Of a DNA stretch of 64,000 bases, positions 1 through 64,000 are shown piece after piece. The notes under the pieces were generated by a model. It had not been told where the DNA came from, did not search any database, and saw only the letters and a list, made by a program, of their open reading frames with translations. Numbering within the stretch: the first letter of the stretch is position 1; each line of letters opens with the position of its first letter. This DNA comes from Beta vulgaris subsp. vulgaris (lineage: Eukaryota; Streptophyta; Magnoliopsida; Caryophyllales; Amaranthaceae). The translations under genes were made by a program, and so were the position numbers. The stretch covers positions 3,811,751 to 3,875,750 of the forward strand of contig NC_079210.1 in the NCBI RefSeq assembly GCF_026745355.1, read 5' to 3'.

Positions 1-175
1 AATATAAAAAAACACATTCATGTGGGATCTTGTTAGATTCGTCTCAATGTGTAGTTTCATAATATCAACTTTTTATATTTTTTATTAATACGGAATTGAA
101 GATATTAAAGATCAAAGTTACGTCTTGGAGACCATGTAAAAAAGAAACAAGCACTATATTATGGGACGGAAGGAG
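1..175. mobile_element. Stowaway-like MITE, right end (left end lies before the window)
   Basis: The stretch ends in GGGACGGAAGGAG followed by TA, the reverse complement of the CTCCTTCCGTCCC terminus typical of plant Stowaway (Tc1/mariner) MITEs, which duplicate TA on insertion. It has no coding capacity. The left terminus is outside the window, so this is a family-level call from one end only. Confidence 0.55.
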
Positions 176-326
176 TATATTTTATTAACGAAAAACATAT
201 GTGAAATTATATGCAATATAATGGAGGAATCAATTAAAATATTTTAACATACAGGAAGATCTAAGTTGCGTAGTATATATCATGACACATGTTCTAACAT
301 ATGGAATGATTTAGGTTCTCCAGATA

Positions 327-484
327 TAGTGAATGTTTGAATAATATAATGAGTTTCTGCTTGATATAGTGAGTTTCTGCATAATATAGTGTGTTATTGA
401 ATGATATATAATGTATTTCTGAATGATATAGTAAGTTATGTATGATATATAGTGTGTGTTTGAATGATATAGTGAGTTTTTGTA

Positions 485-538
<54 letters not shown>

Positions 539-690
539 TGTGTGTGTGTGTGAGTGCGTGCGTGCGTGCGTGTGTGTGTGTGTTTTAATGATATAGTGAG
601 TGTGTCTGACTAATATAGTGAGTTTCTGCATGATTTAGTGTGGGTCTAAATGATATAGTGGATTTCTGCATAATACAATGGATTTTTCAG
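327..690. repeat. Degenerate minisatellite with embedded (AT)n and (GT)n microsatellites
   Basis: Repeated units of about 23-24 bp of the form ATGATATAGTGAGTTTCTG recur with variation on both sides of a pure (AT)n run (about 486-535) and a GT/GC-rich run (about 536-583). No gene. Reading frames across it give only low-complexity Thr/His and Tyr/Ile strings. Confidence 0.8.
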
Positions 691-1249
691 TAATGATACG
701 TTGTTTTGCTTGGTGCACACTAATATTAACGTGAACCGGGTCCACACAAGTCAGATTGTATGAATTTATGATGAGACTCGAACCAAAAATCACCCGATTT
801 AAGTAAATCTATATAAATATACTAATTTCTAACTCGTGCAAAAATGCACGGAAGGTTTTATGTGGATATGATTTGTACCCGTACATAATGCACGGAAAAT
901 ATTTTGTTCATTAAGCAACATTTTTTTAGATGAACCAAAAAGTCTCCAGGCCCTATTGTTAAAAATAGGGAAGACCGAGAGCTAACTATCAACACTTTGG
1001 GTTATCCGGACACATACTTCGTGAAATGGTTCTAGGAGCTTTCACCCTACCAATTGCTTCATTCACATGCTCATATATATAGTCACAATTCACACAACTA
1101 CTTGTACTCAATCATGCTACCACTACAATTAGTTCCCCTGTTTCGCAGTCCCCCTCAATCCCTCTATTTTATTAAACTATCTTATTACATATTTTTATTT
1201 TTTATATGATTAGCCGAACTGTATTAATATCACAGTTTAAATAGAATGA
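691..1249. other. Non-coding stretch, no feature recognised
   Basis: AT-rich sequence without a convincing coding frame or paired terminal repeats. Around 833-895 there are hairpin-like GTGCA...TGCAC pairs, too weak to call a Helitron end. Confidence 0.4.
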
Positions 1250-1970
1250 TTTCATCACAACCGTGAATGAGGTGTATCTTTAAATCTCTAAGTAAAAAAA
1301 TTAATTTAAACAGACAATCACTAAGAAAATCATATAATTAAATATGACATATTGTGTCTTGATTTGCTTTCTATTTCTTGATCACCATATGATCTATTCT
1401 TTACCATATTCTTTTTGATTCTTAGAATTGTATTGAAGAACAATCTCAAACCTCTATATTTACATTGCATCACACCCGTGAATGAGGTGTATCTTAGAAT
1501 TTTAGTTTGAAATATATATCTAAATAACTATTTTGCTCATAAAAATCAAATGGATATTGCGATATTTTGTCATGATTTTCTCTATATTTCTTAATCATTA
1601 TATGACGTAGGGGTGTGCAAAAATATCCGATCCGAAAACCCGCCGATCCGATCCGAAATTTCGGATATCCGATCCGATTTTAAGATTTCGGATATTTCAG
1701 ATCGGATATCCGGAAAAAATTCCTGGTTTTCGGATCGGATACGGATCGGGATTTTTCAAAAATTTCAACGAACCCGATCCGAAAATCCGGCATCCGATCC
1801 GAGAACCCGGTGATCCGATCCGAAAAGTTCGGATCGGATTCGGATCGCAATTCCTCCGATCCGAAATTTTCGGATATCCGGATTTTCGGATCGGATCGGA
1901 TCCGATATCCGACATTGAACACCCCTAATATGACGTATTCTTTTCGGATCTTAGAGTTATTTTTTCCATA
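1250..1970. repeat. Diverged tandem duplication (two copies, about 215 bp apart)
   Basis: The segment CCGTGAATGAGGTGTATCTT occurs near 1260 and again near 1475. Downstream of each copy similar text follows: a TTGTGTCTTGATTTGC-like and a TTTGTCATGATTTTC-like stretch, then a TATGA...TATTCTTT stretch. The second copy is interrupted by the hAT MITE at 1608-1927. No coding content. Confidence 0.55.
1608..1927. mobile_element. Non-autonomous hAT element (MITE) built of CGGATC-type repeats
   Basis: The ends are TAGGGGTGT and ACACCCCTA, forming a 9-bp perfect terminal inverted repeat. They are flanked on both sides by the perfect 8-bp direct repeat ATATGACG (1600-1607 and 1928-1935). An 8-bp duplication is the hAT hallmark. 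The interior is almost wholly overlapping ATCCGATCCGAAA / TTTCGGATCGGAT units on both strands, so it can fold on itself throughout. Long open frames on both strands are by-products of this repeat and not genes. Confidence 0.88.
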
Positions 1971-3082
1971 ATATAGTTTGTTTGACACTGTGAGAGATAA
2001 TTAGATTAAATTTCTATTAAATAAATAATTCAATTTTTTTATATGAAACACAATATTCTATTAGAATGACAACGAAAACACTGATATAAATAGCCAAATC
2101 ATTTTAAAGAGCAATTTCATTACATATTTTTTTTAATAAAATCAAAAGTAAACAGAATTTAAAACGTTGAGATGGTGCAATGCATATAAACAAAAGATCA
2201 ATTCATCTATAATAAGAGCAAAACTAATCAAATTTGATAAACAACACAGATTAGTAGATGAATTAGAGTGTGAATGATCATGTAACAAAATAAATTAAAT
2301 AGTCAAGTAGATTAATACTATGATTATTGATTACACATTCTGAATTACTTCCTTGTACATTACATTAGTGGTAACATTCTAGATCCCTCGACGTTTAACA
2401 CATTAGATTTTCAAACCCCTTCTTCAAGACTTTTCTCTATTTATCCGTTGGAGGTTGAAGATTACTAAATTATCTTTTTGCATGTTGGTTTAGTTCTTTA
2501 CCTCAAATTCAATTCTTTCATTACAGTGAAGAAATACCTGATTTTCTTTTTTTAAAAAAAAGGCTTACATGAAATATAACGAAGAAGAGATTCAAATCCA
2601 ACCATTTTTATTATATCCCCTATTTTTGGCCCAGGTTGATTTCTTGATTATTCCCTCTAAATCCTTCTATATTATGTCATATGAAGTATAACTTCTATTA
2701 AAAAAAATATACACAAACATTGTAAACAAAATCTGAAGCAAAACATGCATATGATTCTAAAAAATCAACTACTTCTGAATTATAATGGTTCGACAGTTTC
2801 AAATACTAAAACTTTATAATCATTACTTAATGGGATGTTTTATATTTTCTAATATACTTTCACAAATGCAATAACATAGTTATACAAATAGGCAATACAC
2901 TTTAAAAATATAATTTTATTCGAATCTAAATCAGTGCAATACACTTTATTGATATAATGATGTAGTTGATACATGTCAATACATTAACTACATAGAAGAG
3001 GATTTATCATATTCAATATCCTCTACAAAGGTAATAAAAAACATAATTGGCAAAAGTAAAACTATTGTACTCATGTTATTGG
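1971..3082. other. AT-rich non-coding stretch
   Basis: No open frame with recognisable protein character, no paired termini and no RNA gene seen. Confidence 0.45.
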
Positions 3083-4631
3083 CACTAGTAGAATAAAGGC
3101 TATTTGCTGCGGTTAAAAAGTGCCCTATTGCTGCGATTTTGGGCGCGCAGCAATTAAGGGCGCAGCAATAGGTATTAATAATATTGCTGCGGTTTTAAAC
3201 TGCAGCAATATCTACCAATATTGCTGCGGTTTTTAGTCCAAACCGCAGCAATATTATAATTTTTTATCTATTTAACACGTAATATTGCTGCGGTTTCTGG
3301 CCCAAAACCGCAGCAATATTATTAATTAACAATAATAAAAGTAATATTGCTGCGGTTTTGGGCCTAAAACCGCAGCAATATGTACCAAATTTCAAAAAAA
3401 AAAAAATTTTTTTTTTTTTGATATTTTTTTCTTATATAATTTTTGTAGATTTCATTCCAAATTTATCAAAAGAAACTCACAGCTCCCAAAAGTATGTGGA
3501 AGAGATAGAAACAAACAATCTTTAGAGTATATAAAAAAAACACTTAACTAAAACACAAACCAGATCAAATCTGCTCTCACAAAAAAAAAAAACACAAATA
3601 TATTATATAACATAAAAAAATTGACTAACAATCTACTGCATCTAAAATTACAAAACAAAAAAAAAAAAAAAACGAGAAAAAGTGATGGCAGATCTACTGC
3701 ATCTAAAAGTTGAATAACAAAAAAACAGAAAAACAAAAAAACGAAAAAAAAACTACTGAAACTAAAATTACATAAAAAAAAAAAACAAAGGCAGAGGAAG
3801 GAGAACCTAAATTACAAATCGATCACGAAAAACGGAAAAAAAATAAAATAAAAGCACGATTTAGGTCGAAAGCCACACGAAACCATCTTCGATCAAAGTC
3901 TGGATCCTCTGCTAACTCTGGTTCGTCCGACCGTACTGACCCACCAACTTCCTGGCAAGATGCCGACGGTTCCGACGAAGAAGACCGGCGAAGGACGAAG
4001 AAGCTAAGGCGAGCGTCGAAGGCCACGAACGACGACGAAGACGAGCCACGAAGGCCAGCGAGCGCCGAACGCCGGCGAAGGATGAAGAAGACGAGCGTCG
4101 AAGGCCACAAACGACGAAGAAGGCGAGCCACGAAGGACGGTTTATGAGAGAAGGACCGCCGAAGAGGAGAGAGCCGTTGTGTGAAGAGGAGAGAGAAACC
4201 GCATAGCGAGAATACTGAGGAGAGAAGGAGGACGGTTGAGGAGAGAAGGAGAGAAGGAGAGAAGGAGAGAAAGAGGACAGTTTATGAGAGATAGAAGGGG
4301 AACAAAACCCTAATTTCTTTTTATACTTAAAACAACTTATATTGTTGCGGTTTTCTTGAGGAGCCGCAGCAATATATTAAAATTATATTTTTTTATACTA
4401 TTTTAATATATTGCTGCGGTTTCTACGAGAAACCGCAGCAATAATGTTTGCTTAACTAGTCAAAAAAAATTAAAAAAATTTCCGTTGAAACCATATTGCT
4501 GCGGTTTTCGGACGAAACCGCAGCAATATGGTTATTTTCTATTTTTTCTTTTCTTTTTGCGTGTTATATTGCTGCGTACAGGTAAAACCGCAACAATATC
4601 ACCGCAGCAAATAACATTTATTCTACTAGTG
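3083..4631. mobile_element. Small non-autonomous CACTA element, TTGCTGCGG subterminal repeat family (copy 1)
   Basis: Begins CACTAGTAGAATAAA and ends in its inverse, TTTATTCTACTAGTG. It is flanked by the perfect 3-bp target duplication TGG (3080-3082 and 4632-4634). Both ends carry many direct and inverted copies of ATATTGCTGCGGTTT / AAACCGCAGCAATAT, the transposase-binding type of subterminal array that CACTA elements have. The centre is poly(A)-rich, then a GA-rich stretch (about 3860-4300); its frames are repetitive Arg/Ser/Leu strings, not a gene. A second family member lies in the opposite orientation at 30568-31822. Confidence 0.92.
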
Positions 4632-5203
4632 TGGTCTCGATCAATTTTTCATCTGTCTTTTAAGTTCAGTGTGCTCATTGAAAACTCATAAAATCCTCGA
4701 TTGACCTGTTAATAAAATTACACATGCATAGATAGTGTAGAGATGAATAGAGATGAATGTAGAACACATTTTTGCATTCAATATTAGAGCAACACATCAT
4801 CAAAGGAAGAGAAAACATGACACCTGGCAATTGAATTAATACAGGAGTTGATGAATGCTGCCAAATGATAGTGTAGATTTGTAGTGCATCCATATTTTTT
4901 ATTTCTTCTAAATTGCCACTTTTATTGTCATACTAATCAAAGACAACTGTCAAATGAAATCTATGATTTTTTCTAAAACTATAAGAGGTAGTGAAATTAG
5001 TTAATTGTTTAGTACATATTCTCAGGGTTTAGGAGGTAGTGTAATTAGTTAATTGCAATAATGTTTGATTCGTGTGAATTGAAGTTATTTAAACAAAGTT
5101 CAAAGCATTCCAGGATTATTAGAAGTTATTTAAACAAAGTTCAAAGCATTCCAGATAATATAATGTTTGATATATACTTGGACCCCATGAACATAATAGG
5201 ATC
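4632..5203. other. Non-coding stretch with a 33-bp direct duplication
   Basis: No gene seen. The 33-bp segment starting GAAGTTATTTAAACAAAG occurs at 5081-5113 and again at 5122-5154. It lies just outside the point where the Ty1-copia gag homology begins, so it may mark the break that removed the 5' end of that element. Confidence 0.5.
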
Positions 5204-6406
5204 ATGGGATGCAAATTCGCAAAGCAGATATGGGATTTACTAGAAGTAACCCATGAAGGAACTAATGAAGTTAAAAGATCGAAAATTGATTTACTTATGA
5301 ATCAATACGAACTATTCTGCATGAAATCTAAAGAAAGCATCCGAGACATGTTTACTCGTTTTACTAACATTATTAATGAGTTAGCTTCTCTTGGAAAATT
5401 TATTTCATCGGAGGAACAGGTTCGAAAGGTTCTTAGGAGTCTTCCTAAGGACAGATGGATGGCTAAAGTCATCGCTCTTCAAGAAACAAAAGACTTCACT
5501 AAGTTCAACTTAGAACAGTTGGCAGGGTCACTTATGACTCATGAGCTTCACCTTGATACTGAGTATGGTGAAAGCTCCAAAACAAAATCAATTGCTCTCA
5601 AAGCAGATGATGAAGATGATTCGGATTCAGAAGAAGAAGAAGCAGCTCTCATGGTTCGAAAATTTCGAAAGATGTACAGGAACATGAAGAATGGAAACTT
5701 CAAAGGTAAAACTAAGAAATTTTCTAACAAAGCTGCTTGTCATAAATGTGGTAGTACAGATCACTTCATCAAGGAATGTACTCTTTGGGAAAATGACAAA
5801 ACCAAAGAAAGGAACAAGGAACGCTTTGCTGAAAAGAACAAAGAATCAAAGGCTCCTTTCTCTAAGGCAAATGTACGCAAAGCTATGATAGCTGCTTGGG
5901 GAGATTCAGAGACGGAAGAAGAAGAGGAACAACAAACTGAAGAAAGAGCAAACCTTTGCCTCATGGCAAACAGTGACGAAAAAGTAGATGAAGAAAAAGT
6001 TGAGGTAAGTCAACATGGTCTTGAGTCAGACTTAGATTGTAAAACTAGGCCTGAAATATATGATCTTCTTTATGATGCAATTCTTGAATGTAGAGATGAA
6101 CGTGAAAAACATAAACAAACGGAACAAGCCTTAAAAGTCTGCAAGGAACACATAGAATGGCTAAAGAAAATGAGAACAGATGTTGAAACAAGATTCTTTG
6201 ATTTATTTGATAAAGACTTGAAAATCAAAGAATGTTATGAAAGTTTGAAAAATGAAAATTATCTAATTAATTTAGAGATTTCACACTTGAAGGAGTTTGT
6301 CCCTGTTCTGAGTTCCTTTGATATAAGATCAACCCCTTTGAAAGGATACAGATCTGAAATTGAAAATTTGAATAAAGAAAAATATTTTAAAGGAACAGAT
6401 CTGTAA
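5204..6406 (+). pseudogene. gag: Ty1-copia gag (5'-truncated)
   Basis: Open for 400 codons. Residues about 4-120 match the UBN2-type gag domain (IWDLLEVTHEGT, DMFTRFTNIINEL, LRSLPKDRW). An acidic linker (EDDSDSEEEEAA) follows at about 137-146. A CCHC zinc knuckle CHKCGSTDHFIKEC lies near residue 180, and the C-terminal half is charged and probably coiled coil. Gag proteins of this lineage form the virus-like particle and package the RNA. The Met used here is internal: the N-terminal part present in intact gag is missing, so this is not the original start. The frame ends at 6406 and related sequence resumes at 6450, which suggests a break within the original gag. Confidence 0.8.
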
Positions 6407-6449
6407 TCTTAAAAAGGAACTGGTTGTCGCAAGGAACAGAGGCAAAATC

Positions 6450-6734
6450 ATGAAAGTTCCTAAGTGGATTGAGAAACCACAGACCAAGAGGAAGGAAGGT
6501 CTTGGTTTTGAAAACTACAAGAAAAGGAACAAGACAAAGAAATATGTTGATCTACCTAGTGATAAGTCTTGTATGTATTATGGCGAGGTAGGTCATTACA
6601 TAAATCAATGTCAACTAAAATCTGAGATGATTGGGAAAAATATGACAATAAGTAAGAAAAAATGGGTTGTCAAAACAAATCCTAGTCAAGAACAGGATCC
6701 CACGAAAGATGGGGTTCCTACAACTAACACCTAG
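6450..6734 (+). pseudogene. gag C-terminal fragment with second zinc-knuckle-like motif
   Basis: 94 codons, basic. Contains CMYYGEVGHYINQC, a CCHC-like knuckle in which the second Cys is replaced by Tyr (CX2Y in place of CX2C). In SIRE-type elements a second knuckle sits between gag and protease, which fits its position. Separated from the upstream gag frame by a stop and frameshift, and from the protease frame by a stop at about 6732. Confidence 0.65.
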
Positions 6735-6741
6735 TTGATTT

Positions 6742-7233
6742 TTGCAGGTTGGAGTGAGGGGGAACAACACATGGTATCTCGACAGTGGTTGTTCCAAGCA
6801 CATGACAGGAGACAAAACTAAGTTTCTCTCACTCACAACCTATGAAGGTGGAAGTGTAACATTTGGTGATAATAAGAAAGGTAACATAGTTGTCATGGGT
6901 AAGGTTGGTAAGTCACCACTACACTCCACTGAAAATGTATTTTTAGTTGAAGGTCTAAAACATAATTTATTAAGCATTTCTCAATTTTGTGACAAGGGAA
7001 ATACTGTAAAATTTGATAAAGAAAAATGCTTGATCATCAACATTAAAACTAAGAAGGTTATCTTGGATGGAACAAGGAAAGGAAACACATACATTGTGGA
7101 TCTAGACCTTGTTCCTCAAATCAATTTAACTTGTCTTAGTGTTATTGAAGATGATTCACTTCTTTGGCACAAGCGTCTAGGACATGCTAGTTTTCATTAC
7201 TTAAGAAACTTAGATCAAAAGATCTTGTTTTAG
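6742..7233 (+). pseudogene. Ty1-copia aspartic protease and GAG-pre-integrase region
   Basis: Contains WYLDSGCSKHMTGD near residues 12-25. The D-S-G triad is the active-site motif of retrotransposon aspartic proteases, which cut the polyprotein. Then come the SIRE-type segment VTFGDNKKGNI and the segment LKHNLLSISQFCDKG. Near the end is LLWHKRLGHASFHYLRNL, the start of the GAG-pre-integrase/HHCC zinc-binding region. The frame stops at 7231 and integrase homology carries on in another frame. Confidence 0.8.
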
Positions 7234-7640
7234 GATTACCATCCATAAAATTTCATATTGATCAAGTTTGTGATGCATGTGCACGATGTAAGCAAGTAAG
7301 ATCCTCTTTCAAATCTAAAACGATTGTAAGTACCACTAAACCATTAGAATTAATTCATATGGACTTATGTGGATCCATGAGAATCTAAAGCAGAAGTGGA
7401 AAGAGGTATGTACTTGTGATTGTAGATGACTACTCTAGGTATACTTGGGTTATTTTTCTCACTAGTAAAGATGAAACTTATGATGAGTTCCTTGTCTTTT
7501 CTAAAAGAGTTCAAAACTTAAGTGGTCATAAAATAATGCACATTAGATCAGATCATGGCAAAGAATGTGAAAATTATAGATTTGATGACTATGAGATTGG
7601 GTTAGTACAACCAAGTGAAAGGAATGCAGATTCACAAGAA
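7234..7640 (+). pseudogene. Ty1-copia integrase, internally deleted
   Basis: In a shifted frame the HHCC zinc region continues (CDACARCKQ near 7270-7295), then LELIHMDLCG (first catalytic Asp region). From 7416 the rve core follows: IVDDYSRYTWVIFL and HIRSDHGKECEN, the second Asp region. Right after that, where an intact core would go on to its catalytic Glu, the sequence jumps near 7590-7600 to an acidic, Pro/Gln/Glu-rich linker that normally lies between integrase and RT. So the last third of the integrase core is deleted. A stop also splits it at about 7386-7388. Confidence 0.75.
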
Positions 7641-7919
7641 GAAGAAGAAGTGAAAGAGGAAAGGAACGAGGAATTTGAAAATAACATCAATGATGTTCCT
7701 GTTCCTCAAGGAGGAGAAGATGTTCCTGTTCCTCAAAATGAAGGAACTGAGTCCACCGAGGCTAATAGAGGAACAACTTATCAGAGTTCCTCATCTACTC
7801 AAGGAACTCATGAGGAACAACATGTTCCTATAAGAGAGTTTCAACCAAAACCTTGGAGACAACAAAGTCACATCCATGGAACTCATAATCAGCGACATAT
7901 CCAAAGGTACGCAAACTAG
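7600..7919 (+). pseudogene. Pol linker between integrase and reverse transcriptase
   Basis: Acidic then Gln/Pro/Val-rich sequence containing two copies of DVPVPQ (about 7690-7735). This low-complexity spacer is usual between integrase and RT of Ty1-copia polyproteins. It is in frame with the integrase fragment and runs to a stop near 7917. Confidence 0.55.
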
Positions 7920-7929
7920 ATCTCAGTTA

Positions 7930-9020
7930 AGGAACTTTTGTGCATTTCATGCGTTCCTATCAATGATGGAACCAAGAAATCATGAAGAAGCCTTAACTGA
8001 CTCTGATTGGATTACTGCAATGCAAGCTGAATTAAATGAGTTTGAAAGAAACAAGGTATGGCATCTAGTTCCCTCATCTAAACAACAAAAAGTAATTGGC
8101 TTAAAATGGGTGTTTAGAAACAAACTAGATGAATATGGAACCATTGTAAGAACAAAGCTAGACTTGTAGTAAAGGTTATAATCAACAAGAAGGAATAGAT
8201 TATGAAGAAACCTTTGCTCCTGTAGTAGCTAGATTAGAAGCCATTAGAATTTTAATTGCATTTGCTGCTTACATGGGATTTAAACTATATCAAATGGATG
8301 TTAAGTGTGCATTTTTAAATGGCTATCTAAACGAAGATGTATATGTTGAACAACCCCTGGCTTTGAAAATAATAATCTCCCAAATCATGTCTACAAGCTT
8401 GATAAAGCTCTTTATGGGTTAAAACAAGCACCTAGATCATGGTATGAGAGATTATCAAAGTTCCTTTTAGAAAACAATTTTAAAAGAGGAAAGGTTGATA
8501 AAACCTTGTTCCTAAAATCTAAAGGAACTGAATTTTTGCTTGTTCAAATATATGTTGATTCGGAGCTACTAATGAAACATTGTGCAAAGAATTCTCAAGT
8601 CTCATGAGTAATGAATTTGAAATGAGTATGATGGGTGAGTTAAATTTCTTTCTTGGATACAAATCAAACAAACTGAAAAGGGAATAATTGTTCACCAACA
8701 AAAATACATAAAGGAACTATTAAAGAAATATGGCCTCGAAAATTCAAAGATAAATCACACTCCTATGGGAACTTCAACTAGATTAGATGAAGACTCCATA
8801 GGAACAAGTGTTGATCAAACAAAATATAGAGGAATGATTGGTTCACTTTTGTATCTAACTGCTAGTCGTCCAGACATAGCTTTCAGTGTTGGTTTGTGTG
8901 CTAGATTTCAAGCAAATCCAAAGGAGTCTCACCTTACTGCTGTAAGAGAATTCTTAGATATCTTAAAGGAACAGATGATCTTGGACTCTACTATCCAAGA
9001 AGTGATACATTCGAGCTAAA
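7930..9020 (+). pseudogene. Ty1-copia reverse transcriptase, broken
   Basis: Starts with MEPRNHEEALTDSDWITAMQ and VIGLKWVFRNKLDEYG, the standard RVT_2 opening. After a stop near 8167 it continues in other frames: [29 protein letters not shown] (first catalytic Asp) and [14 protein letters not shown]. At about 8550-8565 the catalytic YVDD box reads YVD followed directly by Ser: the second Asp and a few following codons appear deleted. Later parts (SLLYLTASRPDIAFSVG) are open at 8765-9019. At least three frame breaks. This enzyme cannot be functional. Confidence 0.8.
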
Positions 9021-9450
9021 AGGATATGCAGATGCAGATTATGCTGGAGATCTTGTAAATAGGAAAAGCACCTCAGGTATGGCACAATTCCTTAGTCATA
9101 GTTTAGTTTCTTGGAGTACCAAGAAACAAAACACAGTTGCTTTATCCACTGCTGAAGCAGAATATGTAGCAGCTGCTGCATGTTGCTCTCAAATGCTTTG
9201 GATAAAACAACAACTTAGTGACTATGGAATAAACTTTGATTGTGTTCCTATTTATTGTGATAATACAAGTGCTATCAGTATTTCTAAAGATCCAGTGCAT
9301 CATTCTAGAGTAAAGCATATACATATCAGACATCACTTTTTAAGAGAAAATGTTGAAAAAGGTTTGATTAAACTTGAGTTTTGTCAAACTGAGAATCAGA
9401 TTGCTGATATTCTAACTAAGCCTTTGCAAAGGATAGATATGAAAAATTAA
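9021..9450 (+). pseudogene. Ty1-copia RNase H
   Basis: The upstream part encodes GYADADYAGD (first catalytic Asp, about 9020-9050). The open stretch 9079-9450 then encodes SWSTKKQNTVALSTAEAEYVA (catalytic Glu), YCDNTSAISISKDPVHHSR (catalytic Asp) and the end motif IADILTKPLQR. The catalytic set looks kept, but the frame is broken from the RT by a shift near 8950 and a stop at 9017. Its role is to remove RNA from the RNA:DNA hybrid in reverse transcription. Confidence 0.85.
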
Positions 9451-12435
9451 GGCTTGAGTTAGGGTTAATAAAAATTAAGTGATTGTTCCTATGTCATTCC
9501 CCCATGCTTGAATCAATTTGAGTGACTTTGTGTGCTAAAAATAATTGTGTTTAATTGCCTAAGACCATTGCAAATTGGAATGTTACAAAACATAAACATG
9601 AATTCAAAGAATTAAACAACTCACAAATGTCACATAATACTCCCCTTACTGTTCCTAAGGTTAAGAAACATGCATGATATGAAGGACATTGATATGTAGC
9701 ATTAGTTGTTCCTATAGCACAAGTTCCTTAGCATTTATTTTCTTTCAAAAATTAAAACTCATAAAAATCCGAAAAATCCGAAAAATCCCAAAATAAAAGG
9801 AATCAGATTTAATTAAATCTTGATTCTTATTTATCATCTTTTCGTTTTCTTTTTCTTTTTATTTTTTATTTGTTTTATTTTTTCCCGCGTGTCATAAACA
9901 CTATTACATGCAAAACTCCCCTTAATTCACATTATAGAAATCGTGTTCCTTCAACTCTTCATCTTCACCATAGCCGAAAATTCATCACACCTCTTGATAC
10001 TCCATAAAAACCTCAATCTTCTCAAATCATGGCAAAAACTCACGCAAACTCCTTTTCCAACATCAAAAACTACCAACACTTCAAAAATGGAAAATTCTCA
10101 TCCCAACCAAAACCCTTGAAACGACCAATTCAAGAAACCCCATAGAAGAACAACAATTAGAATCTCCAAGAAGGAGTATGCGTAGAAAAAGTTAATTGGG
10201 GAAGATGATGAAGAAGAAACCCCGGAACAACTCAGGGGGAAGAAGAAGAAATCACGCCTGTTCCTTCCAAAGGAACTGTTTCTTCATCTTCCAAGAAACG
10301 GGTCGAACGAAGTGAATCTAGGTATGTTTGGGTTTTTGTGTAGATTTAGAATGGGCAATAAAGTAGAATTTCATGAATTAACTCCATTCTAAAGGAACAG
10401 GCATGGAATTCTTGTTTGAATTCGCCTTTAACAACGCACTTGTTCCTTTAGCATGGATGAATTTTGTGCAAATTTTACTAAACTAATGGTCTTGCACAAC
10501 TGAGGTTAGAGGAAAGAAAATTAAGTTTAATCAAGCCACATTGGGAAAGTTTGGGAAGTTCCTTGCAAAGGAACTGATTTGTACTTTAAACGGAATGGAA
10601 CGGTCTCTTTTTCGAATTTTCCTCAGAACAAAATTGTAGAATATTTTGGAGGAACTGCTGGTCAAAACAAATTAAACCATAACCTACTCTCTCCCCTTCA
10701 CAAAGTACTATTTAACTTGGTATGGAGAGCACTCATTCCTCGGACTGAAAAGAGGAATGAAGTGGGTCTCTTAGATATGTGTTATATGTTTTGCTTGGAC
10801 CACCACATTCAAATCAACTTCCCTTCCCTCTTCATTCAACATCTTACTCACTGTATTGAAAACAATTGTGTGATTGGGTACGGTGCTTTATAACTTCTCT
10901 ACTTCATCACTTTGAAGTAAGACTTACTGGTTGGACACATTAGGAGTAAACAAGGGAACATTTGAATGAAAGACTCTAAATGGACTTGGTTTGTCTGTCC
11001 AAGAAGGAGTACTCACTCAAGGGAGAATAGCTCCAGTTCCTCAAGTAAAAGAAAACTGCCTAAGCTTGATTAGAAGAAGATATGATGTTATCTTGAGGAA
11101 CCTGTTCCTAACCGGAGGAACCAAAACCAAAGAGGCGCAAACACATTGCTACCAAGCCTAAAGTTCTGTTCCTCAGAGGTGAGGAAGAGCAATCGTCTAA
11201 AATTGCTCCACTGTTTCTGTTCCTTCCAACAAGGACTCTCCTTTAGTCCTTTCGGATGCTGAGGAACAGGAACCCTCCTACTCTCAAGGAACCCACTCCA
11301 CCACCATCCCTAAACCTCTGTTCCTTTCACAAAACTGCCTCCATTTCTCCTCATCCTTCTCTGTTCCTTCCAGTTTGAGCAGATGAAGGATGAAATAAAA
11401 GGACCTAATCCTTTTGCTTCCACCTCCACAACTCTTCCACCACACCACCATTTCTCCTCCATTTATCACCCTTCACCTTCTGTTTCCATTCCTGGAACAG
11501 ATGAGCCTTCCACTCAACCCCTCCAGTTCCTTCACAAAATCCACCATCTGCCTCAAGTTCCAAGGGTAAGGAACAGGATATTCCGGATGATGTAACTGGG
11601 TAATGATGTTTGTCTTCCTGCTCAACACATGATCAAATTTTATAATCATCTTCACTGGACTTTGGATGCTAAAACTGATAAATGATGAGTCTTATGAAGA
11701 CTAAGTGATAGTGTTGCGCAACAAAAGAAGATGGACTCTATGGCCCTTGCTTTGGAGGAGTTGAAGGAACAAGTTGGACTCAACCATGGGTGGTGATGAG
11801 AAACTAGAGGATGTGGTGAAGAAGAAGTTGTAGAGGAACACCATTCCCTTCCCTTTCTTAGTTTTTTTTTTTTTGTTCCTGTTTCCTTTTCAAGGAACAC
11901 GGCTTTGTTTAATCCTTTTTCTTTTCTTTCTTTGTTTGTTGTTATGGAAAACAATGACTTTTGCTATTATGTCCGTATTTCCGAATGTTTATGCATAATT
12001 TCTTCCTTGGAATGGCTAGTATTATGTGATTGATGTTTGAGCAAGTTTACTCTTTGAAATTCTAACCTAACCACTAATGGTGCTTGCATATGGTCTTAAG
12101 GTGTTAACTCAATTCATCAATACATGCAGAGTCTATTCTTTTTGAGGATGACAAAGGGGGAAAATGATTAAGGAACAAACTGTACATATAACTAAAATGA
12201 AAAAAATTAAAAAATTAAAAATAAAATGGATAAAGGTAAATGAAAAATCAAAAATAGGTTAAGGTAAATGAAAAATAAAAAATAGGTTAAGGTAAATGAA
12301 AAATTAAAATTCAGTTACTTACTTAATTGTGTTTTATTTTTCATTTTCTTATTTATTATTTATCATTTTCATTCACTTATATTATTTGTTATTCCTTAGT
12401 TTGTACCTTTGTTGTATCATCAAAAAGGGGGAAAT
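9451..12435 (+). mobile_element. Env-like / 3' region of the SIRE-like element
   Basis: About 3 kb between RNase H and the LTR. Partial frames: about 10029-10320, starting MAKTHANSFS, Ser/Lys/Glu-rich; and 10579-10893 (104 codons), with LIPRTEKRNEVGLLDMCYMFCLD and a hydrophobic, Cys-containing end. This resembles the 'putative plant transposon protein' region found after pol in SIRE elements. The rest is Pro/Ser/Glu-rich with many stops. About 12180-12310 carries a short tandem repeat (unit near TTAAGGTAAATGAAAAA). AAAAAGGGGGAAAT just before the LTR is the polypurine tract. Whether this part was ever an envelope protein cannot be judged from here. Confidence 0.6.
10579..10893 (+). pseudogene. 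Fragment of SIRE-type env-like / plant transposon protein
   Basis: 104 codons without a stop. It matches by eye the central segment of the downstream ORF of SIRE elements, which has a conserved pattern of hydrophobic residues around a basic-acidic K/R-x-E-V core and a Cys pair (DMCYMFCLD). No signal peptide or transmembrane segment is clear in this fragment. Upstream and downstream sequence is out of frame. Confidence 0.5.
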
Positions 12436-13794
12436 TGTTGAACCCTAGTTTTGATGATGACAAAGAAACAAAGATGCAAACTAAGTAGTGAACTAATGAG
12501 TTATTTAAGTGTATGATGTTAAGGTATCAATGCAAGGAACTGGGAGAATACGAAGTCAAGGAAGAAGTCAAGAGAGGATTTCAAAGGCTAAGTAAAGAAG
12601 TTTCTATAAGTTGATACTGGAGCAAGCATTGGATCAAGAAGAATAAAAGCTAGGCGTTTTATTTTCTAGTTCCATGTAAAGGAAAAAGTAAAGATGGTAA
12701 GGAACAGTGGAGTATTTGAGAATGAGAGTTTGTTCCTTCTTAAGGAACAAACTAAGTGGCACTAAACGAATCTGTTAAAGGAACTTAGTTTATAAAGGAA
12801 CTAGACTTAGGCGTGCAAAGTATAACGGTACAAATTTGAAATTGAGTAAGTCATGCCTAAATTATAGGAAATTAGTTTTATCTAATCTCAAATGATAAAA
12901 TCAGTTTTAAAAAGAAAATCGTTTAAGAAAAGATTTTGTTTTTCGGAAAAATAAAGAAAATAATTATCCGGTTTTATAAAGAATTTGTTTAAAAGATATT
13001 ATTTTCTTAAAGATTAAAAATTCAGTTTTAAAGATAAAAGTATTTTTATAAACTGATTTTCGGATAAAGCTCAAGGAACTCCTATTACTTAGGAGTAGTG
13101 GCTAAAATATATCCACGTTCATTAAGATCATGGGATCATGGGACATGATGAGAAACGTGTTCCTTAGGGAAGGAACATCATGGGTTAATGGACTTAACAT
13201 GTAATCAAGTTTTACTCCCACGTTCTTTGTGATTATCACTATAAATATTGAAGTCTAAATGAGTTCCAAAGTGTGTCTGACTAAGTAATTAAGTGAGTTT
13301 AACTAATTAAGTGTCAGTGCCTTCATTCTCTCATAATAGCCATTTGTTCTTTGCTTTCTTACTCTAATTCCATAAGCTTATTTCGATCAATTGTATTTTG
13401 GTTTTTGGGGTAAGGGAACTTTGAGTGAAGTTCTGTAAGAGAAAGGCTTTGAGTGAAGCTTGTATGAGTGAGAAAACTTCGAGTGAAGTTGAGAGGAACT
13501 GTTGTTAAGGGAACAGTGGCTCAGGAACTTGAGTTTAGGAACTCAAGGTGTGGCTCGAGTTAGAATTAGGTTGTAACAAAGTTGTTTGGCCTAATTAGTG
13601 AAAGAGTTGAGTTTAAAATCCCTAGTGGTCGAGGTTGTTTCTTCTTGTTGGGCCCAAGAAGTTTTTCCTCGTAAAAATCCCTTGTGTTCCTTTAGCTTGT
13701 TTATTCGTTTAAGTTTTAATTTCCGCAAAAAGTTTCGTTTATTTCTACACCTACAATTCACCCCCCCTCTTGTAGTGGTCCTAGGGAAATAATA
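12436..13794 (+). repeat. 3' LTR of the SIRE-like Ty1-copia element
   Basis: Begins TGTTGAACCCTAG directly after a polypurine tract and ends CTAGGGAAATAATA. The solo LTR at 45712-54072 (reverse strand) is the same family and ends AATAACA, so the terminal CA here has mutated to TA. Length 1359 bp, against about 1371 bp for the other copy once its insertion is removed. Internal CTTGAGTGAAG-type repeats occur near 13420-13480. Confidence 0.88.
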
Positions 13795-13796
13795 AA

Positions 13797-13948
<152 letters not shown>

Positions 13949-14650
13949 CTTAGTTTTTTTTAACTGCAACGTTTCCCTTATTTGAAAGTTTCATATTAAT
14001 TGCAATATTTTCTTATGTGGTAATATCTTTTCTCTATTTCTCTATCACATAGGTCCTATTTTTTATATATCTCCATTGCTTACCTCTTCACATGAGTTTC
14101 TTAAAAAATGTGACAATGAAATATGTTACAATGATTATAAAATGAAGTATACAATTATATTATAGTTCAAGGGGTGTATGAAGATTACTATTTTTTTATA
14201 ATTTAGTTCATTTTATTAGAACTCATAATAGAGTTAAAGGCATACATTGACTGATTGAAGTTCCAAGACTACAACACCTTGAAAGACAAATACAAAAACA
14301 CGAAACTAAAACGCTTCAGGCACAACAAAAACCCCTCAACAATATCACCCCTAGAACGATCAAGAAATAATACAACCACCACATCAAAGAGGCGAGAAAC
14401 ATCCAAGTTTGCCGACTGAAAAACAGCAAACTAAGACAACATCAAACAAAACAACAAAAGAACTCGTGAACTCAAGACGATTTTGAATCAATGACATCAA
14501 ATTAACCATTGGGATACCCTTTCGCTACACCGCCTCTTTGATACTTGAATCCCATTTTTCTTCTCCATGTTACGATTGAGACCAAGATGATTAAGCAATT
14601 GACATTAGATTTTCTTTGCTAGCCTCCGAAAAGAAGACTTTGACACAACA

Positions 14651-16090
14651 TTGCTCATAATTGAATTAGGCAACATAACCGAAACCTCAATGACAACCCC
14701 ATCTGAATCTAATATTGTGACATGTCCTACAGCACAAGAAGAACCCTCATCTCCATCAACACATACTGAACTTCCTCATTTAATGCACATCTCATTTGCA
14801 AATGAAAGAGCACTTGCAATACCACTCAAATTAACACTTCCCGGCAAACTCTCTAGCTTTGTCGACATCTTCTCCTTGACAACATCAGCGTTCCCTAAAG
14901 GGACACAATTCAACATACTAGGTTCCTTAACATGATCACTAGTGGAAAAAAGCCCATCTCATCAGGTGGGCGCACAACAGCTATGAGAAATAATCTGATG
15001 CGGTCCAAAACCGCATCAGATTTGTTAGATACTGATGCAGTTTTGCACATGACTGCATCAGAAAGTACAGGAAGGGGTTTAAAAAAAAAGAGCAACATCA
15101 ATAAAAATCGCATATCAACAGCAACAACTAAAAACAACCAAAGCCTTGAGATGAATTGAGACAAATTTATAGGACGAATTAATCAATAAAAAAAGCGAAT
15201 TTACAGCAATTAAACATTAACAAAATAAATAATAATTCGAAAAAAAACCACATCTGCAAACTAAATTAAAGAAGAAATATTATACAACCAAAAATAAATT
15301 AGATTATACAAATTAAAAACGATTTTCGACGATGTCTTCGATGATGCAAACTAAAACGTTTGGTGAAGATGAACGTCTTCTATTCGACGAGGAACGACGA
15401 GAAGGCACGAACAGATCTGAAGGTGCGTTGTTGCGGTGGTGTTTGAGGGTGTCGTGGGTTTGAGAGGGAGGAGAGATAGGAGGGATTAGAGTCGAGTGTT
15501 GAGTGAGGAGAGAGATAGGAAGGCGCCGTGGTTTGAGAAAGAGGAGAGAGTGTCGTGGTTTGAGAGAGAGAGGAGGGAGTGCCGTGGAGAGGAGAGGGGA
15601 GAGAGAGGGATTAGGGTTTGAGAGGGCGGGAACTCGGGTAGGGTTATGGTGGTTATAAGGGAAAGAAATGGACAACAGTGTAATGGGCCACACATCTCCG
15701 TTTTTTTTTAAAAAAAGTGCGAAAATCTGATGTGGTTCTCAGAACCGCATCAGATTTCAACCAAACCGCATCAGTTTTTTAATGTGATGCAGTCTCCAAG
15801 AGAACTGCATAAAATTTTCTCCCAACTTTTCTTTTGATTTTTTTATTTGATTTTCTGATGTGGTTTTGTAAAAACCGCATATGTTACTAAGTGACAGATA
15901 AGATGAGCAGAGCATCTCATTTAAAAACCCATTTGATGCACATCTCATTTGCAAATGAAAGAGCACTTGCAATGCCACTCAAATCAACTCTTTCCGACAA
16001 CCTCTTTGGCTTTATCGATATCTTCTCCTTGACAACACCAACGTTCTCTAAAGGGACACAGTTCAACATACTATGTTCCTTAACATGATG
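14651..16090 (-). pseudogene. Duplicated downstream coding remnants of the retroposon, split by a CACTA-like insert
   Basis: A segment of about 158 bp occurs at 14779-14936 and again at 15934-16089. Read on the minus strand, both copies encode a matching stretch (NCVPL.N..VVKEK, SGIASALSFANEMCIK), which suggests a former coding repeat or tandem duplication with a period of about 198 bp once the insert is removed. Stops interrupt it in both copies. Confidence 0.5.
14937..15893. mobile_element. CACTA-like non-autonomous element with TCTGATGCGGTT subterminal repeats
   Basis: Left end CACTAGTGGAAAAAAGCCC. Subterminal repeats CTGATGCGGTTTTG and their inverse occur at both ends (about 14990-15065 and 15725-15880). 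The right end is ill defined: the best candidate is TTACTAAGTG at 15893. It does not mirror the left terminus well, and I see no matching 3-bp duplication, so the right terminus may be damaged. Confidence 0.6.
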
Positions 16091-16421
16091 AACCTCGCTC
16101 TTTCAATTAGGATGACTAGAGTCAAGCTGCATATTTTCTAAGATGAGCAGAGCATCCACTTCTAATTTGAGCTCACTATCATGAGAAAGAGGGGAATGCC
16201 GTGCCGAAAAATAGAAAAAGAATCCAAACAGACATTATGGCAATCACCATCAATAACAACAACCTTCAATTCCTCTTGAGCAACATGAAAAAAGCATGGA
16301 CAAAAAATTTCCAAGGATTATCACTACCTAAAGCAGGGAGAAAAACTAAATACCATAAACCTTTAATCTTCACACTTAACTTCAAAAATCACCCCCATCA
16401 GTTATAACCAGATTGAATTTT

Positions 16422-16619
16422 CTACCAAAGACAACCAAATCGTCTAGATTGCTCAAATTCAATCAACTTTGAACAATCCTTAAGGGCACCGAAAACCCAA
16501 ACAATCAACTTAACCGAAAAATTAATCCACCTTTTTCGATTGTTATAAAACTCACCAATTTTTAAGAAACCATTATTCAACTCCAAATAAAAAGCTTTAC
16601 CTTTGATTTGAATTCTCAT
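16422..16619 (-). pseudogene. First part of the broken reading frame of the retroposon, family not recognised
   Basis: 65 codons from the first Met after the apparent 5' UTR. It has a basic and aromatic pattern (MRIQIKGKAFYLELNNG, NNRKRWINFSVKL). It stops at 16422, but protein-like sequence goes on in another frame towards lower coordinates (for example VAQEELKVVVIDGDCHNVCL near 16215-16290). So the original protein was longer and now carries frameshifts. I do not recognise the family. Confidence 0.45.
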
Positions 16620-16867
16620 ATTCGAACTTCAATCGAGCTTGAGTCACTGGGAGTCGCGTTCTCCTTTCACAATTGACAGGGAAAGGGGTTTCGGAGCCGC
16701 GATGGAGGTTTCAGGGAGAGAGAGGGGTTTAAAGGATGCGGGAAAGAGTGGCGGCGATGGGAGTTTCATTGCAGTGGGGGGTAGGGTTTTGGGGCGGGAG
16801 AGGGTTTTTTAGATTTTGTTCTAAAAAACACTCATTTAAATTATTTTTTTTAATGAAGATTACTATT

Positions 16868-18268
16868 GTCTTGCACTGAGTAACAAAGGTAGATTTGCAC
16901 CTTTCATCTATACCAAACCCTTCAATCTTTTAGCCCAACTGATAATTTATTCTATTGAGAAGTCGGTGCCCGACGAGGCTAGCAAAATGTGTAGTAACTT
17001 CAGTATGAGCAAGACATAAGTGCTACTGCTACATGTGTCCGCACGTTCTTCAAGCATATCTAGAAAAGAGAATGTTAGGTGTGCTTTATTAGAATCAAAA
17101 TAGCAGCACGTCTGGTCAAAAGAATTTGTAGTGCAGCGTTTATCATCCAGGTGAATCGTCAATATGGATTAAAGTGATTATTACTTATAACTGTTCAACT
17201 TGTTCGTGCACAAAGATTTGGAGTCAGTGTGATACAGCAATAGTGTGAAGAATAAATGCTTTCCTCTTGTTTCATTACTCCATCAGAAAGTTGATGTATA
17301 GGAAAAAGTATTTTGAAGTAGGAATTAGGACTAGTTACTTAGTAGGTCTTAAGTAGCTATCCTTCTTGTTTTTGTCGCATGTTTTGTACTACGAATTTTT
17401 GTTGTCCTTTGGATTGGTTTTTTTCTCTACTTTGAGGTTTCTTTGAGAATCATATGTTGTTTTGAGACTTTGTAGGAATGAGGGTATGGGACCTCCTTTC
17501 CCTTTTTATATATGATTTCGAAGGTTGAATATTGTCCTTGAAGGATTATCCTTATTTATAGTTTCATATTCTACTCCTTAGAGTAGCATCTCCGTTTTAG
17601 TGGTATTTCCGCTGCCGCTAGTTGCACTATTTCTTTTACTTTAGTCTCTACTCTTCTTTCTATTGGATGGGATGTTACAAAATTAATTATAGTAAAACTA
17701 ATCGGGAAATCAAGGTTCCCGTTTCTAGATTATTTGAGGTCACGGATCATAAAAAGGGAAAAATTTGATAAGTCTTGATATGGTCATGATTGATGAAGAG
17801 GTATGTATTCTCTTTCAATAATCAGTAGAGATTTGTTTAATATTTTATCATTATGATCTTCTTTTTGGCTTTCCCATCTTTCATTCTATATGCGTTAGTA
17901 ATTATGTGTTATATTAAAAGTCAAAGTTGTGGCTGACACTCATATTTTTCTCTATTCTTTATGTCGTGCATTTATTAAATTATTACCCTGTACCTTCTTG
18001 AGTATTATTTAGGTAATTTTCATGTTAAAATTGTGTTAGCATTCTTAGTCATACCAATTAGTAGGATACGAGTTAATAATAGACTGAGCTACAACATTCA
18101 ATTGAATATTAACTATAGAGTAGGGGATAAATAAATCCTTAATAAAGTAAATGCAACTTTATGAGGTAATTTATTGAGTAATTAAATATGGTTTTATTGA
18201 TATAAAGTAAAGGCAATATTGTCAACTATAGTAGTTTTTTGTAACTAAAGTGCAATGATTTTAATAGA
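16868..18268. other. Stretch without a recognised gene
   Basis: Short open frames only. One on the minus strand (16947-17162, 71 codons, Cys/Ser-rich) has no family features that I recognise and is not called. No terminal repeats seen. Confidence 0.4.
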
Positions 18269-18687
18269 GAGTTAAGCATAATATAGGGTACTAAACTTTG
18301 TCTAAAATTACAGTTTACTCACCCAAGTTTCAAAAGTTGCACTTTCCTCACTAAAAGTACAACTCTGTTAAATTTTCTATTAACTTTGAATTTAATATAC
18401 AAAAAAAAGTTGCGTGGCCCAAAAAACTAGAATGACAGTTATACTTTACAAAACAAAAATTAATTTCCCAACGGTAACTTAATCTGGCTATTTATGGCTC
18501 TAAAAAAATGTGATTTTTCTCCAAAATTCTCCAATTAACGCCAACTTCACTTCCTTGCTGTGCTCTGAAACTCCCAAAAAAAAATCCAGCAGTTACAGGT
18601 ACCAACTGCAGTGATAATTTTTCAAACTTAATGTTTATTATCTAATAAAAAAAAAATTCAAACATAATTTTTTCTTTTTGTAGAAAA

Positions 18688-19098
18688 ATGTCAAGGAACA
18701 GGAGTCTCCCAACCATAACATATTGTTACTGTGGATTCATCATGTTCAAGACTAGGTCATGGACTAAAGACAATCCTGACAGAAGATTTCTAGCATGCCC
18801 TGATTATGATCCTGAAGCCAACACCATGGGTTGCAAGTTTTACAGATTGGTTGATGTTGAAGACCCTACAGAGTGGCAGAGGGATGGAATTTCGAATTTA
18901 ATGGAGGAGAACACAGAATTGAAGAATGAGGAGAGTAATTTAAGGAAATTTCTTGGTGGCAGACTTCAAATTGCAAGAAAGATGGCTACGGAGAAGGTGA
19001 TGTTGAAATGCAACATAATGGAGGGTCCAAAAATATTCTTAGATGGTTTTTTTCTAGTACTCTTCACTTTAATTGTTGTGGCTTATGTTCTTATCTAG
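18688..19098 (+). CDS. GRF-type zinc finger protein with coiled coil and C-terminal membrane segment (MULE A second gene)
   Basis: 136 codons, intact. Residues 13-56 form a GRF-type zinc finger: C13, C15, C37 and C49, with RRFLACPDY and GCKFYRL around the last two. Residues about 67-107 are rich in Glu, Lys, Asn and Leu in a coiled-coil pattern (ISNLMEENTELKNEESNL). Residues about 116-136 are hydrophobic to the very end (FFLVLFTLIVVAYVLI), a likely tail anchor. GRF fingers bind nucleic acid in other proteins; the role here is unknown. It lies inside MULE A, convergent with the transposase, and MULE B has an equivalent gene in the same place. It may be an accessory transposon protein or an old captured host gene. 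Confidence 0.75.
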   Translation: MSRNRSLPTITYCYCGFIMFKTRSWTKDNPDRRFLACPDYDPEANTMGCKFYRLVDVEDPTEWQRDGISNLMEENTELKNEESNLRKFLGGRLQIARKMATEKVMLKCNIMEGPKIFLDGFFLVLFTLIVVAYVLI

Positions 19099-19175
19099 TT
19101 ATGACATGGAATGTGTTGTAATGAATGAAACTATATGCAAATTTATAAACAATACTTGAGTTGCAATGAACTTAC

Positions 19176-19253
19176 TTAGTTTAAGTTGTTCTGCCGTCTT
19201 TTAGCCTTTGCTAGACCTTTTAGTGCTTGGCTTGTGATTGTTTGTGGGTTATT
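19176..19253 (-). pseudogene. Displaced end of the MULE A transposase last exon
   Basis: Read on the minus strand, 25 codons run from the CACTA-1 target site to a TAA at 19176-19178. They are in the same phase as the codons ending at 25743 on the other side of the insert. The 3-bp target duplication is the codon AAT. The tail is basic (AKAKRRQ). CACTA-1 therefore landed in coding sequence, about 25 codons before the original stop. Confidence 0.65.
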
Positions 19254-19845
19254 CACTACTACAAAAAGGCCTAGGAAACTGGTTGAAAATGGCCTAGGAA
19301 ACTGGACTATTACACATCTCCATCTCACAGGTGTCCTAGGCTAAGAGACCGGTTATAATGCCTGGTTTCCTTGTTTATTTAGGAGACCAGTGGACAGGTA
19401 AAACCAGTCTCTTAGATAAGTATATATATAATATATAAAGAGGTTAGGAGACCATTTAACATTAAAAACCGGTCTCCTTGCCTTACCCTTTGAAACCATT
19501 TATTGACCATAACCGGTTTCTTAGGTTTAGTAAAATGTTACAATACATACATTACCATGTATTTGGGGCTCTCTTCGTATATACGCTTTTTTTTCTATTA
19601 AAACAATTTATTTTATTTATTTTTTTTTGACAGGTTTGTATAACAATTTATAAATAGCCACAACAATATAATAAAATATAACGACTTGCTTGCTTTATTC
19701 ATCATGTGAAAAAAATATTTGCTACATTTAAGTTATATACAAAATCAATTTGATTCAAAACATCAATTTCTTCTAATAATGTCTTAAAATAAAATTTCTA
19801 TAATCTAATGCTAGCTACTACAACTAAAATTCTAAAATAATTAAA

Positions 19846-20833
19846 GGGTTTTTTGTCAGAAACAACCTTTTAAAAGTGTCATTTTGTCAGAAACAACCTT
19901 ATAAAATTTTTTTTGTGAGAAACAACCTTTAAATGCGATTTTCTTGTCAGATCAGACCCATTGACCATTTTCCGGCATTGACTAGATTTTTCCGGCGAAG
20001 ACTTTTTTCTTTTACCCTCTTCCCTCTCTTTTTCCCTCCAATTTCTTCCTCCCAACCCCACCCCAACCTCCAGCCTCACCCCATTCTCCATCCTCCATCC
20101 TCACCCCATTCTCCATCCTCCATCCTCACCCTCTCGCCTTCTCCTTCGCACAAGAAGTCACCACATCGGCAGTGGCCGGAAGCCTAGGGAAGAGTCCCCT
20201 ATTTCAAACCTAAAGAAACCATTCTCTCTCTCCTCTCTTTCAAATGTCATCCCCCATTTGAATCTCTTGTGAACTTGCCATTTCATCTCTTTTCTCTCAT
20301 TTCACCATGATTGCACAAAAAAATTAGCTTGTTGCCATTAACTACTAAGAAACCATGGCCCTCCAATGTTGCTAACCTAAGAAAATCCCCCTCCCCCCAC
20401 AAGCTTGTTGCCATTAACAATAAGAGTGGAGACAGAAAACAGAGGCGACAAATTTGGGAGAGAAGGAAAGAGGATGAGCAGCAATGGCGGTGTTCAGTGG
20501 CACTGTTCAGCGAGGTGGAGGAGAGAGAAGAAGAAGGCGAGAGAGATGATGCGTGAGAGAATGAGGGGTCAAGGAAGGAAGTGAAAGAGAGGAGAGATAA
20601 TGGTTTGCAATAAGAAATTGGAGGGAAAAAGAGAGTGAAGGGGGTAAAAAAAAAAAGTCTTCGCCGGAAAATCAAGTCTTGGCCGGAAAAAATCAAGTCA
20701 ATGCCGGAAAATGGTCGAAGGGTCTGATCTGACAAGAAAATCCCATTTAAAGGTGGTTTGTCACAAAAAAAAATTTATAAGGTTGTTTTTGACAAAATGG
20801 CACTTTTAAAAGGTTGTTTCTGACAAAAAACTC
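19846..20833. mobile_element. Non-autonomous Mutator-type element with long terminal inverted repeats, nested in CACTA-1
   Basis: The perfect 9-bp direct repeat ATAATTAAA flanks it (19837-19845 and 20834-20842). The ends pair over roughly 170 bp: GGGTTTTTTGTCAGAAACAA at the left and its inverse (GAGTTTTTTGTCAG... when reversed) at the right, then the GAAACAACCTT repeats, the CCGGCATTGAC block and the TCTTCGCCGG block. The centre is CT-rich with CCATCCTCACCCCATTCTCC direct repeats (20080-20135) and a duplicated GCTTGTTGCCATTAAC (20327 and 20402). Open frames inside are low complexity and not called. Confidence 0.88.
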
Positions 20834-20874
20834 ATAATTAAATAATATGTACAATTCAAACTTGACCGTCGTCT

Positions 20875-21845
20875 TCAATCTCCATCTTCTTGTGTTTGAT
20901 TGTTTAAATAATCCACCCACCTATCTCTTAACTCGTCAATCATCTCTTGGGAATAAGTGCTAGGAATTCCTGGAAAGTACTACAAAATATTTTCAGATAA
21001 TTATAATTAGAATTAGTATAAATATGTATTTTATTAGTATGAGCAACAATAGCATTCTCTTCGTTCCTCACAAATATTTTCAATCCCAAAAAGTTATATA
21101 TTAATGAGTGACGAAGTTACCTTATCGGGAATTAATTGTCGTCTACTTGCGATAGTTTCAATCATGTAACGACAAAAATAATAGCCACAATCATTGGAGC
21201 CTAGAGCTTGACGAGGACACTGTCATGAAAAAGTTCAGATAAATCAACAACTGACATAACTATTTCAATTCAAATGTGTCATTACATATAGTATATTTTT
21301 AGATATATTATTACACAAACTTCCACCTTACAGGATTCTTTTTCAATTTCTTGACGTCTTTTCGATGAACCATGCTAAATTTTACAATACCTCTACGAAA
21401 TTTTCACCTAACTTAATTAGATGAAGACATTGATAATAAGATAATTAAAAATATTAATAGACTATGATTAGCTCACATACTCATTGATGATCCGTTCAGC
21501 AAATTCACGAATATAGTCTGCTCCACTAGGATCAAGCCAAAAAACTGTTCCGTTCCAAGGGCTTATGACAGCTAGCATCCAATGTCGACTATATGCAACT
21601 TATTAGCAAAGGCAAAAAAAATACTCATATACACTAATTTAGATCAAATTTCAATATATTACACATACACACTTACTTTTCATGGAAAGGTGCAAAAAAT
21701 AGTTGATTAAGGTTCTTGCCTCCATTGCACCCGAAAACACGACATAAATAGTCAGATCGGTCTTCTTCTATAGTTGGAGTTCATTGAGCTAGGTAATTAG
21801 GATCACAAAATCCATACACCCCATATTATTATGCTGTCTAACAAA
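20875..21845 (-). pseudogene. Ulp1-like (C48) cysteine protease C-terminal exons of CACTA-1
   Basis: Five exons on the minus strand with GT-AG borders and consistent phase. E1 is about 21677-21845 (ends FFAPFHE). E2 is 21481-21588 (RHWMLAVISPWNGTVFWLDP). E3 is 21332-21392. E4 is 21121-21219 (CPRQALGSNDCGYYFCRYM). E5 is 20875-20979 (starts YFPGIPSTYSQEM and ends with a stop). The residues expected for the C48 set are all there: His before Trp and Asp in E2, Gln and Cys in E4. SUMO-type protease domains of this kind are common in plant CACTA and some MULE elements. E1 contains an in-frame stop and no N-terminal part was found, so this is a remnant. Confidence 0.78.
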
Positions 21846-21941
21846 ATTAACGAATATATCAAATGTATAAGATAGGAATGGTGTATGTTATGCAGTCTAA
21901 CAATGCTGAAAAATTTGATCTCATAACTTCAAACTTATATA

Positions 21942-22108
21942 CTTTCTCCGTTTTATTTACCAAGGAAAAAGATAGACAGAAAGAAAATGAGGAACCCATG
22001 TAATAAGGATAGAGATAGAAAGAAGTGGATATCAAATAAAATAATATTTCATTTATTTTGAAACGATCTAATATGGTAAGTGTTTCATTTATATTAGAAC
22101 GTGGGAAG
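21942..22108. mobile_element. Stowaway-like MITE nested in CACTA-1
   Basis: Left end CTTTCTCCGTTTTATT preceded by TA; right end AGAACGTGGGAAG followed by TA. The ends pair imperfectly as inverted repeats (CTTTCTCCGTTTTA against CTTCCCACGTTCTA). Length about 167 bp, no coding content. Confidence 0.55.
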
Positions 22109-23041
22109 TATTAAAGTATTAACGATCAAATTAGGTGATAATGTTACAATTATAATTTCAAAATAATATATCAAAGTAATTATTAGGCATTTCTCAGTTC
22201 AGAATTCAGATCCTTCTTCCCCATATTTGTGCACTTCTTAGTTCTTGGGATACATCACTTCTTAGTTCTTAGAGAGATAAACAGGTAATCACCCACTTCT
22301 GCTTTGCCTCACATTTTGATAGATCAAACATTCATTTATTACATTACATCCACAACATTTTAAATTGTTATTTCTTGCTACTTTCTGATTTCAAACATTC
22401 ATTGATCATCATAGATTTTGAAATCTGATTCTCTTACACAACAACCCCAAAAATATTCAATCGAATTTTACTAATTTTAATATCTACATCTTTTCATGCA
22501 TCTTATTTGTTGATATTTCTGTAATTTTCTCTTAACTTAGCTTTAATTTTACGCTCTCTTCTAAAGGGTATCTCCAAATTCTTTTTCTCTCCTTAATTTA
22601 ACTCATTCTCTACGCAAGTTATGGTGATAATGTTCTCTTAAATTTTCAGGTATAAGAGGCTTGAAGTTTTGTCTGCCTTCACGAATGCTGTAAGTTATGC
22701 ATATGCCAGATTATTATGGCGGACCTATGCCATCCATATGATCTAATTTTTCTACTTTTTCTTTCTCAATGTTAATTGAATGTTGTTTGGTATGGCTGAT
22801 TATATGTCCTGATTTGGATTACTGTATATTTGTATTTCCCTGAAAGAAGGGTTTTTTCAAAATCGGAGTCTACAATGGTTGTAATAGAATGTACTTTCTT
22901 CCTGCCTTTCATTCATTCATTTTATAATGATTATGCAAGTGGTAACCTTCTCATAAGCTATGTCTAATACGGATCAGTATAGATTGAGTTGTGTTTCCTG
23001 AAGCTAAGAACATCACTCAATTAATCAGTATAAGTTTTTCA

Positions 23042-23113
23042 GAGACCAACAGCAGCACTACAACATCCATTCTTAAGAGACCAACAACAGCACTACAGCA
23101 TCCATTCTTCCAT
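23042..23113. repeat. Short direct duplication of about 36 bp
   Basis: AGAGACCAACAGCAGCACTA is followed about 36 bp later by AGAGACCAACAACAGCACTA, each then continuing ACA(A/G)CATCCATTCTT. It lies directly before the 190-bp array and shares its CAGCA-rich character. Confidence 0.7.
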
Positions 23114-23159
23114 GTATGTAAATAATAAAATTTAGTTCTAAATACCTTATGTTCGTCCT

Positions 23160-24005
23160 GAGGAGCAAAACAGCAGCAAAACATATTGGATAGAACAGAG
23201 GTAATAAGAGAGATATGGAGGAGTTATAGAGTTAGTATCATAGAGCTAACATCATATTGTTTCTCCCACAGCTATCACAATGATAAATTAGGCAGCAAAA
23301 CAATGGAATAAGTGCAAAACTGCAGCAAAACAGCAGCATTTTAAGAAAGGCATAGGTATGGAGGAGCAAAACAGCAGCAAAACATATTGGATAGAACAGA
23401 GGTAATAAGAGAGATATGGAGGAGTTATAGAGTTAGTATCATAGAGCTAACATCATATTGTTTCTCCCACAGCTATCACAATGATAAATTAGGCAGCAAA
23501 ACAATGGAATCAGTGCAAAACAACAGCATTTTAAGAAAGGCATAGGTATGGAGGAGCAAAACAGCAGCAAAACATATTGGATAGAACAGAGGTAATAAGA
23601 GAGATATGGAGGAGTTATAGAGTTAGTATCATAGAGCTAACATCATATTGTTTCTCCCACAGCTATCACAATGATAAATTAGGCAGCAAAACATTGGAAT
23701 ACGTGCAAAACAGCAGCATTTTAAGAAAGGCATAGGTATGGAGGAGCAAAACAGCAGCAAAACATATTGGATAGAACAGAGGTAATAAGAGAGATATGGA
23801 GGAGTTATAGAGTTAGTATCATTGAGCTAACATCATATTGTTTTTCCCACAGCTATGACAATGATAAATTAGGCAGCAAAACATTGGAATAAGTGCAAAA
23901 CAGTAGCATTTTAAGAAAGGCATAGGTATGGAGGAGCAAAACAACAGCAAAACATATTGGATAGAACAAAGTTAATAAGAGAGATATGGAGGAGCTATAG
24001 AGTCT
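23160..24005. repeat. 190-bp tandem repeat array in CACTA-1 (about 4.4 units)
   Basis: Units begin GAGGAGCAAAACAGCAGCAA at 23160, 23361, 23551, 23741 and 23931. The first period is 201 bp because of an extra CAGCAAAAC-type insert; the next three are 190 bp. Units are nearly identical, with a few substitutions. Each contains the polypyrimidine-CAG string TTGTTTCTCCCACAG. There is no coding frame through it. Confidence 0.93.
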
Positions 24006-25742
24006 TCATACCTGTGGCAAATTATGTTCACTAATAGGTTTAGTGTCATAGTCCATTTCGCGCAAATGAATACTCAGCTCGTGGGGGAAGGATTGGGCAG
24101 CTGATAGTGAAGCTCAGGTTCTTGTTGAGTCACTGCATCCTCAGGCAAACGAACATTATGGTATTAATCTATTGACTATCATTTCTCTCTTTTTACAAGA
24201 TAAAATACAATGGTGGGACCATTTACAAGGTGGACAAGGATCATATCCAATCACACAGATGAAACATATGATTTATCAAAAAAAAAAGTATACTGTGAAG
24301 CTGCATTAATAATGCACAAGTGGGGTTACAACAATGCATATATAATAAGGTTGTTGATAAGCATTAGTAGTGTTATAATGGTATTAATCTTAAAGCATCA
24401 ATGGCCAATTATGATATCAATGAAGTTATAGAAATACATATCAATGGATTAGTAATCATAAAGTTCAGTTAAACTACAGCAAACTGTCCATTCATATCCA
24501 ATTTGAGGTTCCAACCTTTCTTCTATTAGTCCATTCATATCCAATTTATATCATCATGTATATATTTCTAATTCCTCATTATGTTCATGATAACAACAAA
24601 GTTATAAACAATATACCTAAATGAAAAAAAAAAACACAATAAGTTATGAATAGCAAGAAGAAAATAATCGAAAGAATTCATTGAGGCATTTAAACAAACA
24701 CATTGTAGGCAACTAAAACTGAGATGAAAAGCTTGCTAACCAGAAAAAAAAATTGCACGAATCACCTTTACAAGTGCACCAATTTTATACTTTGTCTTTT
24801 TCTTCCCAAAAGAATCACAAATTGATGAAAATAATATAAAACTCCAGAAGAATTGATGAAAAGAATTGACGAGAATCACAAATTGATGAATATAACAATG
24901 AAAAGCTTGCTTGGCAGACAACAAAAATTGCTCGAATTACCTTTACGTACAAGTGCACCAATTTTATACTTCTTCGAAAATGTCTTTTCTTCCCAAATGA
25001 ATCACAAATTAGCGAAAAGAATCACACATTCCAGAAGAATTGACGAAAATAATTGACGAGAATCACAACTTGAACAATGTGAGAGCCTTGATTATGAATT
25101 TTACGAAAGCAAAGGTGAAATTTTGATGGAAGAATTTGGATTATGGGGGAGAATTTTTGGATTATGGGGAGTGGTGGTTGTAGGGATGGTGTGCGAGTCG
25201 ACTGAACTATGAGATTGTTAAAGCTATGGCGTAAGTTGCTATGGCGGCAAGAAGCAATGGCGTAGTTTTTTTTTTTGTTTTGACTGTTACATGTATTAAT
25301 CACGATCTAGATTCTAGAGTAGTATTAGGAGAGGTAGTTTTTTTTTCTATTATATTTGTTGCATAATTTTAAAAGTAAATAGTTTTATTATAAAACTTAT
25401 ACTGCATTAGTATTAATTAAAAAGATATTAAAGTTTAAAATTATTATATTTAGGAAACCGGTTGAAGTTAGAAGTAGTCTCCTAAATCTTCACAATAAGA
25501 ATACATACGTATAATAGTGTATTATGTTAAAAAAAAATTGAATTAAAAAAATAAAATATATCAAGGAAACCAGTTGTATTTGGAAACAGTCTCTTATTTC
25601 ACAATAATATTTTTTATTAGTCAAATACTTAAACTTAAGAGACTGGGTTTAGATAATAAATGGTCTCCTATATTTAAGAAATGGGTTAGTAACCTCAACC
25701 GGTCTCCTATAGGTAGTCTCTTTGGCCATTTTTGTAGTAGTG
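24006..25742. other. Right part of CACTA-1, mostly non-coding
   Basis: No transposase recognised. A diverged duplication is present: the stretch with AAGTGCACCAATTTTATACTT occurs near 24770 and again near 24950, each after GAAAAGCTTGCT. The subterminal GGAAACCGGTT-type repeats begin near 25450. Confidence 0.55.
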
Positions 25743-25892
25743 ATTAGAACTAACATCAGGTTGTGACCAATTGTAATCTTGATTGAAGGAGTAAACAGTC
25801 TGATCTCCTTCAAAATATGAGTAGAAAGCTATTGCCCTTGATCGCCTGAATACAGGTTGTGACCTTGCACTCACTTCAGTTTGAGGAACAAA

Positions 25893-25973
25893 CTGCAGCA
25901 ATAAACATCAATTAGTTATCTGATAACAGGATAAAAAATTTGCTTAATACATGTTAAAATCAAATTCACTTAC
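25893..25973 (-). other. Last intron of the MULE A transposase gene
   Basis: Donor GTAAGT after the codons for GHQRIVI and acceptor TGCAG before TTTGTTCCTCAAAC; 81 bp. The upstream exon ends with a Gly-Val-Gly-Val motif at the same place as in MULE B, whose equivalent intron is 35163-35238. Confidence 0.6.
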
Positions 25974-26987
25974 AATTACTATTCTCTGATGTCCATTAGG
26001 GTAAGTATATACACCTACTCCTCTATTGTGCATTGGTGTTGTTGCTTGTTCAGTGGTAGTTGTTGCTTGTTTAATGCTAGTTGAAGGACCATAGTTATTA
26101 GACCTCACATTTTTACACTCTCTCTTGTTGTGTTTTTGTATGCCCCAAGAACTACAAGTCATTGCAGTCCTAACATTCTTTAACTTACCTGATTTGGTTA
26201 CTTCTCCATCTTGAAGTCTCCTTTTGGTTTTAGGTCTATGTTGAACCTTTTTCAGTTTGGATGAAAGCACTAAGGAGTCACATTGTGGCTACTCTTGAAG
26301 ACCATTCAATGGCTCCAACAAAAACTCATAGGCTTTCATGTATATTTCTTTTCTGAAAAAATGACAAACATATTGTTCATGTTCATCAACTTTGTTCTAT
26401 ATAGCCACCACTGCATGCTGGCAAGGTATTCCACTAACTTGCCATGCATTGCAGCTACAAGTTCTTTCTGTCAAATTAACAACGTACTTAATTTGAGTGG
26501 CTTCTTCTCTTACTCCATAACAAAAAACCACCATCCCAGAAAGCACACCCTCTAGGCCAAATCTTGTGATTCTCTAGAAGTTGTTGAATTCTAAGCCATA
26601 AAAACACTTCTTTCTTCCTAATTTCATCTCTTATTTTATGTAATCTTTCCATCAAACCCTCTCTAATGTCTTCAAGTATTGTTATGATTGGCTTATGTCT
26701 ACTATTCAGGATGTAAGCATTGAAAACTTCTAACATGTGTTGTTGTCAACACTATCACAACATGACATGGAACTATAGAAAGCTCTACATTACTTCCTAT
26801 ATTATAGTTTCTATTTAGTAGATCTTTTGCTACAGCAACAGAAATTTGCCTCATCACTTCAATTTGAGTATTAAACTCATTCTCAATTGTGGATTTGGCA
26901 ATAATCCAAAATTGCTTCCTGTACTCCATGCCGCCACCAAAAACAGTTCTAAAGTTTGTGTACACATATCTAACACAAACTCTTGTT

Positions 26988-27422
26988 TCAACTTCTGGAA
27001 AGACTAGCTTCTCTCACAGCAGCTAACAATCCCTTTTGTTGATATGACGTGAATATGTACCTTGCACCTTCTTTGCACCCTAAATCTATTGCCAGCAAAT
27101 TCAAAAACCAAATCCAACTATAAGTGCTTTCCACCTCTACCACTGCCCAAGCTATGGGGAAAGATTGTTTATTCCTATCTCTACTTACTGAAACTAGTAG
27201 CTGCCCTCCAAATGGACCCTTAAGAAAACAACCATCAAGTGAAATAAATGGCCTACAACCTGCCATAGAACCTCTCCTCAATGCCTCAAAGCATAAGTTA
27301 TCCCTCTCAAACACATTCTCATTCATCTGAAGCTTGACAATGTTGTTTCTATTACTCCTAAGGATCTTAGCTGTATATCTTGGGAGTAGTGCATACTTCT
27401 CTCTCAAGCCAAATTGTCTCAA
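26988..27422 (-). pseudogene. MULE A transposase segment: DDE catalytic core
   Basis: 144 codons open. FISLDGCFLKGPFGG holds the first catalytic Asp and PIAWAVVEVESTYSWIWFL is the conserved strand-helix pair. The second Asp position is Tyr in TSYQQKGLL. It then runs off frame into Ser/Arg at 26988, and the core goes on in other frames at 26965 and 26736. Confidence 0.8.
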
Positions 27423-27942
27423 TTATGTCTTGCAGCTTAATGTAAGGGTTCACCTTAAACTTAGTTTGGTAGTTTACAGCTATCCAACTTGCTTTCATCT
27501 TCTTCAGTTTTGGAGTTCTCCCACAAGTGTGTTCAGGAATATGTGTTTTCACCATGAAATTCCTCCTCCCTCTTTTCCAAAATGCCCAAATTTTCCATGG
27601 GCATCCTTTGTTCTTATTAATGCAATGTTTACCAACCCTCTGACTGTCATTTCTATTCATAGGAATGTCCCTACCAACTAAAATGGAGTAGTCAATAAGC
27701 AATTTCTTAAAGGTTTTAGCATTCTTAAATGAGAGTCCAATGTAAAACTTAGACTTGTTACCCTTTCCTTCCTCCAATAGCATGTCCTTGCTTCTCGTAG
27801 TTGGTTCTGGTGCAACTAGATACCCATAATCCTCCTCATCTAATTCACTAGGGCTTTCTAAATCACTCCTATCTTCATCAAATCCAGCTTCAATGTTAAT
27901 GCTCTTGCCCTTGGTCTGAGCTAGCCTAGTCAACATCTTCAA
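27367..27942 (-). pseudogene. MULE A transposase segment: acidic linker and MuDR N-terminal domain
   Basis: 191 codons open. Residues 20-45 are acidic (FDEDRSDLESPSELDEED). Residues about 65-170 carry the MuDR-type DNA-binding domain: FYIGLSFKNAKTFKKLL, a Cys pair (KHCINKNKGCPW) and a His-Cys pair (IPEHTCGR). Family knowledge places terminal-repeat recognition here. It is joined to the core by a frame change near 27400. Confidence 0.8.
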
Positions 27943-28515
27943 CTCCTCTTCATATATGATAATTGCTTCTTTTTATCCTCCCTCACCCTATCCCTAGCAT
28001 GCACTACCTCAACATCATCTTCATTAGTACCTTATGCGTCATAGTCTATGTCTGCTTGGTTCACATTTGTTGAAGGAATTGGGTTCTCTACTGAAGTCAG
28101 TAAGTTAAGAAAGGAATTAGTTTGGCTATTGAGGTCAACCTGAACTTGGGTCTGGCTACCTACATAAATGGGTCTTCTACCTCATAGTTATGGTCATTGT
28201 AGATAATGAATCACTTTGTAGGTCATAAGTAATTATAGGAATGGGTGAAATGTACTTTTAATCATAACCAAGAAACCTAATACCATTGTTGAAGTCCTTC
28301 CTAGGGTTTGAGTAATGGAGTTTCATTATGTTCTTATGACCTAAGCTGCTAATAAAGTCTTTCAAGTAAGACATACTCACACAATCAGGTATGTGCTCAA
28401 ACACACTAACATGCCCTCCATTGTATACCATGCCACATTCAGATGTCCATTTTCCACCATGATGCACAATCAAACATGGATTAAGTGCAACTTCTTCAAT
28501 AATAAAAGATCAAAC

Positions 28516-29768
28516 AAAATTATTGAAGTAAATGAGAATATGTGTACCAAAATCAGTCATTTCCATTAATTTCATCATCAATTTACATCAATAAAGTTGG
28601 CTCCTCATGTAACACCATCAACCAACCAAGTAGAGCCAACTTTGTACAATCGAAACAAGGATGTCATAACAGTGACAAATGCCAAAAACAAAACCTAACT
28701 TTTGTTACATTCAACTTCTACATATGGCTATGACATGCATCCTAATACAATTCATAAAAAGCTTAACAATAGGCAGCTACTAACCTAAAAAATTACATTT
28801 GCCTACCCACAACCTCGCCCATACACAACCTACAACACATCAGTTCTCCTTGAAGAGCCAAGGGAAGCAATCGAAATACACAGTCATGTCTTTGGAGAGA
28901 CAAGCCATCATGTCCACCCATTGTTGTAAATTATATTATATTATTGAGGGCCCAAACCTTAAAATTAAATCACTATCAGTTCCAAAGTAATGTTGTCCAA
29001 ATGAAAGCTGCCTCAACCTACACTATATCCTCCATTTCTTGTAAATCAGCTCCACACTCATTTGAGCTTCCCAATCTAGCTTTGGGAATATATGGAAGCA
29101 CATGATGTTTTACTCATGACACAGGGGGTGTAAAATATCTAGGGCAGTCAATCCTATGCACAATTAAAAAAATAAATGGTTTAAACAAATCCAACTTTAA
29201 CAAATCCTACTTTTCATTTAAACAAGTTTTCAATTGATTAGGGCTTATTTTAATCGAGAAAATAAAGCAGTTAATACAATTAAAAAAATTGAACCATAAT
29301 CCCTAACAGCTTCAAATGATATTTTAGTCACATAATTACCAAAAATTGAAGTAAAATTACTCAATACTCACATGTTTCACACATAATCACACAAAAAAAA
29401 TTGATTACTCATCCTTTTCATGATATTATGCAAAAAACAGTAGAAAAAACAAACCAGACTTTACAACATCACTTTCCGAAAAAAGAAAGGAATCTAAGAA
29501 AAAGTAGTTAAGAATATACCTTGGGGAGGAGAAAGATTTGAAATTTTCCCGGCTGCTGAGCTTCCCTACGCCATTTTTGTCTTCAACCAATTAAGGAGAA
29601 ATAAATGAAAGTTTTGAGGAAGAAGGTTCTTTTTCACTTGCAGAGAATATAATAAGTGTTGAAGTGAGCTGTCTAGGTTTTATATAGTACAACCAAAAGG
29701 AAGTACTTAGGGCGCTAAAAATACCGCCCCTTCATTACTCCTCCTAGATTCTTGTGCGTTTTCTTATT
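28516..29768 (-). other. Upstream and leader region of the MULE A transposase gene
   Basis: Low coding content. Probably holds the 5' UTR and a long intron of the transposase gene, plus the inner part of the MULE A right end, cut at 29770-29778 by the MULE B target duplication. Confidence 0.4.
29672..29690 (-). promoter_or_regulatory. Possible TATA box of the MULE A transposase gene
   Basis: TATATAAAAC on the minus strand, inside the right end region of MULE A and about 1.2 kb upstream of the first recognised coding block. A likely leader and intron (CCCCAAGGTATATTC near 29520) follow. Position fits. There is no expression evidence. Confidence 0.35.
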
Positions 29769-30567
29769 TTAATTAAATGGAAAAATTGATAAAAACATTT
29801 CCAACTATTGGACATCTTCTATAACCAGTCTCAATTATTAATTAATTAATATTAGTCCTAACTTTAACACATGTTTGAAACTAACAGACTCTTGGAAGGA
29901 TTAACCTGCTATAGCAGGTAAAAAACACCACGTGACCCTCATGTGATTTTTAATGAAACCCCCTCCCTTTCTTCCTTCTTCCTTCTTCTTTCTTTTGCGA
30001 ATTTTCCCACCTAAGCATTCAATTCCTCCATAACTCCTCCTACCTACCTGTCAGACGCCATTAATTGGCCTCTGCAATTCATCTTCTCCAGAGAAAGGAA
30101 CGATTTTTTCGGGCGACATTGAAGGTATAAATAATGAATTTTTTATTTCTTTAATTTTTTTAATTGTATTGTTGTTTGTGTGTTTGGGGAAATAAGTGGA
30201 AATTTCTGGTTTGCAATTTGTTGTTGTGGTTCATAATTTTGTTTGTGGTTTAGTAATGGGTTGGTTCTGGTAATGTAATTCAAAATTTGAAGGTTTATTT
30301 CTTCAATTTTTTTTATCATCTTTGCATTGTGTATAAATGCAAGGAATTAGGTGATTGAAATTTGTTCTTGTTGGATTGTCTGTATGAATACAGGTGTGAA
30401 TTTTGTGATTGGTCTATGAATTATGGATACTAATGTAACCCTTAGGTTTTGGCATGGTGGAAGTTTTAAACACAGTGAGAAGGGAGTGCAGTATGTGGGG
30501 GGCAAGGGAGGACCTTTCTAGTTGACAGTGATGAATTATGTTGGTGGTTTCTTGAGGAACTTGCAAG

Positions 30568-31822
30568 CACTAGTAGAATAAATGCTATTTGCTGCGGTGG
30601 TATTGCTGCGGTTTTACCTATACGCAGCAATATAAGACGCAAAAATAAATAAAAAAATAGAAAATGACTATATTGCTGCGGTTCCCGCCAAAAACCGCAG
30701 CAATATTGTCCAACAGAATAATTTTGAACAAAATGTGGTGCACAGGCCAGCTAATATTGCTGCGGTTTCCGTGTAAGACCGCAACAATATATTAAAAAAC
30801 ATTTTTTTAATATATTGCTGCGGTCCTACGTGGAAACTGCAGCAATATAAACGCTTAATATATATATATAACTCACGCGCGCCCCTCCCTTCAAAGGTTA
30901 CAAAACTGAAAACCCTAAATTAAAAATAGCGCCTCCCTCAGCTCCTTCCCCCCTCCCTCTCACTCCTACTCCTTTCTCTCTCATTTTCGCAGTGCGTTCT
31001 CTCTGCTTCACCCACCTGCTTTCTCCCTCCTTCACCCTTTACCCTTCACCCTCCTGCATTCTCTCTCCTTTTTCTTCGCCGAAAATACAGGGGAGACAAC
31101 CAGAAATTAACGGCCTCAGTTTCTTCGCCGGAAATACACCGCGACAGTCGTCGCTCGTGAAGCCGGCGTTCTTCTTCCCGTCAACCTTCGAAAGGAGCGA
31201 CGCCAAGCGCACCGGCTCAACCGGATTGTTCGTCACTCCTCTACTTCGCCGTTCGATCCAGATTTCTTCGTCGACCGCAAGACAAGCCGCCTCTGACGAG
31301 TTCTTCTTCGTTTTTGTTTTTGTTTTTCCTTTTTTTCGTTTTATTTTTTATTTTTTTTTGGCTATCAGTTGGTGGAGGGTTGTTTGTTTTCCTCAGGTTT
31401 GGTGATGTTTTTATTTTTTATTTTCAGATGTTGTAATATATTTTTATGCTTTTTTGTTTAATTTTGTAGTTACAGTTTCATTATAGTGTGGTGATATTGT
31501 TTTTTAAGATATTTTTTTCGATTTTCAGTTTTTCAGATTTTCATGTTCTTAGTTTTTTCATTACAACTTTTTGAGCGTACTAAAAGCTTTTGAGTTTTTT
31601 ATTATTAAATATAGCATATTGCTGCGGTTTTCTTCACAAACCGCAGCAATATTCTTTTTAAATCTGATATAAAATAAATATATTGCTGCGGTTTGGCCTA
31701 AAAATTGCTGCGGTTTAAAACTGCAGCAATATTTAATTGCTGCCCCCTTAATTGCTGCGCGACCAAAACTACAGCAATAGGGCACTTTTTAACCGCAACA
31801 AATAGCATTTATTCTACTAGTG
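30568..31822. mobile_element. CACTA-2: small CACTA of the TTGCTGCGG family (copy 2), nested in MULE B
   Basis: Ends CACTAGTAGAATAAATGC and GCATTTATTCTACTAGTG, with the perfect 3-bp duplication AAG (30565-30567 and 31823-31825). The same ATATTGCTGCGGTTT subterminal repeats as the copy at 3083-4631, but in reverse orientation: its left end matches the reversed right end of that copy closely. The centre (30880-31400) holds a GC-richer leader-like part with Arg/Ser/Phe frames, not a recognisable gene. Confidence 0.93.
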
Positions 31823-32795
31823 AAGAAAAAGTGATTCATACACAAAAATAGATGAGAGTTACTACTCAATTCCTGGTATGAGTTTCAAAGATGGGTTGAG
31901 GAGAGTTTATGCTGACAAAGAGGTTTTAGCCATGACCCCTACAGTTTTACAACATAAATTCATCGACCTCTATGTAGCACATAGTGTTGATAAACCTCAG
32001 TTAGTACCACTTGAGCTTGGGTACATTGAGGAACAACCAAAACAGCAACCAAATGCATTTAGTACCCCAAAAAGTGGTCCCACAGAAACTACCTTTTAGG
32101 AGGGTCCACCTAAAACTACCCCAAAGTCCTTGGAAGGTTCAAATCTCAGAAGAAGTCCTAGGAAAGCATCTTCCCAGGAGGGCGTAAAATCTATTCCCAA
32201 CTTTTCCCAGCCATGAAAATCAAAAGCCTGTCATGCTCCAAACCCTAACATAAAAAAAATTGAACCTCCCATTTCATCTCCTCAGCAGCCCTCACAAACA
32301 AACAACCCTCCCATTACATCTCCTCAACAACCCTCACTCACAAAAGACCCTCACATTTTATGTCCTCAGCAGCACTCACTCACAAAAGACCTTCCCATTT
32401 CATCTCCTCAGCAGCCCTCACAAACAAACAACCCTCACATTACATCTCCTCAACAGCCCTCACACATAAACAACCCTCCCGAATCAGCTGCACAACCCTC
32501 ACACACAGCAGACCAGCCCTCTTGTTCATTTGCTCCTCCAAGCCCTTGTCAGTGGATGGGGACAATGAAGAGGGTGAAGAAACAGATCTTGAATTAGAGG
32601 AGGAGTTCAATTTAGATGAACTTCACAGAGAAGCATTTGAATACATCCCTTTATGTGATCATGATCTGGATGGTAGTGATGATGAGTTGAGAGATGCAAG
32701 AGAAAATGAGAGGGTTTGCACACAGAAGTTATTGGCAATAGCTGAACAGCTGCAAAGAGAAGCTGCTGCTGCAAAGACTGGAGGTGAAGTAGTTA

Positions 32796-33332
32796 ATGAG
32801 GGAGGGAATGTTGAAAGAGAGGTCCATGAGGGGTATTTCAGTGAGTATGAGAATATTGATGATGAGATTGACGCCTGATGAGAGTGATGATGATGTGTTA
32901 GGAAGTAAACAAAGAAGAGTCAGGAGAGTTATTGTGAGTGAGACCACTGATTTCACATCATTTGAGTGGAAAGTTGGTTACAGATTTGCCAATAGAGATT
33001 CATTTAAGAAGGCAATAGCAAAGTTTGCAATCATTCAGGGTAGGAGCTTGAGTTTTGTCACAAGCAATAAGAATAGGCAACAAAGATTGGAGGTTAGGTG
33101 CTTGGCTGGGTGCAAGTTCAGATTGTATGCTTCTTGGGACAATAACAAAGAGAGTTTCATTGTTAAGTCTGTTAGATTCAGGTCACATTTAATTTGCAAC
33201 AGGAATATGGAGAAGAACAAGCAGCTTAAGTCCACATGGCTTGCTGCACAGTTCATTGAAATTTTCAAGGCCAGGCCTCATTGGCCTGCAAAAGAAATAA
33301 TGGACATTGTGAAAAGGGCATATATGATCTGA
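32796..33332 (+). pseudogene. MULE B transposase segment: MuDR N-terminal domain
   Basis: 178 codons open. Residues from about 55: KVGYRFANRDSFKKAIAKFA, RLEVRCLAGCKFRLYASWD, then FKARPHWPAKEIMDIVKRAY. This is the DNA-binding N-terminal part of MURA-type transposases. The expected His-x-Cys after the Cys pair is weak here (RSHLICNRN). The first residues of this frame are out of phase with the acidic linker at 32360-32878, so a frameshift lies near 32870. Confidence 0.75.
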
Positions 33333-34007
33333 ATCAAAAAGGATGTAGCATATAAGGTAATGTATTATTCCCACAGGATGTTGCATGACAGTATGCAAGA
33401 ACATTACAACAAAGTTGCAAGATATGTTTAGGTTTTGAGAGAGTGCAACCAGGGGAACCACATTGCACTAGTGACTGATGACAGTAAAAAAAAACCCTGT
33501 GTTTAAGAGGTTGTTTGTGTGTTTTGAGGGTTTGAAGAAGGGGTGGATACAGGGTTGTAGAAAAGTCTTATCCATTGATGCTTTTTTTAAAGACTTTTCT
33601 TGGAGGTCAACTAATGGCTGCAGTGGGAAGGGATGAGAATGATTAGATGTTCCCTGTGGCTTGGGTAGTGGTTGAGGGGGAGAATAATGATTCTTGGGAT
33701 TGGTTCATGCTTCAACTACAAAACTTCTTGGAGTTGGGCAATGGTACATGACTTGCAATCATCTCAGATGAGCACATAGTAAGTAAACTAACACTTGTAG
33801 TTTTGTAGTTGTACACACATTTAACTAACACTTGTACTAACACTAGCACTCAATACATTTTCTTATGTAGTCTATCTTGAGCTCAGAGGGTGCTACCAAA
33901 TGCTGAACACCACCATTGTTCAAGGCACATTTTCTCACACTGGCATAGAGCATTTGGAGAGGATGAGATGAAAGTGCTGTTTTGGAGGGCGTGAAGGCCT
34001 ACAACAT

Positions 34008-34301
34008 GTGATTACCATGATGTATGCATTGGATGATATGGAGAAGGTAAATCCTAATGCAGTCATTGGATTTAAGAGCTATGATCCTAAAGTGTTTTGT
34101 GGACCTTTCATGAAAACACAAACTAAGGTTGATGTCACATTGAATAATTTAGTTGAAACATTCAATTGTTACATTATAACTGCCAGAACAAAACACATAA
34201 TTTACATGTTAGAAGAAATTAGGACATCCCTTATGCAAAGGCTTGCTGTGAAGAAGCTAGGAATGGAGAAAGTGACTGGGAAGTTGTGTCCTAGGATATA
34301 G
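34008..34301 (+). pseudogene. MULE B transposase segment: post-core helical region
   Basis: 97 codons. KSYDPKVFCGPFMKTQTKVD, then NNLVETFNCYIITARTKHII and LEEIRTSLMQRL match the conserved 'E-FN--I---R-KPI---LE-IR--LM-R' block of plant MULE transposases. It ends in a stop at 34299-34301. Confidence 0.8.
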
Positions 34302-34789
34302 ACCAAGCTAGAAAAAAACAAAGAACTAGTTGCCCAATGCATTGTGGTCCCTTCCACAGTTACTGTTTTTCAAGTTAGCTACTACATGGATGCGTTGGAG
34401 GTTAATTTAGGTGCTAGAAGTTGCACATGTAGGTATTGGTACTTGACTATGATCCCCTGTGCCCAAGCTATTTCTTGTATTTTTTTTCTTCACAAAGATG
34501 CTGAGGACTTTGTGTCTGAATGGTATCACAAAAAATACATATTTGAAATCTTATGCTGGTAGCATCCCCCCTTGTGTTGGTGAGAGGCAATGGCCTAGGG
34601 TCCACCTACCAACTCCACCTCCCATAAAGATAGGTCTAGGTAGGCCCAGGAGAAACAGAAGGAAGGACCCCTTTGAGAACCCTAAAAAACTAGGGAGACT
34701 AACAAAGCATGGGGTCCAAATGAGCTGTAGTATATGCAAGGAAACAACCCATAACAAGAGGACGGAGATGTCCTAATAAGGACAGGGCT

Positions 34790-35032
34790 GTGGAACCACC
34801 TAATAAAAGGCAGAGAGTTAGCGCTGAACAACCCCAAACTTCCTCTCATTTGAATGCTACTGCTGAACCTACAAGGACTAGAAGAAATAGAAGGGTCATT
34901 AGAGGAGGAAGGGGAAGCAGGAGTGGTGGAGGAAGAGGAAGCAGGGATGGTGGAGGAAGGGGTAGCAGGGGTGGCAGGACTAGAACCAGGAGAGGTAGAG
35001 GAAGAGGAAGGAGTGCATCTCAACAAGTATGA
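34790..35032 (+). pseudogene. MULE B transposase C-terminal Arg-Gly-rich tail exon
   Basis: 80 codons. From residue 33 on there are repeated RGG/RGR units (RRVIRGGRGSRSGGGRGSR, then TRTRRGRGRGR), typical of basic nucleic-acid-binding tails. The coding part most likely ends at 35027 at a GTATGA donor. Two small exons, 35109-35162 (IPSGVGVFIAHDGSSFLN) and 35239-35337, then complete the protein. Confidence 0.6.
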
Positions 35033-35162
35033 CTCAATCATCCTCTTCATTTACTTCACTTTGCTTGGATTTAGGAAATTCACCACTTACTTGTTTTCTT
35101 GTCAACAGATACCATCTGGGGTTGGAGTGTTTATTGCACATGATGGCAGTTCTTTCTTGAAT

Positions 35163-35238
35163 GTAAGTAAACAATGCATCTTCCTAATTTTTTTTGTTAA
35201 GTACCCCCGTGTGCTTTACTAATTATTCTATTTTGTAG
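35163..35238 (+). other. Last intron of the MULE B transposase gene
   Basis: Donor GTAAGTAAAC, acceptor TTTTGTAG; 76 bp. The preceding exon ends GVGVFIAHDGSSFLN and the following exon opens ALTQQGGPIEI and stops at 35335-35337. Same location as the intron at 25893-25973 in MULE A. Confidence 0.6.
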
Positions 35239-35639
35239 GCCCTCACTCAACAAGGAGGTCCAATTGAGATCACACAAAGCTCAACCACAGTGGCTGATGG
35301 ATGTCGAATTGGAAGTCAAGCATCAACACCTTCCTAAGACCATGTATTTTGAGATAGATAAACAGTTTATGATTAAGAATCTTTTGTTGATAGAACTAAA
35401 CAATACCCTTGTTAGATATGTTTAACAAGTTGTATTGCAAACAAGGAACAACTTTTTTTGGGAACACTTGAATGTATTGACTGATAACTAATGTTTCATT
35501 GCAAGCAAGTAAAAGCTAATCAAGGATTTCATTTCATTTCTTCATTGCAATGGTTACACCATGTTCTGAATCAGTGCATAACTGCAACTTCTAAAAGATC
35601 AACAAGAAAACAATGATGAAAACTACCCATGACAACACT

Positions 35640-36108
35640 TATGCAATAGTTGCATATTTTTCCCCTCTCCCATGTTTTGACTTCTCATCATTCAGTAGTA
35701 AAATTACATTCTTCAGTTCTTCATTTGCATCCTTCAGCTTCATTTTCTTCAAGTTTGTCTTGTCCAACCTCATCTTCACATCTTCTACCTTTGTTTCAAG
35801 AGCTACACATTCAGTACATATGTAATCTTCACCATCATCATCCTTCCATCAAAAAAAATGGCATTCTTCATTGTTCTACAATAATAGAAAATTTCAGTTT
35901 CCCCTAAAAACCCTAATAAGTGTGCCAAATCAAAATATTGCATAGGTTTACTTTCTGGCCACAACGAGCACCCATAAAATTGTTTCCCTTGATTCTTCTC
36001 ACTCCTTCCAGTCCTCAATTTCGCAGCCAAATTGTGGTGGCACTTCAATGTAGAATCTCTTCTTCCATTAGAGTGCTTCCTCGAAGTGGTGGATGATGCA
36101 CCTGACAT
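35640..36108 (-). pseudogene. GRF-type zinc finger gene of MULE B, frameshifted
   Basis: From the Met at 36108: CHHNLAAKLRTGRSEKNQG at residues 23-41, then QFYGCSLWPESKPMQYFDLAH, a GRF-like finger. Its pattern is C23-His, C47, and the last Cys position appears to be Met/Gln. The open frame ends at 35803. A coiled-coil-like stretch (VALETKVEDVKMRL, LKDANEELKNVILLL) follows in another frame down to about 35640. So a frameshift separates finger and coil, or an intron not seen here. Position and orientation copy the GRF gene of MULE A (18688-19098): near the far end and convergent with the transposase. No C-terminal membrane segment was seen. Confidence 0.65.
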
Positions 36109-36499
36109 TTTCGCAAAAACAAACTGGAAGGGGGGAAATTTCGCAAAAGAAAGAAGAAGGAAGAAAGGGAGGGGGTTGCATTAAAAATCACGTGAGGGTC
36201 ACGTGGTTTTTTTACCTGCTATAGTAGGTTAACCCTTCCAAGGGTCTGTTAGTTTCAAACATGTGTTAAAGTTAGGACTAATATTAACTAATTAATAGTT
36301 AGGACTAAATATAGAAAATGTCCAATAGTTGGGACTAATTATAGAAGGTGTTCAATAGTTGGGACTGTTTTTATCAATTTTTCCTAATTAAATATCATAA
36401 AGTTAGCGGGCCATGTTAATAGAATAGTACTTTGAGTGAGTAAACTGCAATTTCTATGCAAAGTTTAGTACCCTCTAGTATGCTTAACTCTTTCAATAG

Positions 36500-36667
36500 A
36501 TGAAATTACCCAGAGTGATAATTGTTGCAATAAAACGGAGGAAGTATGTAAATATTATGGAGTTGAAAAATCTCATTTCACAACAATACAAAACAAACAA
36601 TGTTAACAAAAATTTGCAAAAAATAAAATAAACAACAATCCGTGCAACGCACAGGCTTCAAAACTAG
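36500..36667 (+). mobile_element. Possible Helitron 3' end
   Basis: CCGTGCAACGCACAGG (36640-36655) can fold into a short stem with an AAC loop. It is followed 8 bp later by CTAG and then T (36664-36668). A hairpin shortly before CTRR, inserted next to a T, is the Helitron 3' signature. No 5' end (TC) or Rep/helicase was identified, so this is one-ended evidence only. Confidence 0.35.
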
Positions 36668-37022
36668 TATATACCAATAACTTGAAATGATCATGTCAAG
36701 AAAAAAATAACTTGAAAAGATAAATAGAAAATGACTTCCAACTTCAAGACCTGGGCACCCTTTTACTATAAAAAAAAACGAGAGTCCACAACCCAATTAG
36801 TTGTTTCTTTTGCTTATATATTTTGGTTCAGCTTCAACTCTTGGACTTAGTTTGTTGAGTGATTTTTATGGATTCACATTACTGAAAAAATAAATCAAAA
36901 TGAGACTTATATAAGCATTAACAGCTCATAGCCCTTGGTCATTCCATTAGATTTGGAAAATTGATATTTCCCCAAAAATTCATATTTTCTTATGGCAGAT
37001 TCTGCATAATGGCCTCCCCGTA

Positions 37023-37256
37023 ATGTCAAACGTAGTAACAAGACAAATAATGGATAGCTCTCGTTGTCCGATGCATCATACAGGATCTGAAACCATAAGT
37101 CATCTTTTCTTTACATGCCTTATTACTCAAGAATATTGGAACTCTAATCATATAAGGCAAAAAATTTGGTCTATTATACCAACTAATATTGAACAATGTC
37201 TTGCCTCACTTCGTCACCATCCTATGGCTATTCGTTTGGTTAGCTATAGCATTTAG
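37023..37256 (+). pseudogene. LINE zf-RVT (reverse transcriptase zinc-binding) fragment
   Basis: 77 codons. CPMHHTGSETISHLFFTC holds the Cys-His-His-Cys-like pattern common after the RT domain of plant LINEs, followed by EYWNSNHIRQKIW. It ends in a stop, but similar sequence (SIWKEHNSIVFERSN) continues in frame beyond it. Confidence 0.65.
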
Positions 37257-37348
37257 AGCATATGGAAAGAACACAATTCTATTGTTTTTGAAAGAAGTAA
37301 TGTCAACATAGATCTTATATACTACATAGCCTGGCATTTGCAACAGGA

Positions 37349-37932
37349 ATGGACCACTCGTTCATTGGTAGATATCTCTCACACTATCTCTTCCCTCCCT
37401 TTGTGCAGGCCACCTACCAGAGTTTCTATTCACTGGCGCCCCCACCGCAAGGATGTTGTAAACTTAATTTTGATGGCTCTATTGTTGGGTCCTCCGCTTC
37501 GGCTGGTGTAATCATCCGTAACTCTACCGGACAAGTATTAGCAGCCCAGACTTATCATTTTGGTCAAACTTTAGCTCTTGCAGCTGAGGCTGGGGATTGC
37601 GCAATGGTCTTATTTTGGCACAAAATCTCAATATGCAGAACATTTATGTCGAAGGAGACAATCAGGTAGTGATTCACATTTTTCAAGGTCGATATTCATG
37701 TCCATGGAGCATTAACACTCTCATGAGTGACATCCGGTTGAAAATTAGTCAAATGACTATTTGTTTCATATATCACATTTTTCGCGAAACCAACTGCACA
37801 ACAGCCTATATATCAAAAAAGGCCACTATTTCTGCTGCGGTGGTGGACGTTGACACAGGAAATGATCCTACACTTGCCTATTTTGTAAACCTAGATTTGT
37901 TACGTTACTCCTTTAAGAGAAGGGTGCCCTAA
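37349..37932 (+). pseudogene. LINE-type RNase H domain, frameshifted
   Basis: Two overlapping frames. The first encodes LNFDGSIVGSSASAGVIIRN (first catalytic Asp) to LALAAEAG (Glu). The second, from 37597, encodes NIYVEGDNQVVIHIF (Asp) to FIYHIFRETNCTTAYISKKA, where the usual final 'REANQVAD' element has lost its last Asp. Plant L1-type LINEs often carry such a C-terminal RNase H. Confidence 0.72.
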
Positions 37933-38389
37933 CTTCTCCTTTTGTACCAAAAAAAAAATATGAAGTATATATATAAAGAAACAAAAATTAAATTATTAAA
38001 ATATAAGAAAACATAGTAATAAAGCATCAGAACACATCATTATAAACAGGATGAAGAACGAAAACCACAAACCATAGTAGAGGTAATAGCCTAATACGGC
38101 AAAATGCAAATATTAGGAAAAACCATTATGAGCCCATAAAATATTCTTTCAATATTCACTTTTCCCAACTCTCTTTCTTCAAGTTCAACAATTAATCAAT
38201 TATGAGCCCGAAAATAAAGAAAAGGATCAATTGATAAGAATAATCTCACCTTTATCCAATCTTCTGAAAGTGATCCCACCTTTCATAATCTGAGGATAAT
38301 TCCAAGTTTGGATTACATCTGCTCAAAGAGGCCATTAGTTGTTGGTAACCTGTAAAAGTAAGTTAAAAACCTTAATTGTGTAATTTAAA

Positions 38390-38617
38390 ACTAAGGCTCC
38401 ATTCGTTATCGTTTTTTGTTTTCAGTTTTCAGTTTTTTTTTTTAAAAACCAAAAACCAAAAACTGGAAACCAGAAAAATTGGTTTTCACTTTTCAGTTTT
38501 CAAAATCATGATGTTCCCAATAAATTTGACTAATTTTTTATTCATTATAGAACATATATCATATGACTTTGAAAAAAAAAAAAACAGAAAACCACAGTAA
38601 TACCGAACGGGCTCTAT
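38390..38617. mobile_element. Possible MITE with GGCTCC...GGGCTCT ends
   Basis: The left end AGGCTCCATTCGTTATC and right end ATACCGAACGGGCT pair imperfectly as inverted repeats. CTA stands on both sides. The centre is a self-complementary run of GTTTTCAGTTTTCAG and AAAACTGGAAAC. Resembles small PIF/hAT-type MITEs. Weakly supported. Confidence 0.45.
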
Positions 38618-39419
38618 CATGCTATGTTTTAAAAATGAATTCTTAATCAAACACATATATTTAATTATTACTTAACTAAAAAAAATTTAAGACATTATCC
38701 CTCTCGTTTTCCACCACCCCTCCACCAACTTCCTTTCTTTCCTATCCCACGAGCAGCACCTCTCCTTTGTCTTGGTATTCGACGACACTTCATGTGGTTG
38801 TATCCCACCGATTTTAATTGAGGCTTGACAATATCTCACTGTCACAAACTACCACACCACTAACGTTCCTCCTCCTCATCAGCGACATTTCCCTGCAACT
38901 CAACTCATGAGGCCATGGCTCGTCAGATTAACTCGGCATCGGAACTGCACCAACTCGTCTTTATTTACATATCCCATGTTTTCTCCCTCCTCGTCTATCC
39001 ATTGTTCCTCATATCCCCAGAAATCCTAACACCACAGCCACCTGCCAAACCCTAATCCAATATATCTTTCCTCTAAAGACCAACCCCCCTTTTGAGTGGT
39101 GGTGTGGGATTTTTTTAGTGGGTGATGTATGTTCAGGGATAGTGAGTGCGACATTCTTGTGGCTGAGCGGGACCTTGAGTGGTGGTGGTGGAGTAGGTGA
39201 GTTGGGTTGTGGTGGTGGTGAAAAGAGTAATGCTCTTGAGAATTGAGGTTGACGGTAAAAATATGAGAAAAAGGGATTCAAATTATTAAATTTAACTTGT
39301 TCAACAGGTCTTAGGCAAAAAGGAATACTTTAAGAAAATAGGGGATTTAAAGTATTTTAAAGTTGATGTATTTTTATTAAGGGTATTGATTTTAGTTTAT
39401 ATTAGTCATTTAGGCGGAG
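38618..39419. other. No recognised gene
   Basis: CT-rich and then GT-rich stretch. A minus-strand frame at 39009-39281 is Pro-rich low complexity and not called. Confidence 0.4.
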
Positions 39420-40548
39420 AATATTCAAAAGGTGACTTTTAAGGAATTAGAGGTGGCCTATCAACTGGTTTACACAAGGTACGTACATACCTATGTGCTA
39501 TGTGATATAATATCATGATTTAAAAAGGAAAAGTTGTAGTATCATGTATAGGAACTTTATAAGTTCATATGTGATTTCTAGTATGATTGGATTTTACATG
39601 CTTTATGCCTGTATGCAAACATGTTAATTATGAGATTGGTTATCGATTAACGATTATCATGTTTGTATGAAATTGTTGATGCAAGCATGTGGATGAGAAT
39701 TTTAGCTATTAATTCACATGGGAGAATTAATAATATTATTGAGATTGAATCATGTTTATTCATGTTTTCCCTTACACTGGTGCATGTCTAGAGTTGGACA
39801 ATCAGGAGTTAGAGTACATGGTCGTAGCCCATGGCTTTTTCTGGGAGATAGATTGATCACCATCCCTATTATTTTTCAAAGGTTCCTCGATATTGCAGGT
39901 CATTCTGAAATACGAAGTAGTGCCCATATTCCGTCTTCCTAGGTGAAAGCAAGATTAGGTAAGACAACTCAAGTCCAATAACTATTTCATTAAAGTAATA
40001 AAAAGATGTTTACAGTTTAGTTCAGTAGAAGTTATCTGCAAAACTTTTTTATTGTTATATTATTATTTATTCCTGCATGTTATTTATTAGTATCATTTTA
40101 GGAATGTTTATGTAATATTATGTAGTACTCAGCTTTGCTGATTACGTGCTTTGTTTGTGATTGCTGATCATGACTTTGCCTTATTGATCCTGTGATGACC
40201 CATTTTGGTGAGCAAATTCTTTAGAGCATCAACATTTACAGGTTCTTAGATGTTGCATCATTGAGAATCTGGGAATTGAGAGCTTGTGTAATCTATTATT
40301 ATAGTTACTACATTAGTAGGAACGTATTATAATAAGTTTGATTTGAGTAGACAGTTATAGTGTGTTTGGTTTTAAGTACTTATTTACTTATTTATTATAT
40401 TAAAGTATGAAGTTTAGTTATATGTTTTCCGCTGCAAAATTTTGAATAAGCCGATACGTTATCACACGGGCGATAATGCTTTGATAATTCTCTATGTTTT
40501 ATATTAAAAAGGTATTTCTAAAAAGAGAGAATTATCGGGGTGTTATAG
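39420..40548 (+). repeat. Probable Ty3-gypsy (chromovirus-like) LTR remnant
   Basis: Contains GTAGTACTCAGCTTTGCTGATTACG-like text (about 40120-40145) and ends near GGGGTGTTATAGG. Plant Tekay/Del-type LTRs have the same TACTCAGC..GCTGATT box and a GGGTGTTACA end. The LTR-like end of the window (63897-63920, TACTCAGCATAGCTGATT) shows the same box. The left border is not determined and no coding region is attached. Confidence 0.45.
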
Positions 40549-43528
40549 GTAGGTTTGCTTATGCTAAAAGTTAAGACCCAGCACTATCGCTCAGGAAGCC
40601 TTTTGAAAGGCCAAAGTGCAGATCTCCCAAGGTGGCCCCACGCATAGAACATATGCGGTAATACTGCGAGGACATAACCCTGAAGAGCCATACATATGCA
40701 AATTGTCATGTCATTTAAAGGCATAATACAAGTATAAATCGCATTTTTTTGAGTTTCACCCACTCCCCAAACATTAAATAGAATTCCCTCATCATAAGGT
40801 TTTTAGATTTATTTATTTTTTGAAAAAAGTAGTCGCTAACAAGAATTTAAAGGAAACTCATAAACCTAATTGGATAGAAAAATCATAGGAACGTGGTAGG
40901 GACTTATCCAATCTAGATTTCCTCGTCATGACTTCATAATTGGCCAATGAAAAGCTTGAGGTAAGGGTATGTATATGATCATTAATAAAAATTTCCCGGT
41001 CTTGACCTCTACTTAATAAGATTCATGTTCTAGTTTTATGCAAATAAACAACCAAGTAATATGTTCATGCATTTAAATTGATATATATTGGTTTATTAAG
41101 CAAGGCAAAGTCTAATTTTTATTATATGTTCATTAAGCAATCAAATTACTAGGAACCTAATTTAATTGTCCAAATTATCTTATTAGTCATGAGCACATGT
41201 ATTTAGGTTTTTATTAGCGAAAATAAACAATAGAGGTGATGAAAGCATAAATATACAAAGCATGTATGCATATAAATAACAATACATAAGAATATAAAGG
41301 AGAAGATTGAAGATTAGAATATACAAGAAGACATGATGGTATGTTTCCTCATTGGGTAATAAAATAACGAGATACAGTTATGTGTCAGCATAATGTATCA
41401 CTCTCCTTTGGGCTTGTCCCTCTTCAATCACGAAAAAAAAAAAAATATAATGTATCACCCTTTACTTCATAGATGACATGGCGCTTTGTCACTAAACACA
41501 CACATAATTAAACATATTGTTTTCTGGGAAACAAAAAAGCAATCAATTGTAAATATCAATGCTTGAACCTACAATTTCATGTTTGATAAAGGAGATCATT
41601 TACCACCACTCCAATGCTACAACAAAAAAAAATAAGCAACAAAAAAAGTCTTGCTCATTAGTTCTAATCTTTAATGCTCAATTTTTCTAGTTTAAAACTT
41701 CCATATCTTATAATAGAACAATAATACCCCAAGTCTCTTTTACATACAGATTTATAAGAAGAATATATAAATAGGCAAAAAGTAAAGTAAATTAAATTAT
41801 ACTGAAAATTAGACCTATTAAATTATTCTTCAGTTGCACTTTTTCTTGAAAAGTAGGGGGAAAAAAGCAATTTGCTATATTAAAAGGGAAAGAAACTCAA
41901 TATAGTAAAAGAAAATAAAACAGTAAATTTCAGTCTCTCTCTAATTGAGAGTTTTTCTACCCATATATTGGGTTATATCTACCCATATATTGGATTTTAT
42001 CTCTCTCCATGTGAGAGTTTGGAGACTTTGTTTTTGGATTTTTGTATAATTCAAGATGTTGATTTGTTGATCCAAAATTGTGCGCACTTGCAACAGTTGT
42101 CCAGACTTCATTTACAATCACTTGAATTAAATACAGTTCTACTTTAAAACTACAAAAGATCGACAGATCCCCTTATAGAAGGCTGCATCAGACATCGATG
42201 TGAAAGACGAGGGTTTTCAGAAGTGTTAGATCTACTCAACGATCGTGGTTTTGTCATATTAGAATTGTATTTATTTTATTTTGATATGTATTTGTTTAGT
42301 TTCTACTTCTTTTGTAGATGTCGTATGACTTTGAATCAATGAATTAATGTTAATTTCAAAAAACAAAAACAGTAAAACTAAGTAAATTCGTTTCAATAAT
42401 AAATTAAAACATAATGATAGCAACTTATAACTATGTCAAAGAGAAGGAGGGAAAAATGGAATGAGAAAGGAGAGGGAGAAATGAAATGAAGGGGGGAAAA
42501 GGCGGGGTGAAGAGAATTGAATAAATGATATGGTTTAGTGAACCAGATAAGTTAACAGATTATCGAAGCCGTATTCTGTTAACTGATTCGGTTTACTACA
42601 GGACTGGATCAATAACTTAGCGCAACTAGGAGGTCCAAATATTTGACGATTAACGGATCCAGATTTCTTAAAACCGGAGTATCATGTAACGTTATTTCCA
42701 CTAATGTTACTTAATGTTTTAAATCTATCTCTTTAATTTAAATGTAAAGTATGAAGCTATTCTATTTCGTTCTAGAATACATTTTGTACCGATGTGAGAT
42801 TTTGATTTGGTGCTCGAAAGACATTTCTAAGTTTCTAAAGGAGCACTTGAAAATTTAAAATATATGCAAATATATAGTCTATTTTGTCAGAAGAGTCATA
42901 CTTTTTTATATTTATCCAAGTGAGTAATGTTTTCCCCTTCTATTTTACTAAATTATATCACTAATTAATTACACCTATTAATTTTTGTCAATATTTTAAT
43001 GTCTTTGATATTACGTTAATTATTTATAAATTCTTACTACATGATTTTTAGAGAAAATATATATTTAGATATACAATTTATCACCTTATTATATATCTTA
43101 GCTTTAACGCAATCATGAACTATAATCATCTATGTAATAAAACTGGAACATAATATTCTTATTATAAAAAAATTCGTGAGAAAATGTTGTAATATAAATA
43201 TTTTATTAAACAAAAAAATTTACGACATTTTGCAAGACTATAAAGACTCGTTTTCTATAATAACTACCATATATCAATGAAAACAATATTTTGGATGGGG
43301 TATACAATTATATAAATAGCTAAAGCATACAATATTTTGGATAGGGTATACACATTGACATTGCATTATCCTACGTGACACTTCATATGGGAAAAAGGGA
43401 TAAAACTCAAAGTATGAGAGATATATTTATTTTAGAAAGCTCAACTGGTGTGCACTTTTATGATCAATAATGGAGCCAAAGTTTTGAGTATTACCCTTCC
43501 CTTCTTTATTGTCTTGATACTTGTAATA
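40549..43528. other. 3-kb stretch without a recognised gene
   Basis: AT-rich. Near 42540-42600 a pair of inverted arms (AAGTTAACAGA and TCTGTTAACT) can form a hairpin. Near 41930-42020 there is a short duplicate, CTACCCATATATTGG, twice. About 42180-42360 looks like the 3' end of a transcript-derived repeat (ends TTAATGTTAATTTC then A-rich), but no flanking duplication was found. Confidence 0.4.
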
Positions 43529-43561
43529 CTTGGTCTTAGTGGCGGATTTACTTAATAACAC

Positions 43562-43581
43562 GCTGGTGCACGTGCACCAGC
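43562..43581. repeat. Perfect 20-bp palindrome near the hAT-1 left end
   Basis: GCTGGTGCACGTGCACCAGC reads the same on both strands. It is subterminal in hAT-1, where hAT transposases bind, so it may be a binding site. It contains CACGTG. No equivalent palindrome was seen at the right end. Confidence 0.7.
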
Positions 43582-44280
43582 AATAATAATAAAAAATCAA
43601 AAAATCACGCACGATTTGTTTTCCCAGTAGACACTCAACATCGTTCTTTTCTCTCACCTCACAATCGCAGACCTCTACCTTTCTCTCTCATAAAATCTCA
43701 AACCTTCTGGCTGGTGGCTTGACTGGCTTCGTCCGGCGGCCTTACCGGCGGCGCCTTTGTGGACTAATAGTCTTGAACCTCCTGGTGGTTCATCCTTCGT
43801 GGGCGATTTGTGGCTTTGTATCGCCATTCGCCATTGAGTGTTGACGTCCTTGACGATTCGCCGACGTGCAGCCGCAAAAGTGGTCGGAATTCGTTCCTTG
43901 GTGGACGGACAACTTCCAAGAATCGTGAATCTGCTCTAGGTACATCTTAATCTACTCAAGTTGTTTGATTTCTTGTTTTACTTTATAGATTAGGTTTATC
44001 AATTTCATGAGAATTGAAAAATAAATTTCAATTTCAGTTGTTATGGGTGTTATATATCAGATTATGTAATGTAGAATTGTTATAAATGGTGATTTTGTTA
44101 TTGTATTTTGATTTGTGTGTTATTGGTACTTGATAATTGAAATTACATTATATTTGAATTGGGTGTTATCACTTTATTGCTAATTTTGTTGATGATAGTT
44201 TATGGTCTATGACAAATTGGCATATGTTTCATTTGGTGAGATACATCAAATTTAGTTCAATTGTTACTTGATTTTCAAAT

Positions 44281-45711
44281 TTGATAATGAAGAGAAAACT
44301 TACTCCAAATAAAATGCAAAACATTGCTAGTTTCTTCACTAAGAAAAATCCAACTCCAAATTCTCCTCCACATCCAACACAAAGTGAACAAATTTTGTCT
44401 CCTCAACTAGCAAGCGAACAACATTCCTCTCCATCACACAATTCAATTCAAATTCCCCTCAAAATTCTCCTCAAAATTCCCCTCATAATTCCCCTCCAAA
44501 TTCCCCTCATAATTCCCCTCATAATTCCCTTCATAATCCTACTAGCGCTCCGATCTTTGGTCAAAGACTAAGTGAAATTGATTGTGCCAATCTTCCACAA
44601 GACCCAGATTGAGGAGAAAGATGAGTGATTTCCATAAAAATGATAGAGATTTAGTGAGGAGAACTTACATTGAGAGAAAACCTTGTCAACCCAAAGACTT
44701 TCTATTTCCTCAAACACTTATTGCACAAAAAAAAGTCGATTTGTTGCCAAGTGGTTTGAAACATGGAGTTGGCTTGAGTATAGTGTGGAAAAGGATGCTG
44801 CCTATTGTTTCATTTGTTATTTATTCAAGGATGAGAATGCAATTGGAGGTGATGCTTTTGTTAGTGGGGGTTTCAAATCTTGGAATAGATTAGATACGAT
44901 AAAAAATCATGTCGGGAAACACACGAGTGCTCACAACAAAGCAGTGATAGCCATGGATTTATTCAAGAAACAAAATCAAGTATCTCCTCTGCCTTGTCAA
45001 AACAAACAAAGGAAACTATGGGTGCTTATAGGAAGCAACTTGAAGCTTCGATTGAAACTATACAATGGCTTCTACTCCAAGGATTATCTTTCCGTGGTCA
45101 TGATGAAAAAGAAAGTTCCTTGAGAAGAGGTAACTTCATTTCATTGTTGACTCTTCTTTCAAAAAAAGATCCTGAATATTCAAAAGTTGTTTTTAAAAAT
45201 GCTCCTGGTAATTGTCAACTTACTTCTCCAATTGTCCAAAAAGATATCATAAATGCATGTGCAAAAGAGACAACTAAAGCAATCATTAAAGATATTGATG
45301 GTGGTTTCTTTACTATCTGGCTGATGAGTCTGCTGATGTTTCTGATAAGGAACAAATGGCTCTTTGTTTGAGATATGTGAACAAAAAGGGAGAAGTTTGG
45401 GAGCGTTTACTTGGTATTGTGCATGTTTCCATACTACTTCTTTGACTCTTAAAACTGCTATAGAGTCATTGTTGATGGAGTATTCTTTGTCTTTTCTCAA
45501 GTACGAGGTCAGGGTTATGATGGGGCAAGTAATATGCAAGGTTCAATTAATGGCCTTAAGACTCTAATACAGAATGAATGTAAACAAGCATACTTTGTCC
45601 ACTGTTTTGCTCACCAACTTCAGTTGACTCAAGTTGCACTTGCTAAAAAAAACTCTGATTGTGCTTGGTTATTTGCTGATGTACTTGCACCTATCTTGAA
45701 CTTTGTGGGAG
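44281..45711 (+). pseudogene. hAT-1 transposase, 5' part (TTF-type zinc finger and DUF4371)
   Basis: The start MKRKLTPNKMQNIASFF is followed by a Ser/Pro/Asn-rich tail (44350-44540) that changes frame near 44455. The TTF-type zinc finger region spans 44600-44960 (FVAKWFETWSWLEY, DAAYCFICYLF, HVGKHTSAHN). DUF4371 runs from about 45040 (LRRGNFISLLTLLSKKDPEY). Core pieces are spread over frames: ADESADVSDKEQMAL near 45325-45360 and QGYDGASNMQG near 45510-45545, which carry the catalytic Asp residues, then YFVHCFAHQLQLTQVA at 45590-45640. Frame changes near 45110, 45310 and 45495. The protein is of the ZMYM-like hAT type. Coding sequence stops at the solo LTR border. Confidence 0.85.
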
Positions 45712-47369
45712 TGTTATTTCCCTAGGAACACTACAAGAGGGGGGGTGAATTGTAGGTGTAGAAATAAACGTAACTTTTTGCGGAAATTAAAACTTAAACG
45801 AATAAACAAGTTAAAGGAACACAAGAGATTTTTACGAGGAAAAACTTCTTGGGCCCAACAAGAAGAAACAACCTCGACCACTAGGGATTTTAAACTCAAC
45901 ACTTTCACTAATTAGGCCAAACAACTCTGTTACAACCTAATTCTAACTCGAGCCCTACCTTGAGTTCCTAACCTCAAGTTCCTGAACCACTGTTCCCTTA
46001 ACAGCAGTTCCTCTCAACTTCACTCGAAGTTTTCTCACACATACAAGCTTCACTCAAAGCCTTTCTCTTACAGAACTTCACTCAAAGTTCCCTTACCCCA
46101 AAAACCAAAATACAATTGATCGAAATAAGCTTAGTGGAATTAGAGTAAGAAGGCAAAGAACAAATGGCTATTATGAGAGAATGAAGGCACTGACACTTAA
46201 TAAGTTAAACTCACTTAATTACTTAGTCAGACACAATTTGGAACTTATCTAGACTTCTATATTTATAGTGTTAATCATGAAGAACGTGGGATTAATGTTA
46301 GAGTACACGTTTTAATCCATTTACCCATGATGTTCCTTCCCCTAAGGAACACGTTTTACATCATGTCCCATGATCCCATGAACTATAAATGAACGTGGAT
46401 AAAATGCAGCCATTACTCCTAAATAATAGGAGTTCCTTCAACATTATCCGAAAATCAGTTTTTATAAACTCTTTTTATCTTTAAATCTGAATTTCTAATC
46501 TTTAAGAAAATAATATCTTTGAAATAAAATCTTTCTAACAACCGGATATTTATTTTCTTATTTTCCGAAAAATAAAATCTTTTCCAAAACAGATTTTCTT
46601 TTTAAAACTGATTTTATCATTTGAAATTAGAAATAACTAATTTCCTATAATCTAGGCATGACTTACTCCATTATTTTTTAATCGTTATACTAAGTACACG
46701 CCTAAGTCTAGTTCCTTATATTAGTTCAGTTCCTTTAACATATTTACTAAGTGCCACTGAGTTTGTTCCTTACAGAGGAACAAACGCTTCATTCTCAAAT
46801 ATTCTGCCACAGTTCCTTACCATTCTTTCTTTGTTCCTTTACATTGGAACTAGAAAATAAAACGCCTAGCTTCTATTATTCTTGATCCAATGCTTGCTCC
46901 AGTATCAACATAGAAACTTCTTTACTTAGCCTTTGAAATCCTCTCTTGACTTCTTCATTGACTTTGTATTCTCCCAGTTCCTTGCATTGATACCTTAGAC
47001 ACCATACACTTAAATAATTCATTAGTTCACTACTTAGTTTGTTCCTTTCACTACTAGAAATAGAGTACTTTCTCAACACAATTGTCTCAACACTTTACTT
47101 AAGTGTTAAATATTATTAATAAATCGCGTATTTTCTCAACGCTTTTTTGTGTTGCAGTATTTCTCATCACATAAAAGCGTCGAGAATTAATTATCACGTG
47201 CCCACCACATGTCAACCTAAACCGCGCTACTTTCAATCTTTTTGATGAAAAAATTCTCTCTCCTAACCGCGTATTAGGCGGTAACCATTACCCACGTAAG
47301 TAGGGGAATACTCGCTCGAGTTTGAGCAAATTCTCAACCGTATCTCACGGTTTGCACCGTGCTTGAATT

Positions 47370-47600
47370 TGCTAGGGTGAGCAAATTGATCTTCATATTC
47401 AAGGTTAATGCTTTTTGAGCAAATTCTTCATAGTCAAGGTTAATGTTTTTTGAGCAAATTCTGCAAATTACAGGTGACACAATTCTGGAATTTCAAGCTG
47501 CTAATTGACGCAAACTCCATACTCGATCGGTTGATTTTCTTCTGCAAATTACTCAAGGTCAGTGCTTTTGAGCAAATTCTTCACATTTTGTTGTTTATGA
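47370..47600. repeat. Short repeats in CACTA-3 (TTTTTGAGCAAATTC units)
   Basis: CAAGGTTAATGCTTTTTGAG and close variants occur near 47400 and 47437, and CAAGGTCAGTGCTTTTGAGC near 47557, each followed by CAAATTCT. They lie in a leader-like part of the element. Confidence 0.6.
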
Positions 47601-49219
47601 AATGAAAAAAGTTCCTGATTTATCCCAACTCTCATTCAATTAGTTCCGACGAAGTGATAAATACCCTAATTTCCATATCTTCTTTTGTCCACGCAACAAC
47701 TAAGTGATATTTTTGGGAATTTTGTTGAAATTCAATGGGCTTTCTGTGACCTTATGCTATTTTTTGTTTCTAGGTTGTATTTGCACTAGATTTGTGTGAT
47801 GCGGGTAGTTCATTGATTAGGTGTTCGACCTTTTGCCTGCAAGCATTCCCTATTTTTTAGTTATGGGCATACGTCAGTTCTTAAGAAATACTAACATCTA
47901 CAAATTCTATTCTCTCCCCTTATCTTCTTTCCTATTGGCAAGAAGTTCAGATCCTTTTTGGTTGCAGACTGCAGAAGCAAGGAAGGGGAGCAGGGGAGCA
48001 AAGCATAGCAATGGTTGGAGAGCCTTGATTACTCTAAAATTCTGAATGGGGAATCATGTAAGTAGCATAGCCATGTTTTTTTTTTTTTTACTTTAGACCC
48101 TTTATTACACGAACAAGGATAAGACAGAAGCAGCAATTTGTGATCTTCTGGTGGTTTAATTTATATTTACCGCTATATACATCTGCAAAATGCTCGCTTA
48201 GATTGTGCTAGTAGTTTTAAATTTCGTGTTGTTCGTAGCAGATTGAATGTGAGCTGATTGGCTTCGTCAAAGCTCTATCTTTTTCTTTTACTTTTTCCTT
48301 CACATCCCTATTCTCGTCCTTATAGCTATGGTTATCAGTTGTGTCCATAGCTTCATCATTTTGTTTCCTCTTTAACCCATACCAATTCCTTGGGCCATAG
48401 GAAGGAACTATAATGTGATGTTGTAACTCCTTTCACTTGCATTATCTTTATTAACTGATTCTAGTCTTATCTATTTTTTTATTTTAACCTTCAACAACAC
48501 ATGAAAACTGGGAATATCTTACAATTGCTTTCTAGTTTGTAGCTCTTGTTTGATTTTGTAATGTTTTGATAGGTAAGGAAAATAGAACTTCAAGTTCAAA
48601 GCATCAAGATGTATAATGGTCCTGTCTTATATCATCATACTTAGAGCAAACAAAATGTTATCGATTTAAGCTTCTCATCATCAACATGTTTCAGTGACTT
48701 TTAAGTTGTTGAAGTATGAGTGTGAGATGTTGGCTCACTGTTTTTGTGCATTAGAAGAATCCATTACTTGATTTGAATTGTTTCCTGCTGCTTTGTTCTC
48801 TGGGTATTATCTACTTGATTTGAATTGTTTCCTGCTGATTTAGTTAAGTTGATCCATGCTTAGTTATAAGTACTAATTAAACTGAATATGTCATCTAGAT
48901 CTTTCCATAATAATCTCAATCATTTGTTTGTCGTTTAAAGCCTCTACATTCTCCTGAGAAGATCTATTTGTCTTTGCTAATTACTAGTGTAATGATGATT
49001 GTTTCCACCCTGTCTTGAGTAATCATAGTCTCTTGTTTTACTCTTTCACCCCACCTTTAGCTAATTTTTGCTTCTTGTTTAATGATCAGCTGCAATGGAA
49101 TACCATTGTCAATAGTCAAATTAAATTACTTAGATTATGTGTAATCTTCAACTCCTACTTTGATCTTTTTGTAAGTGATCTTCTGAGTGCTTTGCAGGAT
49201 ATCAGGCATTATAATTAAT

Positions 49220-49356
49220 GGGGAATGAGCATCCACTGTAATTATTGGAAACACGGGAGCATCCTCAACTGCATTCGAAGGTGGACATCTGGATTACTAC
49301 TACTTGAAGATTTCTTTGAATAGGCTAAGACAGGGGAATGAGCATCCACTGTAATT
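49220..49356. repeat. 24-bp direct repeat in CACTA-3
   Basis: A segment starting GGGGAATGAGCATCCACTGT occurs at 49220-49243 and again at 49333-49356, identical over 24 bp. Confidence 0.8.
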
Positions 49357-50519
49357 TTCGGCAGCTTTTCAGATCGGTGATCCTTTACCATAGCGGGTAA
49401 GCTAGAGTGTCTAAAAGTTTCATCGAGTAGATTGCTATTTTTGTTATGCTGTCCCCCTTGCTATATTGATGAATGACTATCATTCTTCTCACCTTCTATT
49501 TTTGTCACTTCTACTCTGTGCTTGCTCGGCTGCATGTAGCCTGATTGTGTGGCTCTATTTCTGAGAACATGAAAATATTCCATATAAGGTCATGATGTAG
49601 GTTTTGTGCAGTAATGATATTAGAAGATCCTGAATGTTAGAGAAGATCATGTACTAGTTCGATTATAGGAATCCAATCAGTCAAAGATGGACATGTATTA
49701 TTGTACTAGTTACAACTGTATACACAACACTTAATGATCATCTACATAGCATAGTAAAGCACAATAATTTTTTACAGTATTAGAATAAAGGTACCAATTG
49801 TAGTAGGATCTTTGTGTGGAGCAAATTTGAAGAAAAGCTCTTTTGGATTGCAAACCATGAGCTATTTAGCATCATAAAAAATTACAATAGAGAAGAGGAA
49901 GGAGCATACACATGTTTGACTCTCTTATTCCTAATGACAGAATCATGATACTGGCCACCATCATAATTGTCATCCTGAAATCAGAGGAAAATATGTTTCA
50001 AGTAAACAAACTTCAAATAAACCGAATATGATTAATTTTTCAGATATATGGGATTTGCTTTATTAGAAGTAGCGATGAGGACAAGCCATATATCATACTA
50101 AAAGAATATAGTCACGAGCTTTTTTTAATGTATTTGTTTCCCTATTAATTAATGTATTCATTTCTCCCATTTCCATTTCTGTGCTAGAATAGTTAGCTAG
50201 AATACTTGGCACCAGAAACTCTAGAACTTAGAGAGCTAATAAGGGCTAGTAACCTCTATAAACCGGTGCAATACAGTGGTTATTAAAGCAGTCAGAATAT
50301 AGTGGTTATTAATTACCATTATTAGCAATGCAAATTAAATTACTCTCTCTGTTTAATACTCACTACTGTTTGGTTTTCTTTGGAGAAGCATAATCAGCTT
50401 TGTTGTCGAATTGATATCTATGAAGACAAGTTCGATGTACAATCACTGCGTCCAAGTGCTTTTTGTATAAGATAAATGTCATATAGTATTTCGCTGGCTT
50501 ATAAAGAGACCATAGTCTA

Positions 50520-50697
50520 TTCTCTTTTCATTTGCTTCTGGAAATTTGTTGAAGCTGGAGCAAAGCTGTATCTAACAGGACCAAACACAACCAAATATAA
50601 AGTAATTTGTTCGGCTAAATCTCGACTTTCCAATTCAGACTCGGGATGGCCAACCAATGTGAAATTTGATGCAAAGGAGGAGGTTATAATCACAGGT
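50520..50697 (+). pseudogene. Exon-like open segment in CACTA-3, family not recognised
   Basis: An open segment, part of an 86-codon frame, encodes KFVEAGAKLYLTGPNTTKYK and then a Trp-Pro-containing part (SGWPTNVKFDAKEEVIITG). It ends exactly at a good splice donor (CACAG then GTATGA). Amino-acid use looks like a real protein, unlike the rest of the element. I do not recognise it. It could be a captured host exon or part of a lost transposon gene. Confidence 0.35.
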
Positions 50698-52899
50698 ATG
50701 AACTCATACTTTGTTTTTACTAATTCAATAATGTGAAAGTGAATCGGGATTTCTTTTTTTCTCTACATATCTGGATATTGTATTTGGCAAGTACCATTCT
50801 GCCAAAATTTCTTCTTCTGCCATAATTTTCTGTAGTTTTCTACAGCCATGACTCTGTAGTTTGAATTGATTCTTTGTGTAGATAAGGAATGTAGGACGAC
50901 TTAATTAATTCAACTCTGCCATGATGATGTTGTATGTTTATATGTTACCTTGGTGCTACATTTTCATATGGAAAAGAGTGCTTAAAGATAGTAGTGTCTC
51001 AAATTTTTTTTGTGATATAAAATACTGAATCCTAAGTTCACAACCAAGTGAACCTCCACTTTCAAGTAGCCAATAGCATTTATGGCATTGTGAGCCAGAT
51101 CTAGAAATGATATACTAAGCATAAGACCCGCAACGAAGCCCTACATGATTTAACATAAGCCTCAGGAATTATAATTTCCTTAACAGAGATGCAGAATGAC
51201 TAATATTTCATTGTTAGCACAAGGTCATATCCTAGACAAGCCTTCAAAGCATGTAATTTATAGAGTTAATTTGGTTGATATGATTATTTGCTGCCAAAAA
51301 ATGCTGGATCACTGCCAGTTCCCTATTCTTCCAATTTTTCTGGTGTGGGGATTGTGAGGGCCGATTTGCCTAGTTGTTCTGCTGAAAGAAACTATATGAG
51401 TTAATGGGACCAAAAGTGTTATGGAGATATATCAAGTTGCAGACTTTTCTAATGGTCTGGTTGACTGATTGCTGCCATGGTATACGCAGAGGAGCTACGA
51501 ATTGAATCTCATTTTTGTGGCTGTTGGTGAATGTTCTTAGACTATAGGGAATTAAATCTCATTTTTAAGTACTTCCCCTTGGTCTCTTTGTTATATCCTT
51601 TAGTATTTATCAAAAGAAAGAAAGAATATGAACTTAGGTGGGCATTGTGACTTGTGAAGACTTCGTCCTGTCCTGGTATTCCTTTATAATCTTGTTTAAC
51701 CAAAATAGCACTTACTTTTGGGGAAATTGATGACTCACTACTTGATGGACTTGATTAGTTTGTCCCTTATGCTTCTGGATTTCTGTTACTTGATACACAA
51801 AATATGGCATCTAGTGAGTCAAAGATTCTTCAATAAAGCTACCTTATCTAACATCCAAGCACTTTGGTTTTTCAATTGATTCAATGAAATATAATTCTAG
51901 TTCGGTAAGGCTAATAAAATTTAATGAGTAAACAAACTTCTATCAAGGATTTTCCTTGGTTCTGTAGCCTTCCTTATTAAGGTTCTTTTAAAACCAGATA
52001 AATTAGTTTTGTTTGGGAAATTGACGATTGAACAAATGTAATACTCAAGCCTACTTCATCCCCATCTCCACTTATCTCTTTTTGATTCTAGAACTTGGAG
52101 CAAACACATGTTGAAAAAGTTGTTAAATCTCCCTTATTCAATTTAACTAAGACAAAGTGTTGGCGCTCCTTGTCATGGATTATTTCATCTTCTCACAGCT
52201 ATGTTTCTTCTTTCTCCAATTTCTGATTTCCTCTATCTTCTGTCTTCTTCTTCTTCAACACAGCTTCTATCTTATATGTGCAAGCGTCTTGGTGTTCAAT
52301 GAAGCTTTCAACTCTATAAGAATAGGAAGATTTAGACAATAAGATTTAGAGAACAAAAAGGAAAATGGAATTAGTCAAATTCATAATAAGTTAAACTAAA
52401 TTCATAATAAGTTAAAACTGAATAGTTTCCTAGTGCAACTGTGTAAGTGGTGGATGTTATAAAAAGGTACAACAAAGTGGGTTTTATTTAAAAGCCATCT
52501 TCATTTCATGGTTTGTCTCTATGTTGAGGAACTCGTAGTAGAGACAAGGAGAGGAAAAACAAGGTAGAGTAGTGTTATTAATGGGCTTACAACATGACAT
52601 GTTAAAGCAAAATATCAATCATTTACGGAAACATACATTATACAACACCCCAAAATATATATAATCTAGGATCATATCTCAAAGATCATAATTCAGCCAT
52701 ATTACTGTAAGTTAGAAGTTATGAATCCATATCTTCATTTTCACAACTGTCCCTCGAAAATGGATGCTAGACATTAAATTTTGCTTTTGGCATGGATACT
52801 TCTGGTGATATACATGTAGAATTATAGCTTCCAAGTCTTCGGTTAGCACACTTACTAATGAAATATACTATGAAATCTAAGATTGGTTGATGATCAAGT

Positions 52900-53193
52900 T
52901 CAATCTGGGTGGTTAGAATTATTAGGTGTTTTAATGGAGCAAAATTGAAAGATGTTTCTCGTGGTTTACTATGTGTCAATGTGAATGATTTCTCTTTGCC
53001 TCTGCAGGCTGCTGCTGAAGCAAATACTTTTTTTTTTGTTGAGTTGCTTAGTGGATTTAGGGATAATTTCTGCCAGCAACTTCACAATAGTGTTGTTGGA
53101 CAGCAGGGAACATCTTTTAACTGTTGCAGAGAGCATATTATGCAGCAATTTTTAACTTTACTTGAGTCATATTTTTTCTTTCGCAGATTCTAA
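52900..53193 (+). other. Second exon-like open segment in CACTA-3, weak
   Basis: After an acceptor-like TTTGCCTCTGCAG an open stretch encodes AAAEANTFFFVELLSGFRDN and then a Gln/Cys-rich part. It is open to 53193 but has no family features and could be chance. Confidence 0.25.
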
Positions 53194-54072
53194 GGGTGAA
53201 CTTCAATTGATGAGCGGTTCAATTCAACCCATAGACGATTGACACAGTCGTGGTGTTAGGTACCATGTGCATTTTAATGAGTTCCACCAACCAATTAGAA
53301 AAGATTACTTATGTCATTATTCTTTGTTTTTTTTTCAAGGTTCAAGATGATGGTGAAGGAAAAGAAGCCAAGGATCCATCAAATTAGTACAACTCATAAA
53401 GATATTAATGATTTGAAAAGGCCTTGTAAAAGATATATTTCTTTTGTTATATTTTTTTTTTGTAAGGTTTGAAGAAGTTGATAGTAGACATTATATAAAT
53501 GACTTATTTTATTTGCGGTGAAACATAATATTTTAGTGTATTTAATCATTAATAATATTATATACTAGTCATTTCTACCTAAATATTTTTTATTGGAAAA
53601 TCGCTTAATTATAATATATTATATTTGATCCATATCCAATTAAATAGTGGTTATTATTATTACTGATTATAAACTCATGCATTCTACTGTTTGTAGATGT
53701 TTTTTCTAGGCTAAAATCTCGACACTTTTTCGTGTTGAGAGTTCTTTTGGCTCCAAAAATTTATTTGTGGAGGTAAAATAATCTTGACGCTGGAATGTGT
53801 CTAGAGCATATTTCGAGACGCATAAAAGCGTTGAGAAACTCAACACAAAATAGCGTCACAAGTCATAACTGGACGCAGCTTTGGGTTGAGAATATCAACG
53901 CATGAAAGCGTCGAGAATTCTCCACGCCTAAAATCTCGACGCTTTTACATTGCGTTGAGAATCAATTTCTCAACACTTTTTTCCGTCCAAAATATTGAGG
54001 AAAAGCGTTGAGAAAACACTCTTTTTCTAGTAGTGTTTGTTTCTTTGTCATTATCAAAACTAGGGTTCAACA

Positions 54073-55198
54073 GGGAGGCTCACCGAAGAGGAAATAATTT
54101 CTTTGTGAAAATCAAGCTCAAAGAATTGTGGAAGCATTGTCCTTAGGTGAACTTGAAATAGGGTCGAATTTGAATCAAGAACGTGGGTTAGGTAGACCTT
54201 GTGACACTCATTGGGGATCTCATTTCAAAACAATATTGAATGTGCTTGATTTATATCCTTCAATCCTTGGGTTGCTTGATGACATTGCAGAAGTCTCTAA
54301 TGCACTTGATTCTAACAAAGCACAAACTATTACAAATTTGTTGATGTCTTTTGATTTTGTGTTTGTGGCGCATTTGATGGTTGGTATCTTTGGGATAACA
54401 AATAACTTGAATGTGGCATTACAAAAACATGATCAAGACATTGTAAATGCAATGTGAATGCTTGATGTAACCAAGATTAATTTGCAAGAGATAAGAGATG
54501 AAGGATGGGATTCTCATATGGAGAAGGTGATTTCTTTTATGGCTAAGTATGACATTGAGGTTCCTAGCATGGAGGGGAAATATGTTATCCCAAAGAGAAG
54601 GTTGTTTAGAGGTAAGGGCCTGCAAGTGTCAAATTTACATCATTTTCGAGTGGAAGTTTTCTTGAGTGTCATTGATCTTCAGTTGCAAGAACTTGATAAT
54701 CGATTCCCCGAGATAAGTAAAGATTTACTTGTGTGTATGTCTTGTTTGAATCCAACGAATCGGTTTGCTTTGTTTGATAAAGCAAAATTGATTGAACTTG
54801 CAAAATTCTATCCAAATGAATTTTCAAGTTCAAAAATGATATTCTTTAACCATACACTTCAGAATTTTATTGTTGGTATGAGAAAAGATGAAAGGTTTTG
54901 GAATTTGAAGACTCTTAGTGAGCTTTCAATGAAACTTGTGGAGACGGGATTGTCAAAAACTCACGATAGGGTCTACTTGCTTTTAAAATTGGTGTTACTT
55001 CTCCCCGTTGCAACGGCAAGTGTGGAAAGGGTATTTTCTGGAATGACACAAGTGAAAGACAAATTGCGTAATAGTATGGGAGATCAAATGTTTGATTGTT
55101 TGATTACTTATTTAGAGAATGATTTGTTTTTGAATGTTAGCATGAATGATATTGTAAATCGATATCAAAACATGAAAACTCGTCGCGAGCAATTATAA
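54073..55198 (+). pseudogene. hAT-1 transposase, 3' part with hAT dimerisation domain
   Basis: Resumes after the 5-bp duplication GGGAG, in the ZMYM-like hAT order: GRPCDTHWGSHFKTILNVL, SILGLLDDIAEVSNAL, then a stop at 54455-54457. A 246-codon open stretch (54458-55198) follows with FLSVIDLQLQELDNRFPE and the C-terminal dimerisation block LLLPVATASVERVFS, where the catalytic Glu is kept, then LRNSMGDQMFDCLITYLE. The TAA at 55196-55198 is the likely original stop. One stop and the nested insertion prevent expression of a full protein. Confidence 0.88.
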
Positions 55199-55423
55199 TC
55201 ATTTTTACTAGTATTTGGTTGTATTTTGTAGTATAATTTGGATATTTGGTTTTTTTTAGTACTATCTGATTGTATTTTGTATAATTATTGGTTATATATT
55301 TATTTTCTTTTCGATTGAAATTTAGTTTTGAGTATTTTTTATTAAAAATTATTTTGATTTAGTGAACGGTAATTGATGGTGAACCTCCATTAGGAAATTC
55401 CTGGATCCGCCACTACTTGGTCT

Positions 55424-56332
55424 CACTCTACCATCTATAGAATAATAAATAAAGGTGCAACTATGCAAAGGATCAAATTAGCACAGTCTTAATGCTTCAT
55501 ATAATATAACGAGACATTTCATGGGAACATATTGAACTTCATTTTAGCATAGCATTCAAGAATTCTAATATAAGATCATAATAACAAGTCATTATACAGC
55601 TATAGAAGTAATATATTACATATTTGCATATCTATACAAATATATTAAAAGGTATTCCTATCAACGGAACGGTACCACGTGGCACACATGTTTATTATTA
55701 TCTTATTAAAAAATATCAACAATGTATAGTTATGAGGAGTTAAACCTGTGACCTTTGAAATGAAATGTGAGAGTTTATTAACCACTAATCCACTACAATT
55801 TCAATGTTTAATGTTTCAACGTAAGACATAATAAATTCTTATAATTATATGTAACTACAAAGACATAGACAAACATTTTGATATGTAACACTTTCATTAA
55901 GGTAAAAACATTCTTTTACCCCAATTGCATTGACATTTTTACTTTATCTCCATATCCTTGGAATTTTTTTTATAAAAAAAACAGTTTATCATGCCACAAC
56001 ATCCATTTTTCAAATTCGCACTAGAAAAAAAATTACGAAAATCTAATAAAATCAATTACAAAACATAGAAGCATGAAATAGTAACATCTTTAATAATTAT
56101 AATTGCCTGAGACATCGCCTAGGCCAAAAAATAATACTAGTTCAATACTTCAAAGTTAGTCTAGTTGTAATTATTTTAGGATGAAACTCTATTAACGATA
56201 ATTGGGAGTACAAATTCTCCCTACCTTATAGTAGCACACATAACAATATAATAAATAATTAGTAAAAGATGCAGAATCATTACAAATGATGACATGCATG
56301 CATGCATGCATTCATAAATCATAAACCCTAAT
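55424..56332. other. No gene recognised
   Basis: AT-rich. Downstream flank of the RALF-like gene. A GCATGCATGCATGCAT run occurs near 56295-56310. Confidence 0.4.
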
Positions 56333-56587
56333 TTACGTATTTTGTTCCATCCCGGATGGCTTCTCACAATGGTTTTCCTCCTCACAACCTCTTTTATATA
56401 CATTGGCTGGGTTTAACGGCTCTTTTACACATATTCCATGTATCTTTGTGCAGTCGGCATCTCTATCTCTACCCAGAGCTCCATAGCTTATAAAATTATT
56501 ATTCCCTTGATCTATGCACAATACTTCAACCATCAAACACCATGCAACAACAACGACGAATATCAACATCTTCTTTGTCAACGTCAT
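56333..56587 (-). CDS. RALF-like secreted peptide (rapid alkalinization factor family)
   Basis: 84 codons, one exon, intact. Residues 1 to about 24 are a signal peptide (basic start, then MLIFVVVVAWCLMVEVL). The mature part has the RALF marks: ISYGAL at 33-38 (the YISY-type element needed for receptor binding in known RALFs), four Cys (46, 53, 68, 74) for two disulfides, and NPANVYKRGC at 59-68, close to the usual NPYxRGC. RALFs are apoplastic peptides recognised by FERONIA-type receptor kinases with LLG co-receptors, and act on growth, pH and immunity. No RRxL site for S1P cleavage is seen, as in the short RALF class. The spacing between Cys 1 and 2 is short (6 residues). Not inside any transposon found here. 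Function is inferred from family only. Confidence 0.85.
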   Translation of the reverse strand: MTLTKKMLIFVVVVAWCLMVEVLCIDQGNNNFISYGALGRDRDADCTKIHGICVKEPLNPANVYKRGCEEENHCEKPSGMEQNT

Positions 56588-57415
56588 GATTTGGTTTTTT
56601 TTAGCTATGTAAGGTAATGGTAATGCCTAATTAACTTCTATGGTTTTTTTTCCTTTGAAAAAAGGATTATCTAGTTTCCTTGCATGTATTATCTAAAAAA
56701 AAAATTAACTTCTACGATTTATAGATGTATTGTTTTATTATTGAAGGATAAAATGATGTTTGATTATGTGAGGGTAATAATTAGCTTCAAAAATTAATGC
56801 CAACAAATTTTGTGGGTAAAAAAGAGCTTGCCTGTTTATCTTTTTTTTTTTTTTTTTGGTGTTCAAGCAAGGTTAAGGAGAAATTTTAGGAAGGCCAAAC
56901 AGTTTGATATAGGCAAAGAAATATGGACATCATAATAAACTAGATTTACCCCTAGGATATTATTAATTTGGCAATACATAAACTTTCCTTTTTCAATAAA
57001 GATCAACTTTCCCGACACCCAACTTTTTTTTGGAAAAATAGCATGTGTAAGTTTGTATAAATCTTGGGTCCTAACATGGTTGTCCTGAAAACTTTAGGGG
57101 TCCTGTTCTTAAAATACAAAATTAGGCTTTTATATCTATTCAAAAAAAAAAAAAAAACAGGCCTTTATATTATTAAAATAATATGTTGTACATATTTTAG
57201 GCTATAATATACAATTTTGATAAGCAAATATTCTAAATTTTAGATTTTTTACAGAAGTGACAAAGAAATAAACAATTTTTAATATAAATATTTAAAAGTT
57301 GAAAAATTTAGGGCCCTTTTTGACGTTGAGATCATGTGCGGCTGGTTTCTTTGCAGGCCCTCTAAGACAGCCCTAGGTCCTAATTGAATTGGTTATCAAC
57401 TCAAAATAAGGGATT
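56588..57415. other. Upstream region of the RALF-like gene, no other gene recognised
   Basis: AT-rich with T- and A-runs near 56840 and 57145. No open frame of note. Confidence 0.4.
56714..56726 (-). promoter_or_regulatory. Possible TATA box of the RALF-like gene
   Basis: CTATAAATC on the minus strand (plus 56716-56724), about 130 bp before the start codon. This would leave a 5' UTR of around 100 nt. Position only. Confidence 0.35.
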
Positions 57416-58793
57416 TGATAGGCTGTCGTACACCTGTGAAAAATTATTCCTGCAAAACCTTCTAACAATGTAGTAGGGTAAGTAGGGTCAAATCCACAGA
57501 GAGATGGTCGTTTTATTCTAGTTTCTAAGGTATAGAGAAACTAAACAAGATCACAAATATTTGAATTAAATAGCTAAAACTAATCAAACTACGTAAATCA
57601 AACTAAAAAGAATCCAGGGAAATGGTTCACCATGTTTGTAACTATAATCTATCAAAATATCATAAATAGTTAAATTAATCAAATACTAGAGAACATGTTA
57701 GTTCTACGGTCGGGCCTTAACGCTCTCAAATCAACATATGTTAGTACGGTCGCTCTACATAATCAGATTTGCTAATTGTAGGTAAGCCTCTAAAGAGTAC
57801 TATCTCTCGATCTATGACTCGATATTAGCAAGATTAATCAGACAAATGACCAGATTGCAAAATTAACAATAAATCACTAATCAATTGGAGAAATCAATAA
57901 CTAATCAAACCATGAATAAATATCAATCAAATCATAGCATATAAACATGGATTCCCAAACCCTAGAAATAAAACTATTCTATCATGAAATAAATTAGAAA
58001 TCTAATTCTACAAAGAAAAGCATAATCAAAGGAACCAACGAAAACTAATAGAATTCATGAATTAATGAAGAAGAATAAAAACTAGGGTTTACAACTAAAA
58101 ACTAGAGAGAAAAAAGAGAAAAAATAAACTAGAATAACAAAATAATGTGATAGGGAGAGAGAGAAAGAATGAAAAACTAATCTAAATAATATTCAATAAC
58201 CTAATATGACTGGGAAAGTAATTTTACAAGATAAGGAAAGTCGTAAATAAATCATTAATAGGCAGATTAGTGATCCGCACGTACGCGTGGCAAATTCCAG
58301 CAGAAACGGTGCAATCTTCCGAAAGGCATAACTCCTTGACTAGATTCTCATCGGGGCATGCCACCTATCGTTGGAAATATCTTCAAGTCTAGTTTCCAAA
58401 TATGCTTGAATTACTCGATTTTAATGAGTACATCAAAAGTTATGATCATAAGAGTAGACGTGGATCCTTTTTCACATTTCTTCTAATGATATTCCGCTTC
58501 GTTTTCGCTCAAACTCGTACTATAAAATATCTATGACGATCCTTATGCATTGAAGCTTCCTTCCAAGTGCTCCTAATCCTAAATTTTAGCTAATCATACT
58601 TCAAATACGTCCTCAATGCCTAAAATTCATCAAAAACAAGAAAACATACCGAATAGGAGTAGAAAAGCATAACTTAATAATATAATGAAAACAATGAACC
58701 TAAATATGAAACTAAATTCCCTAAATTGCAACCTAAATGCAACCTAAATGCAACCTAATGCACCTAAAAACTATAATTGAATATGACTTATCA
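57416..58793 (-). repeat. Ty3-gypsy LTR
   Basis: 1378 bp from TGATAGGCTGTC (plus strand) to ATATGACTTATCA, so the termini are TGATAAGTC...GACAGCCTATCA on the minus strand. The TG...CA ends and the adjacent purine tract support the borders. The inner part has the ATGCAACCTAAATGCAACCT direct repeat near its TG end (58735-58765). Confidence 0.6.
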
Positions 58794-58842
58794 AACTCCC
58801 CCAAGCTAAACCATTGCTTGTCCTCAAGCAATTAGACATAGA

Positions 58843-60432
58843 TAGGGGTGTTAATGAGCCAGGGTGGCTCGCAAATTGTTCGAGCTCGGCTCGGTCAAAG
58901 CTCGGCTGGAGTTTGAGATCGGCTCGTGACCTTAACGAGCCGAGCCGAGCCTAGTAGAGTTCGGCTCGAAAGCTCGCAAACATGTTCGAAAAATTTTAAA
59001 GTACAAATTTTTATACATTAATTTCTAACCCAACTTGAATTACAATTTCAAGTCCACTTTAAAAATATATACCAAATTAAAAATTTTAGCCCAATTAAAA
59101 GATACAAACGAAGGGCGTTTTTCTCAGCCCAATTAAAATTAAACCAAACAAACAATTGAAACACCCAAAACAAAGAAAGTTAAGCACTTCAACGTTCATC
59201 AGTCGTTCTACACTTCTACTGCTGCACTTCTTCAAGGGTTTTCGAAAACCCTAAATCCCCAATATTCAGTCCAGTTGATGGCGGCGACCAGCGACGCCGA
59301 TCAGCGTGCCTGTATGCATATTGTCTCGGTAGCGAGCAACACTGTGGCGGCGAACAACATCGTCTTCGGCGGCGAGAATGATGACAGGTAATGTTCATAG
59401 TTTTCGTTTTTTTTTCGATTTAATCTGAATTCGAAATTTCTATGTGCCATTGTATGATGAATTCGAAGTTTTTCTATTTAATCTGAATTCGAAGTTTTTT
59501 TATTTAATCTGAATTCAAAGTTTTTATGTGTTGTTTATACTTTTTTTTTTTGAGTTTGAATGGTTTTACTACACTTGGGTAATGAGTTTGATTTTGCTTA
59601 TTTATGATTGTCTATACATTTTTCGATTTACTGCACTTGTCTATACAATCTCTCTGTGGAAACACTATTCAGTCGAGTCTTACATGTTGGCAAAATTATA
59701 TAGTCGGTTCGGTCCTTTTTTTTTTAATTACTTGGCTTAAGCTTTCTATCACATGTTTAATTAGATGCTTAAGCTTTTTATAGCTAATTATAATTTCATA
59801 TTTGTAGTTTGTTGATGAAGATGAACCAAAAGAAATCATGATTCCTATTCCATGAATTGCGTTCTTGTATGAGGTTCTTTTTTCACTCTTCTCTAATCTT
59901 ATACTTTTTATTACATAAATGAATAAGTTGTGTTTTTAGAAAATTATATCTTCATAATATTATTCTAATGTATGTGTTAAACATATTTTGTAGGTCTTAG
60001 GGGAAAAAAAACATGAAGATTGGCTTGGACTTGGAAATGAATGTCAAAGGAAGAGGAGTTGTTGTTTGTGTGTTTGTGTAAAACTTTGTTGTTTGTTGTG
60101 ACTTGTAAACTTTGTTAAACTTGTTATCAACTTTTTTTTCTTTAAAGTTTGAACTTTGAAGTATGCGTTTCGTTCGTTGGAAAAAACTATAAATTCGATA
60201 TTGGAAGCAAGTGTGCGGTAATGTACTAGAAATATTTTCGAGCTTTTTCGAGCCGAATAGTAGTTCGCGAACTCTTTCGAGCCGAGCCTCGAGCCGAGCC
60301 GAATTTTTTTTTTCGAACTCGAGCCGAGCCCAGATTTTCGAGCTCGACGAGCTTCGAGCTCGAGCCGAGCTTGAACCCTCACATTCTCGAGCCGAGCCGA
60401 GCCTGGTCCTATTCGGCTCGTTAACACCCCTA
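58843..60432. mobile_element. Non-autonomous hAT element with GAGCCGAGC subterminal repeats
   Basis: Ends TAGGGGTGTTAA and TTAACACCCCTA, a 12-bp perfect inverted repeat. The 8-bp flanks GACATAGA (58835-58842) and GACGTAGA (60433-60440) differ at one base. Both ends carry dense GAGCCGAGC / GCTCGGCTC and TTCGAGC repeats (58860-58990 and 60235-60420). The centre holds a leader with a short exon (59278-59387). Shares the TAGGGGTGT terminus with the element at 1608-1927 but not its inner repeat. Confidence 0.88.
59278..59387 (+). pseudogene. Leftover first exon in the hAT derivative
   Basis: After an AAACCCTAAATCC leader, an ATG opens about 36 codons (MAATSDADQRACMHIVSVAS, then Ala/Asn-rich) ending at a GGTAATG donor. 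A second piece, VDEDEPKEIMIPIP and a stop, follows near 59810-59855 after an acceptor-like TTTGTAG. This is the layout expected of an internal deletion derivative that kept the first and last exons of a hAT transposase gene. Confidence 0.45.
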
Positions 60433-61750
60433 GACGTAGACATCGAAAAATTTAGACAACCTACAATAAAGGACTACAACAGGGCTAAACACTCAATTGA
60501 AAACACAATAGATATAATCACTACATAAACCAAGCATCGAAACAATCTCGAACAAAGCAGCATAGCATATCATGTATCGCAATCGACTCTCCAATCATAC
60601 CACAAACCATCTCCCCCAAGCTGGATATAATAAAACCTGACAGACCTCTGTATAGTTATCTGCACTCAAACCATTCATGTGATTAAGGGTTAAATAATGA
60701 CTCTCAACCTAAATAAGTCGACTCAGATGAAGCAAATACTCTTTAACTTTGACTTTTTGACTCACTTAATACTCAACAATACAATACATAATGATCAAGA
60801 GGACTTTTCAAGGGCTGTAATGGGGCTGAGGTTAAAGGTAAGGAGAATAATTTAGGAATTGTGGTGGAAAAACCAAGGTGGGGGAGCATCATATAATTGA
60901 AAACATGACCATAAAATGTCATAACAACTTCACTCAACAACTAACATTTTCCAATATAATCAACAACACTTTTCACTCAAGAAATTCAATCATAACCCTT
61001 TCCATTTCACTTTATTCACAACTCTTTTTCACTTCTTTTTCATTTCATTTTTCGCCTTTTTTGCATTTCTTTTTTAAGAACTTTCATTTTAATTTCCAAG
61101 CTCACTAAACATATTTTTCATCCTTCTAACCACAAATAAAGCACTTCAATTCAATACAAACCAAATCAAAATTAATACTCGCTCCCTCAAGCTAGGGTTG
61201 GCACAAGAATCAAATGAGGTCAATGGCTTGTAATGTAGGTGTCAATCAAACAAAGTCAGAAAAGGCTCAGCGGGGCTAGAGAAAGGATAATATGAAAATA
61301 AGAATAACTCTAGAGCTAAGATCATCAAATGAAACGCCTAAATCATATCAAAATGTATGCACTATAAAATATCAAGGAGTACCAAGTCAAAGGCAAGATC
61401 AATGCAACAACGAGGAACTAATCACACATGAAGAACAGAACTGACACAGATACGTCAGTTTATAGGCACATAAGCTCACTAAGAATTTAATACTCCGTAT
61501 TTTTAATACTCCGTATGCACTATAAAATGTCTGCGCAGTATAGTTAAATTGAGCCAGAGAGAGATCAATCAATCTTACCACAAACAATCAGTTGCGAAAC
61601 AATCATGCTATGAAGTATCATGAACAAGACGAGTGACACTTAACAAATGTAGTAAAATATCAACAAGGTTCTCAACAAGTTTTAGCAGTAGCCTTGTAGA
61701 TGCAAATAAAATGAGATGAAATCTAATACGAGATGAAATATGCTAATGCA
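60433..61750 (-). other. Internal non-coding part of the gypsy element
   Basis: No coding frame. Contains CTCCCCCAAGCTGG (60612-60625) and CTCCCTCAAGCTAGG (61182-61196), purine tracts when read on the minus strand. The AAGAATTTAATACTCCGTAT stretch occurs at about 61480 and again at about 61752. Confidence 0.45.
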
Positions 61751-64000
61751 ACTAAGAATTTAATACTCCGTATTTTTGGAGTTAATTTTTTATAATTAAG
61801 AAAATATAAAGAATATAATGAAAAGGTATTTTAGTATTATTTACAAAAAAATAATAATAGAATAATAATAATATAGTTCGGTTTAGTTAATTTCATAATT
61901 TTTTAAAAGATTAAACCGAGTCCTACTAACCTAGATATGCCACACTATATTAATAGAGAGAATAAGAATATAAAATTCAGAAAAATTCAGAAACCCTAAC
62001 TCTCTCTCTCTCTCCTCTCCCCAGCCGTTTTCTCTCTCCTCTCTCAAACTTTCTTTTCTCTCTCGGTCTTCTTCTCTCTCGTCGCCTCCTCTGAACCTTT
62101 GACGAGGTTGGCGTGCGAGCGAAGTGGTGCAAAGAGTGTGTGTGTCCGGAGTTCAAGTGCGAGCGAGCGTGTGTGATCGTGGTTCGAGTGCTGGCGAGCG
62201 AACCTAGTGGTGCGAGTGTCGAGTAGTCGAAGTTGGTGCGAGCGAGGGAGCGAGCGGGGCGATTTTGTGATGAGGAGTTGTAAGGGTGTGTGCGAGGAGT
62301 TCGAGGGTTCATGCGAGGGAGTCAGTGTTGTGCGACGCTGCTGGGCGAGGCGTGTGAAGGTTGTGCGTGTGAACTAGCGAGGAGGTCGTGCGAGCGGTGT
62401 TCTATTGCTTGTGCGAATTCGGTTGGTGCGACAAGGTTGTCGTGCGAATTCGGTTGTGCGACAAATCCGGTTGCGCGAGGCTAGTGGTGCGAGCGGTTTG
62501 TGCGACGAACCTGGTTGTGCGCGCGGAAGTGGTGCGCAAGTGTGGTGGTGTGCATCATTGCCGGAAGTTGGTCTGCGGAGTTCGGTTGCCGGCGAAAGTC
62601 AGTGGTATAAAACCTAATATGTATAATATAATATTATATTAGTTTTAATATTATATATTCTGTTTTTATAACTAATTTAAGTTGTAAGTAATTAATTTGT
62701 AATTTGAGTAAATTAGTAACTAATTAAGTTGTATAATTAGTTTAAGTTATTAATCTGATTTAAGTTGTAAATCTGATTTAAGGTGTTGTAATTAAATAAG
62801 GTGAGAAGTAAAGAAAGTAGATTATTGCTCATTAGTTGGAGTTATAACCTTGCTATTTGAACCTAATTTTGGAGTATTAGACATAAGACTTGATTGGACG
62901 TATGACTTGAATGGATTTGGTAAAGGTACTAAATTATTACACTAACTAAAATCAGTTTTGCTCACTAAATCGACTTTTAAAAGATGCTAAACTCTATAGA
63001 ATAGAAAAGAAAAAGAAGTTAATAAACAATGAGATTAGCTATCGTTTATACTTCGAATTACTAAGTCGTTAGTTAGTTACGTATTAGTTGATAATATTAC
63101 CAAGGACATAGCACTGAAGTACTTACTTAATCGTTTAGGTCCCAATTTCATAAGCGGAACGTTTGGTTAAGACAGCCAAAATTCTCCGTTACAAGGTATG
63201 TACGCGTGCCAGTTTAGGTGCAAGTACTAGTATCATGATTAGGTTGTGATTTATTCTGGAACCTAGAATCATGATAGTAACGTTTTGATTGTTGAGATTG
63301 TTTGGTAACATGTTTATGATTGGAAATCGATATGTTGCATTGGAATGCGTAATTCTATCGTATTATGAACATGAGTATTGTATTCGTATTATCTGATCCA
63401 TGGTGTAACAATAGTGTTACAAGAGAAAAGATTTGAGTACTGCAACTAAGAGAACATGCTAAATGATTCTATGTTATTGTGATATGAATGGAGAATATTA
63501 AGAATGAACTATGACAATAAACTTGTAGTTGGACTCCCTACAAGTGATGAAAAATGAGGGGAGTGTGGGACTTGTTCTACACTCCTACGCAGGCCTACTG
63601 TGACGACAGTAGTGTCCTTATAAATTTTGATAACTCAAGTAGGCGAAAGGTTCCGTACGATCTTGGGGGTATGCATACTAAGGTGATGGGTGTGAGACGG
63701 AACGAAACTGTATTTGCATTTCATCTAATAGACCAAGTTGTTTATTAAGGATTAAGTAGCCCGTATGATTCTAGTAAGATGGCGGTGCCCATTCGCTGCC
63801 AACTAATCAAAGAGTAAAGGATGTAACGTATTGTAGCATCATGCTTAGAATTGTTCATTATTGCTTTTTTTATGTTTATATGTATTCAATGGTTTATTAT
63901 GTACTCAGCATAGCTGATTGTATGTTATTATGTGTTTGTTGACCTGTGATGAACCATTGATGCTACAATGGGGAGCAGACTAGGTGTACTGGTGCTGCTG
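61751..64000 (+). repeat. Part of a Ty3-gypsy (Tekay/Del-like) LTR, continuing past the window
   Basis: A TATA-like CTATATTAATAGAGAG (61947-61962) is followed by AAACCCTAACTCTCTCTCTC (about 61990-62010), the usual promoter/leader layout of these LTRs. A run of GTGCGAGCGAG repeats spans about 62100-62560. Near the window end TACTCAGCATAGCTGATT appears, the box seen also near 40125. No coding region. Long frames in the GTGCGAGC part are repeat artefacts. Confidence 0.45.

What the first reader, a model, noticed from the sequence alone, without database searches (positions are those of the whole stretch)
18688..36108. Two diverged MULEs share a second gene: a small GRF zinc-finger protein convergent with the transposase
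In MULE A (18688-19098) and MULE B (about 36108-35640) a GRF-finger plus coiled-coil gene lies at the end opposite the transposase start and points toward it. The MULE A protein also ends in a membrane-anchor-like segment. The proteins differ a lot, so the arrangement is older than both copies. Mutator of maize has a second gene (mudrB) at this place but not of this family. A GRF partner may be an undescribed accessory gene of a MULE lineage.
Basis: partly seen in the sequence, partly recalled or inferred. Interest (0 to 1): 0.82.

Follow-up and report, generated by a model that had tools for sequence, protein, structure and literature searches.

The report
Transposon helper gene with membrane anchor
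In this plant genome, a large group of jumping genes of the Mutator type carries, besides the gene that moves them, a second small gene for a zinc-finger protein with a membrane anchor at its tail; it looks like a resident helper gene that was not found described as such in the papers searched.

Summary
In the 569-Mb genome, 228 of 362 GRF places lie within 12 kb of a listed MULE transposase place (12.0 in a shifted control); 216 of the 228 are convergent, transposase downstream. Of 20 randomly chosen pairs, 15 have terminal inverted repeats, with both genes inside; 9 have a perfect 9-bp target duplication. GRF and transposase diverge together (Mantel rho 0.82, 21 loci; also within two subfamilies). 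GRF dN/dS is 0.15-0.47 in 15 defined comparisons of 16. Short derivatives, too small for the transposase, often keep the GRF gene (weak). In the window, MULE B is nested inside MULE A. Best reading: an old, vertically inherited accessory gene of several MULE lineages, encoding a tail-anchored GRF protein. Its role as a membrane-tethered DNA-binding helper is inference. Linkage in other plants could not be checked.

The parts
18269..36491 (.). MULE A, whole element including two nested insertions (CACTA-like 19254-25742 and MULE B 29779-36384); TSD TTTAATAGA (18260-18268) / TTCAATAGA (36492-36500), 8 of 9; ends uncertain by one base
   Evidence: TIR alignment and flanks
18268..18326 (.). left TIR of MULE A (aligned part)
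   Evidence: 88% inverted match to 36432-36491, E 3e-13
36432..36491 (.). right TIR of MULE A (aligned part)
18688..19098 (+). GRF-A gene: GRF zinc ribbon, charged helical middle, C-terminal membrane-anchor-like segment; 136 aa, open
   Evidence: (AlphaFold2: ribbon strands then one long helix, mean pLDDT 73.7, pTM 0.35)
19254..25742 (.). CACTA-like element inserted between GRF-A and its transposase; TSD ATT
   Evidence: ends CACTACTACAAAAA/TTTTTGTAGTAGTG
26991..27326 (-). MULE A transposase, catalytic MULE domain piece (PF10551)
   Evidence: 32.3 bits
27367..27936 (-). MULE A transposase, DNA-binding domain piece (PF03108)
   Evidence: 36.3 bits
29779..36384 (.). MULE B, nested in MULE A; perfect 9-bp TSD TAATTAAAT (29770-29778 and 36385-36393)
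29801..30012 (.). left TIR of MULE B (aligned part)
   Evidence: 89% over 212 bp with 36129-36332
36129..36332 (.). right TIR of MULE B (aligned part); ends 21 bp before the GRF-B start
30568..31822 (.). small CACTA-like element inside MULE B, TSD AAG
   Evidence: CACTAGTAG...CTACTAGTG
32889..33332 (+). MULE B transposase, DNA-binding domain piece (PF03108)
   Evidence: 33.3 bits
33499..33709 (+). MULE B transposase, pieces matching the catalytic-domain piece of MULE A
   Evidence: tblastn in L043, (positions converted to window coordinates)
35809..36108 (-). GRF-B gene, reading frame that holds the first exon (zinc ribbon part about 35950-36108)
   Evidence: PF06839 26.6 bits
35591..35871 (-). 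GRF-B gene, probable second exon (last ribbon cysteine, coiled coil, membrane-anchor-like remnant), with two in-frame stops before its end
   Evidence: frames, end read

Best explanation
The small gene is a resident accessory gene of several related TIR-MULE lineages of this plant. It starts 0.25-0.9 kb inside the element end opposite the transposase start and is read towards the transposase. It encodes a protein with an N-terminal GRF zinc ribbon, a charged, coiled-coil-like middle and a C-terminal tail anchor. Shown by computation: position inside the element, prevailing orientation, co-divergence with the transposase, low dN/dS, and the recurring three-part design. Inferred: the protein is inserted by its tail into the nuclear envelope or ER, exposes the GRF ribbon on the nuclear or cytosolic side, multimerises by its coiled coil, and binds DNA, possibly single-stranded DNA at the element's ends or gaps, as GRF ribbons of repair proteins do (recalled). 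It would thus act as a transposition helper by tethering the element or its transposase at the membrane. Likelihood of 'resident accessory gene with tail anchor' about 0.9; of the tethering and DNA-binding role about 0.35.
For: Linkage: 228 of 362 GRF places lie within 12 kb of a transposase place, 216 of them convergent with the transposase downstream; shifted control 12.0, about 3 per configuration. With only the two GRF queries, PF06839 and the two transposase pieces, 138 of 362 within 8 kb, all 138 convergent, chance 2.8. Element structure: 15 of 20 random pairs have TIRs (81-212 bp aligned, 83.5-99.1% identical) and both genes lie inside in 15 of 15; 9 have a perfect 9-bp TSD and 2 have one mismatch (null 0.2% and 1.7%; some TSDs are A/T-rich). 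L043, which is window MULE B, has a perfect TSD at its true ends. Position: the aligned GRF start is 246-610 bp from the outer TIR end in 14 of 15, 884 in one. Co-divergence: Mantel rho 0.82, P 0.0005, over 21 loci; A type (9 loci) 0.74, P 0.0065; B type (12 loci) 0.49, P 0.0015. Constraint: dN/dS 0.15-0.47 in the 15 of 16 comparisons where it is defined. Design: hydrophobic tail after a charged segment in 21 of 29 loci (any sense frame within 750 bp of the GRF start), 40 shuffle rounds mean 0.45 and at most 2, reverse strand 0; remnant in window copy B; tail also in 18 of 31 database homologues, from Spinacia, Amaranthus, Chenopodium, Bienertia, Beta, Arachis, Thalictrum and unnamed sources. 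PF06839 over its cut-off in 8 of 10 copies tested.
Against: 134 of 362 GRF places have no transposase place within 12 kb in the capped lists; only 5 of the 134 were looked at: L045 is a solo element in TIRs, L011 has a zinc-knuckle frame of transposase type on the opposite strand (by eye), and L001, L007, L012 stay unresolved. Not every MULE has the gene: 25 of 150 best PF10551 places and 31 of 150 best PF03108 places have a GRF place within 12 kb. Eight of 29 loci show no intact tail anchor, among them window MULE B. The tail criteria were set after I had read the frames, and in some loci the tail lies in another frame than the ribbon, i.e. the copy is frame-shifted or spliced. One of 16 dN/dS comparisons has dS = 0 with dN 0.035; the comparisons are short and share sequences. 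Five of 20 random pairs gave no TIR. In 10 pairs the transposase lies upstream on the same strand. Nearest neighbours of GRF and transposase differ in several loci. Nothing here shows expression, membrane insertion, DNA binding or an effect on transposition.
Confidence: 0.78

Rival explanations
1. Captured host gene: MULEs picked up a host GRF-membrane gene on several separate occasions, in the manner of Pack-MULEs, and the gene has no role for the element.
For: GRF proteins with a membrane segment that look like host genes exist: P0017, P0024, P0026 and P0028 (Ancistrocladus, Dionaea, Nepenthes) have GRF with an N-terminal hydrophobic segment. Capture by MULEs is well described (PMC6446971 passages; PMC13317346 passages). 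The same orientation could arise once per lineage.
Against: Same place, mostly the same direction and similar distance from the TIR in diverged families; GRF and transposase distances correlate, also within families; low dN/dS; the design differs from the host-like proteins (tail anchor, not N-terminal). A single ancient capture followed by vertical descent is not excluded and fits the best explanation.
Confidence: 0.08
2. Anti-silencing factor: the protein counters host silencing of the element, as VANC does for VANDALs, rather than helping transposition itself.
For: VANC is an anti-silencing protein encoded by an extra gene of Arabidopsis MULEs (PMC5735166 passages; PMC6446971 passages). Strong divergence among GRF proteins (22-75% identity of eight relatives to GRF-A) would fit sequence-specific targeting.
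Against: No DUF1985 or DUF287 match among the 7 window proteins (E <= 0.1) and 10 GRF copies (E <= 0.01) scanned. A tail anchor is not an obvious design for a chromatin-bound factor.
Confidence: 0.2
3. Trap: the tail-anchored protein holds a host factor (repair, silencing or import) at the membrane by its coiled coil or GRF ribbon.
For: The design (ribbon, charged middle, tail anchor) would suit it. GRF ribbons occur in repair proteins such as NEIL3 (weak match of L002, E 0.0032; domain drawing legend in PMC6523847).
Against: No partner is known; nothing was tested.
Confidence: 0.15
4. Passenger in decay: an old gene that merely travels along and is no longer used.
For: Many copies carry stops or frame breaks; the window B copy is broken.
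Against: dN/dS well under 1 between copies in 15 of 15 defined comparisons; the tail persists at the end of the frame in diverged subfamilies; short derivatives tend to keep the gene (weak).
Confidence: 0.08

Closest known systems
MuDR of maize (mudrA transposase, mudrB second gene)
   Same: TIR-MULE with two genes of opposite direction (PMC9168764 passages); convergent order and the place of mudrB are recalled.
   Different: MURB is not described as a GRF or tail-anchored protein (recalled); no mudrB sequence was compared here.
Abermu MULEs of grasses (ORFR in opposite orientation)
   Same: An extra gene of opposite direction between transposase and 3' TIR in type II, 9-bp TSDs, Ka/Ks of ORFR below 1 (PMC9168764 passages).
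   Different: The passages read name no domain for ORFR and report no similarity between ORFRs of distant plants; the term GRF does not occur in its main text. Whether ORFR is a GRF protein was not tested.
VANDAL elements of Arabidopsis (VANA, VANB, VANC)
   Same: MULEs with accessory genes (PMC5735166 passages).
   Different: VANDALs are called non-TIR MULEs (PMC13317346 passage) and VANC carries DUF1985/DUF287; the elements here have TIRs and a GRF gene. VANB was not compared.
GRF zinc ribbon family PF06839 (NEIL3, APE2 and others)
   Same: Same domain by profile in 8 of 10 copies tested.
   Different: The known repair proteins are large enzymes (recalled); here the ribbon is joined to a charged helix and a tail anchor and nothing else.

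Membership tests
MULE (Mutator-like element) | long terminal inverted repeats (in TIR-MULEs) | tested here: met
   Window MULE B 212 bp at 89%, MULE A 60 bp at 88%; 15 of 20 random pairs
MULE (Mutator-like element) | target site duplication of 8-11 bp, mostly 9 | tested here: met
   MULE B perfect 9 bp, MULE A 8 of 9; 9 of 15 TIR-bearing loci perfect, 2 with one mismatch, 4 with two or three at the aligned ends
MULE (Mutator-like element) | transposase with Mutator DNA-binding and MULE catalytic domains | tested here: met
   PF03108 and PF10551 above cut-off in MULE A; PF03108 in MULE B; both window transposases are in pieces
GRF zinc ribbon (PF06839) | profile match above the curated cut-off | tested here: inconclusive
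   Window GRF-B 26.6 vs 25.9 bits, met; window GRF-A not reported at E <= 0.1; 8 of 10 related copies met, L011 and L029 not
GRF zinc ribbon (PF06839) | four zinc-binding cysteines CxC...C...C | tested here: met
   C13, C15, C37, C49 in GRF-A; C15, C37 and C49 invariant in nine copies; zinc binding itself not testable
Tail-anchored membrane proteins | hydrophobic segment close to the C-terminus | tested here: met
   21 of 29 loci by hydropathy, shuffles 0.45
Tail-anchored membrane proteins | no other membrane segment or signal peptide, and real insertion by the tail | not tested
   absence of further segments was not scored; insertion needs an experiment
MuDR-type two-gene MULE | second gene homologous to mudrB | not tested
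   no mudrB sequence was fetched or compared
VANDAL | VANC-type gene with DUF1985 | tested here: not met
   no DUF1985 match among 7 window proteins and 10 GRF copies scanned; other genes of these elements were not scanned
Pack-MULE with captured host gene | captured sequence with a recognisable host parent and no co-divergence with the transposase | tested here: inconclusive
   co-divergence seen; no host parent in this genome was identified, but only 5 of the 134 unlinked GRF places were looked at

The most novel reading that the evidence does not exclude
A DNA transposon superfamily has its own integral membrane protein: a tail-anchored, coiled-coil GRF protein that holds element DNA or the transposase complex at the nuclear envelope or ER as a normal step of its life cycle. 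The protein is useful enough to be kept by small derivatives that have lost the transposase.
Probability: 0.3. Interest if true: 0.87.

Novelty: new variant of a known kind. Interest (0 to 1): 0.74.

Why it matters
Accessory genes of plant MULEs are few and mostly of unknown role (mudrB, VANB, ORFR), and VANC showed how informative one can be. Here is a widespread accessory gene with a recurring three-part design and testable predictions (membrane insertion, DNA binding), found in hundreds of places of one genome. It also explains some 'uncharacterized GRF-type' plant proteins: P0009, a Beta vulgaris record, matches the two exons of a MULE-borne copy (L037) at 91% and 97%. Such genes may often be taken for host genes in annotations. 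A transposon-encoded membrane anchor would be unexpected to most people in the field.

Tried and rejected
Rejected: chance neighbourhood (orientation 216 of 228 and the shifted control); TE-dense regions as the cause (the control moves the same places by 50 kb to 1 Mb, and only one of four configurations is enriched strongly). Rejected as main reading: repeated recent capture.

Considered weak: selective retention of GRF in deletion derivatives. Of 13 deletion events that I sorted by eye keep the full GRF region against 5.2 expected for random breakpoints, P 0.018. The query came from a GRF-bearing element, the events were not scored blind, only the 40 best candidates were scored per search, and only L045 of these was read as sequence.

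Led nowhere: literature on GRF plus MULE; Rfam on the window (no match); a regular expression to extract GRF frames (too strict, replaced by reading frames); a first similarity matrix that failed on a wrong option (repeated). The AlphaFold2 model (pLDDT 73.7, pTM 0.35) seemed too weak for fold searches, which I did not run. In one search the A/B label is crude: L038 was labelled A, but its nearest transposase and GRF are in L040, a B-type locus.
Full report
What is there. The window comes from a 569-Mb genome in 20 contigs. Size, nine large contigs and a close Beta vulgaris protein (P0009; 91% and 97% to the two exons of L037) suggest beet; this is inference. GRF-A (18688-19098, +) is an open 136-aa frame. 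GRF-B begins at 36108 on the minus strand; its zinc-ribbon exon matches PF06839 (26.6 bits, cut-off 25.9). A second part in another frame (about 35591-35871) continues the ribbon and coiled coil and ends in a membrane-anchor-like stretch, with two in-frame stops on the way. MULE B (29779-36384) has TIRs of about 212 bp at 89% and a perfect 9-bp TSD. It sits inside the right end of MULE A (about 18269-36491), whose TIRs are 60 bp at 88% with a TSD of 8 of 9. CACTA-like elements interrupt both: 19254-25742 in A, 30568-31822 in B. The transposases are recognisable by PF03108 in both and by PF10551 in A, but in pieces.

Is it a rule? Searches of the whole genome with GRF-A and GRF-B (E <= 0.01) and PF06839 gave 362 merged GRF places; pieces of the two transposases gave 272 places. 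138 of the 362 lie within 8 kb of a transposase place (chance 2.8), and all 138 have it downstream and on the opposite strand. Window MULE A itself is not among the 138, because the CACTA-like insertion puts its two genes 8.7 kb apart. Adding PF10551, PF03108 and two transposase C-terminal queries gave 641 transposase places. 228 of 362 GRF places then lie within 12 kb: 216 convergent downstream, 10 with the transposase upstream on the same strand, 2 other. The shifted control (200 rounds) gives 12.0, spread evenly over the four configurations. Each list holds only the best 150 or so, so these are lower bounds. In the other direction, 77 of 142, 83 of 150, 79 of 149 and 93 of 146 places of the four transposase queries have a GRF place within 12 kb, but only 25 of 150 best PF10551 and 31 of 150 best PF03108 places. 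The gene therefore marks certain lineages, not all MULEs.

Inside the element. Twenty pairs were drawn at random from the 138 and fetched; by chance one, L043, is window MULE B. Fifteen have TIRs (E <= 4.3e-18) and both genes lie between them in 15 of 15. Nine have a perfect 9-bp TSD and two have one mismatch (null 0.2% and 1.7%). Of the other four, one has two and three have three mismatches; one of these three is L043, whose true ends lie further out and carry a perfect TSD. Five of 20 gave no TIR. The aligned GRF start is 246-610 bp from the outer end in 14 of 15 (884 in L034), so the TIR probably drives the gene, as it does the transposase at the other end (inference).

Age and constraint. 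Protein-level distances of GRF and transposase regions over 21 loci (the 20 and window MULE A) correlate: rho 0.82, P 0.0005; 0.74, P 0.0065 in nine A-type loci; 0.49, P 0.0015 in twelve B-type loci (1999 permutations). Nearest neighbours do not agree everywhere (for example L037 and L043). dN/dS of GRF parts was 0.15-0.47 in 15 comparisons and undefined in one. The comparisons are short and share sequences.

Design of the protein. PF06839 is above its cut-off in 8 of 10 copies, though not reported for GRF-A itself. In 29 loci (the 20 random pairs, window A, L045, and seven 3-kb loci), 21 have a hydrophobic stretch within the last 35 residues of a sense frame after a charged segment; 40 shuffle rounds gave 0.45 on average and 2 at most, and the reverse strand 0. 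The criteria were set after reading the frames, and any of the three sense frames within 750 bp counted. Window copy B is not among the 21 but shows the stretch behind a stop. Of 31 database homologues, 18 have such a tail; P0017, P0024, P0026 and P0028 have an N-terminal segment instead and look like a host gene. AlphaFold2 gives a small ribbon and one long helix at modest confidence. The nearest solved structure to L002 by sequence is the NEIL3 GRF region, weakly (E 0.0032).

GRF genes without a listed transposase. Of the 134 unlinked places 5 were looked at. L045 (C2:39.99 Mb) is a 2.1-kb element with 241-bp TIRs at 98.8%, a TSD of 8 of 9 (read) and an open GRF gene with tail anchor; no transposase piece was found in it. 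L011 has a zinc-knuckle frame of transposase type on the opposite strand (by eye). L001, L007 and L012 stay unresolved. Two places unlinked, L002 and L004, turned out to have transposase C-termini (SWIM and zinc-knuckle regions, by eye) in convergent order and gave the queries. The L045 family has about five copies of 5.3-5.4 kb and many of 1.2-2.6 kb. Eight short ones, L045 included, have no stop in the GRF match and are unlinked. Among 13 deletion events sorted by eye, 9 keep the whole GRF region (5.2 expected, P 0.018). This is suggestive only.

Literature. Ten searches of an open-access library listed no title or abstract that links a GRF gene to a MULE. Not all hits were listed or opened: the seven papers that hold 'GRF zinc finger', 'transposon' and 'plant' are transcriptome, genetics and breeding papers by title and were not opened, nor were the two; two searches listed 20 of 123 and 20 of 98. 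Of the papers opened I read only passages: PMC6446971, PMC5735166, PMC13317346, PMC9168764, PMC6523847; in the first four the term GRF does not occur. The nearest described case is the ORFR of grass Abermu elements, whose passages name no domain. Subscription literature and Repbase were not searched.

Mechanism. Shown: residence, prevailing orientation, co-divergence, constraint and design. Inferred: tail insertion into the nuclear envelope or ER, multimers by the coiled coil, DNA contact by the ribbon (single-stranded DNA binding of GRF ribbons is recalled, not from a call), and thus tethering of element or transposase as a helper of transposition. Anti-silencing and trapping of a host factor remain open.

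Noticed in passing
L045:4643-6758 (G000:C2:39993693-39995808) and family: Solo-GRF mini-MULEs: 1.2-2.6-kb elements with TIRs, eight with no stop in the GRF match and too small for the transposase, next to about five 5.3-5.4-kb full-length relatives.
   Followed up: partly
G000 e.g. C2:5228773/5236655, C6:57356778/57364742, C10:13868320/13860716: A MULE group scoring best with PF10551 has its GRF place mostly 5-8 kb from the transposase, in convergent or tandem order; these are larger elements that may hold further genes.
   Followed up: no
window 35591-35640 (-): Behind a stop of GRF-B the frame goes on with a membrane-anchor-like stretch like those of L007 and L031, so window copy B once had the tail too.
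   Followed up: partly
window 19838-20047 / 20612-20840: Inverted repeat of about 230 bp (85%) inside the CACTA-like element: a further nested foldback-type element.
   Followed up: no
window 23160-24003: Tandem array of a 190-bp unit, 4.4 copies at 95%, inside the CACTA-like element.
   Followed up: no
window 12477-13792 and 45714-47041: 1.3-kb inverted pair at 91% identity, two copies of an unidentified repeat.
   Followed up: no
window 3083-4631 and 30568-31822: Pieces of the same small CACTA-like element in two places of the window.
   Followed up: no
window about 36900-37930: Frames that look like the end of a plant LINE (RNase H-like) just outside MULE A; label from memory.
   Followed up: no
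B-type GRF copies L026, L032, L036, L037, L041: Probable shared intron position after the GC.LWP motif in the ribbon (by eye; supported for L037 by P0009); window GRF-A and L025 read through without it.
   Followed up: partly
P0007, P0011 (Bienertia), P0027 (Arachis): Short GRF proteins named topoisomerase 3-alpha or AP lyase in public records, apparently only because of the GRF domain.
   Followed up: no
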